Virus record (IMG/VR): IMGVR_UViG_3300009431_000033
Location: 1-43,598 of that record
Length of the DNA: 43,598 nt
Source: a virus
Strand: one strand, 5' to 3'
The position numbers and the translations under genes were made by a program. Shown piece after piece: positions 1-43,598 of this stretch. The notes beneath the pieces were generated by a model, which did no database searches, was not told the origin of the DNA, and was given only the letters and a program-made list of their open reading frames with translations. How positions within the stretch are numbered: position 1 is the first letter of the stretch; the number at the start of each line of letters is the position of its first letter.

Positions 1-76
1 CCGCACAAAAACAACCAGCTCCAGTAACACAATCTCCAGCACAAACATTACAACAAGCAAACAGACTTCCGCAGCC
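1..76. repeat. Direct repeat, left copy (identical to 43396-43471)
   Basis: 76 bases at the left end equal 43396-43471. Both copies lie in the same frame of the cysteine-rich fibre gene and encode ...GSLFACCNVCAGDC.... After base 76 the two sequences diverge, yet still encode similar residues (CGNLTLCD versus CGNVTICD). It is either an overlap of a circular genome or a repeated module of the gene. Confidence 0.95.
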
Positions 77-2230
77 TTGGGCCCCAGCATCACATAACGT
101 CAAATTCCCACAATTAAACACACCATCGCAACCAACTGCTAAAGCCCCACAAACACAAGCATTACAACAAGCTATAAATTCACAAATTGCATAAAGTGTG
201 CAAGCAGAAGCACACTGACATAAGGCTCCAGCTCCATCTTCGCACCAAGGACTACCGCCCAATTGGCTTCCGTTTGAATATATATTAGCTCCACATATAT
301 CACACCAGCCTCCTCCCCCTTGCCCATCGGTAACACACAAGTGTCCTCCCTCGGTGCACATATCCGAACCAGCATTACACCAACAAGTTCCACCCCAGTA
401 AGGTGCACAAACAGAACCAGCCCCACAAAGATTATTAGCAAAAACATCACAAAATACAGAATCATTACTATCTCTTACGCAAAGATTCCCAGAAATAACA
501 CAAACATCAGCAGCTCCGTTTCTCCATTGAGAACCAAGCCAACAAGTTGAGTCGACTGTTCCTGTTGCAGAACAAAGTATTCCCCCGCAAATATCACAGT
601 ATCCTACACCACCATCACAAACATGTAAACTCCCACCTTCAATTACTACATCAGAACCATTATTATCCCATGTACCAGTAAATAAAGAACCTACTGCACA
701 AAAATTGTTTCCACATATATCACACCAACCATTATCAGCAGAAGCTCTTACACACAAATCTCCTCCTAATATTTTTACATCTCCTGGATTGCACCAGACA
801 GGACCAATAAAACAACTACTTGCACAACTAATTGGAGCGCACAAACACTGAGAAGCCACGACGGGACCATTAAAATCTCCGCCATTATCAGAACAAACAC
901 AACCTCCATGAATACGAGTACTCCCACAAGTAACTGGGGCAGCAACACACGTATACCCAAATAAACTATCGAAGTGCCCTTCTAAAAATTGATTAGTCGA
1001 CTCCCCAACACAATAAGTACTATCTGCTGCAGACTCTATATTTTGAAAAGTCTGGGTAGAGGAAAAACTATTATCACTATCAGTTACAGCAAAAGTACCA
1101 TCAACATCTGGAACAGTCATAGTTCTAGTAGTCCCAGTCGTGACGCCAGAGACATCAACAGCAAAAACCTTTGTACTATCTGTCACATTAAAAACATTGA
1201 ACTGATTATCTGCAAAACTTGTTGTAGTACCAGATGCTCCACCAGTTGCGGTACTGGGAGTTTGCCCCCTCAAATCTATAGTTGATTTGTGACTCCAGTT
1301 CCCGGCAGTTATCTGGAAAGTCATTCTCGCAATCAAAAATCCAGTTGAACTTTCAAGATTAAATTCTCTCGGCATTGTCAACACATCAAATCCATCAACA
1401 TCTCGCTCCGCGTTTGCTTGATTAGCATAAGAGCCTGTCGGCAAATTAACCATGACTGGACCATATTCCCCGGACTTATTTGCTACTCCAAAAAAAGTTA
1501 AATTAAAAAATCTATTATTCAGCGTGGCGCCAGTCGAATCATCTGTAATGTCTGTTAAATCATTTATGTTGTGGTAAGAATCTCCATTCCAATTCACAAC
1601 ATGAATATCATCGGTTCTTGTATCTTTTGCTGGATAGGCATGTCTGTGCATTTGATAAACCACCCCGGAAGCGGATTTGAAATAAGCCTCCGTGCCAGAA
1701 ACATAATCAAAATAAGAGGAGTTTGCAGAGTCATCAGTTCCGTTTGGTCCAATCCCAGAGAACCATATAGCCCCCGCCCTTCTAATTCTTTCTGCCATGT
1801 GTGTCATGTGCCCCTGTAAGTCTGTATTTTCTAAATGGTCGTTCCAGTTTTGATTTATATAAACTCCCTCAGACGCAACGTACGCTGCACTGGGTACAAG
1901 AAGATATGCAATTTTAATATGCTCAGCATCAGTCGGGAAATTAGATGTACTCTTAGTTAAGACTTTTGTAGACTTCGGAATATAAATATAATTACCCTGA
2001 GGACTTGCGTCAGTCCCAGCAGTCAGAGTTATCGTTGCTGCAGGAGTAGTATCTAATAAAGTAAGACCATCAGAGAACTGCATTGTCAAATCTCCCGTAC
2101 CCGTTTGTTCAATCGACATTGTGACAACACCTCCAGCGGAAGTTACTAAGGCATCAAACGTTTCCTTAAAAGAGCCATTGAAGAATTTTTGCCTATCTGA
2201 GTTTGTTCTTCTTTCTACTTTTATCTTCAT
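1..2230 (-). CDS. Tail fibre protein with ultra-cysteine-rich repeats (3' end off the window)
   Basis: Open from ATG at 2230 through position 1, at least 743 residues. The N-terminal ~370 residues are beta-rich and virion-like. Around residues 370-400 is a fibre-type segment (FAVDVSGVTTGTTRTMTVPD) common in viral fibre proteins. From about residue 405 the protein carries 49 Cys in some 335 residues, in imperfect repeats of ~40-45 residues built on GG-x-L-x-V ... (W/Y/F)CDICG ... C. The start overlaps the upstream stop as ATGA. The frame at position 1 matches the right-end fragment (43052-43598), so both are probably one gene. Likely a receptor-binding fibre; the role of the cysteines (disulfides, metal binding) is inference. 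Confidence 0.8.
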   Translation of the reverse strand, partial: MKIKVERRTNSDRQKFFNGSFKETFDALVTSAGGVVTMSIEQTGTGDLTMQFSDGLTLLDTTPAATITLTAGTDASPQGNYIYIPKSTKVLTKSTSNFPTDAEHIKIAYLLVPSAAYVASEGVYINQNWNDHLENTDLQGHMTHMAERIRRAGAIWFSGIGPNGTDDSANSSYFDYVSGTEAYFKSASGVVYQMHRHAYPAKDTRTDDIHVVNWNGDSYHNINDLTDITDDSTGATLNNRFFNLTFFGVANKSGEYGPVMVNLPTGSYANQANAERDVDGFDVLTMPREFNLESSTGFLIARMTFQITAGNWSHKSTIDLRGQTPSTATGGASGTTTSFADNQFNVFNVTDSTKVFAVDVSGVTTGTTRTMTVPDVDGTFAVTDSDNSFSSTQTFQNIESAADSTYCVGESTNQFLEGHFDSLFGYTCVAAPVTCGSTRIHGGCVCSDNGGDFNGPVVASQCLCAPISCASSCFIGPVWCNPGDVKILGGDLCVRASADNGWCDICGNNFCAVGSLFTGTWDNNGSDVVIEGGSLHVCDGGVGYCDICGGILCSATGTVDSTCWLGSQWRNGAADVCVISGNLCVRDSNDSVFCDVFANNLCGAGSVCAPYWGGTCWCNAGSDMCTEGGHLCVTDGQGGGGWCDICGANIYSNGSQLGGSPWCEDGAGALCQCASACTLYAICEFIACCNACVCGALAVGCDGVFNCGNLTLCDAGAQGCGSLFACCNVCAGDCVTGAGCFCA

Positions 2231-3168
2231 AATAATGCCCCCTTGTAGAAATTTTGGCTAGCTACTGTTGCAACCACATAAACCGCATTGTCTACGTCAT
2301 CATAATCTATTGTCACAGAATCGCCAGCCTCCAAATAAGTCAAGGAGTTTGAACCGTCACTTGCGACATTTGATTCTCCAACAAAAAGTAGTCCTGTATT
2401 GTTTCTATCAGCTCTAATAATTATTGCATGGGTTGGTGTTCCCGTGAATGTTGCTTCCACGGCAGTAGTACCTACTGAGACCTTGCCGCCGCCCTCCATA
2501 TCCTTTCTAACTGGATTTGCAGCATCATCATATTCTTCAACAGAAATTTTTTGATTCCCGCCATTTGTAACCAGAACGTTTCTAAAATCTCCTGCTGGAG
2601 CTAACCCAGTTAAGACCGCCTTGACAAGCTCAGCATCATCTTCCGCAACAATAGAATCTCCAATTCTATGAGAGCTAGGTTTCACATAATATGGCTTTAA
2701 AGTCACCTGTAATCTAAAATGTGTTTGTAGTGTCGAACCGTTAATATATCTAATTCTATAAAATTTTGTCTGTGTTTGGAAGCTAAATGTCTTTCCTGTA
2801 CTTGCTGGAATAGTAAACACATCAGTGCCATCCACGTTTGTGCCGTCAGAACTAAAATCTATACATAATCCATCTGTTGCAGAAGCATGGGAGGCATTAA
2901 CTGTGACGATAATGACCCCAAAATTAGTTACATCTTCATAAGTACCAGTATAGGTCGCATCCGCTCCCAGAACAACTGATGTAGAATTGTCCGTACTTAC
3001 ATGCCCTGGTGCAATTGCAACCAATCCATTTTGCCCATTAGTAGCGATAACATCCGCAGCCAACAGCCCATCAGAACCATCAACCAGAATCGTTCTTTTA
3101 GCGTTAGCACTATTCTCATGCTGTATTTGTTCGATGTCTCCGACTGCTGTTTTGTTGTCTAGTGTCAT
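2227..3168 (-). CDS. Virion structural protein, probable baseplate/fibre adaptor
   Basis: 313 residues, rich in Gly, Thr, Asp and beta-strand patterns, with no membrane segment. The middle (about residues 70-160) looks like a beta-sandwich domain (segment FRLQVTLKPYYV at its end), and the C-terminus ends YVVATVASQNFYKGALL, as in proteins that sit just before fibres. It lies between small membrane proteins and the tail fibre and shares an ATGA overlap with the fibre gene. No enzymatic motif is visible. Placement in the tail tip follows from gene order; the exact role is not recognisable. Confidence 0.6.
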   Translation of the reverse strand: MTLDNKTAVGDIEQIQHENSANAKRTILVDGSDGLLAADVIATNGQNGLVAIAPGHVSTDNSTSVVLGADATYTGTYEDVTNFGVIIVTVNASHASATDGLCIDFSSDGTNVDGTDVFTIPASTGKTFSFQTQTKFYRIRYINGSTLQTHFRLQVTLKPYYVKPSSHRIGDSIVAEDDAELVKAVLTGLAPAGDFRNVLVTNGGNQKISVEEYDDAANPVRKDMEGGGKVSVGTTAVEATFTGTPTHAIIIRADRNNTGLLFVGESNVASDGSNSLTYLEAGDSVTIDYDDVDNAVYVVATVASQNFYKGALL

Positions 3169-3178
3169 TGTTCATTAT

Positions 3179-3370
3179 TCACTTTTTACTTTTGATATTT
3201 ATGATAGGCAAATCCCTAAATCCAAACACTGCGCACACTGCACCGACCTCAACTAAAAGAGCATTCACTGCGTCGAACAACAACAGCTCTCCAGTAAAGA
3301 ATCCGGCAGCAGTAGCTAGCACCGCGCTTGCTCCAATAAGGACTGCTCCTATCTTTGTTTTACTTACCAT
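3179..3370 (-). CDS. Small two-helix membrane protein
   Basis: 63 residues with two hydrophobic segments (about 8-27 and 29-50), a short basic N-terminus (MVSKTK) and a basic C-terminus (NIKSKK). It is the last of three consecutive small membrane proteins between the lectin-like protein and the fibre genes. Holin-like topology is possible, but no lysis enzyme was recognised nearby. The function is unknown. Confidence 0.6.
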   Translation of the reverse strand: MVSKTKIGAVLIGASAVLATAAGFFTGELLLFDAVNALLVEVGAVCAVFGFRDLPIINIKSKK

Positions 3371-3561
3371 TATAACGGGATGTATTTCCTAAAGCCGACT
3401 GTGACAGACAATATAAATAACCAAACAAACCCAATCTTAATGGCCCATGGGTTGTCTTTGCTTGTTGCTCGGATGTGTTTAATATTTTTGAACATGACCA
3501 GGTCTCTATCTTTCGCAGTCATCTTGCAGAACTGCTCCTCGCTGATGTCCAAACCATTCAT
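3370..3561 (-). CDS. Small protein with C-terminal membrane anchor
   Basis: 63 residues: a charged N-terminal ~40 residues (MNGLDISEEQFCKMTAKDRD) followed by one hydrophobic helix (about 43-57) and a short basic tail. The start overlaps the previous stop as ATGA and its stop abuts the next start. Together with its two neighbours it could form a lysis or membrane module. That is inferred only from topology and position. Confidence 0.55.
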   Translation of the reverse strand: MNGLDISEEQFCKMTAKDRDLVMFKNIKHIRATSKDNPWAIKIGFVWLFILSVTVGFRKYIPL

Positions 3562-3872
3562 TTCAGACTCCTCGCTTTCAGCATTAGATATTTATATGGA
3601 TTGAAGTAGGTGAAGTCTGCCATGATGAGCCAGCCGATTATAAATGGAATAATTAGCCAGTTGCGTGCTCCTATAACAAACAAAATTAAACCAATCCACT
3701 CATGTCCAGCGAAGTCCCAAAAGTTATTTCTATTGTAAGTATACACATGCTCAACGCAAAGGAACAAACCAATCCCCATTAGAGAAATCTCCCAGCCAAA
3801 TGGAATCGCCATGGCTAGAATCATCAAGACCATGCTTCCAATTTTTCTCAGTTCTTTTTTTACGTAATCCAT
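3558..3872 (-). CDS. Multi-helix membrane protein (holin candidate)
   Basis: 104 residues from the ATG at 3872 (MDYVKKELRKIGSMVL), chosen because this ATG overlaps the upstream TAA as TAATG; a longer in-frame extension exists but is unlikely. Three or four hydrophobic segments follow a basic amphipathic N-terminus. Four-base overlap with the next gene. Topology fits a holin or inner-membrane protein; no family recognised. Confidence 0.55.
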   Translation of the reverse strand: MDYVKKELRKIGSMVLMILAMAIPFGWEISLMGIGLFLCVEHVYTYNRNNFWDFAGHEWIGLILFVIGARNWLIIPFIIGWLIMADFTYFNPYKYLMLKARSLK

Positions 3873-4864
3873 TATGTTCTCACCAAATAAGAATAGCCAA
3901 ACAGCCATGGGGTGCTGGTGGAGCCCCTATTCAAATTTATTTTTAATTCGATGTCGGTATCGTCTCCGTCCAAAGCAACCCACGTGTTTAGGGCTTGCGC
4001 CGTCTTCTCAAAGGCTGCGCCTCCATCAGATGAAACGTCATACGTAACAGATGTCCCAGAAAGTGTAGTATCGTCGTTGGCATAAACAAATATTGATTTC
4101 ACATTAGAGCCAAATGTTTTTGTATCTGTTTGGACGAATGCGGCCGAGTCGAAATTCAATGATACGTTGTCGATAAAATGGTTTTTTGCATCGTGCGAAG
4201 ACCTCGCATCAAACTTCACTGCTCCACTGAGGGCTGAACTGATTGTCCGAACAAAAACCTGGTCTTTATACAAATCATGCGTAGATGCTCCTGTCTTAAA
4301 AATCTCCCAAGTCCCGGTTGCATAATCGTTATAAGTTCCTCCGTGGTCAAGTAAATCAACAATAACTGTTCCTCCAATATAAACTGCATAATACTGATTT
4401 CCTGCTCCACCTATCCCAGAGATTGTTTGGGCATCCCATCGAAGATAGTCTGTATAATTTGTATCTGTTTCCACATAAGTGATTGTAGAATCTCCAGCAC
4501 AAGCGAGCTCCAATCTTTGATTCTGTTCAGTTACAGTTCCGCTTGCGGGGGTTGCAGTCCAAAGCCCAGTATCAAAAGAATTATCATCAAAATCATCATA
4601 AACCGTAGAACTCAGAACATACCTGTTTCCAAGGAATCTCGCGGTTGTTTGGCCAGTGTTCACCGTATCATTATATCCAGTAGTATCAGACATGGTATCT
4701 GTATCGGCCTTCTCGTATGTTATATCTGTCACCGTTGCATCTTCTGACAAGATAGTCGACTGGTTTATGTTCTGGCATATTGAGATTGTTCTATCATTGT
4801 CATTAGCTTCGCTGCCATAGAACACATCACCATCTATTTTTGGATATTCTCCTTCTGCCGCCAT
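3872..4864 (-). CDS. Tail protein with lectin-like (concanavalin-type) domain
   Basis: 330 residues. Residues ~88-230 begin VYDDFDDNSFDTGLW and continue with the strand pattern of laminin-G/ConA-like jelly rolls common in carbohydrate-binding tail proteins. The C-terminal ~90 residues form a second beta domain (TYDVSSDGGAAFEKT). It follows the collar-domain gene and precedes the fibre genes, as expected for receptor recognition. Glycan binding is inferred from the fold resemblance, and no binding residues can be assigned. Confidence 0.6.
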   Translation of the reverse strand: MAAEGEYPKIDGDVFYGSEANDNDRTISICQNINQSTILSEDATVTDITYEKADTDTMSDTTGYNDTVNTGQTTARFLGNRYVLSSTVYDDFDDNSFDTGLWTATPASGTVTEQNQRLELACAGDSTITYVETDTNYTDYLRWDAQTISGIGGAGNQYYAVYIGGTVIVDLLDHGGTYNDYATGTWEIFKTGASTHDLYKDQVFVRTISSALSGAVKFDARSSHDAKNHFIDNVSLNFDSAAFVQTDTKTFGSNVKSIFVYANDDTTLSGTSVTYDVSSDGGAAFEKTAQALNTWVALDGDDTDIELKINLNRGSTSTPWLFGYSYLVRT

Positions 4865-4879
4865 TATTTATTTTCCATT

Positions 4880-5311
4880 TTATTTAATTCTCATTATCCA
4901 TACAACCGAGTAATTGTACGGTCTTGCTTCTGTGCCCCCATCTGAATTTGTTGCCGCCCCAACAGAACTGTGTTCTCTGTTCCAATATGCGCCAGCACCA
5001 GCAGATGAACCTTGGTCTATCGTATGAGTATGTGCCAGGTTTTGAGAATCTTCTGTTGCTCCAGAAGCCGTATGCCCCCTTAGGAATCTACCTTTATTCC
5101 CGCCGCCGACAGTGCTGTTTAAATCTGGTGCGTTTTGCCCATCAAAAACGCTATCTCCGTCGCTGATAGCAGAGCCGTCACACTCTACCCATCCAGATGG
5201 CAAAGCTGGTGTGTTCGTATAATCTTTAAGCCACGCTATAACACTTCCAATTGGGGGGAGCACGGCGTTTACCTCATCGGCATCTGCAATCTGGCCATTT
5301 GCTATAGCCAT
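4880..5311 (-). CDS. Phage tail-collar domain protein (tail tip)
   Basis: 143 residues with a full collar-family signature: PIGSVIAW (21-28), LPSGWVECDGS (38-48), PDLN (63-66), GRFLRG (74-79), an AHTHT motif near residue 94 and the terminal PYNYSVVWIMRIK. HxH motifs in this family bind a metal that stabilises trimeric tips. ATG at 5311 overlaps the previous stop. A tail-fibre tip or short fibre head is the likely role. Confidence 0.8.
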   Translation of the reverse strand: MAIANGQIADADEVNAVLPPIGSVIAWLKDYTNTPALPSGWVECDGSAISDGDSVFDGQNAPDLNSTVGGGNKGRFLRGHTASGATEDSQNLAHTHTIDQGSSAGAGAYWNREHSSVGAATNSDGGTEARPYNYSVVWIMRIK

Positions 5312-5670
5312 TATTCTGTCACCTCGATTCTTTGTTCGAACTGCACTTCTATTGAACTTGTTTTAGCTATTGATGCAAACAGGTTGTGAGTGAACATTGT
5401 TCCTGTTGTCGTTGCCGTCTCATTAAATAAACCCATTTCAGTGATAGTATTGCCGGTGGCGTCGACGGATGTCATAACCATTTCGTACGTAACTAAGAAA
5501 GGAGACTTTGTGTCGGACGTTGTTTGTTTGAATACTTCAAATTCTAATGCGGTGTCTGACGCCGTGACTGCCGTACTTCCGGTACCAATAGCAACCGCAA
5601 GTGGTGCCGCAGGCGAATCACCAGCTAAATAATCCCTGACCGCGTTACGTCCGTCTTGTGTTAAAACCAT
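5311..5670 (-). CDS. Baseplate/tail-fibre attachment protein
   Basis: 119 residues, beginning MVLTQDGRNAVRDYLAG and containing PAAPLAVAIGTGSTAVTASD and ITEMGLFNE. This pattern is seen in small baseplate or fibre-connector proteins encoded just before collar proteins. It has its own probable promoter (TATA at 5713-5720 on the minus strand, predicted start near 5691, ~20-nt leader). It overlaps the collar gene by one base. Confidence 0.6.
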   Translation of the reverse strand: MVLTQDGRNAVRDYLAGDSPAAPLAVAIGTGSTAVTASDTALEFEVFKQTTSDTKSPFLVTYEMVMTSVDATGNTITEMGLFNETATTTGTMFTHNLFASIAKTSSIEVQFEQRIEVTE

Positions 5671-5712
5671 AATCTTCTAGCGTAATTCTTTTTATATCCT
5701 TTACTTTTAATT

Positions 5713-5720
5713 TATTTAAA
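5713..5720 (-). promoter_or_regulatory. TATA box for tail-tip genes
   Basis: TTTAAATA on the minus strand in a 50-bp intergenic gap, AT-rich around it. The predicted start is about 25 bp downstream near 5691, leaving a ~20-nt leader before the ATG at 5670. Inferred from sequence pattern only. Confidence 0.5.
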
Positions 5721-6398
5721 TTAATAGGATATTTCTATACTGCTAATATTTGCACTAGCAGTTGCGCTTGCCCTCCATTTTATTTCCTGACCGGTATTTG
5801 TGAAGGCGTGATTTGTTCCGGATGTTACGGTTTCCCAGTTAGAGCCTGTGTCTGCCGACATCTGATAAACAACATTCCCAGAATCAATTGCAGTCAATTT
5901 CGCCTGAGTGACTGTCTCATTGTTTTTATAAATCGTTAGACTTGTTGCTGTTAGATTGCCGCCAGTGAAAGTGACCGTTCCTGTTGTTCCCCATGTTGCG
6001 TTTGTAGCTGCGGTGGTGTCTTTGAAAAAAGTCGTATAAAGAGTGTCTACATAGATTCGGCTTGGATGGACAACTCTGATTAGTGAATAGGCGCTTGATT
6101 GACTACCTAGTTTACTTGTCCCAAGAATTGCTGCGGCAGCGTTTCCAAGCACGAATGAGATATTGGTCGTGTTTCCCCATTTGCCTGTACCCCAAATCCC
6201 GAAGACTGGGGAGCCCCAAATTAAAGTATCCCCAGCTATACTTTTTTGCTTAATTCTAGCTCCCCTATCTTTTATACCCATATTGTCAGTGAAGAGTTTA
6301 ATATAATAAGCGACGTCGCTTGAACCGAATTGAGTTTTGATTCTGTCTTGCTCATTCATATCCTTCCCCATTAACTTGCCTAATTCCTTTACTCCCAT
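5721..6398 (-). CDS. Tail/baseplate structural protein
   Basis: 225 residues from the ATG at 6398 (MGVKELGKLMGKDMNEQDR), preferred because GAGGAGG lies 6-7 bases upstream and TAATG couples it to the hub gene; an upstream in-frame ATG at 6431 lacks this. The C-terminal half (about 130-225) is a Thr/Gly-rich beta domain. Its position after the hub protein suggests a baseplate component. No specific family recognised. Confidence 0.6.
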   Translation of the reverse strand: MGVKELGKLMGKDMNEQDRIKTQFGSSDVAYYIKLFTDNMGIKDRGARIKQKSIAGDTLIWGSPVFGIWGTGKWGNTTNISFVLGNAAAAILGTSKLGSQSSAYSLIRVVHPSRIYVDTLYTTFFKDTTAATNATWGTTGTVTFTGGNLTATSLTIYKNNETVTQAKLTAIDSGNVVYQMSADTGSNWETVTSGTNHAFTNTGQEIKWRASATASANISSIEISY

Positions 6399-7537
6399 TA
6401 CAAGTCCTCCTCGAAGCTTAGTGTTGTCCACCAGCCAGTTTTATTAAAATTATGTTCAATCTCCATCAGTCTCAATTCTTTACGGGTGCTCGTCGTCCAT
6501 CCTGACTGCGGCATCGAGATTTGGTATTTGTCGCCGGCGACGTAAGATGTTGAGCCTGGAACGAATATTGTTAGCTTATTGACTCCGCCGCTGGCTAGAT
6601 TCATTATTGAATCTGCCTGGTTTCTAGCCTCAGATTGGCATGCTTCTCGAAAGTCAGAATTAGAGCCTGTGTCCTTTCCTAGCCTATACCTTTCATTTGC
6701 GATGTCTTCCCATGCTTCATATTTGTATCTGGCACCGTGTTTTCCAATTGAGGTTTCGTTGATTTTGTAAGTATGGATTGCTGCGCCAGCTGGTCTGGCT
6801 GGGTCACCACTAACAGAACTGATGTCCTTCCCACAGTTGATAATATAAAAGTTGACTGTCTCATCATTATTCTTCTGCCTATTTATTGATATTGTATTAG
6901 TGCCATAATCAATTGAGCCCGTAATTGTTTGGGGCCTTGGCTTCCAAACCAATGTATTTCCAGTGTCAAGATAATAGATGTATTGGCCGTCTTCAGTATA
7001 CTCGTCTGCACTTAGAGCCTCTAGGTGTTCGGCCAACGGCTTATATTGAGTGTGATATTCTTTGTCTGGGAAGGCTGTTGAGCCGTCTGATTTTAATGAT
7101 GGGTTGGCACCATTCCACGTTATTTGCCTGGATGTAGGTTCGATGTCTCTGGTCTGACCCAATAAATTCTGAATGATGTCATGCACTTTTGGAGTGTCTG
7201 CGGAATCAGAATCCCCAATAACCTGATGAGTAATCATTACCTCAAATATATTGGAGCCCTTGATTGATTTTTTATTATTCCTTTCATCGGATTTGCCTCC
7301 AACAGACTGAACAAGCCCATCCATGACTAAGACTTCTGCGTCTTCGACGTAGTTTAGATAAATCTTAATTCTATCATTCAAGTCGAATGCGTAAGTGTTA
7401 TCGTCGTCGACAAATGAAATTTGAAACGTGTCTTTTATGGCCTCTATCCCAGTGGTAGAACGCAAAGCCAAGATGTTAATGTTCTGCGCGCTTCCCCCGA
7501 CGGGAGTCCACTCAACCCGATACTGAGGAACCTTCAT
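6398..7537 (-). CDS. Baseplate hub / tail-associated protein (gpD-like)
   Basis: 379 residues. The N-terminus (MKVPQYRVEWTPVGG) leads into alternating strands; ALRSTTGIEAIKDTFQIS and DRIKIYLNYV resemble the first barrel of gpD/gp27-type hub proteins, and HDIIQNLLGQT marks the next domain. The C-terminal YVAGDKYQISMP ... LMEIEHNFNKTGWWTTLSF is typical of hub C-termini. Located downstream of the tape measure as expected. No peptidoglycan or pseudomurein hydrolase domain visible. Confidence 0.7.
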   Translation of the reverse strand: MKVPQYRVEWTPVGGSAQNINILALRSTTGIEAIKDTFQISFVDDDNTYAFDLNDRIKIYLNYVEDAEVLVMDGLVQSVGGKSDERNNKKSIKGSNIFEVMITHQVIGDSDSADTPKVHDIIQNLLGQTRDIEPTSRQITWNGANPSLKSDGSTAFPDKEYHTQYKPLAEHLEALSADEYTEDGQYIYYLDTGNTLVWKPRPQTITGSIDYGTNTISINRQKNNDETVNFYIINCGKDISSVSGDPARPAGAAIHTYKINETSIGKHGARYKYEAWEDIANERYRLGKDTGSNSDFREACQSEARNQADSIMNLASGGVNKLTIFVPGSTSYVAGDKYQISMPQSGWTTSTRKELRLMEIEHNFNKTGWWTTLSFEEDL

Positions 7538-7956
7538 AACGTCTCCACTAAATTTATGCTCACAATATATTTCTCTGAGTTCTTATACCTTGCTTGTCTC
7601 GGAGTGGAGAAATTACTAATCAAAACCTTCACCCCTGATGAGCAAAATCTGTCATCGAACAAATACAAGTCAGAAGAAGTGTTCGTCGCGAAGTCTCTAA
7701 GTAGGTCCCAAGTGAGTCTTGTGCTTCCGGTCCCGTCTTGGTCTATAACACCTTGGACTTTATATGTTGGATTAACCCAGCCCATCCACTGCATCTCCGT
7801 TTGGGCATTACCGGTTAAACTATCTGGGTCTGCGCTGAATAGTCCGGGAATAGGGTTTTCTTCTATCAGGTTGTTGTGATTATAAAGCACTTCAGATGCT
7901 CCAATGTTAATTGCGGCTGAAGTAACTGACGAATTCGAAAGCCGTGCGTCTGCCAT
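7534..7956 (-). CDS. Distal tail / baseplate protein
   Basis: 140 residues between the tape-measure region and the hub. Beta-rich, with NPTYKVQGVIDQDGTGSTRL and ending EKYIVSINLVETL. A GGAGGT ribosome-binding site precedes the ATG at 7956, and the stop overlaps the hub start (ATGA). Position suggests the distal-tail ring protein, but the primary sequence is not diagnostic. Confidence 0.55.
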   Translation of the reverse strand: MADARLSNSSVTSAAINIGASEVLYNHNNLIEENPIPGLFSADPDSLTGNAQTEMQWMGWVNPTYKVQGVIDQDGTGSTRLTWDLLRDFATNTSSDLYLFDDRFCSSGVKVLISNFSTPRQARYKNSEKYIVSINLVETL

Positions 7957-8087
7957 TATCTTATACCTCCACTTTGTCGATTTATTTGGTCTTGAAGTTC
8001 TTCCATTACGTCGTCGGCTATCACCTTGGAGATAACTTCATTCGGGATTCTTTCCATGTCTGCTAGTAGTTCGTCAATCCATGCCAT
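7956..8087 (-). CDS. 43-residue acidic protein downstream of tape measure
   Basis: A short gene from ATG at 8087 to TAA at 7956-7958: MAWIDELLADMERIPNEV, then a charged helical stretch ending INRQSGGIR. Its ATG overlaps the tape-measure stop (TGATG) and its TAA overlaps the next ATG (TAATG), so it fills the gap exactly in a coupled array. Predicted all-helical. Function unknown; possibly a tail assembly factor. Confidence 0.65.
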   Translation of the reverse strand: MAWIDELLADMERIPNEVISKVIADDVMEELQDQINRQSGGIR

Positions 8088-9397
8088 CAAAATGCACTTG
8101 ACCTCCCGCTTTCGTAAACAGTTATCACTCTGTGGATTGTCACAATCTCCCTTGGGATTGTGTCTAATTTGTCTATGATTTCTTGCGTCTCAACCTGCGC
8201 CAGGTCAGACATGGTCACCCATTCTTTTTCTGCTTCCATTAATGAGTACACCAAAGGGAAGCTTCCTTTCCTTGGGGAAGCAATCATAAAACCGACCTCG
8301 TTTATTATTCCAGTGAGTGGAGTGAATACGTCTTTGGCTGCAGTTAGAATACTGCCGAAAAACCCTTCGAAGTCAGAAATTTTTAGACCGAATGGGCCTA
8401 TACCCAGTAGTGTAGGGCCCCCTGCTCCGGGAACATCTCCTGCCAATATGGATGGCCCCATTGTTTTTATAAATGACTCCGCCTCAGATATTCCCTCTTC
8501 CTTGAATTCGTAGTTAAATGTTATAATCGCCCCAACAGAGATTCCGATTGTCGCCCCGATGGCTGCTCCGCCAAGACCACCTAAGAAGGTTAATCCCAAA
8601 AGCGCTCCTACCCCCGCTAAGCCTAAAAAGCTGATAACAATTTTCTTCCAATCTTCTAAGTCTAAGCCCTCCTGTAATGTCTCGAACATCTCTAGCGCAA
8701 AAAAGATTGATACTCCTATCACTAATCCTTTTCCGAATATACCAGCGAAGCCACCCTTGATTGCTCCAGCAACGGCAGGGAACATTTTATCAAGAGCTTG
8801 TGTCGCAAGACCGAGTTGAGCAAATGCGAATAGACCAGTACCGGTCACCAAGAGACCTAATGTAATACCGGCTGCAAGTTTCTGGTTATTTTCAATCCAG
8901 CCAGAAACAGCGTTGAGCATATCCATCAGGAACGGCATTGATTTCACCATCTCACCGATTGCATTCCCCAGGCTGAACTTTAGGAACTCGTAACTTGCTG
9001 ACAATTTAGTGACCGACCTTCCTGCATCGGTCTGACCTTCTGTAACCTTCATAAAGAATTTTGTTGTTCCGACGGTCAATCCCTTGAACGTCCTCATTAG
9101 CTGCATCCCGAAAAACATAACTCCCAAAAATTCCATTTTGAAACGCCTTGTGTTTTTTTGAGCGTCGGCCATAGCTTTGCCAACACTCATTGTTTGGCCC
9201 GTAAGTTGGTTAACGGCTTCCCCAGTGTCGTTTATTTTTAGGTTCATGTTTCGGAACTCCTTTCCTACCTGGTTAGCCGATAGTCCAGATAGTTTAATCT
9301 CTTTAGAGAATTGGCTCATATTCTGGCCAACACGCTTCATTTGCCCAGATGCTTCGTCTATCACCCTTAGATTAATTACAATATCATTTGCTACCAT
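8087..9397 (-). CDS. Tape measure protein
   Basis: 436 residues. N-terminal ~100 residues are helical and polar (VIDEASGQMKRVGQNMSQF). The centre (about 170-300) has several long hydrophobic, Gly/Ala-rich helices (AAIGATIGISVGAIITF) and the C-terminus is amphipathic. Layout and location after two small chaperone-like genes are those of a tape measure. At about 1.5 A per residue it would set a tail of roughly 65 nm, short for the class. No hydrolase domain seen. Confidence 0.8.
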   Translation of the reverse strand: MVANDIVINLRVIDEASGQMKRVGQNMSQFSKEIKLSGLSANQVGKEFRNMNLKINDTGEAVNQLTGQTMSVGKAMADAQKNTRRFKMEFLGVMFFGMQLMRTFKGLTVGTTKFFMKVTEGQTDAGRSVTKLSASYEFLKFSLGNAIGEMVKSMPFLMDMLNAVSGWIENNQKLAAGITLGLLVTGTGLFAFAQLGLATQALDKMFPAVAGAIKGGFAGIFGKGLVIGVSIFFALEMFETLQEGLDLEDWKKIVISFLGLAGVGALLGLTFLGGLGGAAIGATIGISVGAIITFNYEFKEEGISEAESFIKTMGPSILAGDVPGAGGPTLLGIGPFGLKISDFEGFFGSILTAAKDVFTPLTGIINEVGFMIASPRKGSFPLVYSLMEAEKEWVTMSDLAQVETQEIIDKLDTIPREIVTIHRVITVYESGRSSAF

Positions 9398-9609
9398 CTT
9401 TTTTTGTTACCTTTTTTTCTTTGTTTTTCCATTTCTTTGTTTTCCATCTCAATATTCTTCAGGAGCTGTAGTGCCATTGGTATCGGCATATTCATTATGT
9501 CTGAATAAGACTGATTGCATCTACTCATTAAAACATAAAACAAGTTTCCAACTGCATTTGAGTGGGGCTTACTATTTAATTGCTGCTGAATCTCAAGCGG
9601 TCTTTGCAT
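9391..9609 (-). CDS. Tail assembly chaperone 2-like protein
   Basis: 72 residues ending in a very basic tail (KQRKKGNKKRW). Starts at ATG 9609 inside the end of the preceding gene (17-base overlap in another frame) with GGAGGT about 11 bases upstream, so independent initiation is plausible. In many siphoviruses this pair is expressed by frameshifting. Its stop overlaps the tape-measure start. Role inferred from position. Confidence 0.55.
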   Translation of the reverse strand: MQRPLEIQQQLNSKPHSNAVGNLFYVLMSRCNQSYSDIMNMPIPMALQLLKNIEMENKEMEKQRKKGNKKRW

Positions 9610-9874
9610 CTAATCCGTTGACCTCCACAATTGCTTTAGTAATATCATTGAAATGTTCGAAACCGATTTGATTGATTTCCTCGTCGGTTGCGTCTGGGAC
9701 AGCATCCTTCAAAGTTCTCTTGACTATCTCTTTCATGGCGCCTGCTTTCTTGGATTCATCAGCTAGCTCCATAATCAAGTCAATGTCCTCTACGGTTCTC
9801 GGCTTGATTTCAAGTTCAATTCCTGCAATAGTGAAAGTCTTCGACTTACCTACGAGATTTGATAATTTGCTCAT
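9593..9874 (-). CDS. Tail assembly chaperone 1-like protein
   Basis: 93 residues: KTFTIAGIELEIKPRTVED then a helical C-terminal part with many acidic residues. Size, order (tube, this gene, a small overlapping ORF, tape measure) and the opening strand pattern match tail assembly chaperones such as lambda gpG. Overlaps the upstream gene by four bases. Confidence 0.65.
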   Translation of the reverse strand: MSKLSNLVGKSKTFTIAGIELEIKPRTVEDIDLIMELADESKKAGAMKEIVKRTLKDAVPDATDEEINQIGFEHFNDITKAIVEVNGLDAKTA

Positions 9875-10122
9875 CCGAAAGTTAAAATCTCCTTTGATTT
9901 AGTTGGTGTCTTGAGGTCTTCGACCTCTTGAATTAACTGAGAAATAAGTGGAATCATGCTCTCGTACATTTGCTTTGTTTTCATAAGTTGAAAAATGGCG
10001 ACGGGATAGGAGTTCCCACACTCCTTCTCCGCATAAGATTTAAAATCTTTTAATAAATAAATTGGTATCCCAGATACAGTAAAAGTAGTCTTTCTCTGTT
10101 CTGTGATTTTTTTTACATCCAT
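9871..10122 (-). CDS. Small tail-region protein of unknown function
   Basis: 83 residues from ATG at 10122 (MDVKKITEQRKTTF). A TTG at 10134 would overlap the tube-gene stop as TTGA and add four residues, so the start is uncertain. The protein is helical, with the segment SGIPIYLLKDFKSYAEKE. It lies between tube and chaperone genes; probably another assembly factor. Confidence 0.5.
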   Translation of the reverse strand: MDVKKITEQRKTTFTVSGIPIYLLKDFKSYAEKECGNSYPVAIFQLMKTKQMYESMIPLISQLIQEVEDLKTPTKSKEILTFG

Positions 10123-10130
10123 ATCAGTTA

Positions 10131-10697
10131 TCAAAATTTATTTGCTGTTGTATATGCTCCTGCTGCAGTTAGTGCGCTTGATGTTAGTGAAACCTCTTTC
10201 TTAAAGTTTACACTACCGGCGTCATCTTCGAATGCAGTTTTGAAATTCATTGTCGCAGTCAAGTGTTCTCCTGCTGTCATTGATTTTTCTAAGCTAGTCA
10301 TATTACAACCTGCATAAAATTCTCGATATGCTTCGGACGCAGTTGCGATTGCCTGAGTAGCTGCGGTAATCCCAGTCTCATCTGTCCATAGAATAGTGAC
10401 CCTATAGTCAGAAACCGAACTAGATGTAATCGAAGCCGCTGTGTCCGATGCGCCGTGGAAAATCCAGTCGAAGTCTTGTAGACTTGTTGGAATCCCATCA
10501 AACCCAATCTCGAAATCGTCTCGTGTGGTTTGTCTCTTAATCTTTCCGCCAAATGTTTCCATTGACTCAATATCGAAACCACCACCAGCGATATTCATAG
10601 TGTTTGTTTTCGCTCGAAGCTGAACTTCTGAGCCACCAGCAACGCTCACGCTAACGAATGCTTTATCGTACCATGCCTTGTTGTTTGTTAATGCCAT
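10131..10697 (-). CDS. Major tail tube protein
   Basis: 188 residues from ATG at 10697 (MALTNNKAWYDKAFVSVS), chosen for the GGAGG five to six bases upstream rather than the ORF start at 10709. Motifs of tube proteins: KRQTTRDDFEIGFDG and SLQDFDWIF near residues 55-85. It is the most plausible tube by size and by position between tail completion and chaperone genes. Confidence 0.7.
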   Translation of the reverse strand: MALTNNKAWYDKAFVSVSVAGGSEVQLRAKTNTMNIAGGGFDIESMETFGGKIKRQTTRDDFEIGFDGIPTSLQDFDWIFHGASDTAASITSSSVSDYRVTILWTDETGITAATQAIATASEAYREFYAGCNMTSLEKSMTAGEHLTATMNFKTAFEDDAGSVNFKKEVSLTSSALTAAGAYTTANKF

Positions 10698-10721
10698 TAT
10701 TTCCTCCAAAATTTTCTTCTC

Positions 10722-11159
10722 TTATGCCTCTGCAATCAGACGCTCAATTCGTATCCTCAATTTATCATTTAAATCCCGCCTCATCTTTCTACTGGTCTTC
10801 TTCATAAAACCAACATTTAGGGAAGGATTTCTAGGCCTGAAGGGTACTCGTTTTCCCCCTGGGCCTTTCATTGTCATGTTACCAAAATTGCCTTCGTCAA
10901 ACGCCACGTTAAGTGGGAAGCCGTCGTTTGTTGGGTTACTCGCCACTACCCATACATTATTCGATTGAGGAAACGCTATAATCTTACTTTGTAGTTCTCC
11001 AGAGAAAACAGGTGCTCTGCTTCGAGCGAATTGCAACCCGTCCATGCCTACTTCTCTTAGTGTTCTGGTAATCTCACCCTTCATTTGACGGTTAGTCCGC
11101 CCCAATTTTTTCATTAGATTCTCAATTCCGGTCACTTGTAGCTGTATTAATCCTGCCAT
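10722..11159 (-). CDS. Tail completion / minor tail protein (HK97 gp10-like)
   Basis: 145 residues, basic. Contains LQVTGIENLMKKLGRTN, AVAPxxSGEL-type RAPVFSGELQSKI (about 46-58) and a basic C-terminal helix rich in Arg/Lys. RAPxxTGxL is the hallmark of the HK97 gp10/phage-HK97-like minor tail family. ATG overlaps the upstream TAA (TAATG). Confidence 0.7.
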   Translation of the reverse strand: MAGLIQLQVTGIENLMKKLGRTNRQMKGEITRTLREVGMDGLQFARSRAPVFSGELQSKIIAFPQSNNVWVVASNPTNDGFPLNVAFDEGNFGNMTMKGPGGKRVPFRPRNPSLNVGFMKKTSRKMRRDLNDKLRIRIERLIAEA

Positions 11160-11596
11160 TATATTCTCACCTTCATCATAAATCCAACAGCCCTATTGTG
11201 AATTTTACGTCCGTTCTCATCCATGTTCCAATTAAAATCAGAACTAGCAATCTCCCTGGCCTTGAATTCTGTTAGCTTTGTTTCGTCTTTAAAATTTGCA
11301 TGGATTAGGTCTGCCATTGTATCTATCTCAGTTGCCTGGTCTGAATAAATTGTCATAAGTACCGAAAACTCTTTCTCTGAAGTAGTCGCGTCGAAGGTCT
11401 TCATGTCTTCGGAAAGAGATACCTGAAGAATAATAAATGGGTACCCATTGAACCCCTTATCGTTAACGTGAGGCATTGATGCGTGGATGTAATTTGATTT
11501 GAACCTTAACCTCGGGTCAATCCCAGAAATAGACTCTATGAAAGTTTTAACTATGCTGTAGCTTTCTGCGAAAACATTACTATTTGTTAGTGCCAT
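11159..11596 (-). CDS. Tail terminator / neck protein
   Basis: 145 residues: MALTNSNVFAESYSIVKTF, a central FNGYPFIILQVSLSED and EFSVLMTIYSDQATEIDTM, a pattern of a helix plus mixed sheet seen in tail terminator proteins. Located between the connector and the gp10-like gene. GGAGG lies upstream with a somewhat long spacing. Confidence 0.55.
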   Translation of the reverse strand: MALTNSNVFAESYSIVKTFIESISGIDPRLRFKSNYIHASMPHVNDKGFNGYPFIILQVSLSEDMKTFDATTSEKEFSVLMTIYSDQATEIDTMADLIHANFKDETKLTEFKAREIASSDFNWNMDENGRKIHNRAVGFMMKVRI

Positions 11597-11603
11597 AACT
11601 TCG

Positions 11604-12419
11604 TTATATCCTCCCTATACTTTGGGATTTCAAAAGATTAGTTAACTCTGTTATTCTGTCGTCTAGCTCTGCGAGCCGCGTAGGGGAAAAGTTATCTTGT
11701 CCTTTGAATATTGCTTTGTAGATAGCGGAGTTAGTCATAGTCCGCATTGTGAGTAATGTTGCTAACTCTTGGGCCAAATAATATCCGCCCTCCGCCGTTG
11801 TGTAGCCATGAGTGTAAGTTACTTTTATTCTGTCTCTTCCGGAATAGGGAGGAAAATTATCAATGAACTGGAATCGACCCGCCTTCAGGTCATTTGCATT
11901 TGAGATGAAATCATTCCCCAAACCCTCTGTTGATGTTGAATAAGCTGGAGTGTCTGTTATGGAGCTAGCCGTGTTTACTTGCATTGTGGTGAATGCTATT
12001 ACCGGATATTTCTCAGTGAAGTACTCATTTTCATTGTCTACCACGTCGATAAACTCCACTGTGCTTCCAGTGTCGAATGTTCGGCCAGTCATCTCTTCCA
12101 TCTGACTCTCCGCAGAATTAATTAAACCTTGTACTTTTGAGTCTTCAATATCCGCATACCAATAGTCTGCTGTGATTGCATTGCCGGAGCCTCCTGTAAG
12201 CGCAGTGACCTCGCCTTTATCTAAATCGATTGTTCCTTCAGTGGTTGCTGTTCCGCCTGTGTAGATTGTAGTAGAGCCCGTGACAAGTTTGTCGTGCTCG
12301 AATTGAAATGTGGTAGTGGTCCCACCATCAGAAGTTCCTAGGGCTGCGCCCGTTACTTTCGTGAAAGCGTTCGAACCGAACTGCTTCCAAACATCTTGGG
12401 GTTCTATGTACTTTACCAT
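11604..12419 (-). CDS. Head-tail connector (gp6-like adaptor) with inserted beta domain
   Basis: 271 residues. The start (MVKYIEPQDVWKQFG) and C-terminal ~150 residues, with VQGLINSAESQMEEMTGRTF and the terminal helices LAQELATLLTMRT, match head-tail adaptor proteins. Residues ~25-85 form a Thr/Gly-rich strand insertion. Preceded by a U-tract region after the capsid gene. Confidence 0.65.
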   Translation of the reverse strand: MVKYIEPQDVWKQFGSNAFTKVTGAALGTSDGGTTTTFQFEHDKLVTGSTTIYTGGTATTEGTIDLDKGEVTALTGGSGNAITADYWYADIEDSKVQGLINSAESQMEEMTGRTFDTGSTVEFIDVVDNENEYFTEKYPVIAFTTMQVNTASSITDTPAYSTSTEGLGNDFISNANDLKAGRFQFIDNFPPYSGRDRIKVTYTHGYTTAEGGYYLAQELATLLTMRTMTNSAIYKAIFKGQDNFSPTRLAELDDRITELTNLLKSQSIGRI

Positions 12420-12454
12420 TTCTATCTTCGATAGTTTACTTGCTTCGCTACTCC

Positions 12455-12490
12455 TTTAAAAAATAAAAGGAAAAAATAAAAAAATTTAGG
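12455..12490 (-). terminator. U-tract terminator/attenuator after capsid gene
   Basis: Directly after the capsid stop, the minus strand reads several runs of T (T7, T6, T4, T6) within ~30 bases, the form of archaeal intrinsic terminators. AAAGGAG and a CTATC/GATAG hairpin follow before the next ATG. Likely raises capsid over connector expression; inferred. Confidence 0.55.
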
Positions 12491-12491
12491 A

Positions 12492-13454
12492 TTAATCTGT
12501 GATGCCTCTAATCAAACAATAACTGTCAGCGTATTTGATGGCAAAAGCCATACGAGCAGTAGTTTGATAGCTATAGTGGTCAGTTGACAATGTGTAGTCC
12601 TGTTTCCAGATGAAATTCCTTCTCTGTCCCAGGATACCGAACATCTTACTAACACCCACAAGCGCATCCGAGCAAGCACCACTCAAAGCTGCAGTTGTAC
12701 CGTATGTCAAATTAATTGGCACTTGGGTAGAACTCCTAACCTTTGTTCCGTAAAGAGTGTACATAGTACCCTCTCTTAGGAGCGGACTTCCGAATGTTTC
12801 TTGGTTCAGCATCGGCCTAGCATTTCCATCAGTCAATTGAATCAAGCTTCCGACAGTTCGAGGGTTCCAATAGGAAACATCTGGCTGGTCGTGCTTATCT
12901 TTCAAGACTTCAGTAATTGCTTTTGCTACATAGCTAAGTGCAATCGCACCGCCTGTAATCGTAGACCCAGTTCCGTCAGCAGCAGTAGCGTTAATGTTTC
13001 CACTTCCGTCCACGGCATTTGAGAAAGAACCTGTATACCTTAACCCATTAAAAGTTCCGCCTGTACCGTTGTAAATCTCGTTATCAATAGCGAGAGATAC
13101 GTCAGTCCCCATTTGTTCTACCAAATGGTTAGCAATATCAACATTGTTATCTTCCAATAGTTCGGATGATACATGAGATAGAGCAGCGACTTTCTTAGCT
13201 GTTAAAGTAATCTGGCCGTAGCTTGGTCGAGCTTCTGTTATAGCAGCAGTCTCAGCAACCCAGTATGCAGTGGTCCCGTCTGTTACCTTAGGGATGTACC
13301 TTACGTCGGTACCCATCTGACGAACATCCATATCCTGAATAGTGACAGCTTTCTTATTCACAAAAGCAAGTAACCTGTTAGAATACTCTTTTGGAACAGT
13401 GAATCCACCAGCAGCGTTTGTACCTTCAACCAAGGCTTTCTTAATGTCTGCCAT
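12492..13454 (-). CDS. Major capsid protein, HK97 fold
   Basis: 320 residues. MADIKKALVEGTNAAGGFTVP is the usual family start; KVAALSHVSSELLEDN (about 87-102) and LAIDNEIYNGTG fit the spine helix and P-domain of the phage capsid family, and FGILGQRRNFIWKQDYTLS the A-domain. The usual N-terminal delta segment is absent, agreeing with a separate scaffold gene upstream. Start overlaps the preceding stop. Followed by a U-rich terminator. Confidence 0.9.
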   Translation of the reverse strand: MADIKKALVEGTNAAGGFTVPKEYSNRLLAFVNKKAVTIQDMDVRQMGTDVRYIPKVTDGTTAYWVAETAAITEARPSYGQITLTAKKVAALSHVSSELLEDNNVDIANHLVEQMGTDVSLAIDNEIYNGTGGTFNGLRYTGSFSNAVDGSGNINATAADGTGSTITGGAIALSYVAKAITEVLKDKHDQPDVSYWNPRTVGSLIQLTDGNARPMLNQETFGSPLLREGTMYTLYGTKVRSSTQVPINLTYGTTAALSGACSDALVGVSKMFGILGQRRNFIWKQDYTLSTDHYSYQTTARMAFAIKYADSYCLIRGITD

Positions 13455-13990
13455 TAAAAATTCGAGAATAATGGTCTGCCCAGCCCGTCCTTAGTCATAC
13501 ATGCTAGCTCGCCCAATGACATACCGTCAAGCTTCTTTTTCAAAGCTACTTCTTCGGGTTCTTCATCGTCGACCAGTCCGCGTGACTTCTTCAGCTCATT
13601 TGCCAAAAGCGTAATTGCTTTCGCCATTTGAACATTAGCAGATTTCTCTGCCTCTTCGGGTTCAGCTGCTTCCTCTGCAGGCGCCTCGGCTGGCTCTTCT
13701 GCTGGGGTCTCAGCTTCTGGTGCGTCAGTTGGCTCTTCAGTAGTCTCTTCGACAGGTGTCTCAGTAGCTTCTGGAGTTGTCTCAACTTCTTCTTCCATTA
13801 CTTCGTTCTCCAAATTTAGTTCGTCTTCCTTGTAGGCACCCGTTCCTGGCACATCGGCCAAGCCTAATGCTTTTATTAAAGAAAATGATTCCTCGTCTAA
13901 CGACAAGTGTGCGTCTGGATATGCTCCGATTCCAACTACGCTTGTTTCAAATAAATTAATTTTTCTATATCTCTTTGGTTTCTTTGCCAT
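13454..13990 (-). CDS. Prohead protease C-terminal segment fused to acidic scaffold
   Basis: 178 residues. The first ~32 (RKINLFETSVVGIGAYPDAH) look like the last strands of an HK97 prohead protease, whose single-chain forms read LFEVSVVxxPAxPxA. Residues ~55-115 are almost pure Glu/Pro/Ala/Thr, and the rest is helical and charged, as in scaffolding proteins. ATG overlaps the protease TAA (TAATG), so the two parts may be made by re-initiation. Scaffold role inferred. Confidence 0.65.
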   Translation of the reverse strand: MAKKPKRYRKINLFETSVVGIGAYPDAHLSLDEESFSLIKALGLADVPGTGAYKEDELNLENEVMEEEVETTPEATETPVEETTEEPTDAPEAETPAEEPAEAPAEEAAEPEEAEKSANVQMAKAITLLANELKKSRGLVDDEEPEEVALKKKLDGMSLGELACMTKDGLGRPLFSNF

Positions 13991-14562
13991 TATTCTCCTT
14001 CCTCCGCTGGTGATACCTCTTCAACAGCTGCGCCAGCAATACTAAATGCTACAGGGATTCCCTCTTGCACATACTTCCAGAACAAGTCTGCATCTGGGTG
14101 AGCCTCGTTTAGCCTAACTACAGCTTTAAGCTTATCATCTTCCTGGTGCGCATCTACCCATACACCCATGATGCCTTTCCAACTATACTGTGAACTTGCT
14201 GCCTCCATTCCGTGGTCAGCAAAGAATGGAACCTTACCAGATTTAAATTGAACAATCATATCGTCGATAGCATGCTGAGTCATCATATCACCTTCCCTAT
14301 CCTCTTTCAATCCAGAAACAGTAGCTTCTACGAATCTCTTATTGGCCTTGCCGGTTTCAGAAACGGTTTTATCTACAGCTACTTCCTCTTCCCAAGAATT
14401 AGAAATCAATGATTTAAATGTGAAGTTTTTCTGCTTGTTATATTGAGCCCGAGCAATTGCCCAAATCTCTTCTTCGGTGTATTTCTTTTTAGTACGAGGA
14501 TTAATTTTACCTCTAAGATTTCTCGCTACCGCGTCGTGAATTTCATCTAGTTTCTTTGGCAT
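13990..14562 (-). CDS. Prohead protease (HK97 family), catalytic part
   Basis: 190 residues. Catalytic candidates are His117 (FFADHG) and Ser174 (VAFSIAG), with DREGDMMTQHAID (88-100) as in the family. The N-terminal ~50 residues (LDEIHDAVARNLRGKINP, EEEIWAIARAQYNKQ) form a helical extension found on some viral head proteins. The chain stops shortly after the Ser strand; the missing strands are encoded at the start of the next gene. Probable own promoter at 14609-14616. Confidence 0.75.
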   Translation of the reverse strand: MPKKLDEIHDAVARNLRGKINPRTKKKYTEEEIWAIARAQYNKQKNFTFKSLISNSWEEEVAVDKTVSETGKANKRFVEATVSGLKEDREGDMMTQHAIDDMIVQFKSGKVPFFADHGMEAASSQYSWKGIMGVWVDAHQEDDKLKAVVRLNEAHPDADLFWKYVQEGIPVAFSIAGAAVEEVSPAEEGE

Positions 14563-14608
14563 CTTAGAAATGAGAGTTCAAACTTCTTTATAATTTTTAG
14601 GATTATTT

Positions 14609-14616
14609 TATTTAAA
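14609..14616 (-). promoter_or_regulatory. TATA box for protease-capsid operon
   Basis: TTTAAATA on the minus strand, overlapping the end of the portal gene and embedded in AT-rich sequence. Predicted start near 14587 gives a ~25-nt leader to the protease ATG. Pattern-based call. Confidence 0.5.
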
Positions 14617-16209
14617 TTAAATCAAGATTTTAGTGGCATTTCTCAGGTTGTTTATAGTGAATTCTCCGCCTTTCTTCACTCGGGATTTATATTTCCACTG
14701 GCCATCATGGAAGAACATAACGAATTCTGTTTCTGTTTCGTAATACAAAACATTAGCATTATCGAATGCACCCAGCCCGGCTTTCGCCTCAACAATCACA
14801 ACAAACCTATCAAAGCTAACCTCGATAGCGTCCATTGATTTCACTTTGTTATCCATTTTCTCCTCGGGCTTCTTGCCCTCAATCCCTGCTTCTCTCTTTT
14901 TGTCTGCCGTCTCATTTATGGCTTTGTCGCTTCCGATTGCCTTTGGCATTGTTCCGGTTGGGACCTGTGGGTCCATACCTATCTTCTCTCTAGCTTCCTC
15001 TATTGTAACGGCTCCAATTTCTGAGAGGATTCTAATTACTTCAGCCTCCCTGATTTCATCAATCTTATAAGAGCGATTGAACTTTAGTGAGACATTGAAA
15101 GCATCCCACAATTCTCTGTTAAGTTGGTTTTCTAGGGATTTTTGATAGAATGAAATCTTCTTGTAATATCCGGATTCAACTTTACCCAACTCTGATGCTG
15201 AACCCTTGGCGTCGAATGTGAAATGGATTCTGTGTGCTGGCACTCCAAATGCCATTAGAACAATCTGTGTGAAGTGCTGGATTAGTTTTGCGAACTCCAT
15301 GTCTTTGTTAAACTTGTTCAGCTGGTCATACTCAACATTCCCGGTCATAACCATGCTTTTGTACTTATCTGCCTTCTTCTTCAGCTCCTTCAATTCTTTC
15401 TTTAGTAGCTTGTAATTCCTATCGTTTGGGCTTGCGTCTGGGAGCATGAACATAAAGAATGGAATTCCATCGTTCTCAAAATATTTACCAGCGAATTCCT
15501 TCGCGAAAATTAATGTAGCAATATCGGATAGTAATGGCTCTAGTGGTGTGAATCCGTAGGGGCCTCCGCCGATGTTGTTGAAGGTTAAATGGATTACGTC
15601 CTCTGCTTTATAGACCCTCTCTGCTTGGCCGACTTTCTGTTGGTACGAAGTAACGTCGCCGGTATCATCAAAGTTGATTGTAACAGTTGACGCCTTTAGC
15701 AATTGAAGGTCTTTTGGCTTGTCGAACTTTGCCTGCTTAACCAACTCAACAACTGTGTTCTTCTTGTAGAATCCCTTTACATTAAGCGACTTTGCTACAG
15801 CTCGGCTCATTTTGCCCAGGATTGATTTGAGCTTATCAACGTCTATGCCAAGCTTCAAAATATAAGCATCTCCAGTAGTTAGTACCTCCCAAAGGGCGTC
15901 TGTTAATACTTTGAAAAATCTGGATTGCTTCTCGAACTCTTTTGCATCCTCGAGTGTTTTTGTTCCGCTTGACCTTGTTTGGCTTACATACTTCCAGCCG
16001 TCTGCCATAATGTCTTCGACTATTGCCGATATACACGCAACAGCCTCTGGAGATTTCTTAACCGTATCGTAGAGAGTCTTAACACTCGTGCCCAATTCGC
16101 TAGTAAAGAGGTTTTTGTCTATGCCCCATGTGGTAGCATGCGGGACATACTCATCTTCCAAACCACGGATTGAAGCAGATTTGCTTACTTTTGCACTATT
16201 CTTAGCCAT
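14617..16209 (-). CDS. Portal protein
   Basis: 530 residues. HK97-type portal landmarks: an N-terminal wing with VACISAIVEDIMADGW (57-72), DAYILKLG, EDVIHLTFNNIGGGPYGFTPLEPL, and the long stem/clip helix LIQHFTQIVLMAFGVPAHRI. The C-terminal ~110 residues (from about 420) form a Lys/Glu-rich linker plus a small beta domain (VVIVEAKAGLG, VMFFHDGQWKYKSR) beyond the usual portal core. ATG at 16209; likely promoter TATA at 16253-16260, interlocked with an opposing promoter. Confidence 0.85.
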   Translation of the reverse strand: MAKNSAKVSKSASIRGLEDEYVPHATTWGIDKNLFTSELGTSVKTLYDTVKKSPEAVACISAIVEDIMADGWKYVSQTRSSGTKTLEDAKEFEKQSRFFKVLTDALWEVLTTGDAYILKLGIDVDKLKSILGKMSRAVAKSLNVKGFYKKNTVVELVKQAKFDKPKDLQLLKASTVTINFDDTGDVTSYQQKVGQAERVYKAEDVIHLTFNNIGGGPYGFTPLEPLLSDIATLIFAKEFAGKYFENDGIPFFMFMLPDASPNDRNYKLLKKELKELKKKADKYKSMVMTGNVEYDQLNKFNKDMEFAKLIQHFTQIVLMAFGVPAHRIHFTFDAKGSASELGKVESGYYKKISFYQKSLENQLNRELWDAFNVSLKFNRSYKIDEIREAEVIRILSEIGAVTIEEAREKIGMDPQVPTGTMPKAIGSDKAINETADKKREAGIEGKKPEEKMDNKVKSMDAIEVSFDRFVVIVEAKAGLGAFDNANVLYYETETEFVMFFHDGQWKYKSRVKKGGEFTINNLRNATKILI

Positions 16210-16230
16210 TGTGAATCCAATACAGAAGGT

Positions 16231-16238
16231 TTTAAATA
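16231..16238 (+). promoter_or_regulatory. TATA box of antisense RHH gene (leaderless)
   Basis: TTTAAATA on the plus strand preceded by purine-rich ACAGAAGGT (BRE-like). Its centre is 25.5 bp before the ATG at 16260, the archaeal TATA-to-start distance, so the transcript would be leaderless. The predicted start lies inside the opposing TATA box. Confidence 0.55.
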
Positions 16239-16252
16239 GTTGCCCTTCTTTT

Positions 16253-16260
16253 TATTTAAA
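16253..16260 (-). promoter_or_regulatory. TATA box of portal/late operon
   Basis: TTTAAATA on the minus strand. Predicted start near 16231, leaving a ~22-nt leader before the portal ATG at 16209. That start falls in the opposing TATA box at 16231-16238, so both promoters cannot be occupied at once (inference). Confidence 0.55.
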
Positions 16261-16508
16261 TGGTGAGGGTAGGTGATTATGATTATCCAGACGATGAGAT
16301 GGACACTGTCAAGATTAATAAGTCGATTAGGGATGACATCAGGAAGTATTGTAAAAAGAACAAGCTCAACAGGGGGAAGTTGGTTGAGGAGTTTTATAAG
16401 ACGATTATTCTAAGAGACAAAGATGGCAGCCTCGATGCGACGAGGGGATATGTCACAATGAACATTCTAAGAACGCCTATAGTCAAATCAATCAATTCCT
16501 CTAAATGA
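16260..16508 (+). CDS. Ribbon-helix-helix DNA-binding protein, antisense within the late operon
   Basis: 82 residues on the plus strand, between TerL and portal, both minus. Residues 14-50 (MDTVKINKSIRDDIRKYCKK, then NRGKLVEEFYKTIIL) have the strand-helix-helix pattern of RHH/CopG-type repressors. The ATG is 25 bp after a TATA box, hence leaderless. The 3' end overlaps the TerL end by 21 bases. Probably regulates its own and the portal promoter; that is inference from position. Confidence 0.6.
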   Translation: MVRVGDYDYPDDEMDTVKINKSIRDDIRKYCKKNKLNRGKLVEEFYKTIILRDKDGSLDATRGYVTMNILRTPIVKSINSSK

Positions 16509-17900
16509 GACCTCGCCGTATTGATTTTGGGTGGCTTTGTTGGCTAAGGCTAGTGACATGACACAATCATCATTCTTTCCTGAGAAGAACTTTGGTCTCG
16601 TTGTTTGCCCGGCGCGCATGTCGACCTTCAGACCCATGTCGTTAAGTTCTCTCACTAGATGCTGTGTGAATCCATACGCTTCTGTTTCTTTTTTGTTCGG
16701 TAGTGAGATGTTTGTTCTCTCGAACTCTTGTCTCAAATCAAGTAGCATCTTCATTTTGTCGTCGTAGGTTATCTTTACAGCTGTTAAGTTTCCGTATTCC
16801 TTTTGTAAATCAATAGCTTGCTTCTCCCCTAGCCCTGTTGCGTCTATGAAACATTTCGTTGGCTTGAAGTCATCATATAATTTTTTTAGCTTTGTACGTT
16901 GTTCTTCGAATCCAGCTCTGAATCTGTACGCTTTGACTAAGTTTTTCCCGGTTGAACTGGCAGACAATACTGACATTACTGTGTAATCGCCTTTCGGCGA
17001 AAGAGCAACGTCGTAGCCTATGTAATATTTCTCCTCTTTTTTGCCGTATGGGAGGAAGTCTTCTTCGACTAATGATTTCCCAACAAGCTCGTATGGGAAA
17101 AGCGAGTTAGCAGAACTCATCGGTAGGAGCATATATTCCTGGGCGTAAGCCAACGCTCCCATTTCTCTCTTAATTAAAACAAGACTTTTTTGTGTGTCTG
17201 TGTCATGGGGGAGTGTTGTATATTTCTGTGGCCATAAGGCTTTGCCGTCTTGCTCGGCTGGGTACTCCTTGCACATGTAAACATCATTCTCTTTCAATTC
17301 TGCTAGAAGGTCTGCTGCTGACTTTGGTGTTCCGATGCCTATAACATTTCCTTTCTTTAGCTGAACTGTCCCCAGCACAGCAGTCCAAAAAATATCCTTC
17401 TCGTCATACTCCCCAATCTCGTCACACAAAACGTCGTCGGGATGGAACATACGAACACTCTCATTATACGGTTTGCAATAAAAGACTGACCCGTTTATTA
17501 GTTCTAATTCCGTTGCCTTCCATGTTGCCTCTCGGCTCTCTGGGATGAATTGTTTAAGTAGCTCGTTGTCTTGCAGAAATGACTTTACGATTTTCAGAAC
17601 CCCCTTTGCCTGAGACTCCCTCTTTGATATGATTAATGTTTCTTTTGGAGATTGAAATATGGCTTTCCACAAATAATATGCGGCGAAGAAGAAAGTCTTC
17701 CCGCTTCCACGGAAGGCGATGATGCAAAGTCTGTTATGCTTCTCGGCGAGTGAGAGCCACTCTCTGTGATAATCTGCAATCTGAAAATCCAAAACGTTTT
17801 CTGCAAAGTATATGAAATCAATATAACACTTCGCTAAGAAATATTCAAGCTGATTTTCCCGGTATCCGCTCTTCTTTAATATGCTCTGAATTGTCCTCAT
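16488..17900 (-). CDS. terL: Terminase large subunit (ATPase-nuclease)
   Basis: 470 residues. Walker A FRGSGKT (63-69), Walker B VLCDE (D160, E161), and RNase-H-like nuclease acids D297 (IGYDVAL), D353 (CFIDATGLGE) and D444/D445 (GKNDDCVMS). Packages DNA into the prohead through the portal. Its start overlaps the upstream glycosyltransferase stop by four bases, coupling packaging genes to the glycan cassette. No adjacent small terminase is apparent. Confidence 0.92.
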   Translation of the reverse strand: MRTIQSILKKSGYRENQLEYFLAKCYIDFIYFAENVLDFQIADYHREWLSLAEKHNRLCIIAFRGSGKTFFFAAYYLWKAIFQSPKETLIISKRESQAKGVLKIVKSFLQDNELLKQFIPESREATWKATELELINGSVFYCKPYNESVRMFHPDDVLCDEIGEYDEKDIFWTAVLGTVQLKKGNVIGIGTPKSAADLLAELKENDVYMCKEYPAEQDGKALWPQKYTTLPHDTDTQKSLVLIKREMGALAYAQEYMLLPMSSANSLFPYELVGKSLVEEDFLPYGKKEEKYYIGYDVALSPKGDYTVMSVLSASSTGKNLVKAYRFRAGFEEQRTKLKKLYDDFKPTKCFIDATGLGEKQAIDLQKEYGNLTAVKITYDDKMKMLLDLRQEFERTNISLPNKKETEAYGFTQHLVRELNDMGLKVDMRAGQTTRPKFFSGKNDDCVMSLALANKATQNQYGEVSFRGID

Positions 17901-19117
17901 TTTTCATTCTCAATTAGTTTAATCCATTTATCAGCTATAATATCCCAGTCGTAATTCAAAGCGAACTTTCTAGCCTCTTCGGATTTCTCCTTTAGTTTTC
18001 CAGCCTTCCAGTTTTTGTACTGAATCTCAAGCAGTCTAGCCATCTCCTTATCATCTGGGACGCAGTTCTCAATCCCGTTTGAGCCTATCTCAACCACCAT
18101 TCTTCCGTATGAATCCTTCAGAACGGGGATTATTGTCCCATGGGTACCATTACCGGTTAATTCGTCACAGGAGGACGTCTGAGTCATCATAAGGGGCACT
18201 CCAGCTGATTGGCACTCTATTCCAGGCAAACCGAACCCTTCGCCGCCAGTGGCGTAGCAGAAGACATCCATTAGGTTGTAAATCTCATTCATTGAGGCGG
18301 GCTGGATTCTTTGCCTTGTTCCTGGATTGAGGTTAGTTTTGGTAGTTTGTATCTTCTTTAGTTTGATTATATCTGGGTCTTGTTCGGCCTCCGCCTTCGC
18401 GTTGAGCGCATCAAGCAACCAGCCCAAATGTTTCTTCATTGGTACAGAATCTGTGTGTAGGAGTAGCTTCACATCATCCCTTCCTTTACTAAAATTAGCA
18501 AATCCCTTTACGAGATAGGCCAGCATTTTTCTTCGTTGGTTTCTCCCAACAAATCCAGCTACAAACTTGTCTTTTAACCCATATTGTTTTTTTAATTCTT
18601 CTCTGGCTTCTATTGGTTTGAATTCTTTTGTATCAACTCCCAGCGAGATACACTCTACGTTTTCAACCCCATGGTTTCTCATGGAGATTGCGCTCCATTC
18701 CGACATTCCGACATTCACATCTGGCACTTCAAGAATCTTATTCCACACCAAATATTCCCAGGACTCATTATCTACCGGATTATATGCAATCCATCTTCCA
18801 GTCCAGCCGGACTTCCTAGCTTTAAAAATTGGGTCGATATATCCTCCCTGTAGCCCGATGTCGGCCATTGTGATTAAGATGTCTGGATTTATGTTCATAA
18901 GATTATCAAACAGAACGTCTGAGCCATAGTCATCACCCCCACGTGGTAACATAGTATAGCCTTCGGCGGTCTTGTGTGGGCGGTCCCAATTCTGCCAACC
19001 AACATGAAACAATTCCCAATCAGGTCGAGACTTCCTCCATCGGCTCAATAAATTATCCCAAGTTTGCCCATAGCCAGTTGAGGTTTTAGGGTTATCCCCG
19101 AACGTCAGAATCTTCAT
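17897..19117 (-). CDS. GT4-type glycosyltransferase
   Basis: 406 residues from ATG at 19117 (MKILTFGDNPKTSTGYGQ), preferred over an upstream in-frame start because it has the Gly-rich GT-B N-terminus and an AGAGG site just before it. C-terminal Rossmann domain includes FVAGFVGRNQRRK and the EX7E motif in GGEGFGLPGIECQSAG. Transfers sugar from an NDP-sugar, retaining mechanism in the family. Overlaps the preceding glycosyltransferase by 26 bases. Confidence 0.8.
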   Translation of the reverse strand: MKILTFGDNPKTSTGYGQTWDNLLSRWRKSRPDWELFHVGWQNWDRPHKTAEGYTMLPRGGDDYGSDVLFDNLMNINPDILITMADIGLQGGYIDPIFKARKSGWTGRWIAYNPVDNESWEYLVWNKILEVPDVNVGMSEWSAISMRNHGVENVECISLGVDTKEFKPIEAREELKKQYGLKDKFVAGFVGRNQRRKMLAYLVKGFANFSKGRDDVKLLLHTDSVPMKKHLGWLLDALNAKAEAEQDPDIIKLKKIQTTKTNLNPGTRQRIQPASMNEIYNLMDVFCYATGGEGFGLPGIECQSAGVPLMMTQTSSCDELTGNGTHGTIIPVLKDSYGRMVVEIGSNGIENCVPDDKEMARLLEIQYKNWKAGKLKEKSEEARKFALNYDWDIIADKWIKLIENEK

Positions 19118-20192
19118 TAACCTCTTCCACCAATTTTTTTGCTGTTTTCTCCCAGGTATATTCTCTGGCAATCTCAGTCGCTCGGTTCATGGCATTATGC
19201 TTGAGAACGCTATAATCTTCATAAGCCTTTCTCATTTGTTTTTTTAGGGATTCTAAATTTGGCTGCGCCCACATGTTGCCTTCGCAATAAAATCTTGGGT
19301 CTGCTTGCTCAACTCCGTCTGATTCAATGAATAAAGTAGAGTTGTCATTGCAGAAATCCATGTGACCTGAGTTTCTGTCTTTCGTAACGATAACTGGCAT
19401 GCCACACGCCTTTGCATTAAGGATGGTTAATCCGAAAGCCTCTCCTCTTGTCGGTGCCACAAAAACAGAACTCTTTTGATAATATTCAGCCAGGTCTGCT
19501 TCTGGTGCGTATTCTGAATTAAAAACAATATTCGGATTCGCTTCGCCAGCTATGTGTTTTATCCCAGCCATGTAGTGTTCAGGTGGTTGGGGGTCCCAGA
19601 AAGTACCAATCTTCAAGACCAACTTTACCGGCTCATCTTGTTTGAACTCTTCATGGAATGCTTTGATTAGCAAATCTGTTCCCTTCCTATCCTTCGGGAA
19701 ACCGGTCCAAGAATTTACTGACAAAAATGTGAAGTCTCCCAATTGTTCTTCCTTCGGGAATTCTTTTGGTTTGTATATCTCGCTTACTCCGTATGGGACA
19801 ACGACAATCGGCGCTCCGACGCCATTCCACCTAAATAAATTCTTAGTGGCCTTACTTGGCACAAAAACCTTCTTCATCTGGTTGAACTGATGTTCCCATC
19901 CTGGCGGCAACTTGGTTCCTTCGTGTAAGAAAAAGGCATAAGGGGTCCCAAACGCATCGTGGAAATAAGAAGGATAGTCTGCAAAAATTGTAACAGTTTC
20001 TGCGGTCTTAGCATTGATTGGTTTGTTCAGTTTTTCTAATCCTTCATTAAACTCCCAGCTGTCTCTCCATAAATCAGTAGTCTGGACTTTTTCTCCGAGT
20101 TTTAGAAGCGCCTTACAAATCTCTCGATTTGCCGTCGAGATACCAGTAGGATTAAACACGTTCCCTTTGATTACTATTTTTTTCTTATCCAT
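19092..20192 (-). CDS. GT4-type glycosyltransferase
   Basis: 366 residues with a GT-B layout: N-terminal NPTGISTANREICKALL, C-terminal LVLKIGTFW and RGEAFGLTILNAKACGMPVI, the GT4 donor-site signature. The second Glu of EX7E appears to be Asn (TILNA), as in some active family members or an altered one. Start overlaps the RusA-like gene end by 8 bases. Acceptor unknown. Confidence 0.75.
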   Translation of the reverse strand: MDKKKIVIKGNVFNPTGISTANREICKALLKLGEKVQTTDLWRDSWEFNEGLEKLNKPINAKTAETVTIFADYPSYFHDAFGTPYAFFLHEGTKLPPGWEHQFNQMKKVFVPSKATKNLFRWNGVGAPIVVVPYGVSEIYKPKEFPKEEQLGDFTFLSVNSWTGFPKDRKGTDLLIKAFHEEFKQDEPVKLVLKIGTFWDPQPPEHYMAGIKHIAGEANPNIVFNSEYAPEADLAEYYQKSSVFVAPTRGEAFGLTILNAKACGMPVIVTKDRNSGHMDFCNDNSTLFIESDGVEQADPRFYCEGNMWAQPNLESLKKQMRKAYEDYSVLKHNAMNRATEIAREYTWEKTAKKLVEEVNEDSDVRG

Positions 20193-20556
20193 TGAATCTT
20201 TCTATCAGTATTTGACAGCCCTCAGTTTTTGATTGAACCTTCTTCATCGTGTGCTGGAATATTTGTTTATCATCTATCCCCAAAGCCTCAAACACACTGT
20301 CTATTAAAAACTTTTCCCTATTGGCGACATCCTTCCTTTTTGGGGTTCCCTTTTTCGTGTACCAGTCTTCGAACACATAAACAGTAACTGCCAACTCTAC
20401 TGGGGGCTCTCTTATTGGGTCTGCTGGTGTGTCGTCCACAATCTCCTTGATTCTTTTTCTTAATTCTTTCGCCTCCGGCTTGAGATATTTTCTGACACCG
20501 TGCTGGCCATAGAGATGGTTTATCGTCGGTGTTTTGAATGGTATTGTTATTATCAT
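20185..20556 (-). CDS. RusA-like Holliday-junction resolvase
   Basis: 123 residues. PTINHLYGQHG near the N-terminus and the acidic set D76 (KRKDVANR), D86 (FLIDSVFEALG) and D95/D96 (GIDDKQI) match RusA, which resolves Holliday junctions with three Asp residues per dimer subunit. Probably debranches DNA before packaging, as it lies upstream of the terminase cassette. Start overlaps the 58-residue gene stop (ATGA). Confidence 0.85.
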   Translation of the reverse strand: MIITIPFKTPTINHLYGQHGVRKYLKPEAKELRKRIKEIVDDTPADPIREPPVELAVTVYVFEDWYTKKGTPKRKDVANREKFLIDSVFEALGIDDKQIFQHTMKKVQSKTEGCQILIERFNG

Positions 20557-20729
20557 ATTCTTAGTTTTTTATAATGTTTGCATTCTCTCCCCTCACATTG
20601 TCTTGGTCTGAGAGGGAATCCGGGGTGGCATGGGAAAGAGCAATATGGAACATAAGTTCCGATAGGGTCTTTCATCGGACTGTATCTTATCACCTTTTCA
20701 AGCTTGCCTCTTTTTCTCCGTGGGCCCAT
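20553..20729 (-). CDS. 58-residue Cys-containing basic protein
   Basis: ATG at 20729 to TGA at 20553-20555: MGPRRKRGKLEKVIRYSPMK, then CSFPC, and CEGREC near the end. Four cysteines in CX3C...CX4C spacing suggest a metal site. It bridges the sugar nucleotidyltransferase and RusA genes with ATGA overlap on its 3' side. Function unknown. Confidence 0.6.
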   Translation of the reverse strand: MGPRRKRGKLEKVIRYSPMKDPIGTYVPYCSFPCHPGFPLRPRQCEGRECKHYKKLRI

Positions 20730-20733
20730 TACT

Positions 20734-21381
20734 TTATTTATCTTCCTCCCTATTTATATTTTTGTAAATTCCGTCTAGTTCGTGATAATCAACTGAATCA
20801 AACTTATTGAGGACGTCTGTGATTTGGAGTTGCTCTTCCTCGTCGGGGAGAGTTTTATCTATGCAGTCAAATAGGGTACTATCGAACATATATATTCCTA
20901 AACCTAGTAATGGTTCCAATACTTCAACATCTTTTGGCTTTTCAATAAAACTTCCGGAATCTTTATTAATTCCGTATGACTCCTTAATTAACGCTTTGTC
21001 TTCGACCTTCTGGACGCCTACCAAACAGCCACCAACTTGCTTGTGATGTTTTCTCATATCCGCTAATGAACCGTTGTAATAAATGTCTCCAAGTATCACG
21101 CAGACATCATCGTCTACTTTGTCCTTAGCCAAGTAAATCGCATGAGCAATCCCCCTTCTGTGTACCTGTTCGACATACTCCAGTTTCATGCCCTTGTATT
21201 CTGTCCCAAGATAAGTGGGAATGCTTCCGCCATTTTGAATAATGATTACTCTGTTGATTCCAATCTTGTGCATTACTTCTAGTGGGAATTCGATTAATCT
21301 TTTCCTTCTGTAGTAAAGTAGTGCTTTGTTGATTCCAGCCAGCCTTGTTGCCTTGCCTGCGGCTGGGATTATTCCTATCAT
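20734..21381 (-). CDS. Sugar-1-phosphate nucleotidyltransferase (RmlA/GlmU-N type)
   Basis: 215 residues. GIIPAAGKATRLAGINKALL is a variant of the GxGxRL...PK nucleotide-binding signature; CVILGDIYY carries the metal-binding Asp and SFIEKPKDVEVLEP the family EKP motif. Only the catalytic domain is present, without a hexapeptide acyltransferase domain. Likely makes an NDP-sugar for the neighbouring epimerase and glycosyltransferases. Sugar and base unknown. Confidence 0.8.
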   Translation of the reverse strand: MIGIIPAAGKATRLAGINKALLYYRRKRLIEFPLEVMHKIGINRVIIIQNGGSIPTYLGTEYKGMKLEYVEQVHRRGIAHAIYLAKDKVDDDVCVILGDIYYNGSLADMRKHHKQVGGCLVGVQKVEDKALIKESYGINKDSGSFIEKPKDVEVLEPLLGLGIYMFDSTLFDCIDKTLPDEEEQLQITDVLNKFDSVDYHELDGIYKNINREEDK

Positions 21382-22394
21382 AGAATTTCCTCATTCTCTT
21401 TAATCCATTTACTGATTCTCTTGAGCCCCTCTGTCGGGCCTATTTTCGGCTTCCACCCAAACATGTTCTTTGCTTTTTTGTAGTTGCATACGAAGTAGTA
21501 TAAGTCTCCGAATCTTCCTGGTTCTTTTTTGATAGTTTGGTGTGCTTCATTTATGATTGATAGCTCAGTTAGGCATTCGCCCAAAGAGATTGCATTGTCT
21601 ATTCCTCCGCCGATGTTATAGATTCCTTTGGCGCCTGTGTTAAACCACATCTCAAAAGCTCTAGCTGCGTCCTCAGCATAAAGAATGTCTCTGACTTGCT
21701 TATCTGTACCGAAGATTGTTATTGGTCTTTCTTTGATTGTTCGAATGGCGAAGTTGGCTACCCAGCCGTGGTCCATGCCTCCAAACTGTCTCTCCCCATA
21801 CATACCAGTCAATCGGAAAGACGCGGTCCTCATCCCGTATGTTTCGGCGAAAGCCTGGGTGTATAGTTCGGTTGAGCGCTTGCTAACATGCAATGGAGTT
21901 AGGTCTCCCTTTAATATAGCTAGTCCCTCATCAAACTCGGCTATATCATTTACAAATCTGGTTGTATCTTCTGTTAGCTCGTTGTTAATATCGTTTCCGT
22001 AGACATGGACTGATGAGCAGTTCACGAATGGAATTCCCTGTACTCGAGCGATGTTGAGCATATTTACAACTGACATTACATTGTTGCTGGCGTCATAAGC
22101 TGGGTCCTCTATTGCTATTGTCATTGCCGGCTGCGCCGCACAGTGTATAATAAAATTGATTCCCTTGAAGCTATTGCTTGTGACGTCTCTACAATCTGCC
22201 TTGTGAAACTCAACCCCCAAGCTTTCCAGAAACTTCAGATTGTGCTCCCTGGATTTTTTGGTATCAAAATTTGCTCTAACTAATTCATAATCAGTCAGGT
22301 TGTCAATCCCAACAACTTCCCATCCCCTTTTGGTGAAATATTCTGCCACATGCGTCCCAAGGAATCCAGCTACACCAGTAATTAGGACTCTCAT
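21378..22394 (-). CDS. NAD-dependent sugar epimerase/dehydratase (extended SDR)
   Basis: 338 residues from ATG at 22394 (MRVLITGVAGFLGTH), chosen because GGAGG precedes it by about six bases. GxxGxxG at 7-13 binds NAD. The active-site motif should read YxxxK, but here K172 follows T-P-L-H-V-S, putting Leu168 where the Tyr belongs. Otherwise the layout (VNCSSVHVYG, RQVRDILYAEDAARA-like) is normal. Start overlaps the radical-SAM gene stop. Could be an altered or inactive enzyme. Confidence 0.75.
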   Translation of the reverse strand: MRVLITGVAGFLGTHVAEYFTKRGWEVVGIDNLTDYELVRANFDTKKSREHNLKFLESLGVEFHKADCRDVTSNSFKGINFIIHCAAQPAMTIAIEDPAYDASNNVMSVVNMLNIARVQGIPFVNCSSVHVYGNDINNELTEDTTRFVNDIAEFDEGLAILKGDLTPLHVSKRSTELYTQAFAETYGMRTASFRLTGMYGERQFGGMDHGWVANFAIRTIKERPITIFGTDKQVRDILYAEDAARAFEMWFNTGAKGIYNIGGGIDNAISLGECLTELSIINEAHQTIKKEPGRFGDLYYFVCNYKKAKNMFGWKPKIGPTEGLKRISKWIKENEEIL

Positions 22395-22828
22395 TCTTTC
22401 CTCCATACTCTTTGGTTTGAACTACCAATTCTCCCCTTGATTCTTTTAGTTGAGTCATATCTTCCTGTTATTACCTTGTCGCATAGTTGGAATGCAATCT
22501 CCTTGTTTGGGTCACTACTTATTTCGTCTCGAGTATATCCTGTGAACATTGTTACTGGCAAGTCTGTTGCTGCTTTTAGTGCAGTTAGGAAAACTGCTGT
22601 ATCTTCTGCTTGAAAAAGCGGGTCTCCGCCGAGAAGGCAGACTCCGTCAATCGCTTCTGTTTTAACTAAGCTTAGCAATTCGGAGACTTTCATATCTCTT
22701 CCGCTTTCTGGGTCTTGTAGCTCTTTAGCGTAGCATCCCGGGCAAGCATGCTCACATCCGGCATAATGAATCTCATAAAGTACTCCTTCTTTGTGGGCGC
22801 AGTTATGTTCAGTTCTATTTATCTTCAT
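22391..22828 (-). CDS. Radical SAM activase, NrdG-like
   Basis: 145 residues from ATG at 22828 (MKINRTEHN) preceded by GAGGTG. C25-x3-C29-x2-C32 (CEHACPGC) binds the 4Fe-4S cluster; LLGGDPLF corresponds to the GGEP-type SAM motif; the C-terminal IGSSNQRVW is typical of class III ribonucleotide reductase activases. No NrdD partner lies in the window, so it would act on the host enzyme or on another substrate. Overlaps the upstream glycosyltransferase by 14 bases. Confidence 0.75.
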   Translation of the reverse strand: MKINRTEHNCAHKEGVLYEIHYAGCEHACPGCYAKELQDPESGRDMKVSELLSLVKTEAIDGVCLLGGDPLFQAEDTAVFLTALKAATDLPVTMFTGYTRDEISSDPNKEIAFQLCDKVITGRYDSTKRIKGRIGSSNQRVWRKE

Positions 22829-23876
22829 TGAACACCTCAAACATTTTGCTACAGAATTTATCCCAAGTCAGATTCTCTTCTACCCACATGTTTTCGGTAA
22901 CTGTCTGGATTGCGATTTTATCTTTGTCAGTACAAGAAAACTCTAATATGCTCTCTACAAATTCTTCATCTGACTTACATACGTTTCCTATTTTGTTTTT
23001 TGCTAGGATTGATGAGCAAGGGATTGTGTCTGCGACAAACGTAGGGCAACCCGCGCTCATTGATTCAAATACTGATAAAAAATTACCCTGGCCTGCCCCT
23101 GGGAAGATTGAGCAATCTGAGATATTGTAAAGCTCTCTGATTTTTTCTCTGGGGAGGAATCCGGTTAAAATCACATCTCCCATCAAGCCGTACTCTGCTA
23201 CCTTCTGCCTTACTAGGTCTAAGTAGCCAGGCACCTCTTTCCCCGCCAGAACTAACTTCGCATGCGGAATCTTTTCCTTAATTTTTTTGAATATCTCAAT
23301 CGTTCTTAACTGGTTTTTGGTTGGGGCTATGAATCCTATTTGGGAGATTACAAAATCATCGCCAGTTAAGCCGAAGAAGCCGTACGATGGCGGATGCCCA
23401 TAATCACTATTCGAGAAGAACTCCCAGTCTATTCCGTAGTTGATTACATGAGCTTTCTTCTTGTAAAGAGCTAGAAATCTTGCTGCGTTGAATTCGTCTC
23501 CGACAACAACCTTGAAATCCTTAGTGCATCGCAAATCGTTCTCTTTTGGGGTCGGATTTTCGTGGTGGGGCGGCTCATTGCAGAGCCAAGTAACATTAGC
23601 CTTCTTTGGGAAAACCATCAAATGCCCTGGGTCATTATGAACATTAACAATATCAAAGTCGTCAACTATTTGCTGCAAAAAGACGTGCATTGATGGAAAG
23701 TCGTCACAGAAGATTAATCTGGCTTCTTTTAGGTCTGCGCGCATGTCGTCGCACATTTCTGTTGTGATAATATTCACTTCGTGATGTCTGTTGGTTAGCC
23801 AGTTAGCTAATTGGACAATTACCCTTTCGGCTCCGCCATAAATCCAACAAGACGGATTAACTAGAAGAATTTTCAT
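22815..23876 (-). CDS. GT4-type glycosyltransferase
   Basis: 353 residues: MKILLVNPSCWIYGGAERV is the classic GT4 start (GGAE), with VISQIGFIAPTKNQ and LVLAGKEVPG in the second Rossmann domain and FLSVFESMSAGCPTF at the donor site (second Glu kept, first replaced). ATGA overlap with the small gene upstream. Confidence 0.8.
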   Translation of the reverse strand: MKILLVNPSCWIYGGAERVIVQLANWLTNRHHEVNIITTEMCDDMRADLKEARLIFCDDFPSMHVFLQQIVDDFDIVNVHNDPGHLMVFPKKANVTWLCNEPPHHENPTPKENDLRCTKDFKVVVGDEFNAARFLALYKKKAHVINYGIDWEFFSNSDYGHPPSYGFFGLTGDDFVISQIGFIAPTKNQLRTIEIFKKIKEKIPHAKLVLAGKEVPGYLDLVRQKVAEYGLMGDVILTGFLPREKIRELYNISDCSIFPGAGQGNFLSVFESMSAGCPTFVADTIPCSSILAKNKIGNVCKSDEEFVESILEFSCTDKDKIAIQTVTENMWVEENLTWDKFCSKMFEVFNEDK

Positions 23877-24019
23877 TGTCTCTTAATTAGGGTCAATTTA
23901 ATTATTTGGGCTCCGTCGTCAACGACCTCTAGCTTATCGTCCATTCTTACTTCAGCCACAATAATGTCTCCAAAATTCACGTCTTCCAGTAGGCTCTTGA
24001 TATATTCTTTAAGACGCAT
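23873..24019 (-). CDS. 48-residue protein beside radical SAM/SPASM enzyme
   Basis: ATG at 24019 (MRLKEYIKSLLEDV) has AAGGAGG 4-5 bases upstream, so it is preferred to the longer ORF from 24055. The acidic middle (VRMDDKLEVVDDGAQ) and strand-rich end give no family. Its start overlaps the end of the SPASM gene. It could be a substrate of that enzyme or a small accessory domain; unproven. Confidence 0.55.
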   Translation of the reverse strand: MRLKEYIKSLLEDVNFGDIIVAEVRMDDKLEVVDDGAQIIKLTLIKRQ

Positions 24020-25166
24020 CGCAGCCTCCTTGCTTATACAGAATACATCTCTCACAATTTGCTGGCACTTCGCCTCTTTGGTTTTGCGCCTTCATTTCTT
24101 CGAATCTTTCCCAAATTACATTGATGTCTTCTTTGAGTACGTTGCCCAAAGCAGTTCTGACCTGGAATGGTCTGTCGTTCTGTTCGTTCTGCGAACAGCA
24201 TGCGATGACGGTACCATCAACAAAGATGAAGGGCATACTCCAAGCAGAACAAGTTTTCATATCTTTCTTATTGACAGTATTGACGTTGAAGCCTACTCTT
24301 AGTCCTAATTCTGCTGCGCGCTTCATTACCGCATCTTTTTGCTCGTCTGTGATTCCAATCTCCATTCCTTCAATCTCTGGGTAGGTGTGGAGGATTTGGG
24401 TGAACTGGACTCTTTTGCAATCAACCCCGAGGGAATCAATCATATCCAAGTAAGGGACCATTTCGTGAATATTCTCTGACGAGACAATCATGTGGAACCA
24501 GAATTCTGGCCATGGAGAGTTTGCTTCGCGCTTTAGTTTGTCTAGCCGCTTGATTCCTTCGATTACTTTATCCCAACTTGAGCCCTCTCTTAGCTTCTCG
24601 TAGGTTTCCTTCGTGGAGGCGTCCAAACTAACATACAGCTTGTCCATCTTAATATCAACCAAGTGCTGTGCGTTTTCCTCATTCATGTAGATAAAATTAT
24701 CGAAATTCTCAATATAAATCCCCTTCTTCTTGATGTAATCCATCATCTTTGGAAATTCTGGATTGCAGTAAGATTCTCCGATGCCTGTTAGCCCAATCCA
24801 CTTCAATTGTGGGAACTGGTCTACAATGTGCTTGAATTCTTCGAAAGTCATGTTCTTGTTCTTCTCTTTCCAGTGGGTGTGTTCGCACATCTTGCATTTT
24901 AGATTACAAAAGGTTGAGACCTCAATCTCCAGGTAATGTGGTTGCATCTTTTTAGTGTAGTGAATCTTCAATAACTCTGGGTTTTGAGTCCAGTAAAAAG
25001 CAGAGAAATATGTCCAATTGTAAGTCCACCTTAATCCCTTTTCTTGGTATCTGGGATTTCCTACAAAGTCTTGGAAAGCTTGGTGCATTATGTTAACTTC
25101 GACTGCGTCGATTTCTTTGTCCGGATGACTTCCCCCTCGCATTGTGTAGTCAACAAAGTCAGTCAT
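24009..25166 (-). CDS. Radical SAM/SPASM-domain protein
   Basis: 385 residues. C87-x3-C91-x2-C94 (CNLKCKMC) is the SAM-radical cluster site; GLTGIGESYCNPEF holds the SAM-binding motif. The C-terminal ~85 residues have SPASM-type cysteines (TCSAW, IACCSQ, CERCILYKQGGC). Such enzymes modify peptides or sugars and recur in glycan clusters. Overlaps the upstream membrane-protein gene by four bases. Confidence 0.85.
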   Translation of the reverse strand: MTDFVDYTMRGGSHPDKEIDAVEVNIMHQAFQDFVGNPRYQEKGLRWTYNWTYFSAFYWTQNPELLKIHYTKKMQPHYLEIEVSTFCNLKCKMCEHTHWKEKNKNMTFEEFKHIVDQFPQLKWIGLTGIGESYCNPEFPKMMDYIKKKGIYIENFDNFIYMNEENAQHLVDIKMDKLYVSLDASTKETYEKLREGSSWDKVIEGIKRLDKLKREANSPWPEFWFHMIVSSENIHEMVPYLDMIDSLGVDCKRVQFTQILHTYPEIEGMEIGITDEQKDAVMKRAAELGLRVGFNVNTVNKKDMKTCSAWSMPFIFVDGTVIACCSQNEQNDRPFQVRTALGNVLKEDINVIWERFEEMKAQNQRGEVPANCERCILYKQGGCDAS

Positions 25167-25426
25167 CTGAATACCTCCCTATACGCAGCCTCCCCGATTG
25201 CGCCCCCTACGGTAACAGAAATTAACATGGCAAGCCAATTCCAAAAACCCCAATGCAAGCTGTCAACAATCTCAGTTGCTGGAAGAAAAATAAATGAAGC
25301 CAATAGCATAAGAACCGCAGCAAACCAAATAGCGAAAGCAGCCTTTTTATTCCAAGCCCAAAAGACACCCATAACTAATCCAACAATTAGCGCCCTAAAT
25401 ATTGTTACCCAAACAGATTCTATCAT
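25163..25426 (-). CDS. Small membrane protein with three hydrophobic helices
   Basis: 87 residues, hydrophobic at about 6-24, 29-49 and 60-80 with few charges. Lies between the dehydratase and SPASM genes with four-base overlaps on both sides. Could be a membrane anchor for glycan modification or a holin; no family recognised. Confidence 0.6.
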   Translation of the reverse strand: MIESVWVTIFRALIVGLVMGVFWAWNKKAAFAIWFAAVLMLLASFIFLPATEIVDSLHWGFWNWLAMLISVTVGGAIGEAAYREVFR

Positions 25427-26391
25427 TTTGACCTCTCGTGTTCAATTATATCTTTTAGAGTTTGTTCCATTTTGATTTTTGGTCTCCAGCCAGTCTTAGT
25501 CCGGAACTTAGCTGCGCTTCCAACCAAAGTAGGCAAGTCGGATGGGCGCATTCTTTCTGGGTCTTCTTCTATTTTGATTTCTGCCGTTGAGAGGTCAATC
25601 AGCATTTGGAGGATAGATTCCATCGTGTAGGCTCCTCTTGTCCCAGAACAAATATTGTAAACATCTCCGGCTTCGCCTTTTTCAAGCGCTAGCCAGTAAC
25701 CATTAACCATATCTCTCACATCAGTGAAATCTCTTATCGCTTCCAGGTTCCCAACTTTGATTGTTTTTTGTTGTCCCTTTTCAATGGCTACAATCTGCTT
25801 AGCGAATGTTGCGCATACGAAAACCTCTCCCCTCCTGGGTCCGGTGTGATTGAAACCACGCGTTCGCACAACGTGCAATCCGTATGACTTATGATATTGG
25901 TATCCAAGTAAATCCTGGGCTACTTTACTCACCCCATAGGGAGAAAGCGGTAGTAATGGCTCATCTTCAGTGATTGGGTTCGGCAAACAAGCCGCGTGGC
26001 CATATTCTTCAGAAGAGCCGGCAATCTGAATCTTTGGATTGTAATCTGGAATCTTCCTAACTGCTTCGAAAATGTTAATCTGAGAAACCGTGTTATTCCG
26101 CATTGTGTGAGATGGGTTTGTCCAGCTTGCCTTTACGAATGATTGTGCTGCTAGATGGAAAATCAAATCCGGTTTCACTTCCTCAATTACCTCTCTAACT
26201 GCTGCTGGGTCAACTAAGTCTGCTTCGTGGAGTGTTATCTTGTCTCTTAAATGATTGATGTTGACTGTATCGCTTCGCCAACGGTTAGTCCCATGCACTT
26301 CGCAACCTTTCTCTAAACAAAGTTCTGCCATGTGGCTACCCACAAATCCAGTAATCCCAGTAATTAGGACTCTCATTCTTCTGTCTGGCAT
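25423..26391 (-). CDS. gmd: GDP-mannose 4,6-dehydratase-like SDR
   Basis: 322 residues. NAD-binding TGITGFVGSH (11-20), GSSEEYG (125-131) and the catalytic Y152-GVS-K156 are all present, with RGFNHTGPRRGE and RDFTDVRDMVNGYWLAL typical of GDP-mannose dehydratases and related GDP-6-deoxy sugar enzymes. ATG at 26391 overlaps the preceding stop (TGATG); an AT-rich TATA-like stretch at ~26413-26420 also sits 25 bp upstream. An internal ATG at MRVLITG is an alternative start. Confidence 0.8.
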   Translation of the reverse strand: MPDRRMRVLITGITGFVGSHMAELCLEKGCEVHGTNRWRSDTVNINHLRDKITLHEADLVDPAAVREVIEEVKPDLIFHLAAQSFVKASWTNPSHTMRNNTVSQINIFEAVRKIPDYNPKIQIAGSSEEYGHAACLPNPITEDEPLLPLSPYGVSKVAQDLLGYQYHKSYGLHVVRTRGFNHTGPRRGEVFVCATFAKQIVAIEKGQQKTIKVGNLEAIRDFTDVRDMVNGYWLALEKGEAGDVYNICSGTRGAYTMESILQMLIDLSTAEIKIEEDPERMRPSDLPTLVGSAAKFRTKTGWRPKIKMEQTLKDIIEHERSK

Positions 26392-26513
26392 CAGAACACT
26401 GCTCCTATTAATAATTTAAATATCCAAACTGAGAACAAAGTAACATTCGCTGCCCAGAGCAAAATAAAGAACCAAGTAAACAGGTCTTTTATATCAAAAT
26501 CAACTCTCATCAT
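26391..26513 (-). CDS. 40-residue single-pass membrane protein
   Basis: ATG at 26513 (MMRVDFDIKDLFTW) with GGAGGTG a few bases upstream; hydrophobic from about residue 14 to the end (WIFKLLIGAVF). The stop overlaps the dehydratase ATG (TGATG). Function unknown. Confidence 0.6.
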   Translation of the reverse strand: MMRVDFDIKDLFTWFFILLWAANVTLFSVWIFKLLIGAVF

Positions 26514-26658
26514 TCACCTCCTTCAATGTCTCTTGAACTATCCAACTAACAAAGCATTCCATGTGTTTTTTGAAATTTTGGTAAACATTCGGGTATTTTT
26601 CGATGAATCTGTCTCTGATTTTTTCTACGATTAGCTCTTCTGTAGTTTTAGTTTTCAT
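26500..26658 (-). CDS. 52-residue helical protein
   Basis: ATG at 26658 (MKTKTTEELIVEKIRDRFIE) lies inside the chaperonin 3' end in another frame, with AAGGAG just upstream. Charged, predicted helical, one Cys. Overlaps the following membrane protein by 14 bases. Might be a chaperonin partner by proximity; no family recognised. Confidence 0.55.
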   Translation of the reverse strand: MKTKTTEELIVEKIRDRFIEKYPNVYQNFKKHMECFVSWIVQETLKEVNDES

Positions 26659-28069
26659 CTCCTTCTCCTGCTAATATGGCATCTAATTTAAGAATTTGAT
26701 TTGTGACTTGGGTTGCTGAGCTGATTGCATGCAGTTTAACCAAGACGGGCTCGAAAACTCCCTTCTCTCTAGCGTTTGAAATCCCAGAGACCATATCAAC
26801 CCCTTGATTTGAATCACCTTTTGCGTGAAGTGCTTTTAGGTTCGTTAGAGTCTCAATCGCGTCTAGCCCACAGTTTTCGGCTATGATAAGTGGGATGGAT
26901 TCAATCGCATCAGCAAATTTCTCTATGGCTAATTGTTCTTTGCCGCCTAATTGTAATTCTCGTAAATATTTGGCTGTTTGAATCTCAATGGCGCCTGCGC
27001 CGACCACCATATCCAAATTATGTCGAAGTAGTCTGAGTACATCATCCAATGACCTCTCAATCTCATCAAGAACGTGGTCTGTTGGGCCGTGGACAACTAG
27101 AGTCTCATAATCGCCTTTTACGTAAACCGCGCCGGGGTTTGAGTCGGCTCCTTTCATATAAGTGACCTCGGCCTGGCCTATGTGGTTCTCATCAATCAAA
27201 TCAGAACTTGTGATTGCCTTACTGCCTGTAGATAAGCAGATTGTATCAATATCAATTGGTCTAAAGATGGCTACGCCGGCGATTCCGGCCTCGGTCAGAT
27301 ATGCGTCGAATTCTTTGCATGTGTCGGTGTAAAATACCCATTCAACTCCCATTTCCTTCAGCTTATCAACAATCCCTCTTTTGAGTTTGGCATCTGCTTC
27401 TTCTATCTCGACTAGGTCTTTTGCATTGGTCACCTGAAAATTGTCCATCTTCAAATTCACCGGGAAATTCAAAACTGCTACTTTACCGTTTACGTGATTG
27501 GGCATTTGTTCGTCTCTAGTGAACCCTTGGAAGATGTGCCCTTTGAATATCTCGGTTTTGAACGGGTCAGAGCTTTTGATTTTGTAAGTCTTCAATTCGT
27601 CTGGATTTTTGGCGTCTTTTAGAATATCAATAAAGTGCTCTACTAATTCAGGTGTGATTTTCGTCCCAAACGCCGTTCGCATGATTTTCTCTTTGTCTGG
27701 CTCTTCGGATACGCCTTTTAGAAAATTCATAGCATTAGCAAGGGCTATATTATACCCATTAATCACCACCGTAGGATGGATGCCTTTTTTGGTTAGTTCT
27801 TGAGCGTTACTTAATAGATTACCGGCCAATACGACTGAGGTAGTGGTTCCATCGCCTACGGCCTCTTCCTGGGATTTAGCCAACTGCTTAAACAAATCAA
27901 CAATCGGATTGCCGCCCTTTAGATTCCCAACAATAGTGGCTCCGTCGTTTGTTAGTGCGACGATTTGACCTTTTGCTACAATCATCTTATTCATGCCTCT
28001 CGGGCCAAGTGTACTCCGAATCAAATCAGCAAAATTAATCGCCAGCTGGATATGACTGACATCATCCAT
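26648..28069 (-). CDS. Group II chaperonin (thermosome-like)
   Basis: 473 residues, against ~540-550 for cellular thermosome subunits. ATP-site motifs: STLGPRGMNKMIV (19-31), TNDGAT (40-45), GDGTTT (72-77), DEIERSLDDVLRLLRHN (335-351) and VVGAGAIE (355-362). The apical region (~165-310), including the helical protrusion area, is present but short. About 20 N-terminal residues of cellular forms and the Gly/Met-rich tail are missing. Folds proteins in a double ring; here perhaps capsid or fibre. Start overlaps the 62-residue gene. Confidence 0.92.
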   Translation of the reverse strand: MDDVSHIQLAINFADLIRSTLGPRGMNKMIVAKGQIVALTNDGATIVGNLKGGNPIVDLFKQLAKSQEEAVGDGTTTSVVLAGNLLSNAQELTKKGIHPTVVINGYNIALANAMNFLKGVSEEPDKEKIMRTAFGTKITPELVEHFIDILKDAKNPDELKTYKIKSSDPFKTEIFKGHIFQGFTRDEQMPNHVNGKVAVLNFPVNLKMDNFQVTNAKDLVEIEEADAKLKRGIVDKLKEMGVEWVFYTDTCKEFDAYLTEAGIAGVAIFRPIDIDTICLSTGSKAITSSDLIDENHIGQAEVTYMKGADSNPGAVYVKGDYETLVVHGPTDHVLDEIERSLDDVLRLLRHNLDMVVGAGAIEIQTAKYLRELQLGGKEQLAIEKFADAIESIPLIIAENCGLDAIETLTNLKALHAKGDSNQGVDMVSGISNAREKGVFEPVLVKLHAISSATQVTNQILKLDAILAGEGDEN

Positions 28070-28250
28070 AAGTGTCCCTCATCTCTTGATTTAGAACTTT
28101 CAGTCTTTCCATTTGGTCTTCTGGTTTGCCGACTAGCTTGATTTCCCAGTTGTACCCTTTGGTATTCTTGGTCAACTTGATTTTCTCAATACCCGATTCT
28201 GGGTCTACCCAGTCGTTGTACTGTGCTGCGTCATGTTCTTCTGGTTCCAT
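28062..28250 (-). CDS. 62-residue acidic protein upstream of chaperonin
   Basis: MEPEEHDAAQYNDWVDPES, then IKLTKNTKGYNWEIKLVG and a charged helix. The KGYNWEIKL strand pattern is common in small viral proteins of unknown role. Overlaps the chaperonin start by 8 bases. AAGGAG lies too far upstream (~30 bases) to be a normal site. Confidence 0.55.
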   Translation of the reverse strand: MEPEEHDAAQYNDWVDPESGIEKIKLTKNTKGYNWEIKLVGKPEDQMERLKVLNQEMRDTYG

Positions 28251-28292
28251 TGTTCGATTATAATATTCAGCGCCTTGCCGAAATCTCCTTGT

Positions 28293-28541
28293 TTAGCCCT
28301 GGGGTCCGAGTTCATCTTCGCCAGGTCCTTCACTATCTGGATGTTCGATGGGCTGAGGTTTACTAATTTCTTCATATTCAGTGATTACAATTTGTTTTCG
28401 GTGAGGTAGGTACTCCATAATGAAACGAGTCTCCTGATTCCAGTTCATATCATTCACCCACATCTTTGGAATTAACAGCATCGTGCTCGAATCTCCGCTT
28501 CTTTGGAGTTTCTTTTTTTTGACGACCTTTTTAGATAACAT
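28293..28541 (-). CDS. AbrB/SpoVT-like DNA-binding protein
   Basis: 82 residues from ATG at 28541 (MLSKKVVKKKKLQRSG). A TATA box centred 25.5 bp upstream makes this a leaderless start; the GTG at 28562 would lie upstream of transcription. LQRSGDSSTMLLIPKMWVND and the following strand (RKQIVITEYEE) fit the swapped-hairpin AbrB fold. Acidic Pro-rich tail. Probably a transcription regulator. Confidence 0.65.
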   Translation of the reverse strand: MLSKKVVKKKKLQRSGDSSTMLLIPKMWVNDMNWNQETRFIMEYLPHRKQIVITEYEEISKPQPIEHPDSEGPGEDELGPQG

Positions 28542-28562
28542 GATATTTGTATGGCGCTTCAC

Positions 28563-28570
28563 TATTTAAA
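28563..28570 (-). promoter_or_regulatory. TATA box, leaderless promoter of AbrB-like gene
   Basis: TTTAAATA within AAGTTTTAAATAGTGAA, a 17-base block identical at 40855-40871. The centre is 25.5 bp from the ATG at 28541. Confidence 0.65.
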
Positions 28571-28982
28571 ACTTATGTTTTTTTGATTTACTTACTAGCT
28601 CGCTTGAGGATTGGATTTTCTTGCCTAGCCCGTCGACAATTCCGATTCCTAGCTCTTTGCAGACCTTAGCTTCTGGGATTTCATCCGCTTTTCTGTCTCC
28701 ACCTTTTGCGAATAGGTCTGGTTGGATTAACTTGAGGGTTTCGCATTGAGTTCCGTCTTGGTCCACGCTCAACACTACCTCATCAACGTATCTAAGCGAT
28801 TTCATTATCTCCATCCTCTCTTTTTCGGGCATGAACGAGTAGCCCTTTTTGAATCTGCATTGGTGGTCTGAATTTACTATTACTATCAATTTCCCGGATA
28901 TACATAATTTTTTGGCTAACTTGAGTCCCTCTAAATGACCCACGTGTAGTGGGTCGAAATATCCAGAAAAGGCTACCCTCAT
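28566..28982 (-). CDS. Cytidylyltransferase-family nucleotidyltransferase
   Basis: 138 residues. MRVAFSGYFDPLHVGHLEGL holds the HxGH motif (H13, H16), and IQSSSELVSK near the end resembles the xSSTxI nucleotide-binding loop. AKGGDRKADEIPE fits the glycerol-3-phosphate cytidylyl/HldE-type group. Likely activates a phosphorylated sugar or alcohol. A separate homologue lies at 42675. Its stop coincides with the next promoter. Confidence 0.75.
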   Translation of the reverse strand: MRVAFSGYFDPLHVGHLEGLKLAKKLCISGKLIVIVNSDHQCRFKKGYSFMPEKERMEIMKSLRYVDEVVLSVDQDGTQCETLKLIQPDLFAKGGDRKADEIPEAKVCKELGIGIVDGLGKKIQSSSELVSKSKKHKF

Positions 28983-29176
28983 TTCGAGACCTCGTTATTC
29001 CGGCATATAACCCTTCGCCCGTTAGATTTTGTTGAGATTTCCCTTGTTCCACACTGGGTACATTCTGAGGTTGTCCTTCTGGTATAAGCACTTGAGCGGG
29101 TTGTGGCTTGTTTTTTGCCTATCATGTGCCAGGTTTCCTCGCCGCATTTTGCGCAATTTTGTAATTTCTTCTTCAT
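28979..29176 (-). CDS. 65-residue zinc-ribbon protein
   Basis: MKKKLQNCAKCGEETWHMIG and ECTQCGTREIS give two CxxC knuckles, plus a basic C-terminus (RRVICRNNEVSK). ATGA overlap with the cytidylyltransferase. Likely nucleic-acid or protein binding. Confidence 0.7.
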   Translation of the reverse strand: MKKKLQNCAKCGEETWHMIGKKQATTRSSAYTRRTTSECTQCGTREISTKSNGRRVICRNNEVSK

Positions 29177-29352
29177 TCTTCTTCTCCGGATTTTTCTTTA
29201 TTGTCCCAATATTCTTTGTTCGCCAAGGCGATACAATCATCGCAAATATCTAAGGGGTCAAAAAAACAAACAGCAAATGTATAATTGACAAGATTCGGCA
29301 GAACAAACGGAGCTCTGCAGCGGTCGCATAATCTCAGTCCTGGTGATTTCAT
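29173..29352 (-). CDS. 59-residue zinc-finger protein
   Basis: ATG at 29352 (MKSPGLRLCDRCRAPFVLPN) shares ATGA with the previous stop, so it is preferred over the 75-residue ORF from 29400, which would overlap that gene by 52 bases. CDRC and CDDC form a four-Cys site. The C-terminus is acidic (GEEE). Confidence 0.65.
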   Translation of the reverse strand: MKSPGLRLCDRCRAPFVLPNLVNYTFAVCFFDPLDICDDCIALANKEYWDNKEKSGEEE

Positions 29353-29480
29353 CCTATTGATAATCGAAGGGTTTCGGCATGGCCGCAGGTAGTCTTCCAT
29401 AAATATTTACTTACTTCTTTGGTGATTGAATCTACTGCATTAACCATCGGCTCACCGCAAATCGGGCATTGGGGTATCAT
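29349..29480 (-). CDS. 43-residue zinc-ribbon protein
   Basis: ATG at 29480: MIPQCPICGEPMVNAVDS ... TTCGHAETLRLSIG. CPIC plus CGH gives a Cys3His-type site. ATGA overlaps on both sides support it as a real gene. Confidence 0.65.
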   Translation of the reverse strand: MIPQCPICGEPMVNAVDSITKEVSKYLWKTTCGHAETLRLSIG

Positions 29481-29674
29481 CCTATTGGAAAACAACGGGC
29501 CTCTAACTCGATTATGGCGTCACTTAGTTTACTTAGTTTCTGGTCGATTAATCGGATTTCGGTGTCGGGGTCAGAGAAACCTGTTCTGAGCTTGTTTAGT
29601 GCTTGGTTTGGAGTCTTGTGTATCTCCTTCAACCAAACTAGATTCTCATCCGAGATTTTAATTGTCGTGCTCAT
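29477..29674 (-). CDS. Ribbon-helix-helix-like protein
   Basis: 65 residues: TTIKISDENLVWLKEIHKTP followed by NQALNKLR, the strand-helix-helix pattern of RHH proteins (antitoxin-like), then a coiled C-terminus. GGAGGG precedes the ATG. No toxin partner is adjacent. Confidence 0.6.
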   Translation of the reverse strand: MSTTIKISDENLVWLKEIHKTPNQALNKLRTGFSDPDTEIRLIDQKLSKLSDAIIELEARCFPIG

Positions 29675-29837
29675 TATTCCCTCCTATAATCCAATGTCTT
29701 ATGCAGGCCTGCTTTAGTGTGTAATTCCCAGTTCCGTCTGGGATAAATCTTACCATTTTATCTTCTGCGTGTAGAGGCAACCTGCTGCAAAAATCGCAAA
29801 GCCTATTTTTCGAGGCATTAGTGAATTTCGACCTCAT
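29658..29837 (-). CDS. 59-residue Cys-rich protein
   Basis: ATG at 29837: MRSKFTNASKNRLCDFCSRL ... QACIRHWIIGG. CDFC with a downstream C..H suggests zinc. ATGA overlap with the upstream gene; the end overlaps the RHH-like gene by 17 bases. Confidence 0.6.
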   Translation of the reverse strand: MRSKFTNASKNRLCDFCSRLPLHAEDKMVRFIPDGTGNYTLKQACIRHWIIGGNNEHDN

Positions 29838-30097
29838 TTATCCTCCACAAATATTTTCATAGTCCGACCTGAATCCTGAATCGAGACGTCTATTTTGCAA
29901 TCCCACTGAACAAACTTTCGTTCCGAGTTTTGTATAACCTCAAGGCGCGTAATGTCATTAAAGGGTTTTGGTAAGTCTATTTCTCCACCGGGAACACACT
30001 TGCAGAAGTCTCCGATATGAGTTCCGTTTGGGGTGGGCCATTTGCCGCATTTAGGGCATGCGGTTGGGTCCCGTATTATATCGGTCGTATTTTTCAT
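29834..30097 (-). CDS. 87-residue zinc-ribbon protein, first gene of leftward transcript
   Basis: CPKCGKWPTPNGTHIGDFCK gives the zinc site; the rest is beta-rich (KFVQWDCKIDVSIQ). ATG at 30097 is 25.5 bp from a TATA box, thus leaderless. It heads the long leftward gene array. Confidence 0.65.
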   Translation of the reverse strand: MKNTTDIIRDPTACPKCGKWPTPNGTHIGDFCKCVPGGEIDLPKPFNDITRLEVIQNSERKFVQWDCKIDVSIQDSGRTMKIFVEDK

Positions 30098-30118
30098 ATT
30101 ATGTACAGGGGTTACCTC

Positions 30119-30126
30119 TATTTAAA
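30119..30126 (-). promoter_or_regulatory. TATA box of leftward array
   Basis: TTTAAATA in AAAAGTTTAAATAGAGG, centred 25.5 bp from the ATG at 30097 (leaderless). Confidence 0.65.
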
Positions 30127-30177
30127 CTTTTGGGTTACTTATGCTCTATTTTACCTAAATAAGGCCCATATACTTGA

Positions 30178-30190
30178 GGTACTAAGTACT
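30178..30190. promoter_or_regulatory. Operator-like near-palindrome GGTACTaAGTACT
   Basis: Six-plus-one-plus-six inverted repeat with one mismatch; 11 of 13 bases equal the perfect palindrome GGTACTcAGTACC at 37937-37949, which lies beside another promoter. Confidence 0.5.
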
Positions 30191-30243
30191 ACTATTACAA
30201 ATTCCTTTATACCAAAGCCCCCCCTACTAACCTAATAATATTA

Positions 30244-30260
30244 TTTTATCGACGATAAAA
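30244..30260. promoter_or_regulatory. Perfect palindrome TTTTATCGaCGATAAAA
   Basis: Eight-base arms around one base, extended on both sides by TAATA/TAATA with a one-base bulge, in the control region. A regulator site or origin element is likely; the binder is unknown. Confidence 0.55.
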
Positions 30261-30448
30261 GTAATAATTACCTAACATATCCATATCTATCCAACAATAA
30301 TAATAATCATAATACCCATATTGTCTTATTGGGTTTGTGTTCTATGAGGGATAGTGTTGCCTTCGGCGAGTGGGAACATAATAGTATAATATGTTGTAAT
30401 TCGTTAGTAGTTTGTCACTAAAACAGAAAGACACTGCATAACGAAAGG

Positions 30449-30456
30449 TTTATAAG
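30449..30456 (+). promoter_or_regulatory. TATA box of rightward array
   Basis: TTTATAAG preceded by ACGAAAGG (BRE-like), centred ~25 bp before the ATG at 30478 (leaderless). Confidence 0.65.
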
Positions 30457-30477
30457 CATAATTTGGCTAAGGAATGT

Positions 30478-30741
30478 ATGATAATGGAAGAACATTATAA
30501 CACAAAGAGGAAGATACAAGCAATACCACTAAAGGAGCTTAAAAAGATGGGATGTTTGAGGTATGGTATGAGGAGTAGGAGTAGGAGGGTATTGGGTTAT
30601 TGCTTGATGATGAGTAGTTTGGTAATTCCTGATTTGAGTATCGGGATAGTGATGGGTTGTATGGTGCTTGGTTTGAATGTTCGGCTAATCGCCAAAGATA
30701 AAATTAAATGGGGATGGGATAGTGTGAGGTTGCGATGGTAG
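30478..30741 (+). CDS. Membrane protein, first gene of rightward array
   Basis: 87 residues from ATG at 30478 (MIMEEHYNTKRKIQA), set by the TATA distance. Basic N-terminal half (RSRSRR), then hydrophobic from VLGYCLMMSSLVIP to GCMVLGLNV, two helices. Overlaps the next gene by seven bases. Confidence 0.55.
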   Translation: MIMEEHYNTKRKIQAIPLKELKKMGCLRYGMRSRSRRVLGYCLMMSSLVIPDLSIGIVMGCMVLGLNVRLIAKDKIKWGWDSVRLRW

Positions 30742-30881
30742 AGAATGGGGTTAAGTTGGGGTTTCTGTTGTCTGGGTTCTGTATAATGCTTGGGGCTGGG
30801 GTAACTCTGTTAAGTAGGAGTTTTGGCTTTGGGGTGTTCTTTGGTGGGATATTGATAATTATTGCGGGGTTGGGACAATGA
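30735..30881 (+). CDS. 48-residue two-helix membrane protein
   Basis: MVENGVKLGFLLSGFCIMLG, then a Gly/Phe-rich second helix ending IAGLGQ. Coupled by overlaps to both neighbours (ATGA at the 3' end). Confidence 0.55.
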   Translation: MVENGVKLGFLLSGFCIMLGAGVTLLSRSFGFGVFFGGILIIIAGLGQ

Positions 30882-31000
30882 GATTATACGCTTTTCTAAA
30901 TAGCAAAAATAGAGGTGTTTGGGGCGATAATGTCATAACCAACACCCTACCACTCAATAAGAAGGATAAGGAGGTGTTTAATGGAAGAAGAAGAATATAA
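30878..31000 (+). CDS. 40-residue basic protein
   Basis: MRLYAFLNSKNRGVWGDNVI ... NGRRRI. ATGA overlap upstream; its last 20 bases overlap the next gene. No family recognised. Confidence 0.45.
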   Translation: MRLYAFLNSKNRGVWGDNVITNTLPLNKKDKEVFNGRRRI

Positions 31001-31379
31001 GGGCATTCTTAGAGGGTTGTTTAAGAAAGCTGATTATAAAGCGTTTTGTTGCCTTCGGCATGTTTCGAGTAGTGGAATGTTAAGGCGTATCTCGGTTTTT
31101 GTGATTGTGGATAATGAACCTATTTGTTTAGATTGGTATATTGAACAGATTGGCTTATACAAACGACATCATCAAAAGCAGGGTTTAGTAGTTCGTGGAT
31201 GTGGGATGGATATGGGTTTTAGTGTGGTTTATGATTTGAGCCGTGCTTTGTATCCGAAGGGCTTTAAGATTAGGGCGAAGGATACGAACAGAAACGCCAT
31301 CAACGGAGCTAAACCAACAGATAAGGGCTATAACTTTGATACGGATGGAGGTTATAGGTTAAGTAATAGTTGGATTTGA
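30981..31379 (+). CDS. Conserved viral protein of unknown function
   Basis: 132 residues: CCLRHVSSSGMLRRISVFVI, VVRGCGMDMGFSVVYDLSRA and a GGY motif near the end form a pattern I know from uncharacterised proteins of many phages. Cys, His and Gly positions suggest a metal or ligand site. AAGGAGGT precedes the ATG. Function unknown. Confidence 0.65.
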   Translation: MEEEEYKGILRGLFKKADYKAFCCLRHVSSSGMLRRISVFVIVDNEPICLDWYIEQIGLYKRHHQKQGLVVRGCGMDMGFSVVYDLSRALYPKGFKIRAKDTNRNAINGAKPTDKGYNFDTDGGYRLSNSWI

Positions 31380-31380
31380 T

Positions 31381-31403
31381 TTTTTTGCCCCTATGTTGAG
31401 GGG
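31381..31403 (+). terminator. U-run and CCCC/GGGG hairpin
   Basis: After the 132-residue gene: a T-run, then CCCCtatgttgaGGGG (31388-31403). A weak terminator or processing site. Confidence 0.3.
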
Positions 31404-31446
31404 TTGCCTAGCGGCGAGTTGGCGAACTTAGACGCACGTATAGAAA

Positions 31447-31575
31447 ATGGAAAAACAAAAATATTGGTATTTGGACGTTTCGGGTAGACTTAGAAGGTTT
31501 GACACGGAAGAGGAGAGAGATAAAGCCGTTTTGAATTTCCCACACGGAACTTATAAAACTGGAGAAGATAAATGA
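31447..31575 (+). CDS. 42-residue protein
   Basis: MEKQKYWYLDVSGRLRRFDT ... NFPHGTYKTGEDK. Reads like one small strand-rich domain. No family; no strong ribosome-binding site. Confidence 0.45.
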   Translation: MEKQKYWYLDVSGRLRRFDTEEERDKAVLNFPHGTYKTGEDK

Positions 31576-31605
31576 AGCTTAACAAGATAGAAGGAGGTGA
31601 GAAAG

Positions 31606-32040
31606 ATGGATTTTAAAGTTGGTGATAAAGTTAGACGACTTGCAGATGAGATGAGTAGCTGTTGGGAGCGACGGTGTGAGGAAATTGGAGCTAAACCTAA
31701 TGATGTTGCTGTTGTTACGAGTATTGACAGTGATGGTGACTTGGTGATTGAGTTTGACGGCAAGCAAATTGGAGGCGGTGGGGGCTGGCACGCTTGTAAC
31801 TTCGAGATTGCTGTTGTTAGAGGCAGACCGAAGAAGATTAAACCTGATAATTTGGTTAGGTATATGCTTTTTGGAACTGGGTGTTCTAACAAATCAAAGT
31901 TCTTCAAAGAAGAAGCCGAATTGAAGGACTATGCGAAGGGTAAGTCTACTGATAGCGATTGGACGGGCGAGTTGATTGGCTACAAATTAGTGCCTTTGTT
32001 TAAGGTTGAGAAAGCTGTTCGCTTTGTTAAGGTTAAGTAA
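31606..32040 (+). CDS. 144-residue protein with KOW/SH3-like N-terminus
   Basis: ATG at 31606 (MDFKVGDKVRRLADEMSS) follows GGAGGTG; the in-frame GTG at 31597 lies inside that site. DVAVVTSIDSDGDLVIEFDG gives a small barrel like KOW/SH3 domains. The rest has no recognised family. Confidence 0.55.
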   Translation: MDFKVGDKVRRLADEMSSCWERRCEEIGAKPNDVAVVTSIDSDGDLVIEFDGKQIGGGGGWHACNFEIAVVRGRPKKIKPDNLVRYMLFGTGCSNKSKFFKEEAELKDYAKGKSTDSDWTGELIGYKLVPLFKVEKAVRFVKVK

Positions 32041-32089
32041 GTTTGTGCTGTCGCACGAGAAATTATTATACTCTTATTGAGGAGGGTTG

Positions 32090-32155
32090 ATGGTTACCCT
32101 AAAGTTGAGAAAATCAACAAACCATCATCATAATCAAAAATGGAAAATAAAATAA
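32090..32155 (+). CDS. 21-residue leader-like ORF
   Basis: MVTLKLRKSTNHHHNQKWKI, with GAGGAGGG just upstream, overlapping the next start. A possible leader peptide; may be chance. Confidence 0.25.
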   Translation: MVTLKLRKSTNHHHNQKWKIK

Positions 32156-32367
32156 CAAGACAGAAGTTCATAAAGGAACTAATTGGAATATTCAGAGGTG
32201 AAGCTGGGTGTGGTATTCAATACGGAAATTGTCCTTGTAACACTTGCTTTCACCACTTAGACGCAGACTTCCAACATATTTGTTGGTTGATAGTTTTAGG
32301 GTTGAGAGGGGATTATGTTGATATGAGAGAGCAGTTGTTAAGTGACATTAGGGGGGAATTTGTATGA
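32140..32367 (+). CDS. 75-residue Cys/His-rich protein
   Basis: CGIQYGNCPCNTCFHHLDAD and FQHICW supply five Cys and three His in a row of metal-type spacing, then a helix and acidic end. No family recognised. ATGA overlap with the next gene. Confidence 0.5.
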   Translation: MENKITRQKFIKELIGIFRGEAGCGIQYGNCPCNTCFHHLDADFQHICWLIVLGLRGDYVDMREQLLSDIRGEFV

Positions 32368-32492
32368 GTGTTTTTAGATGTGAAGCTTGTGGAACTGAAT
32401 TTGATAGTGATTACGATGAGATTTACAAATTGGACGACTTGGATGTTTGTGAGGAATGTTATTTGGAGGCACAAGATAATGGTAGTTACTGA
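32364..32492 (+). CDS. 42-residue zinc ribbon
   Basis: MSVFRCEACGTEFDSDYDEI ... DVCEECYLEAQ: CxxC + CxxC rubredoxin-like knuckles. Overlaps both neighbours. Confidence 0.6.
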   Translation: MSVFRCEACGTEFDSDYDEIYKLDDLDVCEECYLEAQDNGSY

Positions 32493-32748
32493 AACGAGTT
32501 TGGAGGCGTATAAGGATTTGGATTTAGGAAAGCGACAGATGGAAGTCTACAACATAATCAAGAAGTTAGGGACTTGTAACAATATGATGATAGCGAGAGA
32601 TTTAGGATTGGGTGTTAATCAAATCACTGGTAGGGTTAATGAGTTGAGGAATAAGAAGTTTGTGGGCTTCGCCTTCAAAGACAAATGTCCATACACAAAA
32701 AAGAGGACTATGTTTTGGAAAATTGTAGGGGAGGTGAAGAATGCCTAA
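32479..32748 (+). CDS. Winged-helix DNA-binding protein
   Basis: 89 residues from ATG at 32479 (MVVTETSLEAYKDLDLGKRQ) with GGAGG ten bases upstream. QMEVYNIIKKLGTCNNMMIA, then NQITGRVNELRNKKFV is a wHTH with recognition helix and wing (MFWKIVG). Overlaps the next gene by eight bases. Confidence 0.65.
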   Translation: MVVTETSLEAYKDLDLGKRQMEVYNIIKKLGTCNNMMIARDLGLGVNQITGRVNELRNKKFVGFAFKDKCPYTKKRTMFWKIVGEVKNA

Positions 32749-33259
32749 TTGGTGCAATGGATGGGTAAGAGTTCACGGGAAACCTAAGAATGTTGAGGCA
32801 TTCTGTAAGCTGTTCGTCTTTGAAGAAGATGTCGGGAATAAAACAAAAATGGGGTATTTCGCAAGAAGTTTTGCTGAGATGAGCTGGGGAGATTTCAAGA
32901 AGGAAAATCTTGGTGGACACAAGGCAGAGTTTAATATTAATTTTGCTTGGAGTTGTTACACCTGTTTGATTGATGGCTACCCACAGCGTTCTAAAGAATG
33001 TGTCACTCTTGAATGGGCTTGTAGAAAATATAATGTTTTGGTTTTGATTGACACCGAAGAAGAAGCTATCGGCTTTGAAGAGCATATTGAGTGTGATGGC
33101 GATGGAAACCTAACGAATGAGTGTGAAAATATGAAATGCTATGAATGTAAATGCGGAAACAAACAAATGATTGCATCGTCTTATGATGTTAAGGATGTTG
33201 AATGTTGGGAGTGTGAAAAATATAATAGTTGGAAGGAGGTGAAAGAGGATGGGGCTTGA
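32741..33259 (+). CDS. YubB/Api92 ferredoxin-like domain protein with zinc-ribbon tail
   Basis: 172 residues. MPNWCNGWVRVHGKPKNVEA is the signature start of this phage/plasmid family. The C-terminal ~50 residues add CYECKCGNKQ and CWECEKYNSW, a zinc ribbon not usual in the family. GGGGAGGTG precedes the ATG. Function unknown, typically early genes. Confidence 0.65.
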   Translation: MPNWCNGWVRVHGKPKNVEAFCKLFVFEEDVGNKTKMGYFARSFAEMSWGDFKKENLGGHKAEFNINFAWSCYTCLIDGYPQRSKECVTLEWACRKYNVLVLIDTEEEAIGFEEHIECDGDGNLTNECENMKCYECKCGNKQMIASSYDVKDVECWECEKYNSWKEVKEDGA

Positions 33260-33698
33260 TATGTATTTGACTGCGAAGGTTTTTATTTGGAAGGATAAAG
33301 ACAGACACGACATTATGGTTAAGTTGAAGGATTTTGATGACTTCAAAGATTTAGACCTGACGCCTGAATATGTTGAGCTTGAAGTAATGAGGTGGAGGAA
33401 AGCTAACGCTATCCATCAATGGTTTGTTGATAATACTCAAGAGGGCTTTGATAATTGTAGACCACACGGAGTTAGTATGGAGGAGTTGAAGAAACTTTTG
33501 GATTTGGTTTGTAAGGTTTTGGATGACCACTCTAAAGCTGAGGATTTACTACCTACTCAAAGTGGGTTCTTTTTCGGCGGAACTGAATATGATAAATGGT
33601 ATTTTAAAGATTTAAAATACACCAAAGAAAAGCTAACGAAGATTACTACAGATAAATCATACGAAGGATTGGAGTTCGTATATTGTGCGTCATGGTAA
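33249..33698 (+). CDS. Conserved viral protein (MGLDMYL family)
   Basis: 149 residues. MGLDMYLTAKVFIWKDKDRH and the W/H-rich middle (RWRKANAIHQWFVDN), FFFGGTEYDKWYF and FVYCASW match a protein widespread in phages and prophages. Function unknown. AAGGAGGTG precedes the start. Confidence 0.7.
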   Translation: MGLDMYLTAKVFIWKDKDRHDIMVKLKDFDDFKDLDLTPEYVELEVMRWRKANAIHQWFVDNTQEGFDNCRPHGVSMEELKKLLDLVCKVLDDHSKAEDLLPTQSGFFFGGTEYDKWYFKDLKYTKEKLTKITTDKSYEGLEFVYCASW

Positions 33699-33967
33699 AG
33701 TGTAAGAAGTGCGGTGAGGTTATCGAGAGGTTATGCTCTTATGCTACTGCGACTTGTAATTGTTCTTTAGACGCCGAAGGCAACTTGGTTTATGAGGAAG
33801 AAGATATGGGTAGAATTGCAGAAACTATTGAATGGAGATGTCCTGAATGTGATGAGGTTTTGGCTTGGAATGAGGATGAAGCTGTTAGTTATTTGAAGGA
33901 TGGGCTAACCGCCAAAGAAAGAAAACTACCCTTCCCAAATCAATATGAGAGGATACAACATGGATGA
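33692..33967 (+). CDS. 91-residue zinc-ribbon protein
   Basis: ATG at 33692 (MVKCKKCGEVIERLCS) overlaps the previous stop. CKKC, TCNC and CPEC yield two zinc sites. Ends in a basic/Pro stretch. Confidence 0.6.
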   Translation: MVKCKKCGEVIERLCSYATATCNCSLDAEGNLVYEEEDMGRIAETIEWRCPECDEVLAWNEDEAVSYLKDGLTAKERKLPFPNQYERIQHG

Positions 33968-34118
33968 GTTTGAGAAATTAAAGGAAGAGAATGCGGAAAT
34001 AAGGGACAGCTTAGATGGTTACCTCCCGATTAAGAACTGGGAGAATGAAAGGTGTTGGGAATTAATAGACGAACTTGTTGAGAATGAATTGCAACAAGAG
34101 GAGATGTGTAACAGATGA
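33960..34118 (+). CDS. 52-residue acidic helical protein
   Basis: MDEFEKLKEENAEIRDSLDG, a coiled-coil-like acidic helix, then ELIDELVENELQQEEMCNR. Overlaps both neighbours. Function unknown. Confidence 0.5.
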   Translation: MDEFEKLKEENAEIRDSLDGYLPIKNWENERCWELIDELVENELQQEEMCNR

Positions 34119-34306
34119 AAATAGTTTGGTATTGTCCGAAGTGTAATTGGGTTTGTGTTAGTGATAGTGCCTTACGGCATTGCATGGATACTTGTAGGTG
34201 TGGTGAAACTGCTTTGGATTTGGAGGATTGCTATTGTCGGATTGTGGGTAGACCTGTTAGACTTGCTGTGTTCAAGAAGGGTAAATGGACGAGGAAGAGA
34301 AAATGA
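34115..34306 (+). CDS. 63-residue zinc protein
   Basis: WYCPKCNWVCVSDSALRHCM and CRCGETALDLEDCYC: eight Cys and one His. Basic end (KKGKWTRKRK). ATGA overlap. Confidence 0.6.
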   Translation: MKIVWYCPKCNWVCVSDSALRHCMDTCRCGETALDLEDCYCRIVGRPVRLAVFKKGKWTRKRK

Positions 34307-34488
34307 AAATCAAAGAGATAACTATGCGGACTAAACCAGAGAATATCCTTAAAGCTTTTAGGGAGAATGATTTGGTTAATTTGAGAACGCCGAAGGGCTA
34401 CATCTACTTAGTTGGTGGTATTTTGAATAAATTGGAGGGCGACAGACACTTCATAGCTATTGATAAGTGTTGGTGTGAGGTATGTTAG
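34303..34488 (+). CDS. 61-residue protein
   Basis: ATG at 34303 (MKIKEITMRTKPENILKA) shares ATGA with the previous stop and follows GAGG. LVNLRTPKGYIYLVGGILNK is strand-rich; ends CWCEVC. No family. Confidence 0.5.
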   Translation: MKIKEITMRTKPENILKAFRENDLVNLRTPKGYIYLVGGILNKLEGDRHFIAIDKCWCEVC

Positions 34489-34580
34489 AGGGATTGTTGA
34501 TGGTTGCGATGGCTTGGGCTGGGGATGAAGAATATTGGACTGGCGTCGATTACGCAAGGGAGGAAGAAGATGGACAATGA
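34482..34580 (+). CDS. 32-residue ORF
   Basis: MLEGLLMVAMAWAGDEEYWT ... REEEDGQ, overlapping the neighbours on both sides. May be real by its fit in the overlapping array; low certainty. Confidence 0.3.
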   Translation: MLEGLLMVAMAWAGDEEYWTGVDYAREEEDGQ

Positions 34581-34719
34581 TAAGATGATGGAGATACTGA
34601 AAAAATTAGAAGACTACAATATATTCTTAATTAGTTTTGATAATTTGGGCGATGTAAACATAGACAACCTAAAGGTTCACCCAGACTATTTGTTTGATGT
34701 GTTGGAGGATTTTGAATGA
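34570..34719 (+). CDS. 49-residue acidic protein
   Basis: ATG at 34570 (MDNDKMMEILKKLEDYNI) after GGGAGG. VHPDYLFDVLEDFE ends it. No family; precedes the ATPase with ATGA overlap. Confidence 0.5.
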   Translation: MDNDKMMEILKKLEDYNIFLISFDNLGDVNIDNLKVHPDYLFDVLEDFE

Positions 34720-35309
34720 AGATTGAGAAGTTGTTTAATAAGCCGAAGATTATTGGGGTTATTGCTGATGTAAATCAAGGTAAGTCGAACTTTGTGTATC
34801 ACTTGATTACTCTGATTAAGAAGAGAGTTAGCTTGGTGACTTATGGACTTCGTAAAATTGTTGGTGGTAGAGTGATTAGTTCTCTCGAAGAGTTGGAGCA
34901 GATTAAGGATAGTGTGATTGTGATTGATGAGTTTTTTAGTCTGTTCGACTTAGACAATAGGCACAAGCGGAAACTAATCGAGAATACATTAAGGATGATT
35001 AACCACAACAACAATATTTTAATCTTGGTTGGATTGCCTGAGAATTTCAAGAAGTTTATTTGTGGAAAACTCGACGAGGTGTTCTTCAAGAAGGTGACTT
35101 ACGGTGATTTCATCAACGGGGGCAGAGCCAAAAAGATTATTATGAGTTATATGGGGAGAGAAAAGGGAAGTTATATTTTAGATGTCGGAGTTGGAGAGGC
35201 GTTGCATTACGATGGGTTACACTACGAACTAATCAAAGTTCCGTATCTTAAGGAGTTCGATACTAAGGCAAAGAATAAAACACTCCTAAAAACGTGTGGG
35301 AAAATGTAG
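34716..35309 (+). CDS. P-loop ATPase (Zot/AAA-like)
   Basis: 197 residues. Phosphate-binding loop IADVNQGKS (16-24), Walker B SVIVIDEF (66-73), a short NTPase core, and a basic tail. Closest in feel to small P-loop ATPases of filamentous and archaeal viruses; may act in replication or transcription. The amber stop at 35307-35309 is followed by 32 in-frame sense codons to TAA at 35408, overlapping the next ATG. It is the only clear ATPase in the rightward block. Confidence 0.7.
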   Translation: MKIEKLFNKPKIIGVIADVNQGKSNFVYHLITLIKKRVSLVTYGLRKIVGGRVISSLEELEQIKDSVIVIDEFFSLFDLDNRHKRKLIENTLRMINHNNNILILVGLPENFKKFICGKLDEVFFKKVTYGDFINGGRAKKIIMSYMGREKGSYILDVGVGEALHYDGLHYELIKVPYLKEFDTKAKNKTLLKTCGKM

Positions 35310-35340
35310 AAAAAAAATGTAGAAAAAAAATGTAGAAAAA
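35301..35340 (+). repeat. Tandem 13-base repeats AAAATGTAG(A)n
   Basis: Three copies of AAAATGTAG separated by A-runs, period 13, at and after the ATPase stop codon. The period changes reading frame with each copy; a site prone to slippage. Confidence 0.75.
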
Positions 35341-35407
35341 GCGTTCAAGAAAGTGTGGGTGAAAATGTGAAGGTTCAGAGAACTAAATTGAGTAGGAGGA
35401 AAAAATA

Positions 35408-35746
35408 ATGGGATTTGAATTAGTTCAAAAGTCTTTCAGAATGGGTGAAACATTACCGCTTGACTGCGTGTCTGTCGGGAAATGTAGTGTTTCATTTGGA
35501 CATGATTTCGACGAACTTTTAAGCAAATGCACTCATGTAGAAGTCTATTTTGATGTTGCTGGGAGAAGGATTGGGTTAAAACCAACCGACAATGCACTTC
35601 AAGGATTTAAGCTTAGTGTTCCGAACAAGAACTCAAAGAGATATTCGATTACTGGGACTTGGGTTAAGAGAATAAGCGTCGGGCAACATACTGCTGAGAT
35701 TGAAGACGGCATGATTGTATTCGAAGGCGACATCGTTTCGAAATAA
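35408..35746 (+). CDS. 112-residue protein of unknown function
   Basis: MGFELVQKSFRMGETLPLDC, HVEVYFDVAGRRIGLKPTDN and a C-terminal strand stretch. Strand-rich with a pattern recalling small archaeal and viral DNA-associated proteins, but not assignable. TAGGAGG precedes ATG. Followed by a T-run. Confidence 0.55.
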   Translation: MGFELVQKSFRMGETLPLDCVSVGKCSVSFGHDFDELLSKCTHVEVYFDVAGRRIGLKPTDNALQGFKLSVPNKNSKRYSITGTWVKRISVGQHTAEIEDGMIVFEGDIVSK

Positions 35747-35757
35747 ACCCAAAACAA

Positions 35758-35772
35758 TTTTTTATTTTTTTT
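35758..35772 (+). terminator. T-tract after the 112-residue gene
   Basis: About 14 T interrupted by one A, the archaeal intrinsic-terminator pattern. A small gene begins at its end. Confidence 0.5.
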
Positions 35773-35913
35773 ATGTGTTTGAAAAAGAGGTGTGAGGGGT
35801 GTGGTGTCGTGAAGAATGTTAAGTGGAAAGTCTGTGTAGGCACAAAGAATGGTAAGTTGATTTGGAAAGCTGTTTGTTGGAAGTGCAAGAGTAAAAGGAT
35901 GTTTAACCAATAG
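35773..35913 (+). CDS. 46-residue zinc ribbon, last rightward gene
   Basis: MCLKKRCEGCGVVKNVKWKV ... CWKCKSKRMFNQ. CEGC + CWKC. Its 3' end overlaps the convergent gene by 11 bases. Confidence 0.5.
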   Translation: MCLKKRCEGCGVVKNVKWKVCVGTKNGKLIWKAVCWKCKSKRMFNQ

Positions 35914-36484
35914 CTTTCTTTAGACGATTTTTTTTGATTTTTATTTGACCTCGCCGTTCGGCACTTTGAAATAGTTGAGGTATAACTTGGTTTAGTTTTT
36001 TAGACATATCAACAACATTGTAGGTGATGTTGATTGATTGTTTTTGCATCCGTCCTAAGATAGTATCAACGTGTTTAATTTGATTTAGAAGATGTTCTGC
36101 AACTTTGACCCGAGTTTGGAAGTGTGGTATTTGAACGCAATTCTTCTCTCCGCATTCTCTACAGATTACTTGCTTCTCCTTGTAGTCTGGATTGGTTTTC
36201 AAATCTTCGAAGAGCTCCCACATTTCGTTACATAGTTGATTGACTTTGTCGAGTGTTGAGAAATAATGTTTAGCCATCTTCGTTTCAAACCCTTTTTCTT
36301 CTTTTAGTAATTTGAACGATTTATCGCTAGTTCTCTTGAGGAATGATGATACTTCGCCGGTGGTCAGCTCTGTTAGAAATAATTTGTTCATCTCGTCGGT
36401 GATTGCCGCGTGTGACATGCCAGATGCCTTTAATTTGACGCACTTTTCTTGAGCTTGTTCACCTAGTTCTTCAACAGCACCCAT
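35903..36484 (-). CDS. HTH protein with zinc site; small-terminase candidate
   Basis: 193 residues. HTH in KLKASGMSHAAITDEMNKLF and TGEVSSFLKRT, a helical centre, CRECGEKNC (about 108-116), then a coiled C-terminal part and basic tail. HTH plus oligomerising helices fits small terminases, but it is far from TerL and the zinc site is unusual. Likely leaderless: ATAAATA at 36506-36512 is 25 bp upstream. Confidence 0.5.
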   Translation of the reverse strand: MGAVEELGEQAQEKCVKLKASGMSHAAITDEMNKLFLTELTTGEVSSFLKRTSDKSFKLLKEEKGFETKMAKHYFSTLDKVNQLCNEMWELFEDLKTNPDYKEKQVICRECGEKNCVQIPHFQTRVKVAEHLLNQIKHVDTILGRMQKQSINITYNVVDMSKKLNQVIPQLFQSAERRGQIKIKKNRLKKAIG

Positions 36485-36505
36485 GTCTCTACTAGGGAAG
36501 GGTAG

Positions 36506-36512
36506 TATTTAT
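36506..36512 (-). promoter_or_regulatory. TATA-like ATAAATA
   Basis: 25 bp upstream of the ATG at 36484, preceded by CGAAACAC. It lies between that gene and the tRNA cluster. Confidence 0.4.
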
Positions 36513-36523
36513 GTGTTTCGGAA

Positions 36524-36594
36524 TGGGAACACCAGGAATCGAACCTGGGACTTCTGGTCTGGAGCCAAATATGATACCATTACACCATGCTCCC
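36524..36594 (-). tRNA. tRNA-Trp (CCA)
   Basis: Minus strand GGGAGCA...TGTTCCC acceptor pairs fully (one G-U); anticodon loop CTCCAGA gives CCA; T-loop TTCGATT with CCAGG/CCTGG stem. No intron, unlike many archaeal tRNA-Trp genes. 3' CCA not encoded. Confidence 0.9.
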
Positions 36595-36595
36595 A

Positions 36596-36669
36596 TAAGA
36601 CCGAGAGGACTTGAACCTCCAATCTCTGCCGCATCAGGACAGTGCATTAACCAATTATGCTACGGTCTC
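36596..36669 (-). tRNA. tRNA-Ile (GAT)
   Basis: Acceptor GAGACCG/CGGTCTT (first pair G-U), D-stem GCAT/ATGC, anticodon loop CTGATGC (GAT), T-loop TTCAAGT. Reads Ile ATC/ATT. Confidence 0.85.
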
Positions 36670-36671
36670 AA

Positions 36672-36745
36672 CGGCCCTTAGTGGACTCGAACCACTCACC
36701 TTCGGTGCAACAGACCGACGCTCTACCATGATGAGCTAAAGAGCC
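36672..36745 (-). tRNA. tRNA-Asn (GTT)
   Basis: Acceptor GGCTCTT/AAGGGCC, D-stem GCTC/GAGC, anticodon loop CTGTTGC (GTT), T-arm AGTGG/CCACT with TTCGAGT. Complete cloverleaf. Confidence 0.92.
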
Positions 36746-36747
36746 AA

Positions 36748-36816
36748 AGCCTGTACCCGGATTCGAACCGGGGACTCCTCCTTACAAGGGAGGTATTATA
36801 GCATAACTCTACAGGC
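36748..36816 (-). tRNA. tRNA-Thr (TGT) with degenerate D-arm
   Basis: Acceptor GCCTGTA/TACAGGC, anticodon arm CCTCC-CTTGTAA-GGAGG (TGT), T-arm CCCGG/CCGGG all perfect. Between acceptor and anticodon stem lie only ~16 bases (GAGTTATGCTATAATA): the D-loop lacks the GG normally contacting the T-loop. Confidence 0.75.
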
Positions 36817-36819
36817 ATA

Positions 36820-36890
36820 CGCCCACTGCGAGAATTGAACTCGCGGCTCCCGGTAGACAGCCAGGTGTTTTGCCACTAAACTAAGCGGGC
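36820..36890 (-). tRNA. tRNA-Asp (GTC)
   Basis: Acceptor GCCCGCT/AGTGGGC, D-stem GTTT/AAAC, anticodon loop CTGTCTA (GTC), T-arm GCGAG/CTCGC with TTCAATT; discriminator G as usual for Asp. Confidence 0.92.
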
Positions 36891-37031
36891 CTGAGTCGGC
36901 TCCGTCAAGAACGATAGCAGCGAATCTTAACGAAACCGAAACATCCATACCGGCCCAAGGGCTACAAGTGCTACACCAACCGAAGTTAAACCAGCCCCCG
37001 ATAAGAGCAGCAAGCGTTGGAGGGAAGCCCA

Positions 37032-37101
37032 TAGCGAATGCCGGATTCGAACCGGGCCTGATGAGCATGAGTCACCCGTGCTACCGTTACACTACATCGC
37101 T
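37032..37101 (-). tRNA. tRNA with CAT anticodon (Met or Ile2), imperfect acceptor
   Basis: D-arm GTG/CAC with GG in the loop, anticodon loop CTCATGC (CAT), T-loop TTCGAAT. Acceptor AGCGATG/ATTCGCT pairs only over five bases and the T-stem has one C-C mismatch, or a bulge. It is separated from tRNA-Asp by 141 bp in which no feature was recognised. Confidence 0.7.
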
Positions 37102-37102
37102 T

Positions 37103-37270
37103 TTAATCGTCGTCATCGAAAGGCCAAGAGTGATGAACAAGTTCCCAAAGAACTTCTTTCGCACATCTTGAACACAATCTGATAGACCTGCTGTTGTGAG
37201 ACGACTTGATTGCCCCATTGGCCTCATCTTCGCACATGTCACATTGCTTATCTATGTTTTCTGTTTCCAT
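37103..37270 (-). CDS. 55-residue zinc-finger protein
   Basis: METENIDKQCDMCEDEANGA ... LCSRCAKEVLWELV: CxxC + CxxC, acidic C-terminus (DDDD). GGAGGT five bases before the ATG. Ends two bases from the tRNA(CAT) gene. Confidence 0.65.
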   Translation of the reverse strand: METENIDKQCDMCEDEANGAIKSSHNSRSIRLCSRCAKEVLWELVHHSWPFDDDD

Positions 37271-37271
37271 T

Positions 37272-37439
37272 TTACCTCCATTTGTTTTTATGATTCAACT
37301 GCCTTCCGCATTTTGCGCAATGGATTGCGCTTACGACCGTTGCTTTTTTGCCGTTGCCGGATGACGTTTTCTTAACGTAGGTACCTCTATGAGTGCAAAA
37401 CCCGCAATATAAATTTATTGGTTCCTCACTTATTGTCAT
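37272..37439 (-). CDS. 55-residue zinc-ribbon protein
   Basis: MTISEEPINLYCGFCTHRGT ... IHCAKCGRQLNHKNKWR: CGFC + CAKC with a basic linker. Starts inside the 3' end of the HNH-like gene; stop is one base before the next ATG. Confidence 0.65.
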   Translation of the reverse strand: MTISEEPINLYCGFCTHRGTYVKKTSSGNGKKATVVSAIHCAKCGRQLNHKNKWR

Positions 37440-37875
37440 TGGTTGTTTCCTTTTTTGGTTCTCTGTCTGCGACGACCTTGTCGACTTTGTCCAGAACCTT
37501 TTTAATTTTTTTAGTGAATGTTTCTGAGTGTCCTATGATTCCCTGAATATCATTTTGGACGCGCTTGAAGGATGGCAATCCGATTGCCTTTGGTTGTTTT
37601 GGGACAGAGTGGACATAAAGCTTATTCAGTTCTTCGTGGCACACTTTGTGAAGAGGGATTAGAACATTAAACTTTGGGTTGATTAGACTAGGAAGGCAAT
37701 GGTGCATTGTTTTTTTTAGTGGGCCCACGCTCTCGAACTCTTCGCCGCAGCTAAAGCAAACTCCATTATCTATCTTGATGTTTTTTATTGCTTCTTTTGC
37801 CATGAATGTGAAGTCGGCAGGGGGATACTTGTTGGGTTGCGCCACCGCACCAACCTTTTGCTCCGAGGAGTACAC
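37426..37875 (-). CDS. HNH-type nuclease-like protein
   Basis: 149 residues if GTG at 37875 is used (GGGGGAG upstream), or ~125 from the ATG at MAKEAIKNIK. CFSCGEEF, MHHCLPSLINPKFNVLIPLH and KVCHEELNKL make a Cys4/HH...N...H core of HNH endonucleases. The C-terminal ~50 residues are Lys-rich. A TTTATA box at 37951-37956 with an operator-like palindrome lies upstream. May nick DNA or home; unverified. Confidence 0.6.
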   Translation of the reverse strand: MYSSEQKVGAVAQPNKYPPADFTFMAKEAIKNIKIDNGVCFSCGEEFESVGPLKKTMHHCLPSLINPKFNVLIPLHKVCHEELNKLYVHSVPKQPKAIGLPSFKRVQNDIQGIIGHSETFTKKIKKVLDKVDKVVADREPKKETTNDNK

Positions 37876-37936
37876 TCTCCCCCACCGTTGCGATGGGCAA
37901 ATTCCTTTTACATCGGGTTGCCGACTATCAGGAATG

Positions 37937-37956
37937 GGTACTCAGTACCGTATAAA
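37937..37956 (-). promoter_or_regulatory. TATA box with overlapping operator palindrome
   Basis: TTTATA (37951-37956, minus) followed immediately by the perfect palindrome GGTACTcAGTACC (37937-37949), which fills the space between TATA and the predicted start. A repressor here would block the HNH/zinc genes. Same motif at 30178. Confidence 0.5.
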
Positions 37957-38061
37957 CCTAGTTTGTAGCTCCGGACGCCCCGCCTTAGCTTTTCCTGATT
38001 ATGAATGTGGGGCCTGTTATCGGGCCGTTAGGCTTTCTTCGCTTCTTTCCCCCACCGGAAG

Positions 38062-38085
38062 CTAAATAAAAAAAATAAAAATTTA
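38062..38085 (-). terminator. T-tract after membrane-anchored protein
   Basis: Minus strand TTTTTATTTTTTTTATTT shortly after the stop at 38099; archaeal-type terminator. Confidence 0.5.
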
Positions 38086-38098
38086 TTATGATTTGAGC

Positions 38099-38629
38099 TT
38101 ATGCAGTTTCAGTAATTTCTACGTCTTCTACTTCACCTTCTTCAACCTCAGTTTCGACAGTTAAGTAAACCTTAACATCGTCCCCGTCTGTGTCCTCGTA
38201 GTAGACCTTCAATTCCTGAACAACTGTTGCATCTTCGTCATCAATGTCTGAAGAAGTTACTTCTTCGTTCCTAATAACTACTTTAGTGATGTCTTCTCTC
38301 TCGTCGATGTTTCCAAACAAATCATCAAGTGCGTTATAAATTTCTTTATAATCACGTCTCGACCAATCCGCCGTTGCAACATTAATTACTGAATCTTCGA
38401 ATTCGTCGTCTTCATTCAGAATTGTCTGAACGTCTGCGACGGCGTCTAATACTGCAGTATCGTTTCGCGCTGGAACATTGATAAGCTCAGCAATCTCTGC
38501 TGCTGTAGGGACATCTGGTGTAACACCTGTTCTCATGTCGGCTACATTGAAAGCAAATCCTAAAGTTAAGATGACTGCCAAGATAAGTGTTGTTATCTGA
38601 AGCCAGTTAGCTCTTTGAGTCTGTACCAT
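38099..38629 (-). CDS. Membrane-anchored acidic protein
   Basis: 176 residues. One N-terminal signal-anchor helix (about 10-28, ITTLILAVILTLGFAF) after a short basic start, then a strongly acidic helical/strand domain likely outside the cell. GGGAGG precedes the ATG; promoter at 38723-38730 gives a ~72-nt leader. Own promoter and terminator suggest high expression. Could alter the host surface or be a virion/exclusion protein; no family recognised. Confidence 0.6.
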   Translation of the reverse strand: MVQTQRANWLQITTLILAVILTLGFAFNVADMRTGVTPDVPTAAEIAELINVPARNDTAVLDAVADVQTILNEDDEFEDSVINVATADWSRRDYKEIYNALDDLFGNIDEREDITKVVIRNEEVTSSDIDDEDATVVQELKVYYEDTDGDDVKVYLTVETEVEEGEVEDVEITETA

Positions 38630-38722
38630 TATTTCCTCCCGTGTATTTAGTTTTTGGCATTTTCGTACCGATTAATACTGTCGAATACCTCGAAGTATTA
38701 TTGTTTTTGATGTGTTTCATAG

Positions 38723-38730
38723 TATTTAAG
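38723..38730 (-). promoter_or_regulatory. TATA box of membrane-anchored protein
   Basis: CTTAAATA (minus) with AAGT upstream; start expected near 38701. The ~72-nt leader carries AATACctcgaaGTATT. Confidence 0.5.
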
Positions 38731-38923
38731 ACTTCCGTTTTGTCTTTCTGGTGCCTGGTTGGTACTTTGTCGACGGTCTTTTGTATTTCCTTTTTCTGAT
38801 ACCGTGTATTTTGTCGTGGCAGTCCCTGCAAATGTGGATGTAGGGTGGCCTGTGTTCCCCGGACCAGGAATGTTTAGTTAGCAGTTTGACCTTGCCGCAT
38901 CGTGGACACTTAGCTTTCTTCAT
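38726..38923 (-). CDS. Small HNH/zinc protein
   Basis: 65 residues: MKKAKCPRCGKVKLLTKHSW and YIHICRDCHDKIHGIRKRK. CPRC + CRDCH..H resembles the metal finger of HNH nucleases; very basic C-terminus. Overlaps the winged-helix gene. Confidence 0.6.
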   Translation of the reverse strand: MKKAKCPRCGKVKLLTKHSWSGEHRPPYIHICRDCHDKIHGIRKRKYKRPSTKYQPGTRKTKRKS

Positions 38924-39137
38924 CCCTCACTCTCCATTTGTAACCAGGACTTCGTCCAACGCTTTTCCTTTCCAGTCCGTAGAGCCTTCTGTTTACTTCT
39001 GACTTATACATCCTGCTTAAATTGTCGTGAAAACTGCCCGAACATTTTTTGGACTTTAGTGCAGCAGTGATTTCTTTGAGGGTGAACCATTCACCAGCAT
39101 TCTCTTCCAAGAACTCCATCACCTCTTGTTGACTCAT
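38910..39137 (-). CDS. Winged-helix-like protein
   Basis: 75 residues from ATG at 39137 (MSQQEVMEFLEENAGEWF), set by ATGA overlap. FTLKEITAALK, then RMYKSEVNRRLYGLERKS and a wing ending YKWRVRDEES. DNA-binding regulator by fold pattern. Confidence 0.6.
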   Translation of the reverse strand: MSQQEVMEFLEENAGEWFTLKEITAALKSKKCSGSFHDNLSRMYKSEVNRRLYGLERKSVGRSPGYKWRVRDEES

Positions 39138-39283
39138 TTTATCGGGGGGTCCCGTATGATATGGATTGTTTTCATATAGCAATGATAGCAAACCACTTCT
39201 CCATTTTTAGTTTTTCTGAATCTTTTCATTAGTTTTCTGCACCATCTGCACTGCTTCCATGACCAGCCGTTTTGCTTACTCAT
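39134..39283 (-). CDS. 49-residue zinc protein
   Basis: ATG at 39283 (MSKQNGWSWKQCRWCRKLMK) after GGAGGAGAGG. CRWC + CYHC, basic. Overlaps on both sides by ATGA. Confidence 0.6.
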   Translation of the reverse strand: MSKQNGWSWKQCRWCRKLMKRFRKTKNGEVVCYHCYMKTIHIIRDPPIK

Positions 39284-39786
39284 ACCTCTCCTCCGTGATA
39301 GGCTGAATCGCCTAGCCTGTGGCAGTATTTGCATACCATTTTTACGTTTCTTGGGATATATTCTCCGCCTTTGTTGCCATAAGTTATTCTGTGGGGTTCT
39401 AATTTTCCGACTTCGTCCTCAGAGCGTCCACATTCCTCACAAAAATACAGCACCGCCTTCCTGTACGCTTCCCTGAGCCACTCAGGACAGGTCTGGACCT
39501 TTGGACGCTTAATCTTCTCGGGCCTCTTTATCTTTTTGGCTTTTTCTTTTGGTAGTTTGTTTATTTGAGGGTTGTTAATTAAATAGTTCAGTCCAGCAAT
39601 CATGTGGGCGCAGGGTTTTAGTGTGCTGCCTTGCAGGCAACTGCACCAAAAGTTAAGCTTATGTTTGTGGTAGAAGAACTCCACCTCAAAGTTGCTGATT
39701 CTTAGCCTGATTCTCTGGGGGCTTTCGAAAACTGGGTGAACCACCTTGGCTAAATACTTTGCCTTCTCAAATAAAAAACGCCTCAT
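39280..39786 (-). CDS. SWIM zinc finger fused to HNH-type domain
   Basis: 168 residues. N-terminal ~75: LNFWCSCLQGSTLKPCAHMI matches SWIM (CxC...CxH). After a Lys/Pro linker (about 80-98), CEECGR ... LEPHRITYGNKGG ... NVKMVCKYCHRLG is an HNH-like core. SWIM binds nucleic acid or protein, HNH cleaves DNA. The combination is uncommon to my knowledge. Confidence 0.65.
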   Translation of the reverse strand: MRRFLFEKAKYLAKVVHPVFESPQRIRLRISNFEVEFFYHKHKLNFWCSCLQGSTLKPCAHMIAGLNYLINNPQINKLPKEKAKKIKRPEKIKRPKVQTCPEWLREAYRKAVLYFCEECGRSEDEVGKLEPHRITYGNKGGEYIPRNVKMVCKYCHRLGDSAYHGGEV

Positions 39787-39893
39787 TTATCTCCCCCTGA
39801 CTCTAGTATTCTTGATGCGTAACCAACTAGAAATCCAACTAAGAACATGGCTATCAACACAACTATTTCTCCATGTGATATTTCCGTTACCAT
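39783..39893 (-). CDS. 36-residue single-pass membrane protein
   Basis: MVTEISHGEIVVLIAMFLVG continuing hydrophobic, then YASRILESGGDK. TGA overlaps the next ATG. Function unknown. Confidence 0.5.
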   Translation of the reverse strand: MVTEISHGEIVVLIAMFLVGFLVGYASRILESGGDK

Positions 39894-39925
39894 TGTGAGT
39901 ATGAACCCTCTAAGGGGCTTAATAA

Positions 39926-40078
39926 TTAATAAGAGAGCCTTGCTCCCTTTGTTTTGCTACTCAATGATTTCATTGAAACCATCTTCTGCGCCGCGCAGAG
40001 TATCTTTGTTTTATGTAGTCTATTATTGCATTTCTTCAAAACCTCTAACACTTCCTTCACTATCTGTTCATCTGCCAT
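39926..40078 (-). CDS. 50-residue basic protein
   Basis: MADEQIVKEVLEVLKKCNNR then a Lys/Ser-rich half (KSLSSKTKGARLSY). Helical. No family. Confidence 0.45.
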   Translation of the reverse strand: MADEQIVKEVLEVLKKCNNRLHKTKILCAAQKMVSMKSLSSKTKGARLSY

Positions 40079-40092
40079 CTTCTCTCAATAAA

Positions 40093-40461
40093 CTACATAT
40101 CGCAAGCTAGTTCGTAGAGTTTTTTTGCGTGTTCTGAAATCTCTTCGACTTTGATTAATCCGGCTACCGCCAAATCTTTGGCATAGCTGATGTAGTATGA
40201 TGCGTTATGATTTGGATACTTTGATTCATCAACTGGTGCTGGTGCTTGAACCGACGGTTGAGCCTGAGCCTGTGGCTGAGGGTTCTTCTTCTCCATCTTC
40301 ACAAACGTAACCATGCCATTATTCACAGACACTTCTGCTAGTCCTGTCCTGATATACTCAGGCTTGACGTTGTCTGCGATTGGTAGATTGTTTGCCTCGC
40401 CGTTGGCTGTGAAGCTTAGTAATCCGTTCTCAAATTGCTGTATCATTACTTTTTGTCCCAT
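40093..40461 (-). CDS. 122-residue protein with strand-rich N-terminus
   Basis: MGQKVMIQQFENGLLSFTAN and VSVNNGMVTFVKMEKK form a small barrel-like part, a Gln/Pro/Ala linker (about 60-75), then a helical end. The layout recalls small single-strand binding or virion proteins, not assignable. AGGAGG five bases before the ATG. Confidence 0.5.
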   Translation of the reverse strand: MGQKVMIQQFENGLLSFTANGEANNLPIADNVKPEYIRTGLAEVSVNNGMVTFVKMEKKNPQPQAQAQPSVQAPAPVDESKYPNHNASYYISYAKDLAVAGLIKVEEISEHAKKLYELACDM

Positions 40462-40471
40462 ATTTTCCTCC

Positions 40472-40505
40472 TAGTTTAGTTCAATTAAAAAATAAAAAAT
40501 AAATT
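40472..40505 (-). terminator. T-tract between small genes
   Basis: Minus strand TTTATTTTTTATTTTTT after the stop at 40514. Confidence 0.5.
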
Positions 40506-40513
40506 TTGTTTAA

Positions 40514-40816
40514 TTACATATCAAACAATGCACTTATTGGATTTGTTACTTTGTCCAAATGCTTTTGCTTGGCGATGTCTAATATTCCAATGACTGTCAA
40601 AGGGTCAACCTGTTGACCAAATGAGAATTGTTCTTTCATCTCAAATCCATCAGCTGTTTTTTTGCCGGCTGCGCAGACAATCAAGATGCTTGGTTGTTTC
40701 AGTGCGCTCGCCAGGTCCTTCTTAACCAGCTTTATATTCTTCGCCATCCGTTTTGCACGCTCTTTCTTTTCGTCGAAACCAGCCTTCTTCGTGGATTTTT
40801 TTGTTTTCTTTTTCAT
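40514..40816 (-). CDS. 100-residue basic protein
   Basis: ATG at 40816 (MKKKTKKSTKKAG) with AGGAGGT just upstream; the ORF from 40858 includes promoter sequence. Lys-rich N-terminus, then SILIVCAAGKKTADGFEMKE and a helical end. Function unknown; possibly DNA-binding. Confidence 0.5.
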   Translation of the reverse strand: MKKKTKKSTKKAGFDEKKERAKRMAKNIKLVKKDLASALKQPSILIVCAAGKKTADGFEMKEQFSFGQQVDPLTVIGILDIAKQKHLDKVTNPISALFDM

Positions 40817-40858
40817 TTTTACCTCCTGTTGATTTATTAATATTGAAGTGTCTTTCAC

Positions 40859-40866
40859 TATTTAAA
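40859..40866 (-). promoter_or_regulatory. TATA box, same 17-base block as at 28558-28574
   Basis: TTTAAATA in AAGTTTTAAATAGTGAA; start near 40837, ~21-nt leader with AGGAGGT to the ATG at 40816. Confidence 0.65.
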
Positions 40867-41116
40867 ACTTGCCTTTCCTGGCTCTGCCGACCATCCTCAT
40901 AATTTTTTTTAGTTCGTCGAAATGATTTTGCGCCAGGTTGATTAGAAATCCTCTTCGCCAACGAGCATACCACTCATAAAATTCTGTTGCTCTGCTGGGT
41001 ATGTTACGGTAACCTCTGGGATTTATACCCTTATCTTTCTCCACCCATTTTGCAGTACCGGGGGATAATCTTAGCCTAGAAATAATATCTGTATACTTTT
41101 TCGAAGGTTTTTTCAT
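40862..41116 (-). CDS. 84-residue basic protein
   Basis: MKKPSKKYTDIISRLRLSPG, Arg/Lys-rich throughout, with WYARWRRGFLINLAQNHFDE. Helical, probably nucleic-acid binding. No ribosome-binding site; sits directly after the structured-RNA region, whose last hairpin is at its 5' side. Confidence 0.5.
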   Translation of the reverse strand: MKKPSKKYTDIISRLRLSPGTAKWVEKDKGINPRGYRNIPSRATEFYEWYARWRRGFLINLAQNHFDELKKIMRMVGRARKGKF

Positions 41117-41130
41117 TGGTTGCGAACTAC

Positions 41131-41171
41131 GACTGATAATTTCTCTTTTAGAAATAAAAAAGAATCAGTCG
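41131..41171 (-). repeat. Inverted repeat CGACTGAT ... ATCAGTCG with inner hairpin
   Basis: Perfect eight-base arms enclosing ATTTCT-aaag-AGAAAT, just before the 84-residue gene. Could terminate the upstream RNA or control translation. Confidence 0.6.
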
Positions 41172-41439
41172 ATGGACTCCCTCGTGGCGTTACCGTTACG
41201 TTGACTCAAGCTCAGGACCAGGGGTCTAACGACAAAATAGTGGAGTCTCTTTGCTACTTGTGACAGTTTTGCGGGTTTAGTTATGGACGGCATTCAGATT
41301 AAAAATCAATTCTCTTTTTAACACTTCCGTTCGCACATAGCAAAACGAACATAATCCGTTCGCACATTAAAAATAGTATGCGAACTCTTTTGGGAGAGAA
41401 AAGGGAAACTGATAGCCGTCTAAGAAAATCAGCCTCCCC
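41155..41439 (-). ncRNA. Candidate structured RNA with its own promoter
   Basis: In a 312-bp gap without an ORF. A TATA box at 41461-41468 predicts a start at ~41439, exactly the base of a 12-bp stem (41428-41439 with 41402-41413, three G-U pairs). Further stems: GUUCGCA/UGCGAAC, GACUCC/GGAGUC enclosing CGUU(a)GAC/GUCAACG. A six-U run at ~41155-41160 could end it. No known family recognised. A hairpin CGACTGAT/ATCAGTCG follows. Confidence 0.5.
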
Positions 41440-41623
41440 GAAAGAGAAAGGTAGAAAGAGTATTTAAAGTTTTTCTTGTTGATGAGTCTTCCCTATTTGG
41501 ACCCGGTTTTGTGTATTTCGAACACTGTTGGTATCGGCCTTCGGCGAAGTAAATGTAACACCTGTCTTTCTTCCCCCGCATTGTGCACAGATAATTGTCA
41601 CAAGAGGTTTCTAGTTCTATCAT
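41429..41623 (-). CDS. 64-residue Cys-containing protein
   Basis: MIELETSCDNYLCTMRGKKD, then CYIYFAEGRYQQCSKYTKPG. Four Cys in two pairs imply a metal or disulfide fold. No family. Confidence 0.5.
   Translation of the reverse strand: MIELETSCDNYLCTMRGKKDRCYIYFAEGRYQQCSKYTKPGPNREDSSTRKTLNTLSTFLFRGG
41461..41468 (-). promoter_or_regulatory. TATA box of the candidate RNA
   Basis: TTTAAATA preceded by AGAAAAAC, inside the 3' end of the 64-residue gene; 25 bp before the 5' stem of the candidate RNA. Confidence 0.55.
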
Positions 41624-41633
41624 TTTACTGATT

Positions 41634-41825
41634 CTATTCGCTTAGATTATTAATCGCATCTTTCTTAGCATTCTTCTCAGCAATTTTTGCCTCAAGCTTT
41701 GCGATTTCTTCATCTAATTTTGAGATAGTCTCTTTTTCTACTTTCGTTTCTTTCTCCTCAATAGTGAATTCGAATTCATCATTTCCTACACTTTTTACAC
41801 TCTTTGTCGTCCTTATTTTTCCCAT
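41634..41825 (-). CDS. 63-residue coiled-coil protein
   Basis: MGKIRTTKSVKSVGNDEFEF, then a heptad-like helix ISKLDEEIAKLEAKIAEKNA. GGGAGGTG precedes ATG, inside the end of the GT9-like gene. Probably oligomeric. Confidence 0.55.
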   Translation of the reverse strand: MGKIRTTKSVKSVGNDEFEFTIEEKETKVEKETISKLDEEIAKLEAKIAEKNAKKDAINNLSE

Positions 41826-42687
41826 CTTTCACCTCCCTTGGTTTAGTTGATTGAACTTGTTTGTCTACCCAATCTAAACATTTTTTCATATCGTTGTCGG
41901 TAAACGTATTAATGCCATGTAGCTTCACGTCGGCATTCCGATTATTGTTGTAGGGGTTGGTGTGAATAGATGTTATTTTTCTTTTGTTTCTAAAATTATT
42001 GTGCATCTCATATCCTTCATTCAACTCACTTGTTGCACCCCAAAATACAAATCCAGGTTTGCCTACGGCCGCTCCGGCGTGCTGAAGAAAAGAATCAATT
42101 GTTACAAACGTCTTAACATGGGGAAGCAATGAGATTATATCTCTTACCTTTGCATTCGGAGAATCAATACCTTTAAATCCCATTTGATTGCCTGCTTTAA
42201 TCATTAAGACTTTATATTTTTTGCTCAACTTTCTCATTAATTTCTCTGCGAATACTGGCTTGAGACTTCTGAATGTTCCGTCTGGTTTGCCTTTGCCACC
42301 GCCCTCCCCGAATGGCTGGACCAATACGATTTCTTTATCGCAGCTTTCCACAAATGCTTGGGCTTGTTCTTCCTCTGTTTCTGTGAGATATAATTTTGGC
42401 ATAACGGATTTGTCTTCGCCATTTATTACGAGGTTGAAGCAACGAGTTACATGTTTTTTTTCTGCATAATATTCTTTCATTTTGTACGGTGTCGGCTCCA
42501 CATAATCCATCTTCTTAATTACATCGTCGAACAAATAAGGTGTGTTTGCAATATAAGTCCGCTTAACATTTGGATTGCTTAGAAATGGTTCTGGGTGATT
42601 TGTCATAATGACACTGCCTTTTTTGAGAACTCCAGTAGCTGCGATACACTTTCCGATGCCACCCATGATGTTAATTATTTTTTCCAT
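41779..42687 (-). CDS. GT9-like (heptosyltransferase-family) glycosyltransferase
   Basis: 302 residues. N-terminal IINIMGGIGKCIAATGVLKK is a GT-B start; VLVQPFGEGG and TIDSFLQHAGAAVGKPGFVF, with the D-S-x3-H-x-A-G motif, identify GT9, whose members transfer heptose from ADP-heptose. The tail is Lys/Cys-rich (DKECKKCRK). ATG overlaps the end of the HldE-like gene. Confidence 0.7.
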   Translation of the reverse strand: MEKIINIMGGIGKCIAATGVLKKGSVIMTNHPEPFLSNPNVKRTYIANTPYLFDDVIKKMDYVEPTPYKMKEYYAEKKHVTRCFNLVINGEDKSVMPKLYLTETEEEQAQAFVESCDKEIVLVQPFGEGGGKGKPDGTFRSLKPVFAEKLMRKLSKKYKVLMIKAGNQMGFKGIDSPNAKVRDIISLLPHVKTFVTIDSFLQHAGAAVGKPGFVFWGATSELNEGYEMHNNFRNKRKITSIHTNPYNNNRNADVKLHGINTFTDNDMKKCLDWVDKQVQSTKPREVKDGKNKDDKECKKCRK

Positions 42688-43052
42688 TTTGATGAATGTA
42701 TGTCTTCGACGACAGGGATGAGTTTGATTTCTCCTCCGTAACTCTCAACGAACCTTCGTTCTTCTTGGTTGATTGTTTCGATATTGTAGTCTCCTCCCTT
42801 AACATATACCAGGGGTTTAAGCTTTTTAAGCTCTTCTATTACGCTATCTACTATCCTAACTTCGGCTACGCCTTTGATTGCTAGGATTATTTTTGCTCTC
42901 TCTCGTTCGGACATAATTATTCTTCTGTCGCAACTCTCATCAGACATAACACCGACGACAAGATGACCTAATTTGCCTGCTTTTTGTAAATAATCCACAT
43001 GCCCTGCATGGAGTATATCAAACACGCCATTGGTCCATATTATTTTTTCCAT
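42675..43052 (-). CDS. HldE/RfaE-type nucleotidyltransferase
   Basis: 125 residues. TNGVFDILHAGHVDYLQKAG has the HxGH site (H15, H18); LVYVKGGDY (about 76-84) is typical of the ADP-heptose-forming adenylyltransferase branch. Ends IHSSKWKK where SSxxI normally lies. Directly follows the fibre gene (TAATG) and precedes the GT9 gene. Glycerol- or other phosphosugar activation is an alternative. Confidence 0.75.
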   Translation of the reverse strand: MEKIIWTNGVFDILHAGHVDYLQKAGKLGHLVVGVMSDESCDRRIIMSERERAKIILAIKGVAEVRIVDSVIEELKKLKPLVYVKGGDYNIETINQEERRFVESYGGEIKLIPVVEDIHSSKWKK

Positions 43053-43598
43053 TATACTATGCTAACTATAATACCTCCGCATACTGTTACTGTTGCAGCG
43101 TCGCCATTTGTGAAAGTGGCGTCTACTCCTCCGTATCCACAAGTCATAAAACAACAACAAGTTTGAACACAGTTTTGCGCATGTATACATCCACAACCAG
43201 ACGCACCATTATCACAAAGGGTCAAGTTTGCGCAGCCGCCACAAAACTCTCCATTATCTATATAAAATCCGCAACAGCAAGCACACATTCCACATTGTGC
43301 AATCACCCATCCATCACTCCCCATACCTGAACCTCCGCATGCGCAGATATTCCCACAACAAGAAATCACATCACAGTGCCCTATCGAACAATTCCCCGCA
43401 CAAAAACAACCAGCTCCAGTAACACAATCTCCAGCACAAACATTACAACAAGCAAACAGACTTCCGCAGCCAGCAGTACCTTGGTCACAAATCGTTACGT
43501 TTCCACAATTAAAACATCCATCATTATTAATTATTAAATTTGAATCACTACAAACATCTCCTACTGCGCAGACAATTCCTCCAGCACAAACATTACAA
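43052..43598 (-). CDS. Cysteine-rich C-terminus of the tail fibre (5' end off the window)
   Basis: 181 residues, open at the right edge, with 36 Cys (about 20 percent). Repeats: CGNVTICDQGTAGCG, then CANLTLCDNGASGCG, and CNVCAG. The last ~20 residues lose Cys (GGIIVSIV end). Its stop overlaps the next gene as TAATG, placing it upstream of the nucleotidyltransferase in one transcript. The 76-bp repeat and the shared frame link it to the gene at position 1. Confidence 0.75.
   Translation of the reverse strand, partial: CNVCAGGIVCAVGDVCSDSNLIINNDGCFNCGNVTICDQGTAGCGSLFACCNVCAGDCVTGAGCFCAGNCSIGHCDVISCCGNICACGGSGMGSDGWVIAQCGMCACCCGFYIDNGEFCGGCANLTLCDNGASGCGCIHAQNCVQTCCCFMTCGYGGVDATFTNGDAATVTVCGGIIVSIV
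43396..43471. repeat. Direct repeat, right copy (identical to 1-76)
   Basis: See the left copy. The window continues 127 bases past this repeat with sequence that does not match bases 77 onward. Confidence 0.95.

Follow-up and report, generated by a model that had tools for sequence, protein, structure and literature searches.

The last gene in the tail operon of an environmental virus known from a linear IMG/VR record of 43,598 bases (analysed at its full length and referred to below as the window) encodes a tail fibre with a distal module built of cysteine repeats, which is absent from 43 traced relatives. What was known before is a mention of Cys-rich tail spikes, and the Cys-repeat distal module appears to be new. 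Fibres are usually Cys-poor. Tentatively, with a confidence that falls a little short of an even call, we read the gene as a receptor-side tail fibre the neighbouring cysteines of which would form disulfides that weld it.

On the minus strand, the gene begins at position 2230, and 743 residues later the contig ends at base 1, leaving an open first piece (2..2230, minus strand) the residues 1-384 of which are common to 43 other records. The break in the contig falls inside the gene, where 76 bp are repeated exactly; the first copy is located at the contig end (1..76, minus) and the second (43396..43471, minus) inside a terminal piece of 181 residues (43052..43597, minus; 36 Cys) closed by a stop codon. 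The frame is lost if the contig ends are simply abutted, while their overlapping at the repeat produces one intact ORF of 857 residues; judged from these frames, the two pieces are one gene that appears to have been split by assembly. With this overlap, the 127 bases preceding the repeat in the terminal piece would represent a further repeat copy or its variant, so that the length of the gene and its number of repeat copies are uncertain. The operon runs in the order of terminase, portal, capsid, tape measure and collar, with the fibre gene being the last. Its ORF and the upstream tail gene (2227-3168) share 4 nt, and the last base of the terminal piece is common with the next gene (42675-43052); such overlaps of 1-4 bases with both neighbours resemble a translation-coupled operon.

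Cysteine is completely absent from residues 1-406, and 49 cysteines are found in residues 407-743 (337 residues), which together with the 36 in the terminal piece confirms the counts given in the original prediction (49 in about 335 residues and 36 of 181 in the right-end part). In combination, both Cys-rich pieces contain 16.4% Cys, compared to 1.4% in the remaining genes of the virus and 0-1.1% in its other head and tail proteins; given the 1.4% background, the probability of such an excess arising by chance is about 1e-33 for residues 407-743 and about 1e-30 for the terminal piece. The domain is also rich in Gly (17%) and nearly devoid of Lys (0.2%) and Arg (0.8%). Across positions 1-1015 of the window the fibre frame is the only stop-free one among six, the other two frames of the same strand holding 12 and 32 stops; a wrong reading frame was dropped as an explanation. 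A change of the genetic code was dropped as well because of the normal Cys content of other genes. Base composition alone predicts 5.9% Cys against 14.5% observed, and third codon positions, taken without Cys codons, are similar to those of the Cys-free N-terminal part and show no strong skew, implying selection on residues rather than base bias; a composition artefact was dropped too. That the Cys-rich stretch is non-functional or an artefact, either a chimera of the assembly or a side effect of base composition, is the least probable of the readings considered and hardly credible. It could be prompted by the contig break inside the gene and by the out-of-frame naive circular join, but the two long open frames share diverged repeats as well as the 76 identical bases, joining by overlap keeps the frame, and cysteines are conserved amid synonymous drift with no strong skew at third positions.

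Two kinds of repeats are distinguished in the Cys module, all on the minus strand. A Cys-rich leader delimited by Cys positions (aa 407-471, 818..1012) is followed by four tandem type I units defined by repeat alignment: unit 1 (aa 472-514, 689..817) with 6 Cys, unit 2 (aa 515-560, 551..688) with 4, unit 3 (aa 561-605, 416..550) with 5 and unit 4 (aa 606-654, 269..415) with 7. Their consensus, W.N.GSDV.I.GG.L.V.D....(W/Y/F)CD(I/V), bears out the previously described GG-x-L-x-V ... CDICG pattern, which was found in all four units (aa 472-654) with CDICG being exact in three of them and replaced by CDVFA in unit 3. Repeat comparison revealed three type II units with the consensus CxNLTLCDxGAxGCG: one cut by the contig end (aa 692-743, 2..157), one in the terminal piece with 71% identity to the first (43397..43570), and a third, diverged one (43127..43273). 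Between diverged type I units conservation reaches 62% for Cys columns, 60% for Gly, 67% for Asp and 67% for Trp; Cys columns are kept better than Val, Ile, Ser and Thr, and synonymous sites differ. In other units, the Cys columns are occupied by K, V, H, D, R, L, F or Y, and this variety of replacements makes it appear that cysteines were gained at tolerant positions. Hydrophobic neighbours of Cys (at ±1) number 27 in type I units, compared to an expectation of 13, a level attained in 0 of 2000 permutations, and such alternation is the pattern of a beta strand with one hydrophobic face and one Cys face. The terminal piece, mostly type II, demonstrates no such enrichment (17 neighbours against 16.7 expected) and has an excess of Cys spaced by six (13 against 6.9, p 0.006). 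Thus, the proposal that a fibre beta-repeat had acquired cysteines gains indirect support from hydrophobic alternation and from the substitutions in Cys columns, although a homologue of the repeat lacking Cys, which would prove the direction of the change, did not turn up. The AF2 monomer model of the Cys part is mostly below pLDDT 50, with 33 for the terminal piece.

The N-terminal part of the protein is of quite different character. This putative virion-anchoring module (aa 1-384, 1079..2230, minus strand), delineated by identity to relatives, AF2 model and shoulder-domain alignment, has no Cys and was also found in 43 records (41 contigs of viruses and 2 of metagenome-assembled genomes, some near-duplicates included) with 43-64% identity. 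It is widespread in viral contigs and has a conserved YINQNWN stretch; no Pfam family was assigned to it, and among PHROGs there is only a short overlap with phrog_13925. The AF2 model has pLDDT of about 90 across most of aa 20-320 and is similar to the N-terminal regions of caudoviral fibre proteins from BFVD. The best VIA-align match is the fibre of cyanophage A-1(L) (Z 8.9, rmsd 2.2 over 84 residues), followed by the receptor-binding protein (RBP) of lactococcal phage p2 (Z 7.5), MTD (7.1) and the fibre of Haloferax tailed virus 1 (HFTV1; 6.4), and in VIA-align of the Foldseek PDB matches ranks 1-22 are filled by phage proteins (tail, fibre or receptor-binding) and T6SS baseplate proteins alone. 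With middling Z values but a consistent kind of match, the alignment supports the assignment of the modelled module as a fibre shoulder. Together, the fold, the operon position and the common N-terminal module support the tail fibre identity put forward originally. The four named proteins likewise combine this N-terminal fold with a variable C-terminal module, and to our knowledge none of them has been described with a Cys-repeat distal part. All 43 relatives have unlike C-termini, and none of the proteins in the set has more than 1.5% Cys; the Cys part is thus a distal module that this virus has swapped or altered.

No relative of the Cys module came to light in the searches made. Repeat-unit alignments A1 and A2 compared with IMG/VR, as well as the terminal piece alone, the Cys domain alone and two degenerate DNA patterns, revealed no relatives; these collection scans rely on near-exact words, and a strongly diverged Cys module could escape them. 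No accepted relative was obtained by tblastn in phages with Cys masked or unmasked; the sole match (E 0.1), a Vibrio phage tail sheath, was rejected as having 5 Cys in 646 residues. PHROGs, Pfam and PDB produced no match to the module. In a local profile search over 2139 frames of relatives the module found only itself, and the weak, non-significant profile matches lie in the fibre genes of the relatives.

Several other genes bear on the host and its environment. A chaperonin gene (26648-28069, minus strand; 473 aa) belongs to group II, thermosome-like (Cpn60_TCP1, E 7.7e-105), and was not found in 35 related virus records. Its score with the archaeal thermosome model is 321 bits (below the model cut-off), compared to at most 76 for GroEL models, and this match suggests, though does not prove, a tailed virus with an archaeal host. 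The product of 22391-22840 (minus) is an NrdG-type anaerobic ribonucleotide reductase activating protein, the large subunit not having been noticed; judging by gene content, the setting or host of the virus is probably anoxic. Six tRNA genes (Trp, Ile, Asn, Thr, Asp and Met) are located at 36523-37101 (minus), those inspected apparently having no encoded CCA end. The region 30000-36000 is a plus-strand gene block with GC skew of about +0.4, the rest of the genome being near -0.1, and encodes two small proteins rich in Cys (7.6% and 8.5%), one of which is zinc-ribbon-like. A hyperthermophile proteome effect as the source of Cys was dropped; IVYWREL is 0.369, corresponding to an estimate near 10 C by this index, crude for a virus, and overall Cys is 1.4%. 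Thermophilic archaea possess disulfide-rich proteins for stability (PMC3177088), and while the archaeal setting is similar, here only one domain is affected and the crude composition index is not thermophile-like.

The closest precedent comes from two viruses of methanogens or methane-oxidising archaea, tail spikes of which are among their most Cys-rich proteins with a speculated role in entry (PMC9723712). A Cys-rich tail attachment protein, an anoxic setting and radical SAM genes are common to both cases, but that text devotes one sentence to the subject and is silent on repeats, densities and sequences. Also, cysH or dcm is carried by those viruses, whereas a search for PF01507 (cysH) and PF00145 (dcm) found neither in the present record, which may be incomplete, with controls positive. 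Open-access literature, within its incomplete coverage, yielded no description of a Cys-repeat fibre. The earlier statement that no fibre like this had been described was nearly right, requiring correction for this brief remark on Cys-rich tail spikes.

As for the way such a fibre might operate, the conserved N-terminal shoulder would fix it to the tail, and the variable distal part (about 450 to more than 520 residues) would form a beta-structured shaft or tip composed of two Cys-rich repeat kinds. The fibre is expected to be a trimer, as in its fold relatives, with a core presumably packed by hydrophobic side chains and with cysteines on the outer or inter-strand face. Once the virion exits the reducing cell, neighbouring cysteines may pair as disulfides within and between chains, and so weld the fibre, which is rich in Gly and poor in Lys and Arg, into a resistant rod that might be loosened by reduction at the surface of the host. 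A disulfide ladder, a metal-binding shaft and a covalently locked tip were named as candidate roles in the original prediction. We favour this disulfide reading because the cysteines are spaced along the presumed strands rather than knuckle-like, and because disulfide-networked virions exist, as in Agrobacterium phages Milano (PMC10811340) and 7-7-1 (PMC12796354). Cys is raised in virion proteins in both of these phages and here, and the Milano fibres are disulfide-linked to the baseplate; in the two phages, however, Cys amounts to approximately 2-2.6% over many proteins, in contrast to 16% in one domain here, and the Milano-type rise across many structural proteins was not observed, the other head and tail proteins remaining within the range given above. 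Against disulfides, the occurrence of 4, 5, 6 or 7 Cys per type I unit implies no fixed pairing scheme, the probably anoxic setting indicated by the reductase activating protein would make disulfides form less readily, and no thioredoxin-family gene was found in the record.

The main rival to disulfides is metal binding, in terms of thiols holding Fe, Zn or other soft metals in an anoxic, metal- or sulfide-rich setting and either stabilising the trimer or acting as bait for the metal uptake of the host, a role that has been suggested for phage fibres carrying iron. Iron-binding tail fibres with HxH motifs are known indeed (T4 gp37 and phage R22Y; PMC11705849), and the idea of a ligand-rich shaft is common to them and to the present fibre; the very high thiol density and the probably anaerobic host speak for such a role. 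Nevertheless, Cys takes the place of His here, HxH being found 0 times in both pieces of the domain, and CxxC is not enriched (5 and 6 in the two pieces against 7.0 and 6.9 in shuffles), so that spaced cross-strand pairs fit better than zinc or Fe-S knuckles. Neither the paired CxxC excess nor the Pfam match typical of zinc-finger or Fe-S Cys domains was detected, and no metal-binding match was returned by Pfam or PHROG even with Cys masked; on balance, we regard metal binding as unlikely. Still less probable is a thiol-active adhesin, free cysteines of which would react or pair with thiols or disulfides of the host surface (S-layer, pili) and provide covalent attachment. The distal, variable position typical of receptor-binding parts and the location of Cys opposite to a hydrophobic face are in line with it, but cysteines extend across the whole distal part rather than one tip, and it comes with no known host partner.

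A radical SAM/SPASM gene (24009-25166, minus strand) is located amid glycosyltransferase and sugar-nucleotide genes occupying 17.9-26.4 kb. Cross-linking of Cys in peptides is a known activity of this enzyme class, and modification of the fibre cysteines by the viral enzyme, for instance via thioether cross-links, might be imagined, its product having both Radical_SAM and SPASM domains and the enzyme being found in 0 of 35 related records devoid of the Cys module. These records are mostly fragments, however, the gene belongs to the sugar-nucleotide and glycosyltransferase cluster some 18-22 kb away from the fibre gene, and the NCBIfam model that fits it best, with a score far under the cut-off, is that of a tungsten-oxidoreductase maturase; we consider this modification very improbable. 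In a bolder version, possible but rather doubtful, the distal half would be a thiol polymer, i.e., beta repeats with one face converted to Cys, serving as a continuous disulfide ladder across three chains or as an array of metal or thiol-exchange sites that would act in entry into the host in anoxic surroundings, and perhaps undergoing maturation by the radical SAM enzyme that the virus encodes.

At about 85 Cys in each chain, and around 250 in each particle fibre should it be trimeric, the protein would represent either extreme covalent stabilisation or a thiol or metal surface active in attachment. Either would be a new fibre chemistry and may be considered as a template for strong protein rods, and a concrete sequence now stands behind a passing remark on viruses of anoxic archaea.

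Follow-up and report, generated by a model that had tools for sequence, protein, structure and literature searches.

What does a promoter do that stands in front of no gene? The question is raised by a gap of 312 nt (41117–41428) between two leftward, minus-strand ORFs of a virus record of 43,598 nt (IMGVR_UViG_3300009431_000033, positions 1 to 43,598), which was analysed as a whole and is called the window here. A preliminary description of this DNA had called gaps of such length rare in the genome and proposed that this one holds a candidate new viral structured RNA with a switch-like property. The length it gave is exact and the rarity is real, as the only other gaps of comparable size are the tRNA cluster (36485–37425) and a divergent-promoter region (30098–30462). 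To our knowledge, little work has been done on non-coding RNAs in viruses of archaea.

The virus and its relatives

The window encodes an HK97-type capsid protein, a large terminase, a group II chaperonin (thermosome) and six tRNA genes. Since the chaperonin matches found in genomes are archaeal and TTTAAATA boxes precede genes of the virus, the window, as judged from its genes and signals, is an uncultured tailed virus of archaea. Its known relatives are uncultured contigs only, with a terminase identity of 51–80%, and one contig that is 99.995% identical to the window across 8466–27900 stops short of the gap. A DNA similarity search against phages and plasmids returned no match to the window, and a terminase-based search of genome contigs returned no provirus. 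Both ends of the window lie inside a repetitive Gly/Cys-rich gene; the genome is therefore probably nearly complete, with its break inside that gene. An exact 76-nt repeat occurs at 1–76 and 43396–43471. The chaperonin gene (26648–28069) is complete, its product is 27–35% identical to the cellular archaeal chaperonins found, and the gene also occurs in the relatives L003, L004, L009 and L038. The six tRNA genes (Trp, Ile, Asn, Thr, Asp, Met) are clustered at 36523–37101 and followed by an unexplained gap of 324 nt up to 37425.

Table 1. Features in and around the gap, in window coordinates
Feature	Position	Strand	Remark
Upstream ORF, 64 aa, Cys-rich	41429–41623	−	No Pfam or PHROGs match
BRE/TATA promoter AAACTTTAAATA	41461–41472	−	First T of TATA at 41468; within 3′ end of 64-aa ORF
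Predicted transcription start	41439	−	29 nt after first T, from spacing
Predicted non-coding RNA, 284 nt	41156–41439	−	3′ end placed at T6 run by prediction
Hairpin 1, 12 pairs (3 G-U), 14-nt loop	41402–41439	−	Stem 41439–41428/41413–41402
Hairpin 2, GUUCGCAUA/UGUGCGAAC	41358–41385	−	Heptamer copies 1 and 2
Heptamer copy 3, UGCGAAC	41329–41335	−	Can pair with 41127–41121
Hairpin 3, CGACUGAU/AUCAGUCG, U-rich inner stem	41130–41171	−	Holds the T6 run
T6 run, candidate archaeal poly-U terminator	41156–41161	−	Inside hairpin 3
Heptamer copy 4, GUUCGCA	41121–41127	−	4 nt 5′ of ATG 41116; beyond the RNA if it ends at T6
Downstream ORF, 84 aa, no family	40862–41116	−	No Shine-Dalgarno, no clear own promoter
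TATA TTTAAATA of 114-aa ORF	40859–40866	−	Separate
Next gene, 114-aa ORF	40514–40858	−	Own TATA at 40866

A promoter directed into the gap

The gap contains no ORF longer than 47 aa, and the longest (47 aa) is on the other strand; a tRNA/tmRNA search gave no score in it. A TATA box (TTTAAATA, 41468–41461, minus strand) with an A-rich BRE lies upstream of it, inside the 3′ end of the 64-aa ORF. The genome contains two AAANTTTAAATA sites, one being the gap promoter, as compared with a mean of 0.15 and a maximum of 1 in shuffles, and the predicted gap promoter is, by its sequence, among the strongest in the genome. Seven of the nine TTTAAATA sites in the genome stand 8–54 nt 5′ of an ORF; the gap TATA points into the gap, and the next ORF start is 352 nt off.

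In the window and its relatives, an ATG repeatedly lies exactly 29 nt past the first T of the strict promoter AAANNTTTAAATA or of TTTAAATA itself. This spacing is found twice in the window (30126 to 30097 and 16231 to 16260) and in the relatives L036 (15267) and L077 (10016), and reading of the printed sequences added L036 2913, L077 12223 and L032 8794. Other window genes have a spacing of 50–54 nt and a short leader. The genes with the 29-nt spacing look leaderless, so their transcripts would start at or adjoining the position of the ATG. The same spacing, counted from 41468, predicts a start at 41439, exactly where hairpin 1 begins; the preliminary description had put the start on the first base of a stem, and the leaderless rule makes that observation more precise. 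The promoter rules of the virus and its relatives thus give good support to the prediction of a leftward transcript that begins at 41439 or beside it and leads into no ORF. Two of the features expected of an independent archaeal non-coding RNA gene are found here: a BRE/TATA promoter of its own, suitably spaced, and the lack of an ORF behind that promoter.

Local folding of the predicted transcript

In a genome-wide fold scan, the segments at ~41276–41450 rank best, with z-scores of −4.2 on the plus strand and −3.35 on the minus strand, and only 1 of 150 shuffles equals the three best local hairpins in summed energy. The fold of the 352-nt region on the minus strand has a z-score of −1.5, and the full predicted transcript of 284 nt (41439–41156) is no stabler than shuffles (z −0.3). 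Local folding is above chance, and that of the whole RNA is not.

The preliminary description had a 12-bp stem followed by at least three more stems and a U-run. The first stem does have 12 pairs, but nine are Watson-Crick and three are wobbles, and two further hairpins follow it (41385–41358 and 41171–41130). The U-run is present as T6 at 41161–41156, and the minus strand has no other T6 run from 40500 to 43598 (~3.1 kb). The three wobbles of hairpin 1 are G-U on the minus strand only; over the local stems, 16 wobbles are G-U on the minus strand and 6 on the plus strand, a bias that may be a modest pointer to a minus-strand RNA.

The heptamers: switch, DNA element or leader

The two GTTCGCA and two TGCGAAC copies that had suggested alternative pairings are all there, and such a quartet is unusual, arising in 23 of 2000 shuffles. 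Copies 1 and 2 pair in the local hairpin with a probability of 0.91–0.97, as compared with 0.001–0.11 for the alternatives, and the best of these, helix 3:4, coexists with 1:2 at a cost of 0.7 kcal/mol instead of competing with it. Because the ensemble favours one arrangement and helix 3:4 is compatible with it, we find no basis for the term switch. A riboswitch or switch leader, taken as two exclusive folds of similar probability, is not supported (0.91–0.97 versus at most 0.11).

The gap also contains two 13-nt direct repeats (TCCGTTCGCACAT) that are 29 nt apart, together with inverted copies. This arrangement, like the fold z-score that is equal or better on the other strand, would suit a DNA element beside an ordinary promoter, in which the GTTCGCA direct and inverted repeats act as operators or mark a replication or packaging site. 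We regard such an element as improbable: the promoter is directed into the gap, the G-U wobbles favour the minus strand, no comparable heptamer quartet was noticed when the relatives' slots were read by eye, and the GC-skew minimum (30316) with its divergent promoters lies at ~30.3 kb instead. A replication origin in the gap was rejected on account of the position of this minimum. The divergent intergenic region at the minimum itself (30098–30462, 365 nt) is a candidate replication origin.

In the main rival to a separate RNA, the stretch would serve the 84-aa ORF and beyond as a long, structured 5′ leader of ~320 nt that controls translation or early termination, because this ORF has no evident promoter or Shine-Dalgarno sequence of its own. 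The GUUCGCA copy beside the start codon would be part of the control, as it ends 4 nt 5′ of the ATG and is able to pair back to copy 3, and hairpin 3 lies just upstream of the same ATG. The T6 run comes before the 84-aa ORF, however, and the 114-aa ORF that follows has its own TATA; we consider the leader, including this part for the heptamer, unlikely but deserving of serious attention.

The equivalent slot in related viruses

The region in relatives was reached only via the terminase, the 35903 family and the SWIM-like protein; the neighbouring proteins 40862, 40093 and 41779 gave no relative for two of them and one distant relative for 40093, and an extended protein alignment contained no segment of sufficient conservation for use in a scan. 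The gene order of Cys-rich mini-ORF, gap, small ORF, 40093-family protein, SWIM-like protein and HNH recurs, with variations, in G016 (L017), G025 (L077) and G017 (L036). All three have a non-coding slot at the matching place; in two of the three this slot has the same promoter, and the next gene is served by another. In L077 (slot 9988–10361), a TATA at 10356 has no ORF behind it and the one at 10016 serves the next ORF. In L036 (slot 3600–4043), the site at 3699 leads into no ORF, and an AT-rich promoter region of its own precedes the next gene. In the L017 slot, a terminal stem of 9 bp (GGAACGAGA/TCTCGTTCC) closes an RNA-like stretch, after which come four T6 runs and a fresh promoter; no TATA was found in front of the stretch. 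An own promoter for the gene after the slot in L077, L036 and L017 argues against the leader. The slot is a tRNA-Met gene in G023 and a small ORF (49 aa) in L082; the small ORFs are of 45–49 aa, and the promoter is similar.

Once the promoter is taken out, there is no alignment beyond chance between the window RNA and any relative or among the relatives themselves (p 0.2–0.9). Homology between the L036 and L077 slots was rejected, since the shared part is the promoter only, and a two-sequence alignment of them gave no credible structure. The window and L017 have 75-nt domains that look alike by eye, but the similarity is not significant (p 0.23). For the closing helices at the termini, in the window as in the relatives, p values are only 0.04–0.11, with boundaries that were set by eye. 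Recurrence is therefore claimed for the slot and its promoter, as read from these sequences, and not for the RNA body, which is not demonstrably homologous.

That the slot holds a tRNA-Met gene in one relative, a 49-aa ORF in another and non-coding DNA elsewhere would also be expected if the gap were decayed or unrecognised sequence, such as what is left of a tRNA or small ORF where the cargo varies, its hairpins being due to chance; the ordinary folding of the whole RNA agrees with this. Against it stand the local structure, which is the strongest in the genome, the intact promoter, and the failure to find a tRNA or DNA similarity to related contigs in the gap, and we consider decay quite improbable.

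Several further observations were made in these contigs. The stretch 9271–9481 of L017 is a possible independent structured RNA in the equivalent slot. L022 (G005) begins with a perfect 11-bp stem (GCGATTATGAG/CTCATAATCGC) around two hairpins (1–120, z −7.6, at the contig start); after the stem, inverted repeats of 9 and 12 nt (91–106 with 340–352) bracket a 70-aa ORF, which may represent an RNA or a mobile element. In L036 (7927–9000) and L077 (1312–2391), a gene for an AAA-type ATPase is seemingly interrupted by an intein-like sequence (C-terminal ...ISHN/ITHN), accompanied in L077 by an HNH-like ORF.

Known families and antisense targets

The gap was searched with the Rfam 15 covariance models at the gathering threshold and, in a small search, at permissive E values up to 5. 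It gave nothing even at E 5; the only matches above gathering in the window are tRNAs elsewhere, and the slots of the relatives gave chance-level matches only. The known Rfam cis-regulators thus do not match, which again speaks against the leader.

A 16-nt exact repeat (35154–35169/41392–41407) would make the candidate RNA antisense to the gene at 34716–35309. The match is significant against shuffles (block shuffle 0.006), but an exact match as long occurs in 11% of ordinary genome segments, and a viral antisense RNA was rejected. The duplex energy of the match is no better than that of shuffled seeds.

A candidate non-coding RNA gene

The gap credibly holds a candidate structured RNA with a gene-less promoter. 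The best explanation, to which we give somewhat less than an even chance, is that this tailed virus of archaea has here an independent and perhaps fast-evolving gene for a non-coding RNA. The observed match to the promoter, its 29-nt spacing, the local structure, the absence of a gap ORF longer than 47 aa and the slots of the relatives count in its favour; the z-score of the whole RNA, the lack of an alignable relative, the tRNA-Met gene and ORFs of 45–49 aa in related slots and the lack of an Rfam match count against it. Of the proposed new viral structured RNA, the leftward promoter without an ORF and the local fold are supported; a new family is not supported, as the relatives yielded no homologue of the RNA body.

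We infer transcription, both ends and function of the RNA as follows. The host archaeal TBP and TFB would bind the promoter at 41472–41461, RNA polymerase would start at 41439 according to the spacing rule at neighbouring genes, and an RNA of ~284 nt would be made, its 5′ end capped by hairpin 1. Transcription would stop at the poly-U run, although the position of T6 inside hairpin 3 speaks somewhat for read-through. Hairpins 1 and 2 would protect the RNA and present an unpaired linker (41401–41386) and a less structured 3′ half. By analogy with other small viral RNAs, the RNA may act in trans by pairing with host or viral RNA or by binding protein, rather than by catalysis.

It is conceivable, though rather unlikely, that a locus dedicated to a non-coding RNA is retained in this lineage of tailed archaeal viruses between the gene for the Cys-rich mini-protein and an early operon, with a conserved promoter and an RNA body that is replaced or evolves too fast to be aligned. 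If so, such a body is what would be expected of an RNA engaged in an arms race against RNA of the host or its defence machinery. A gene-free slot that is defined by a promoter and sits at a matching place in several viruses supplies exact coordinates for testing, and the 29-nt spacing rule offers a way to find further such RNAs in archaeal virus genomes.

Comparison with known systems

The antisense RNA of the Halobacterium virus phiH (Stolt and Zillig 1993, as cited in PMC6210493) is a precedent for a non-coding RNA of an archaeal tailed virus. As the citing article presents it, the phiH RNA was shown experimentally and is antisense to a viral gene, whereas the gap candidate is a predicted transcript, is intergenic and has no significant antisense target in the virus. 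Viral tRNA genes are likewise short non-coding RNA genes, and that of G023 occupies the equivalent slot, but the gap itself has no tRNA or tmRNA score. With structured 5′ leaders and riboswitches the candidate shares the position of a structured RNA 5′ of an ORF, with a stem near the start codon; unlike them, it belongs to no Rfam class, and the downstream genes in the virus and its relatives tend to have their own promoters. The large phage RNAs GOLLD, ROOL, OLE and HEARO are also intergenic structured RNAs of viral genomes. They are larger and strongly conserved, and none of their Rfam families matches the gap. If real, the gap RNA would be a new orphan among the small viral non-coding RNAs, a kind already known, and its interest would lie chiefly in the recurring slot that is defined by its promoter.
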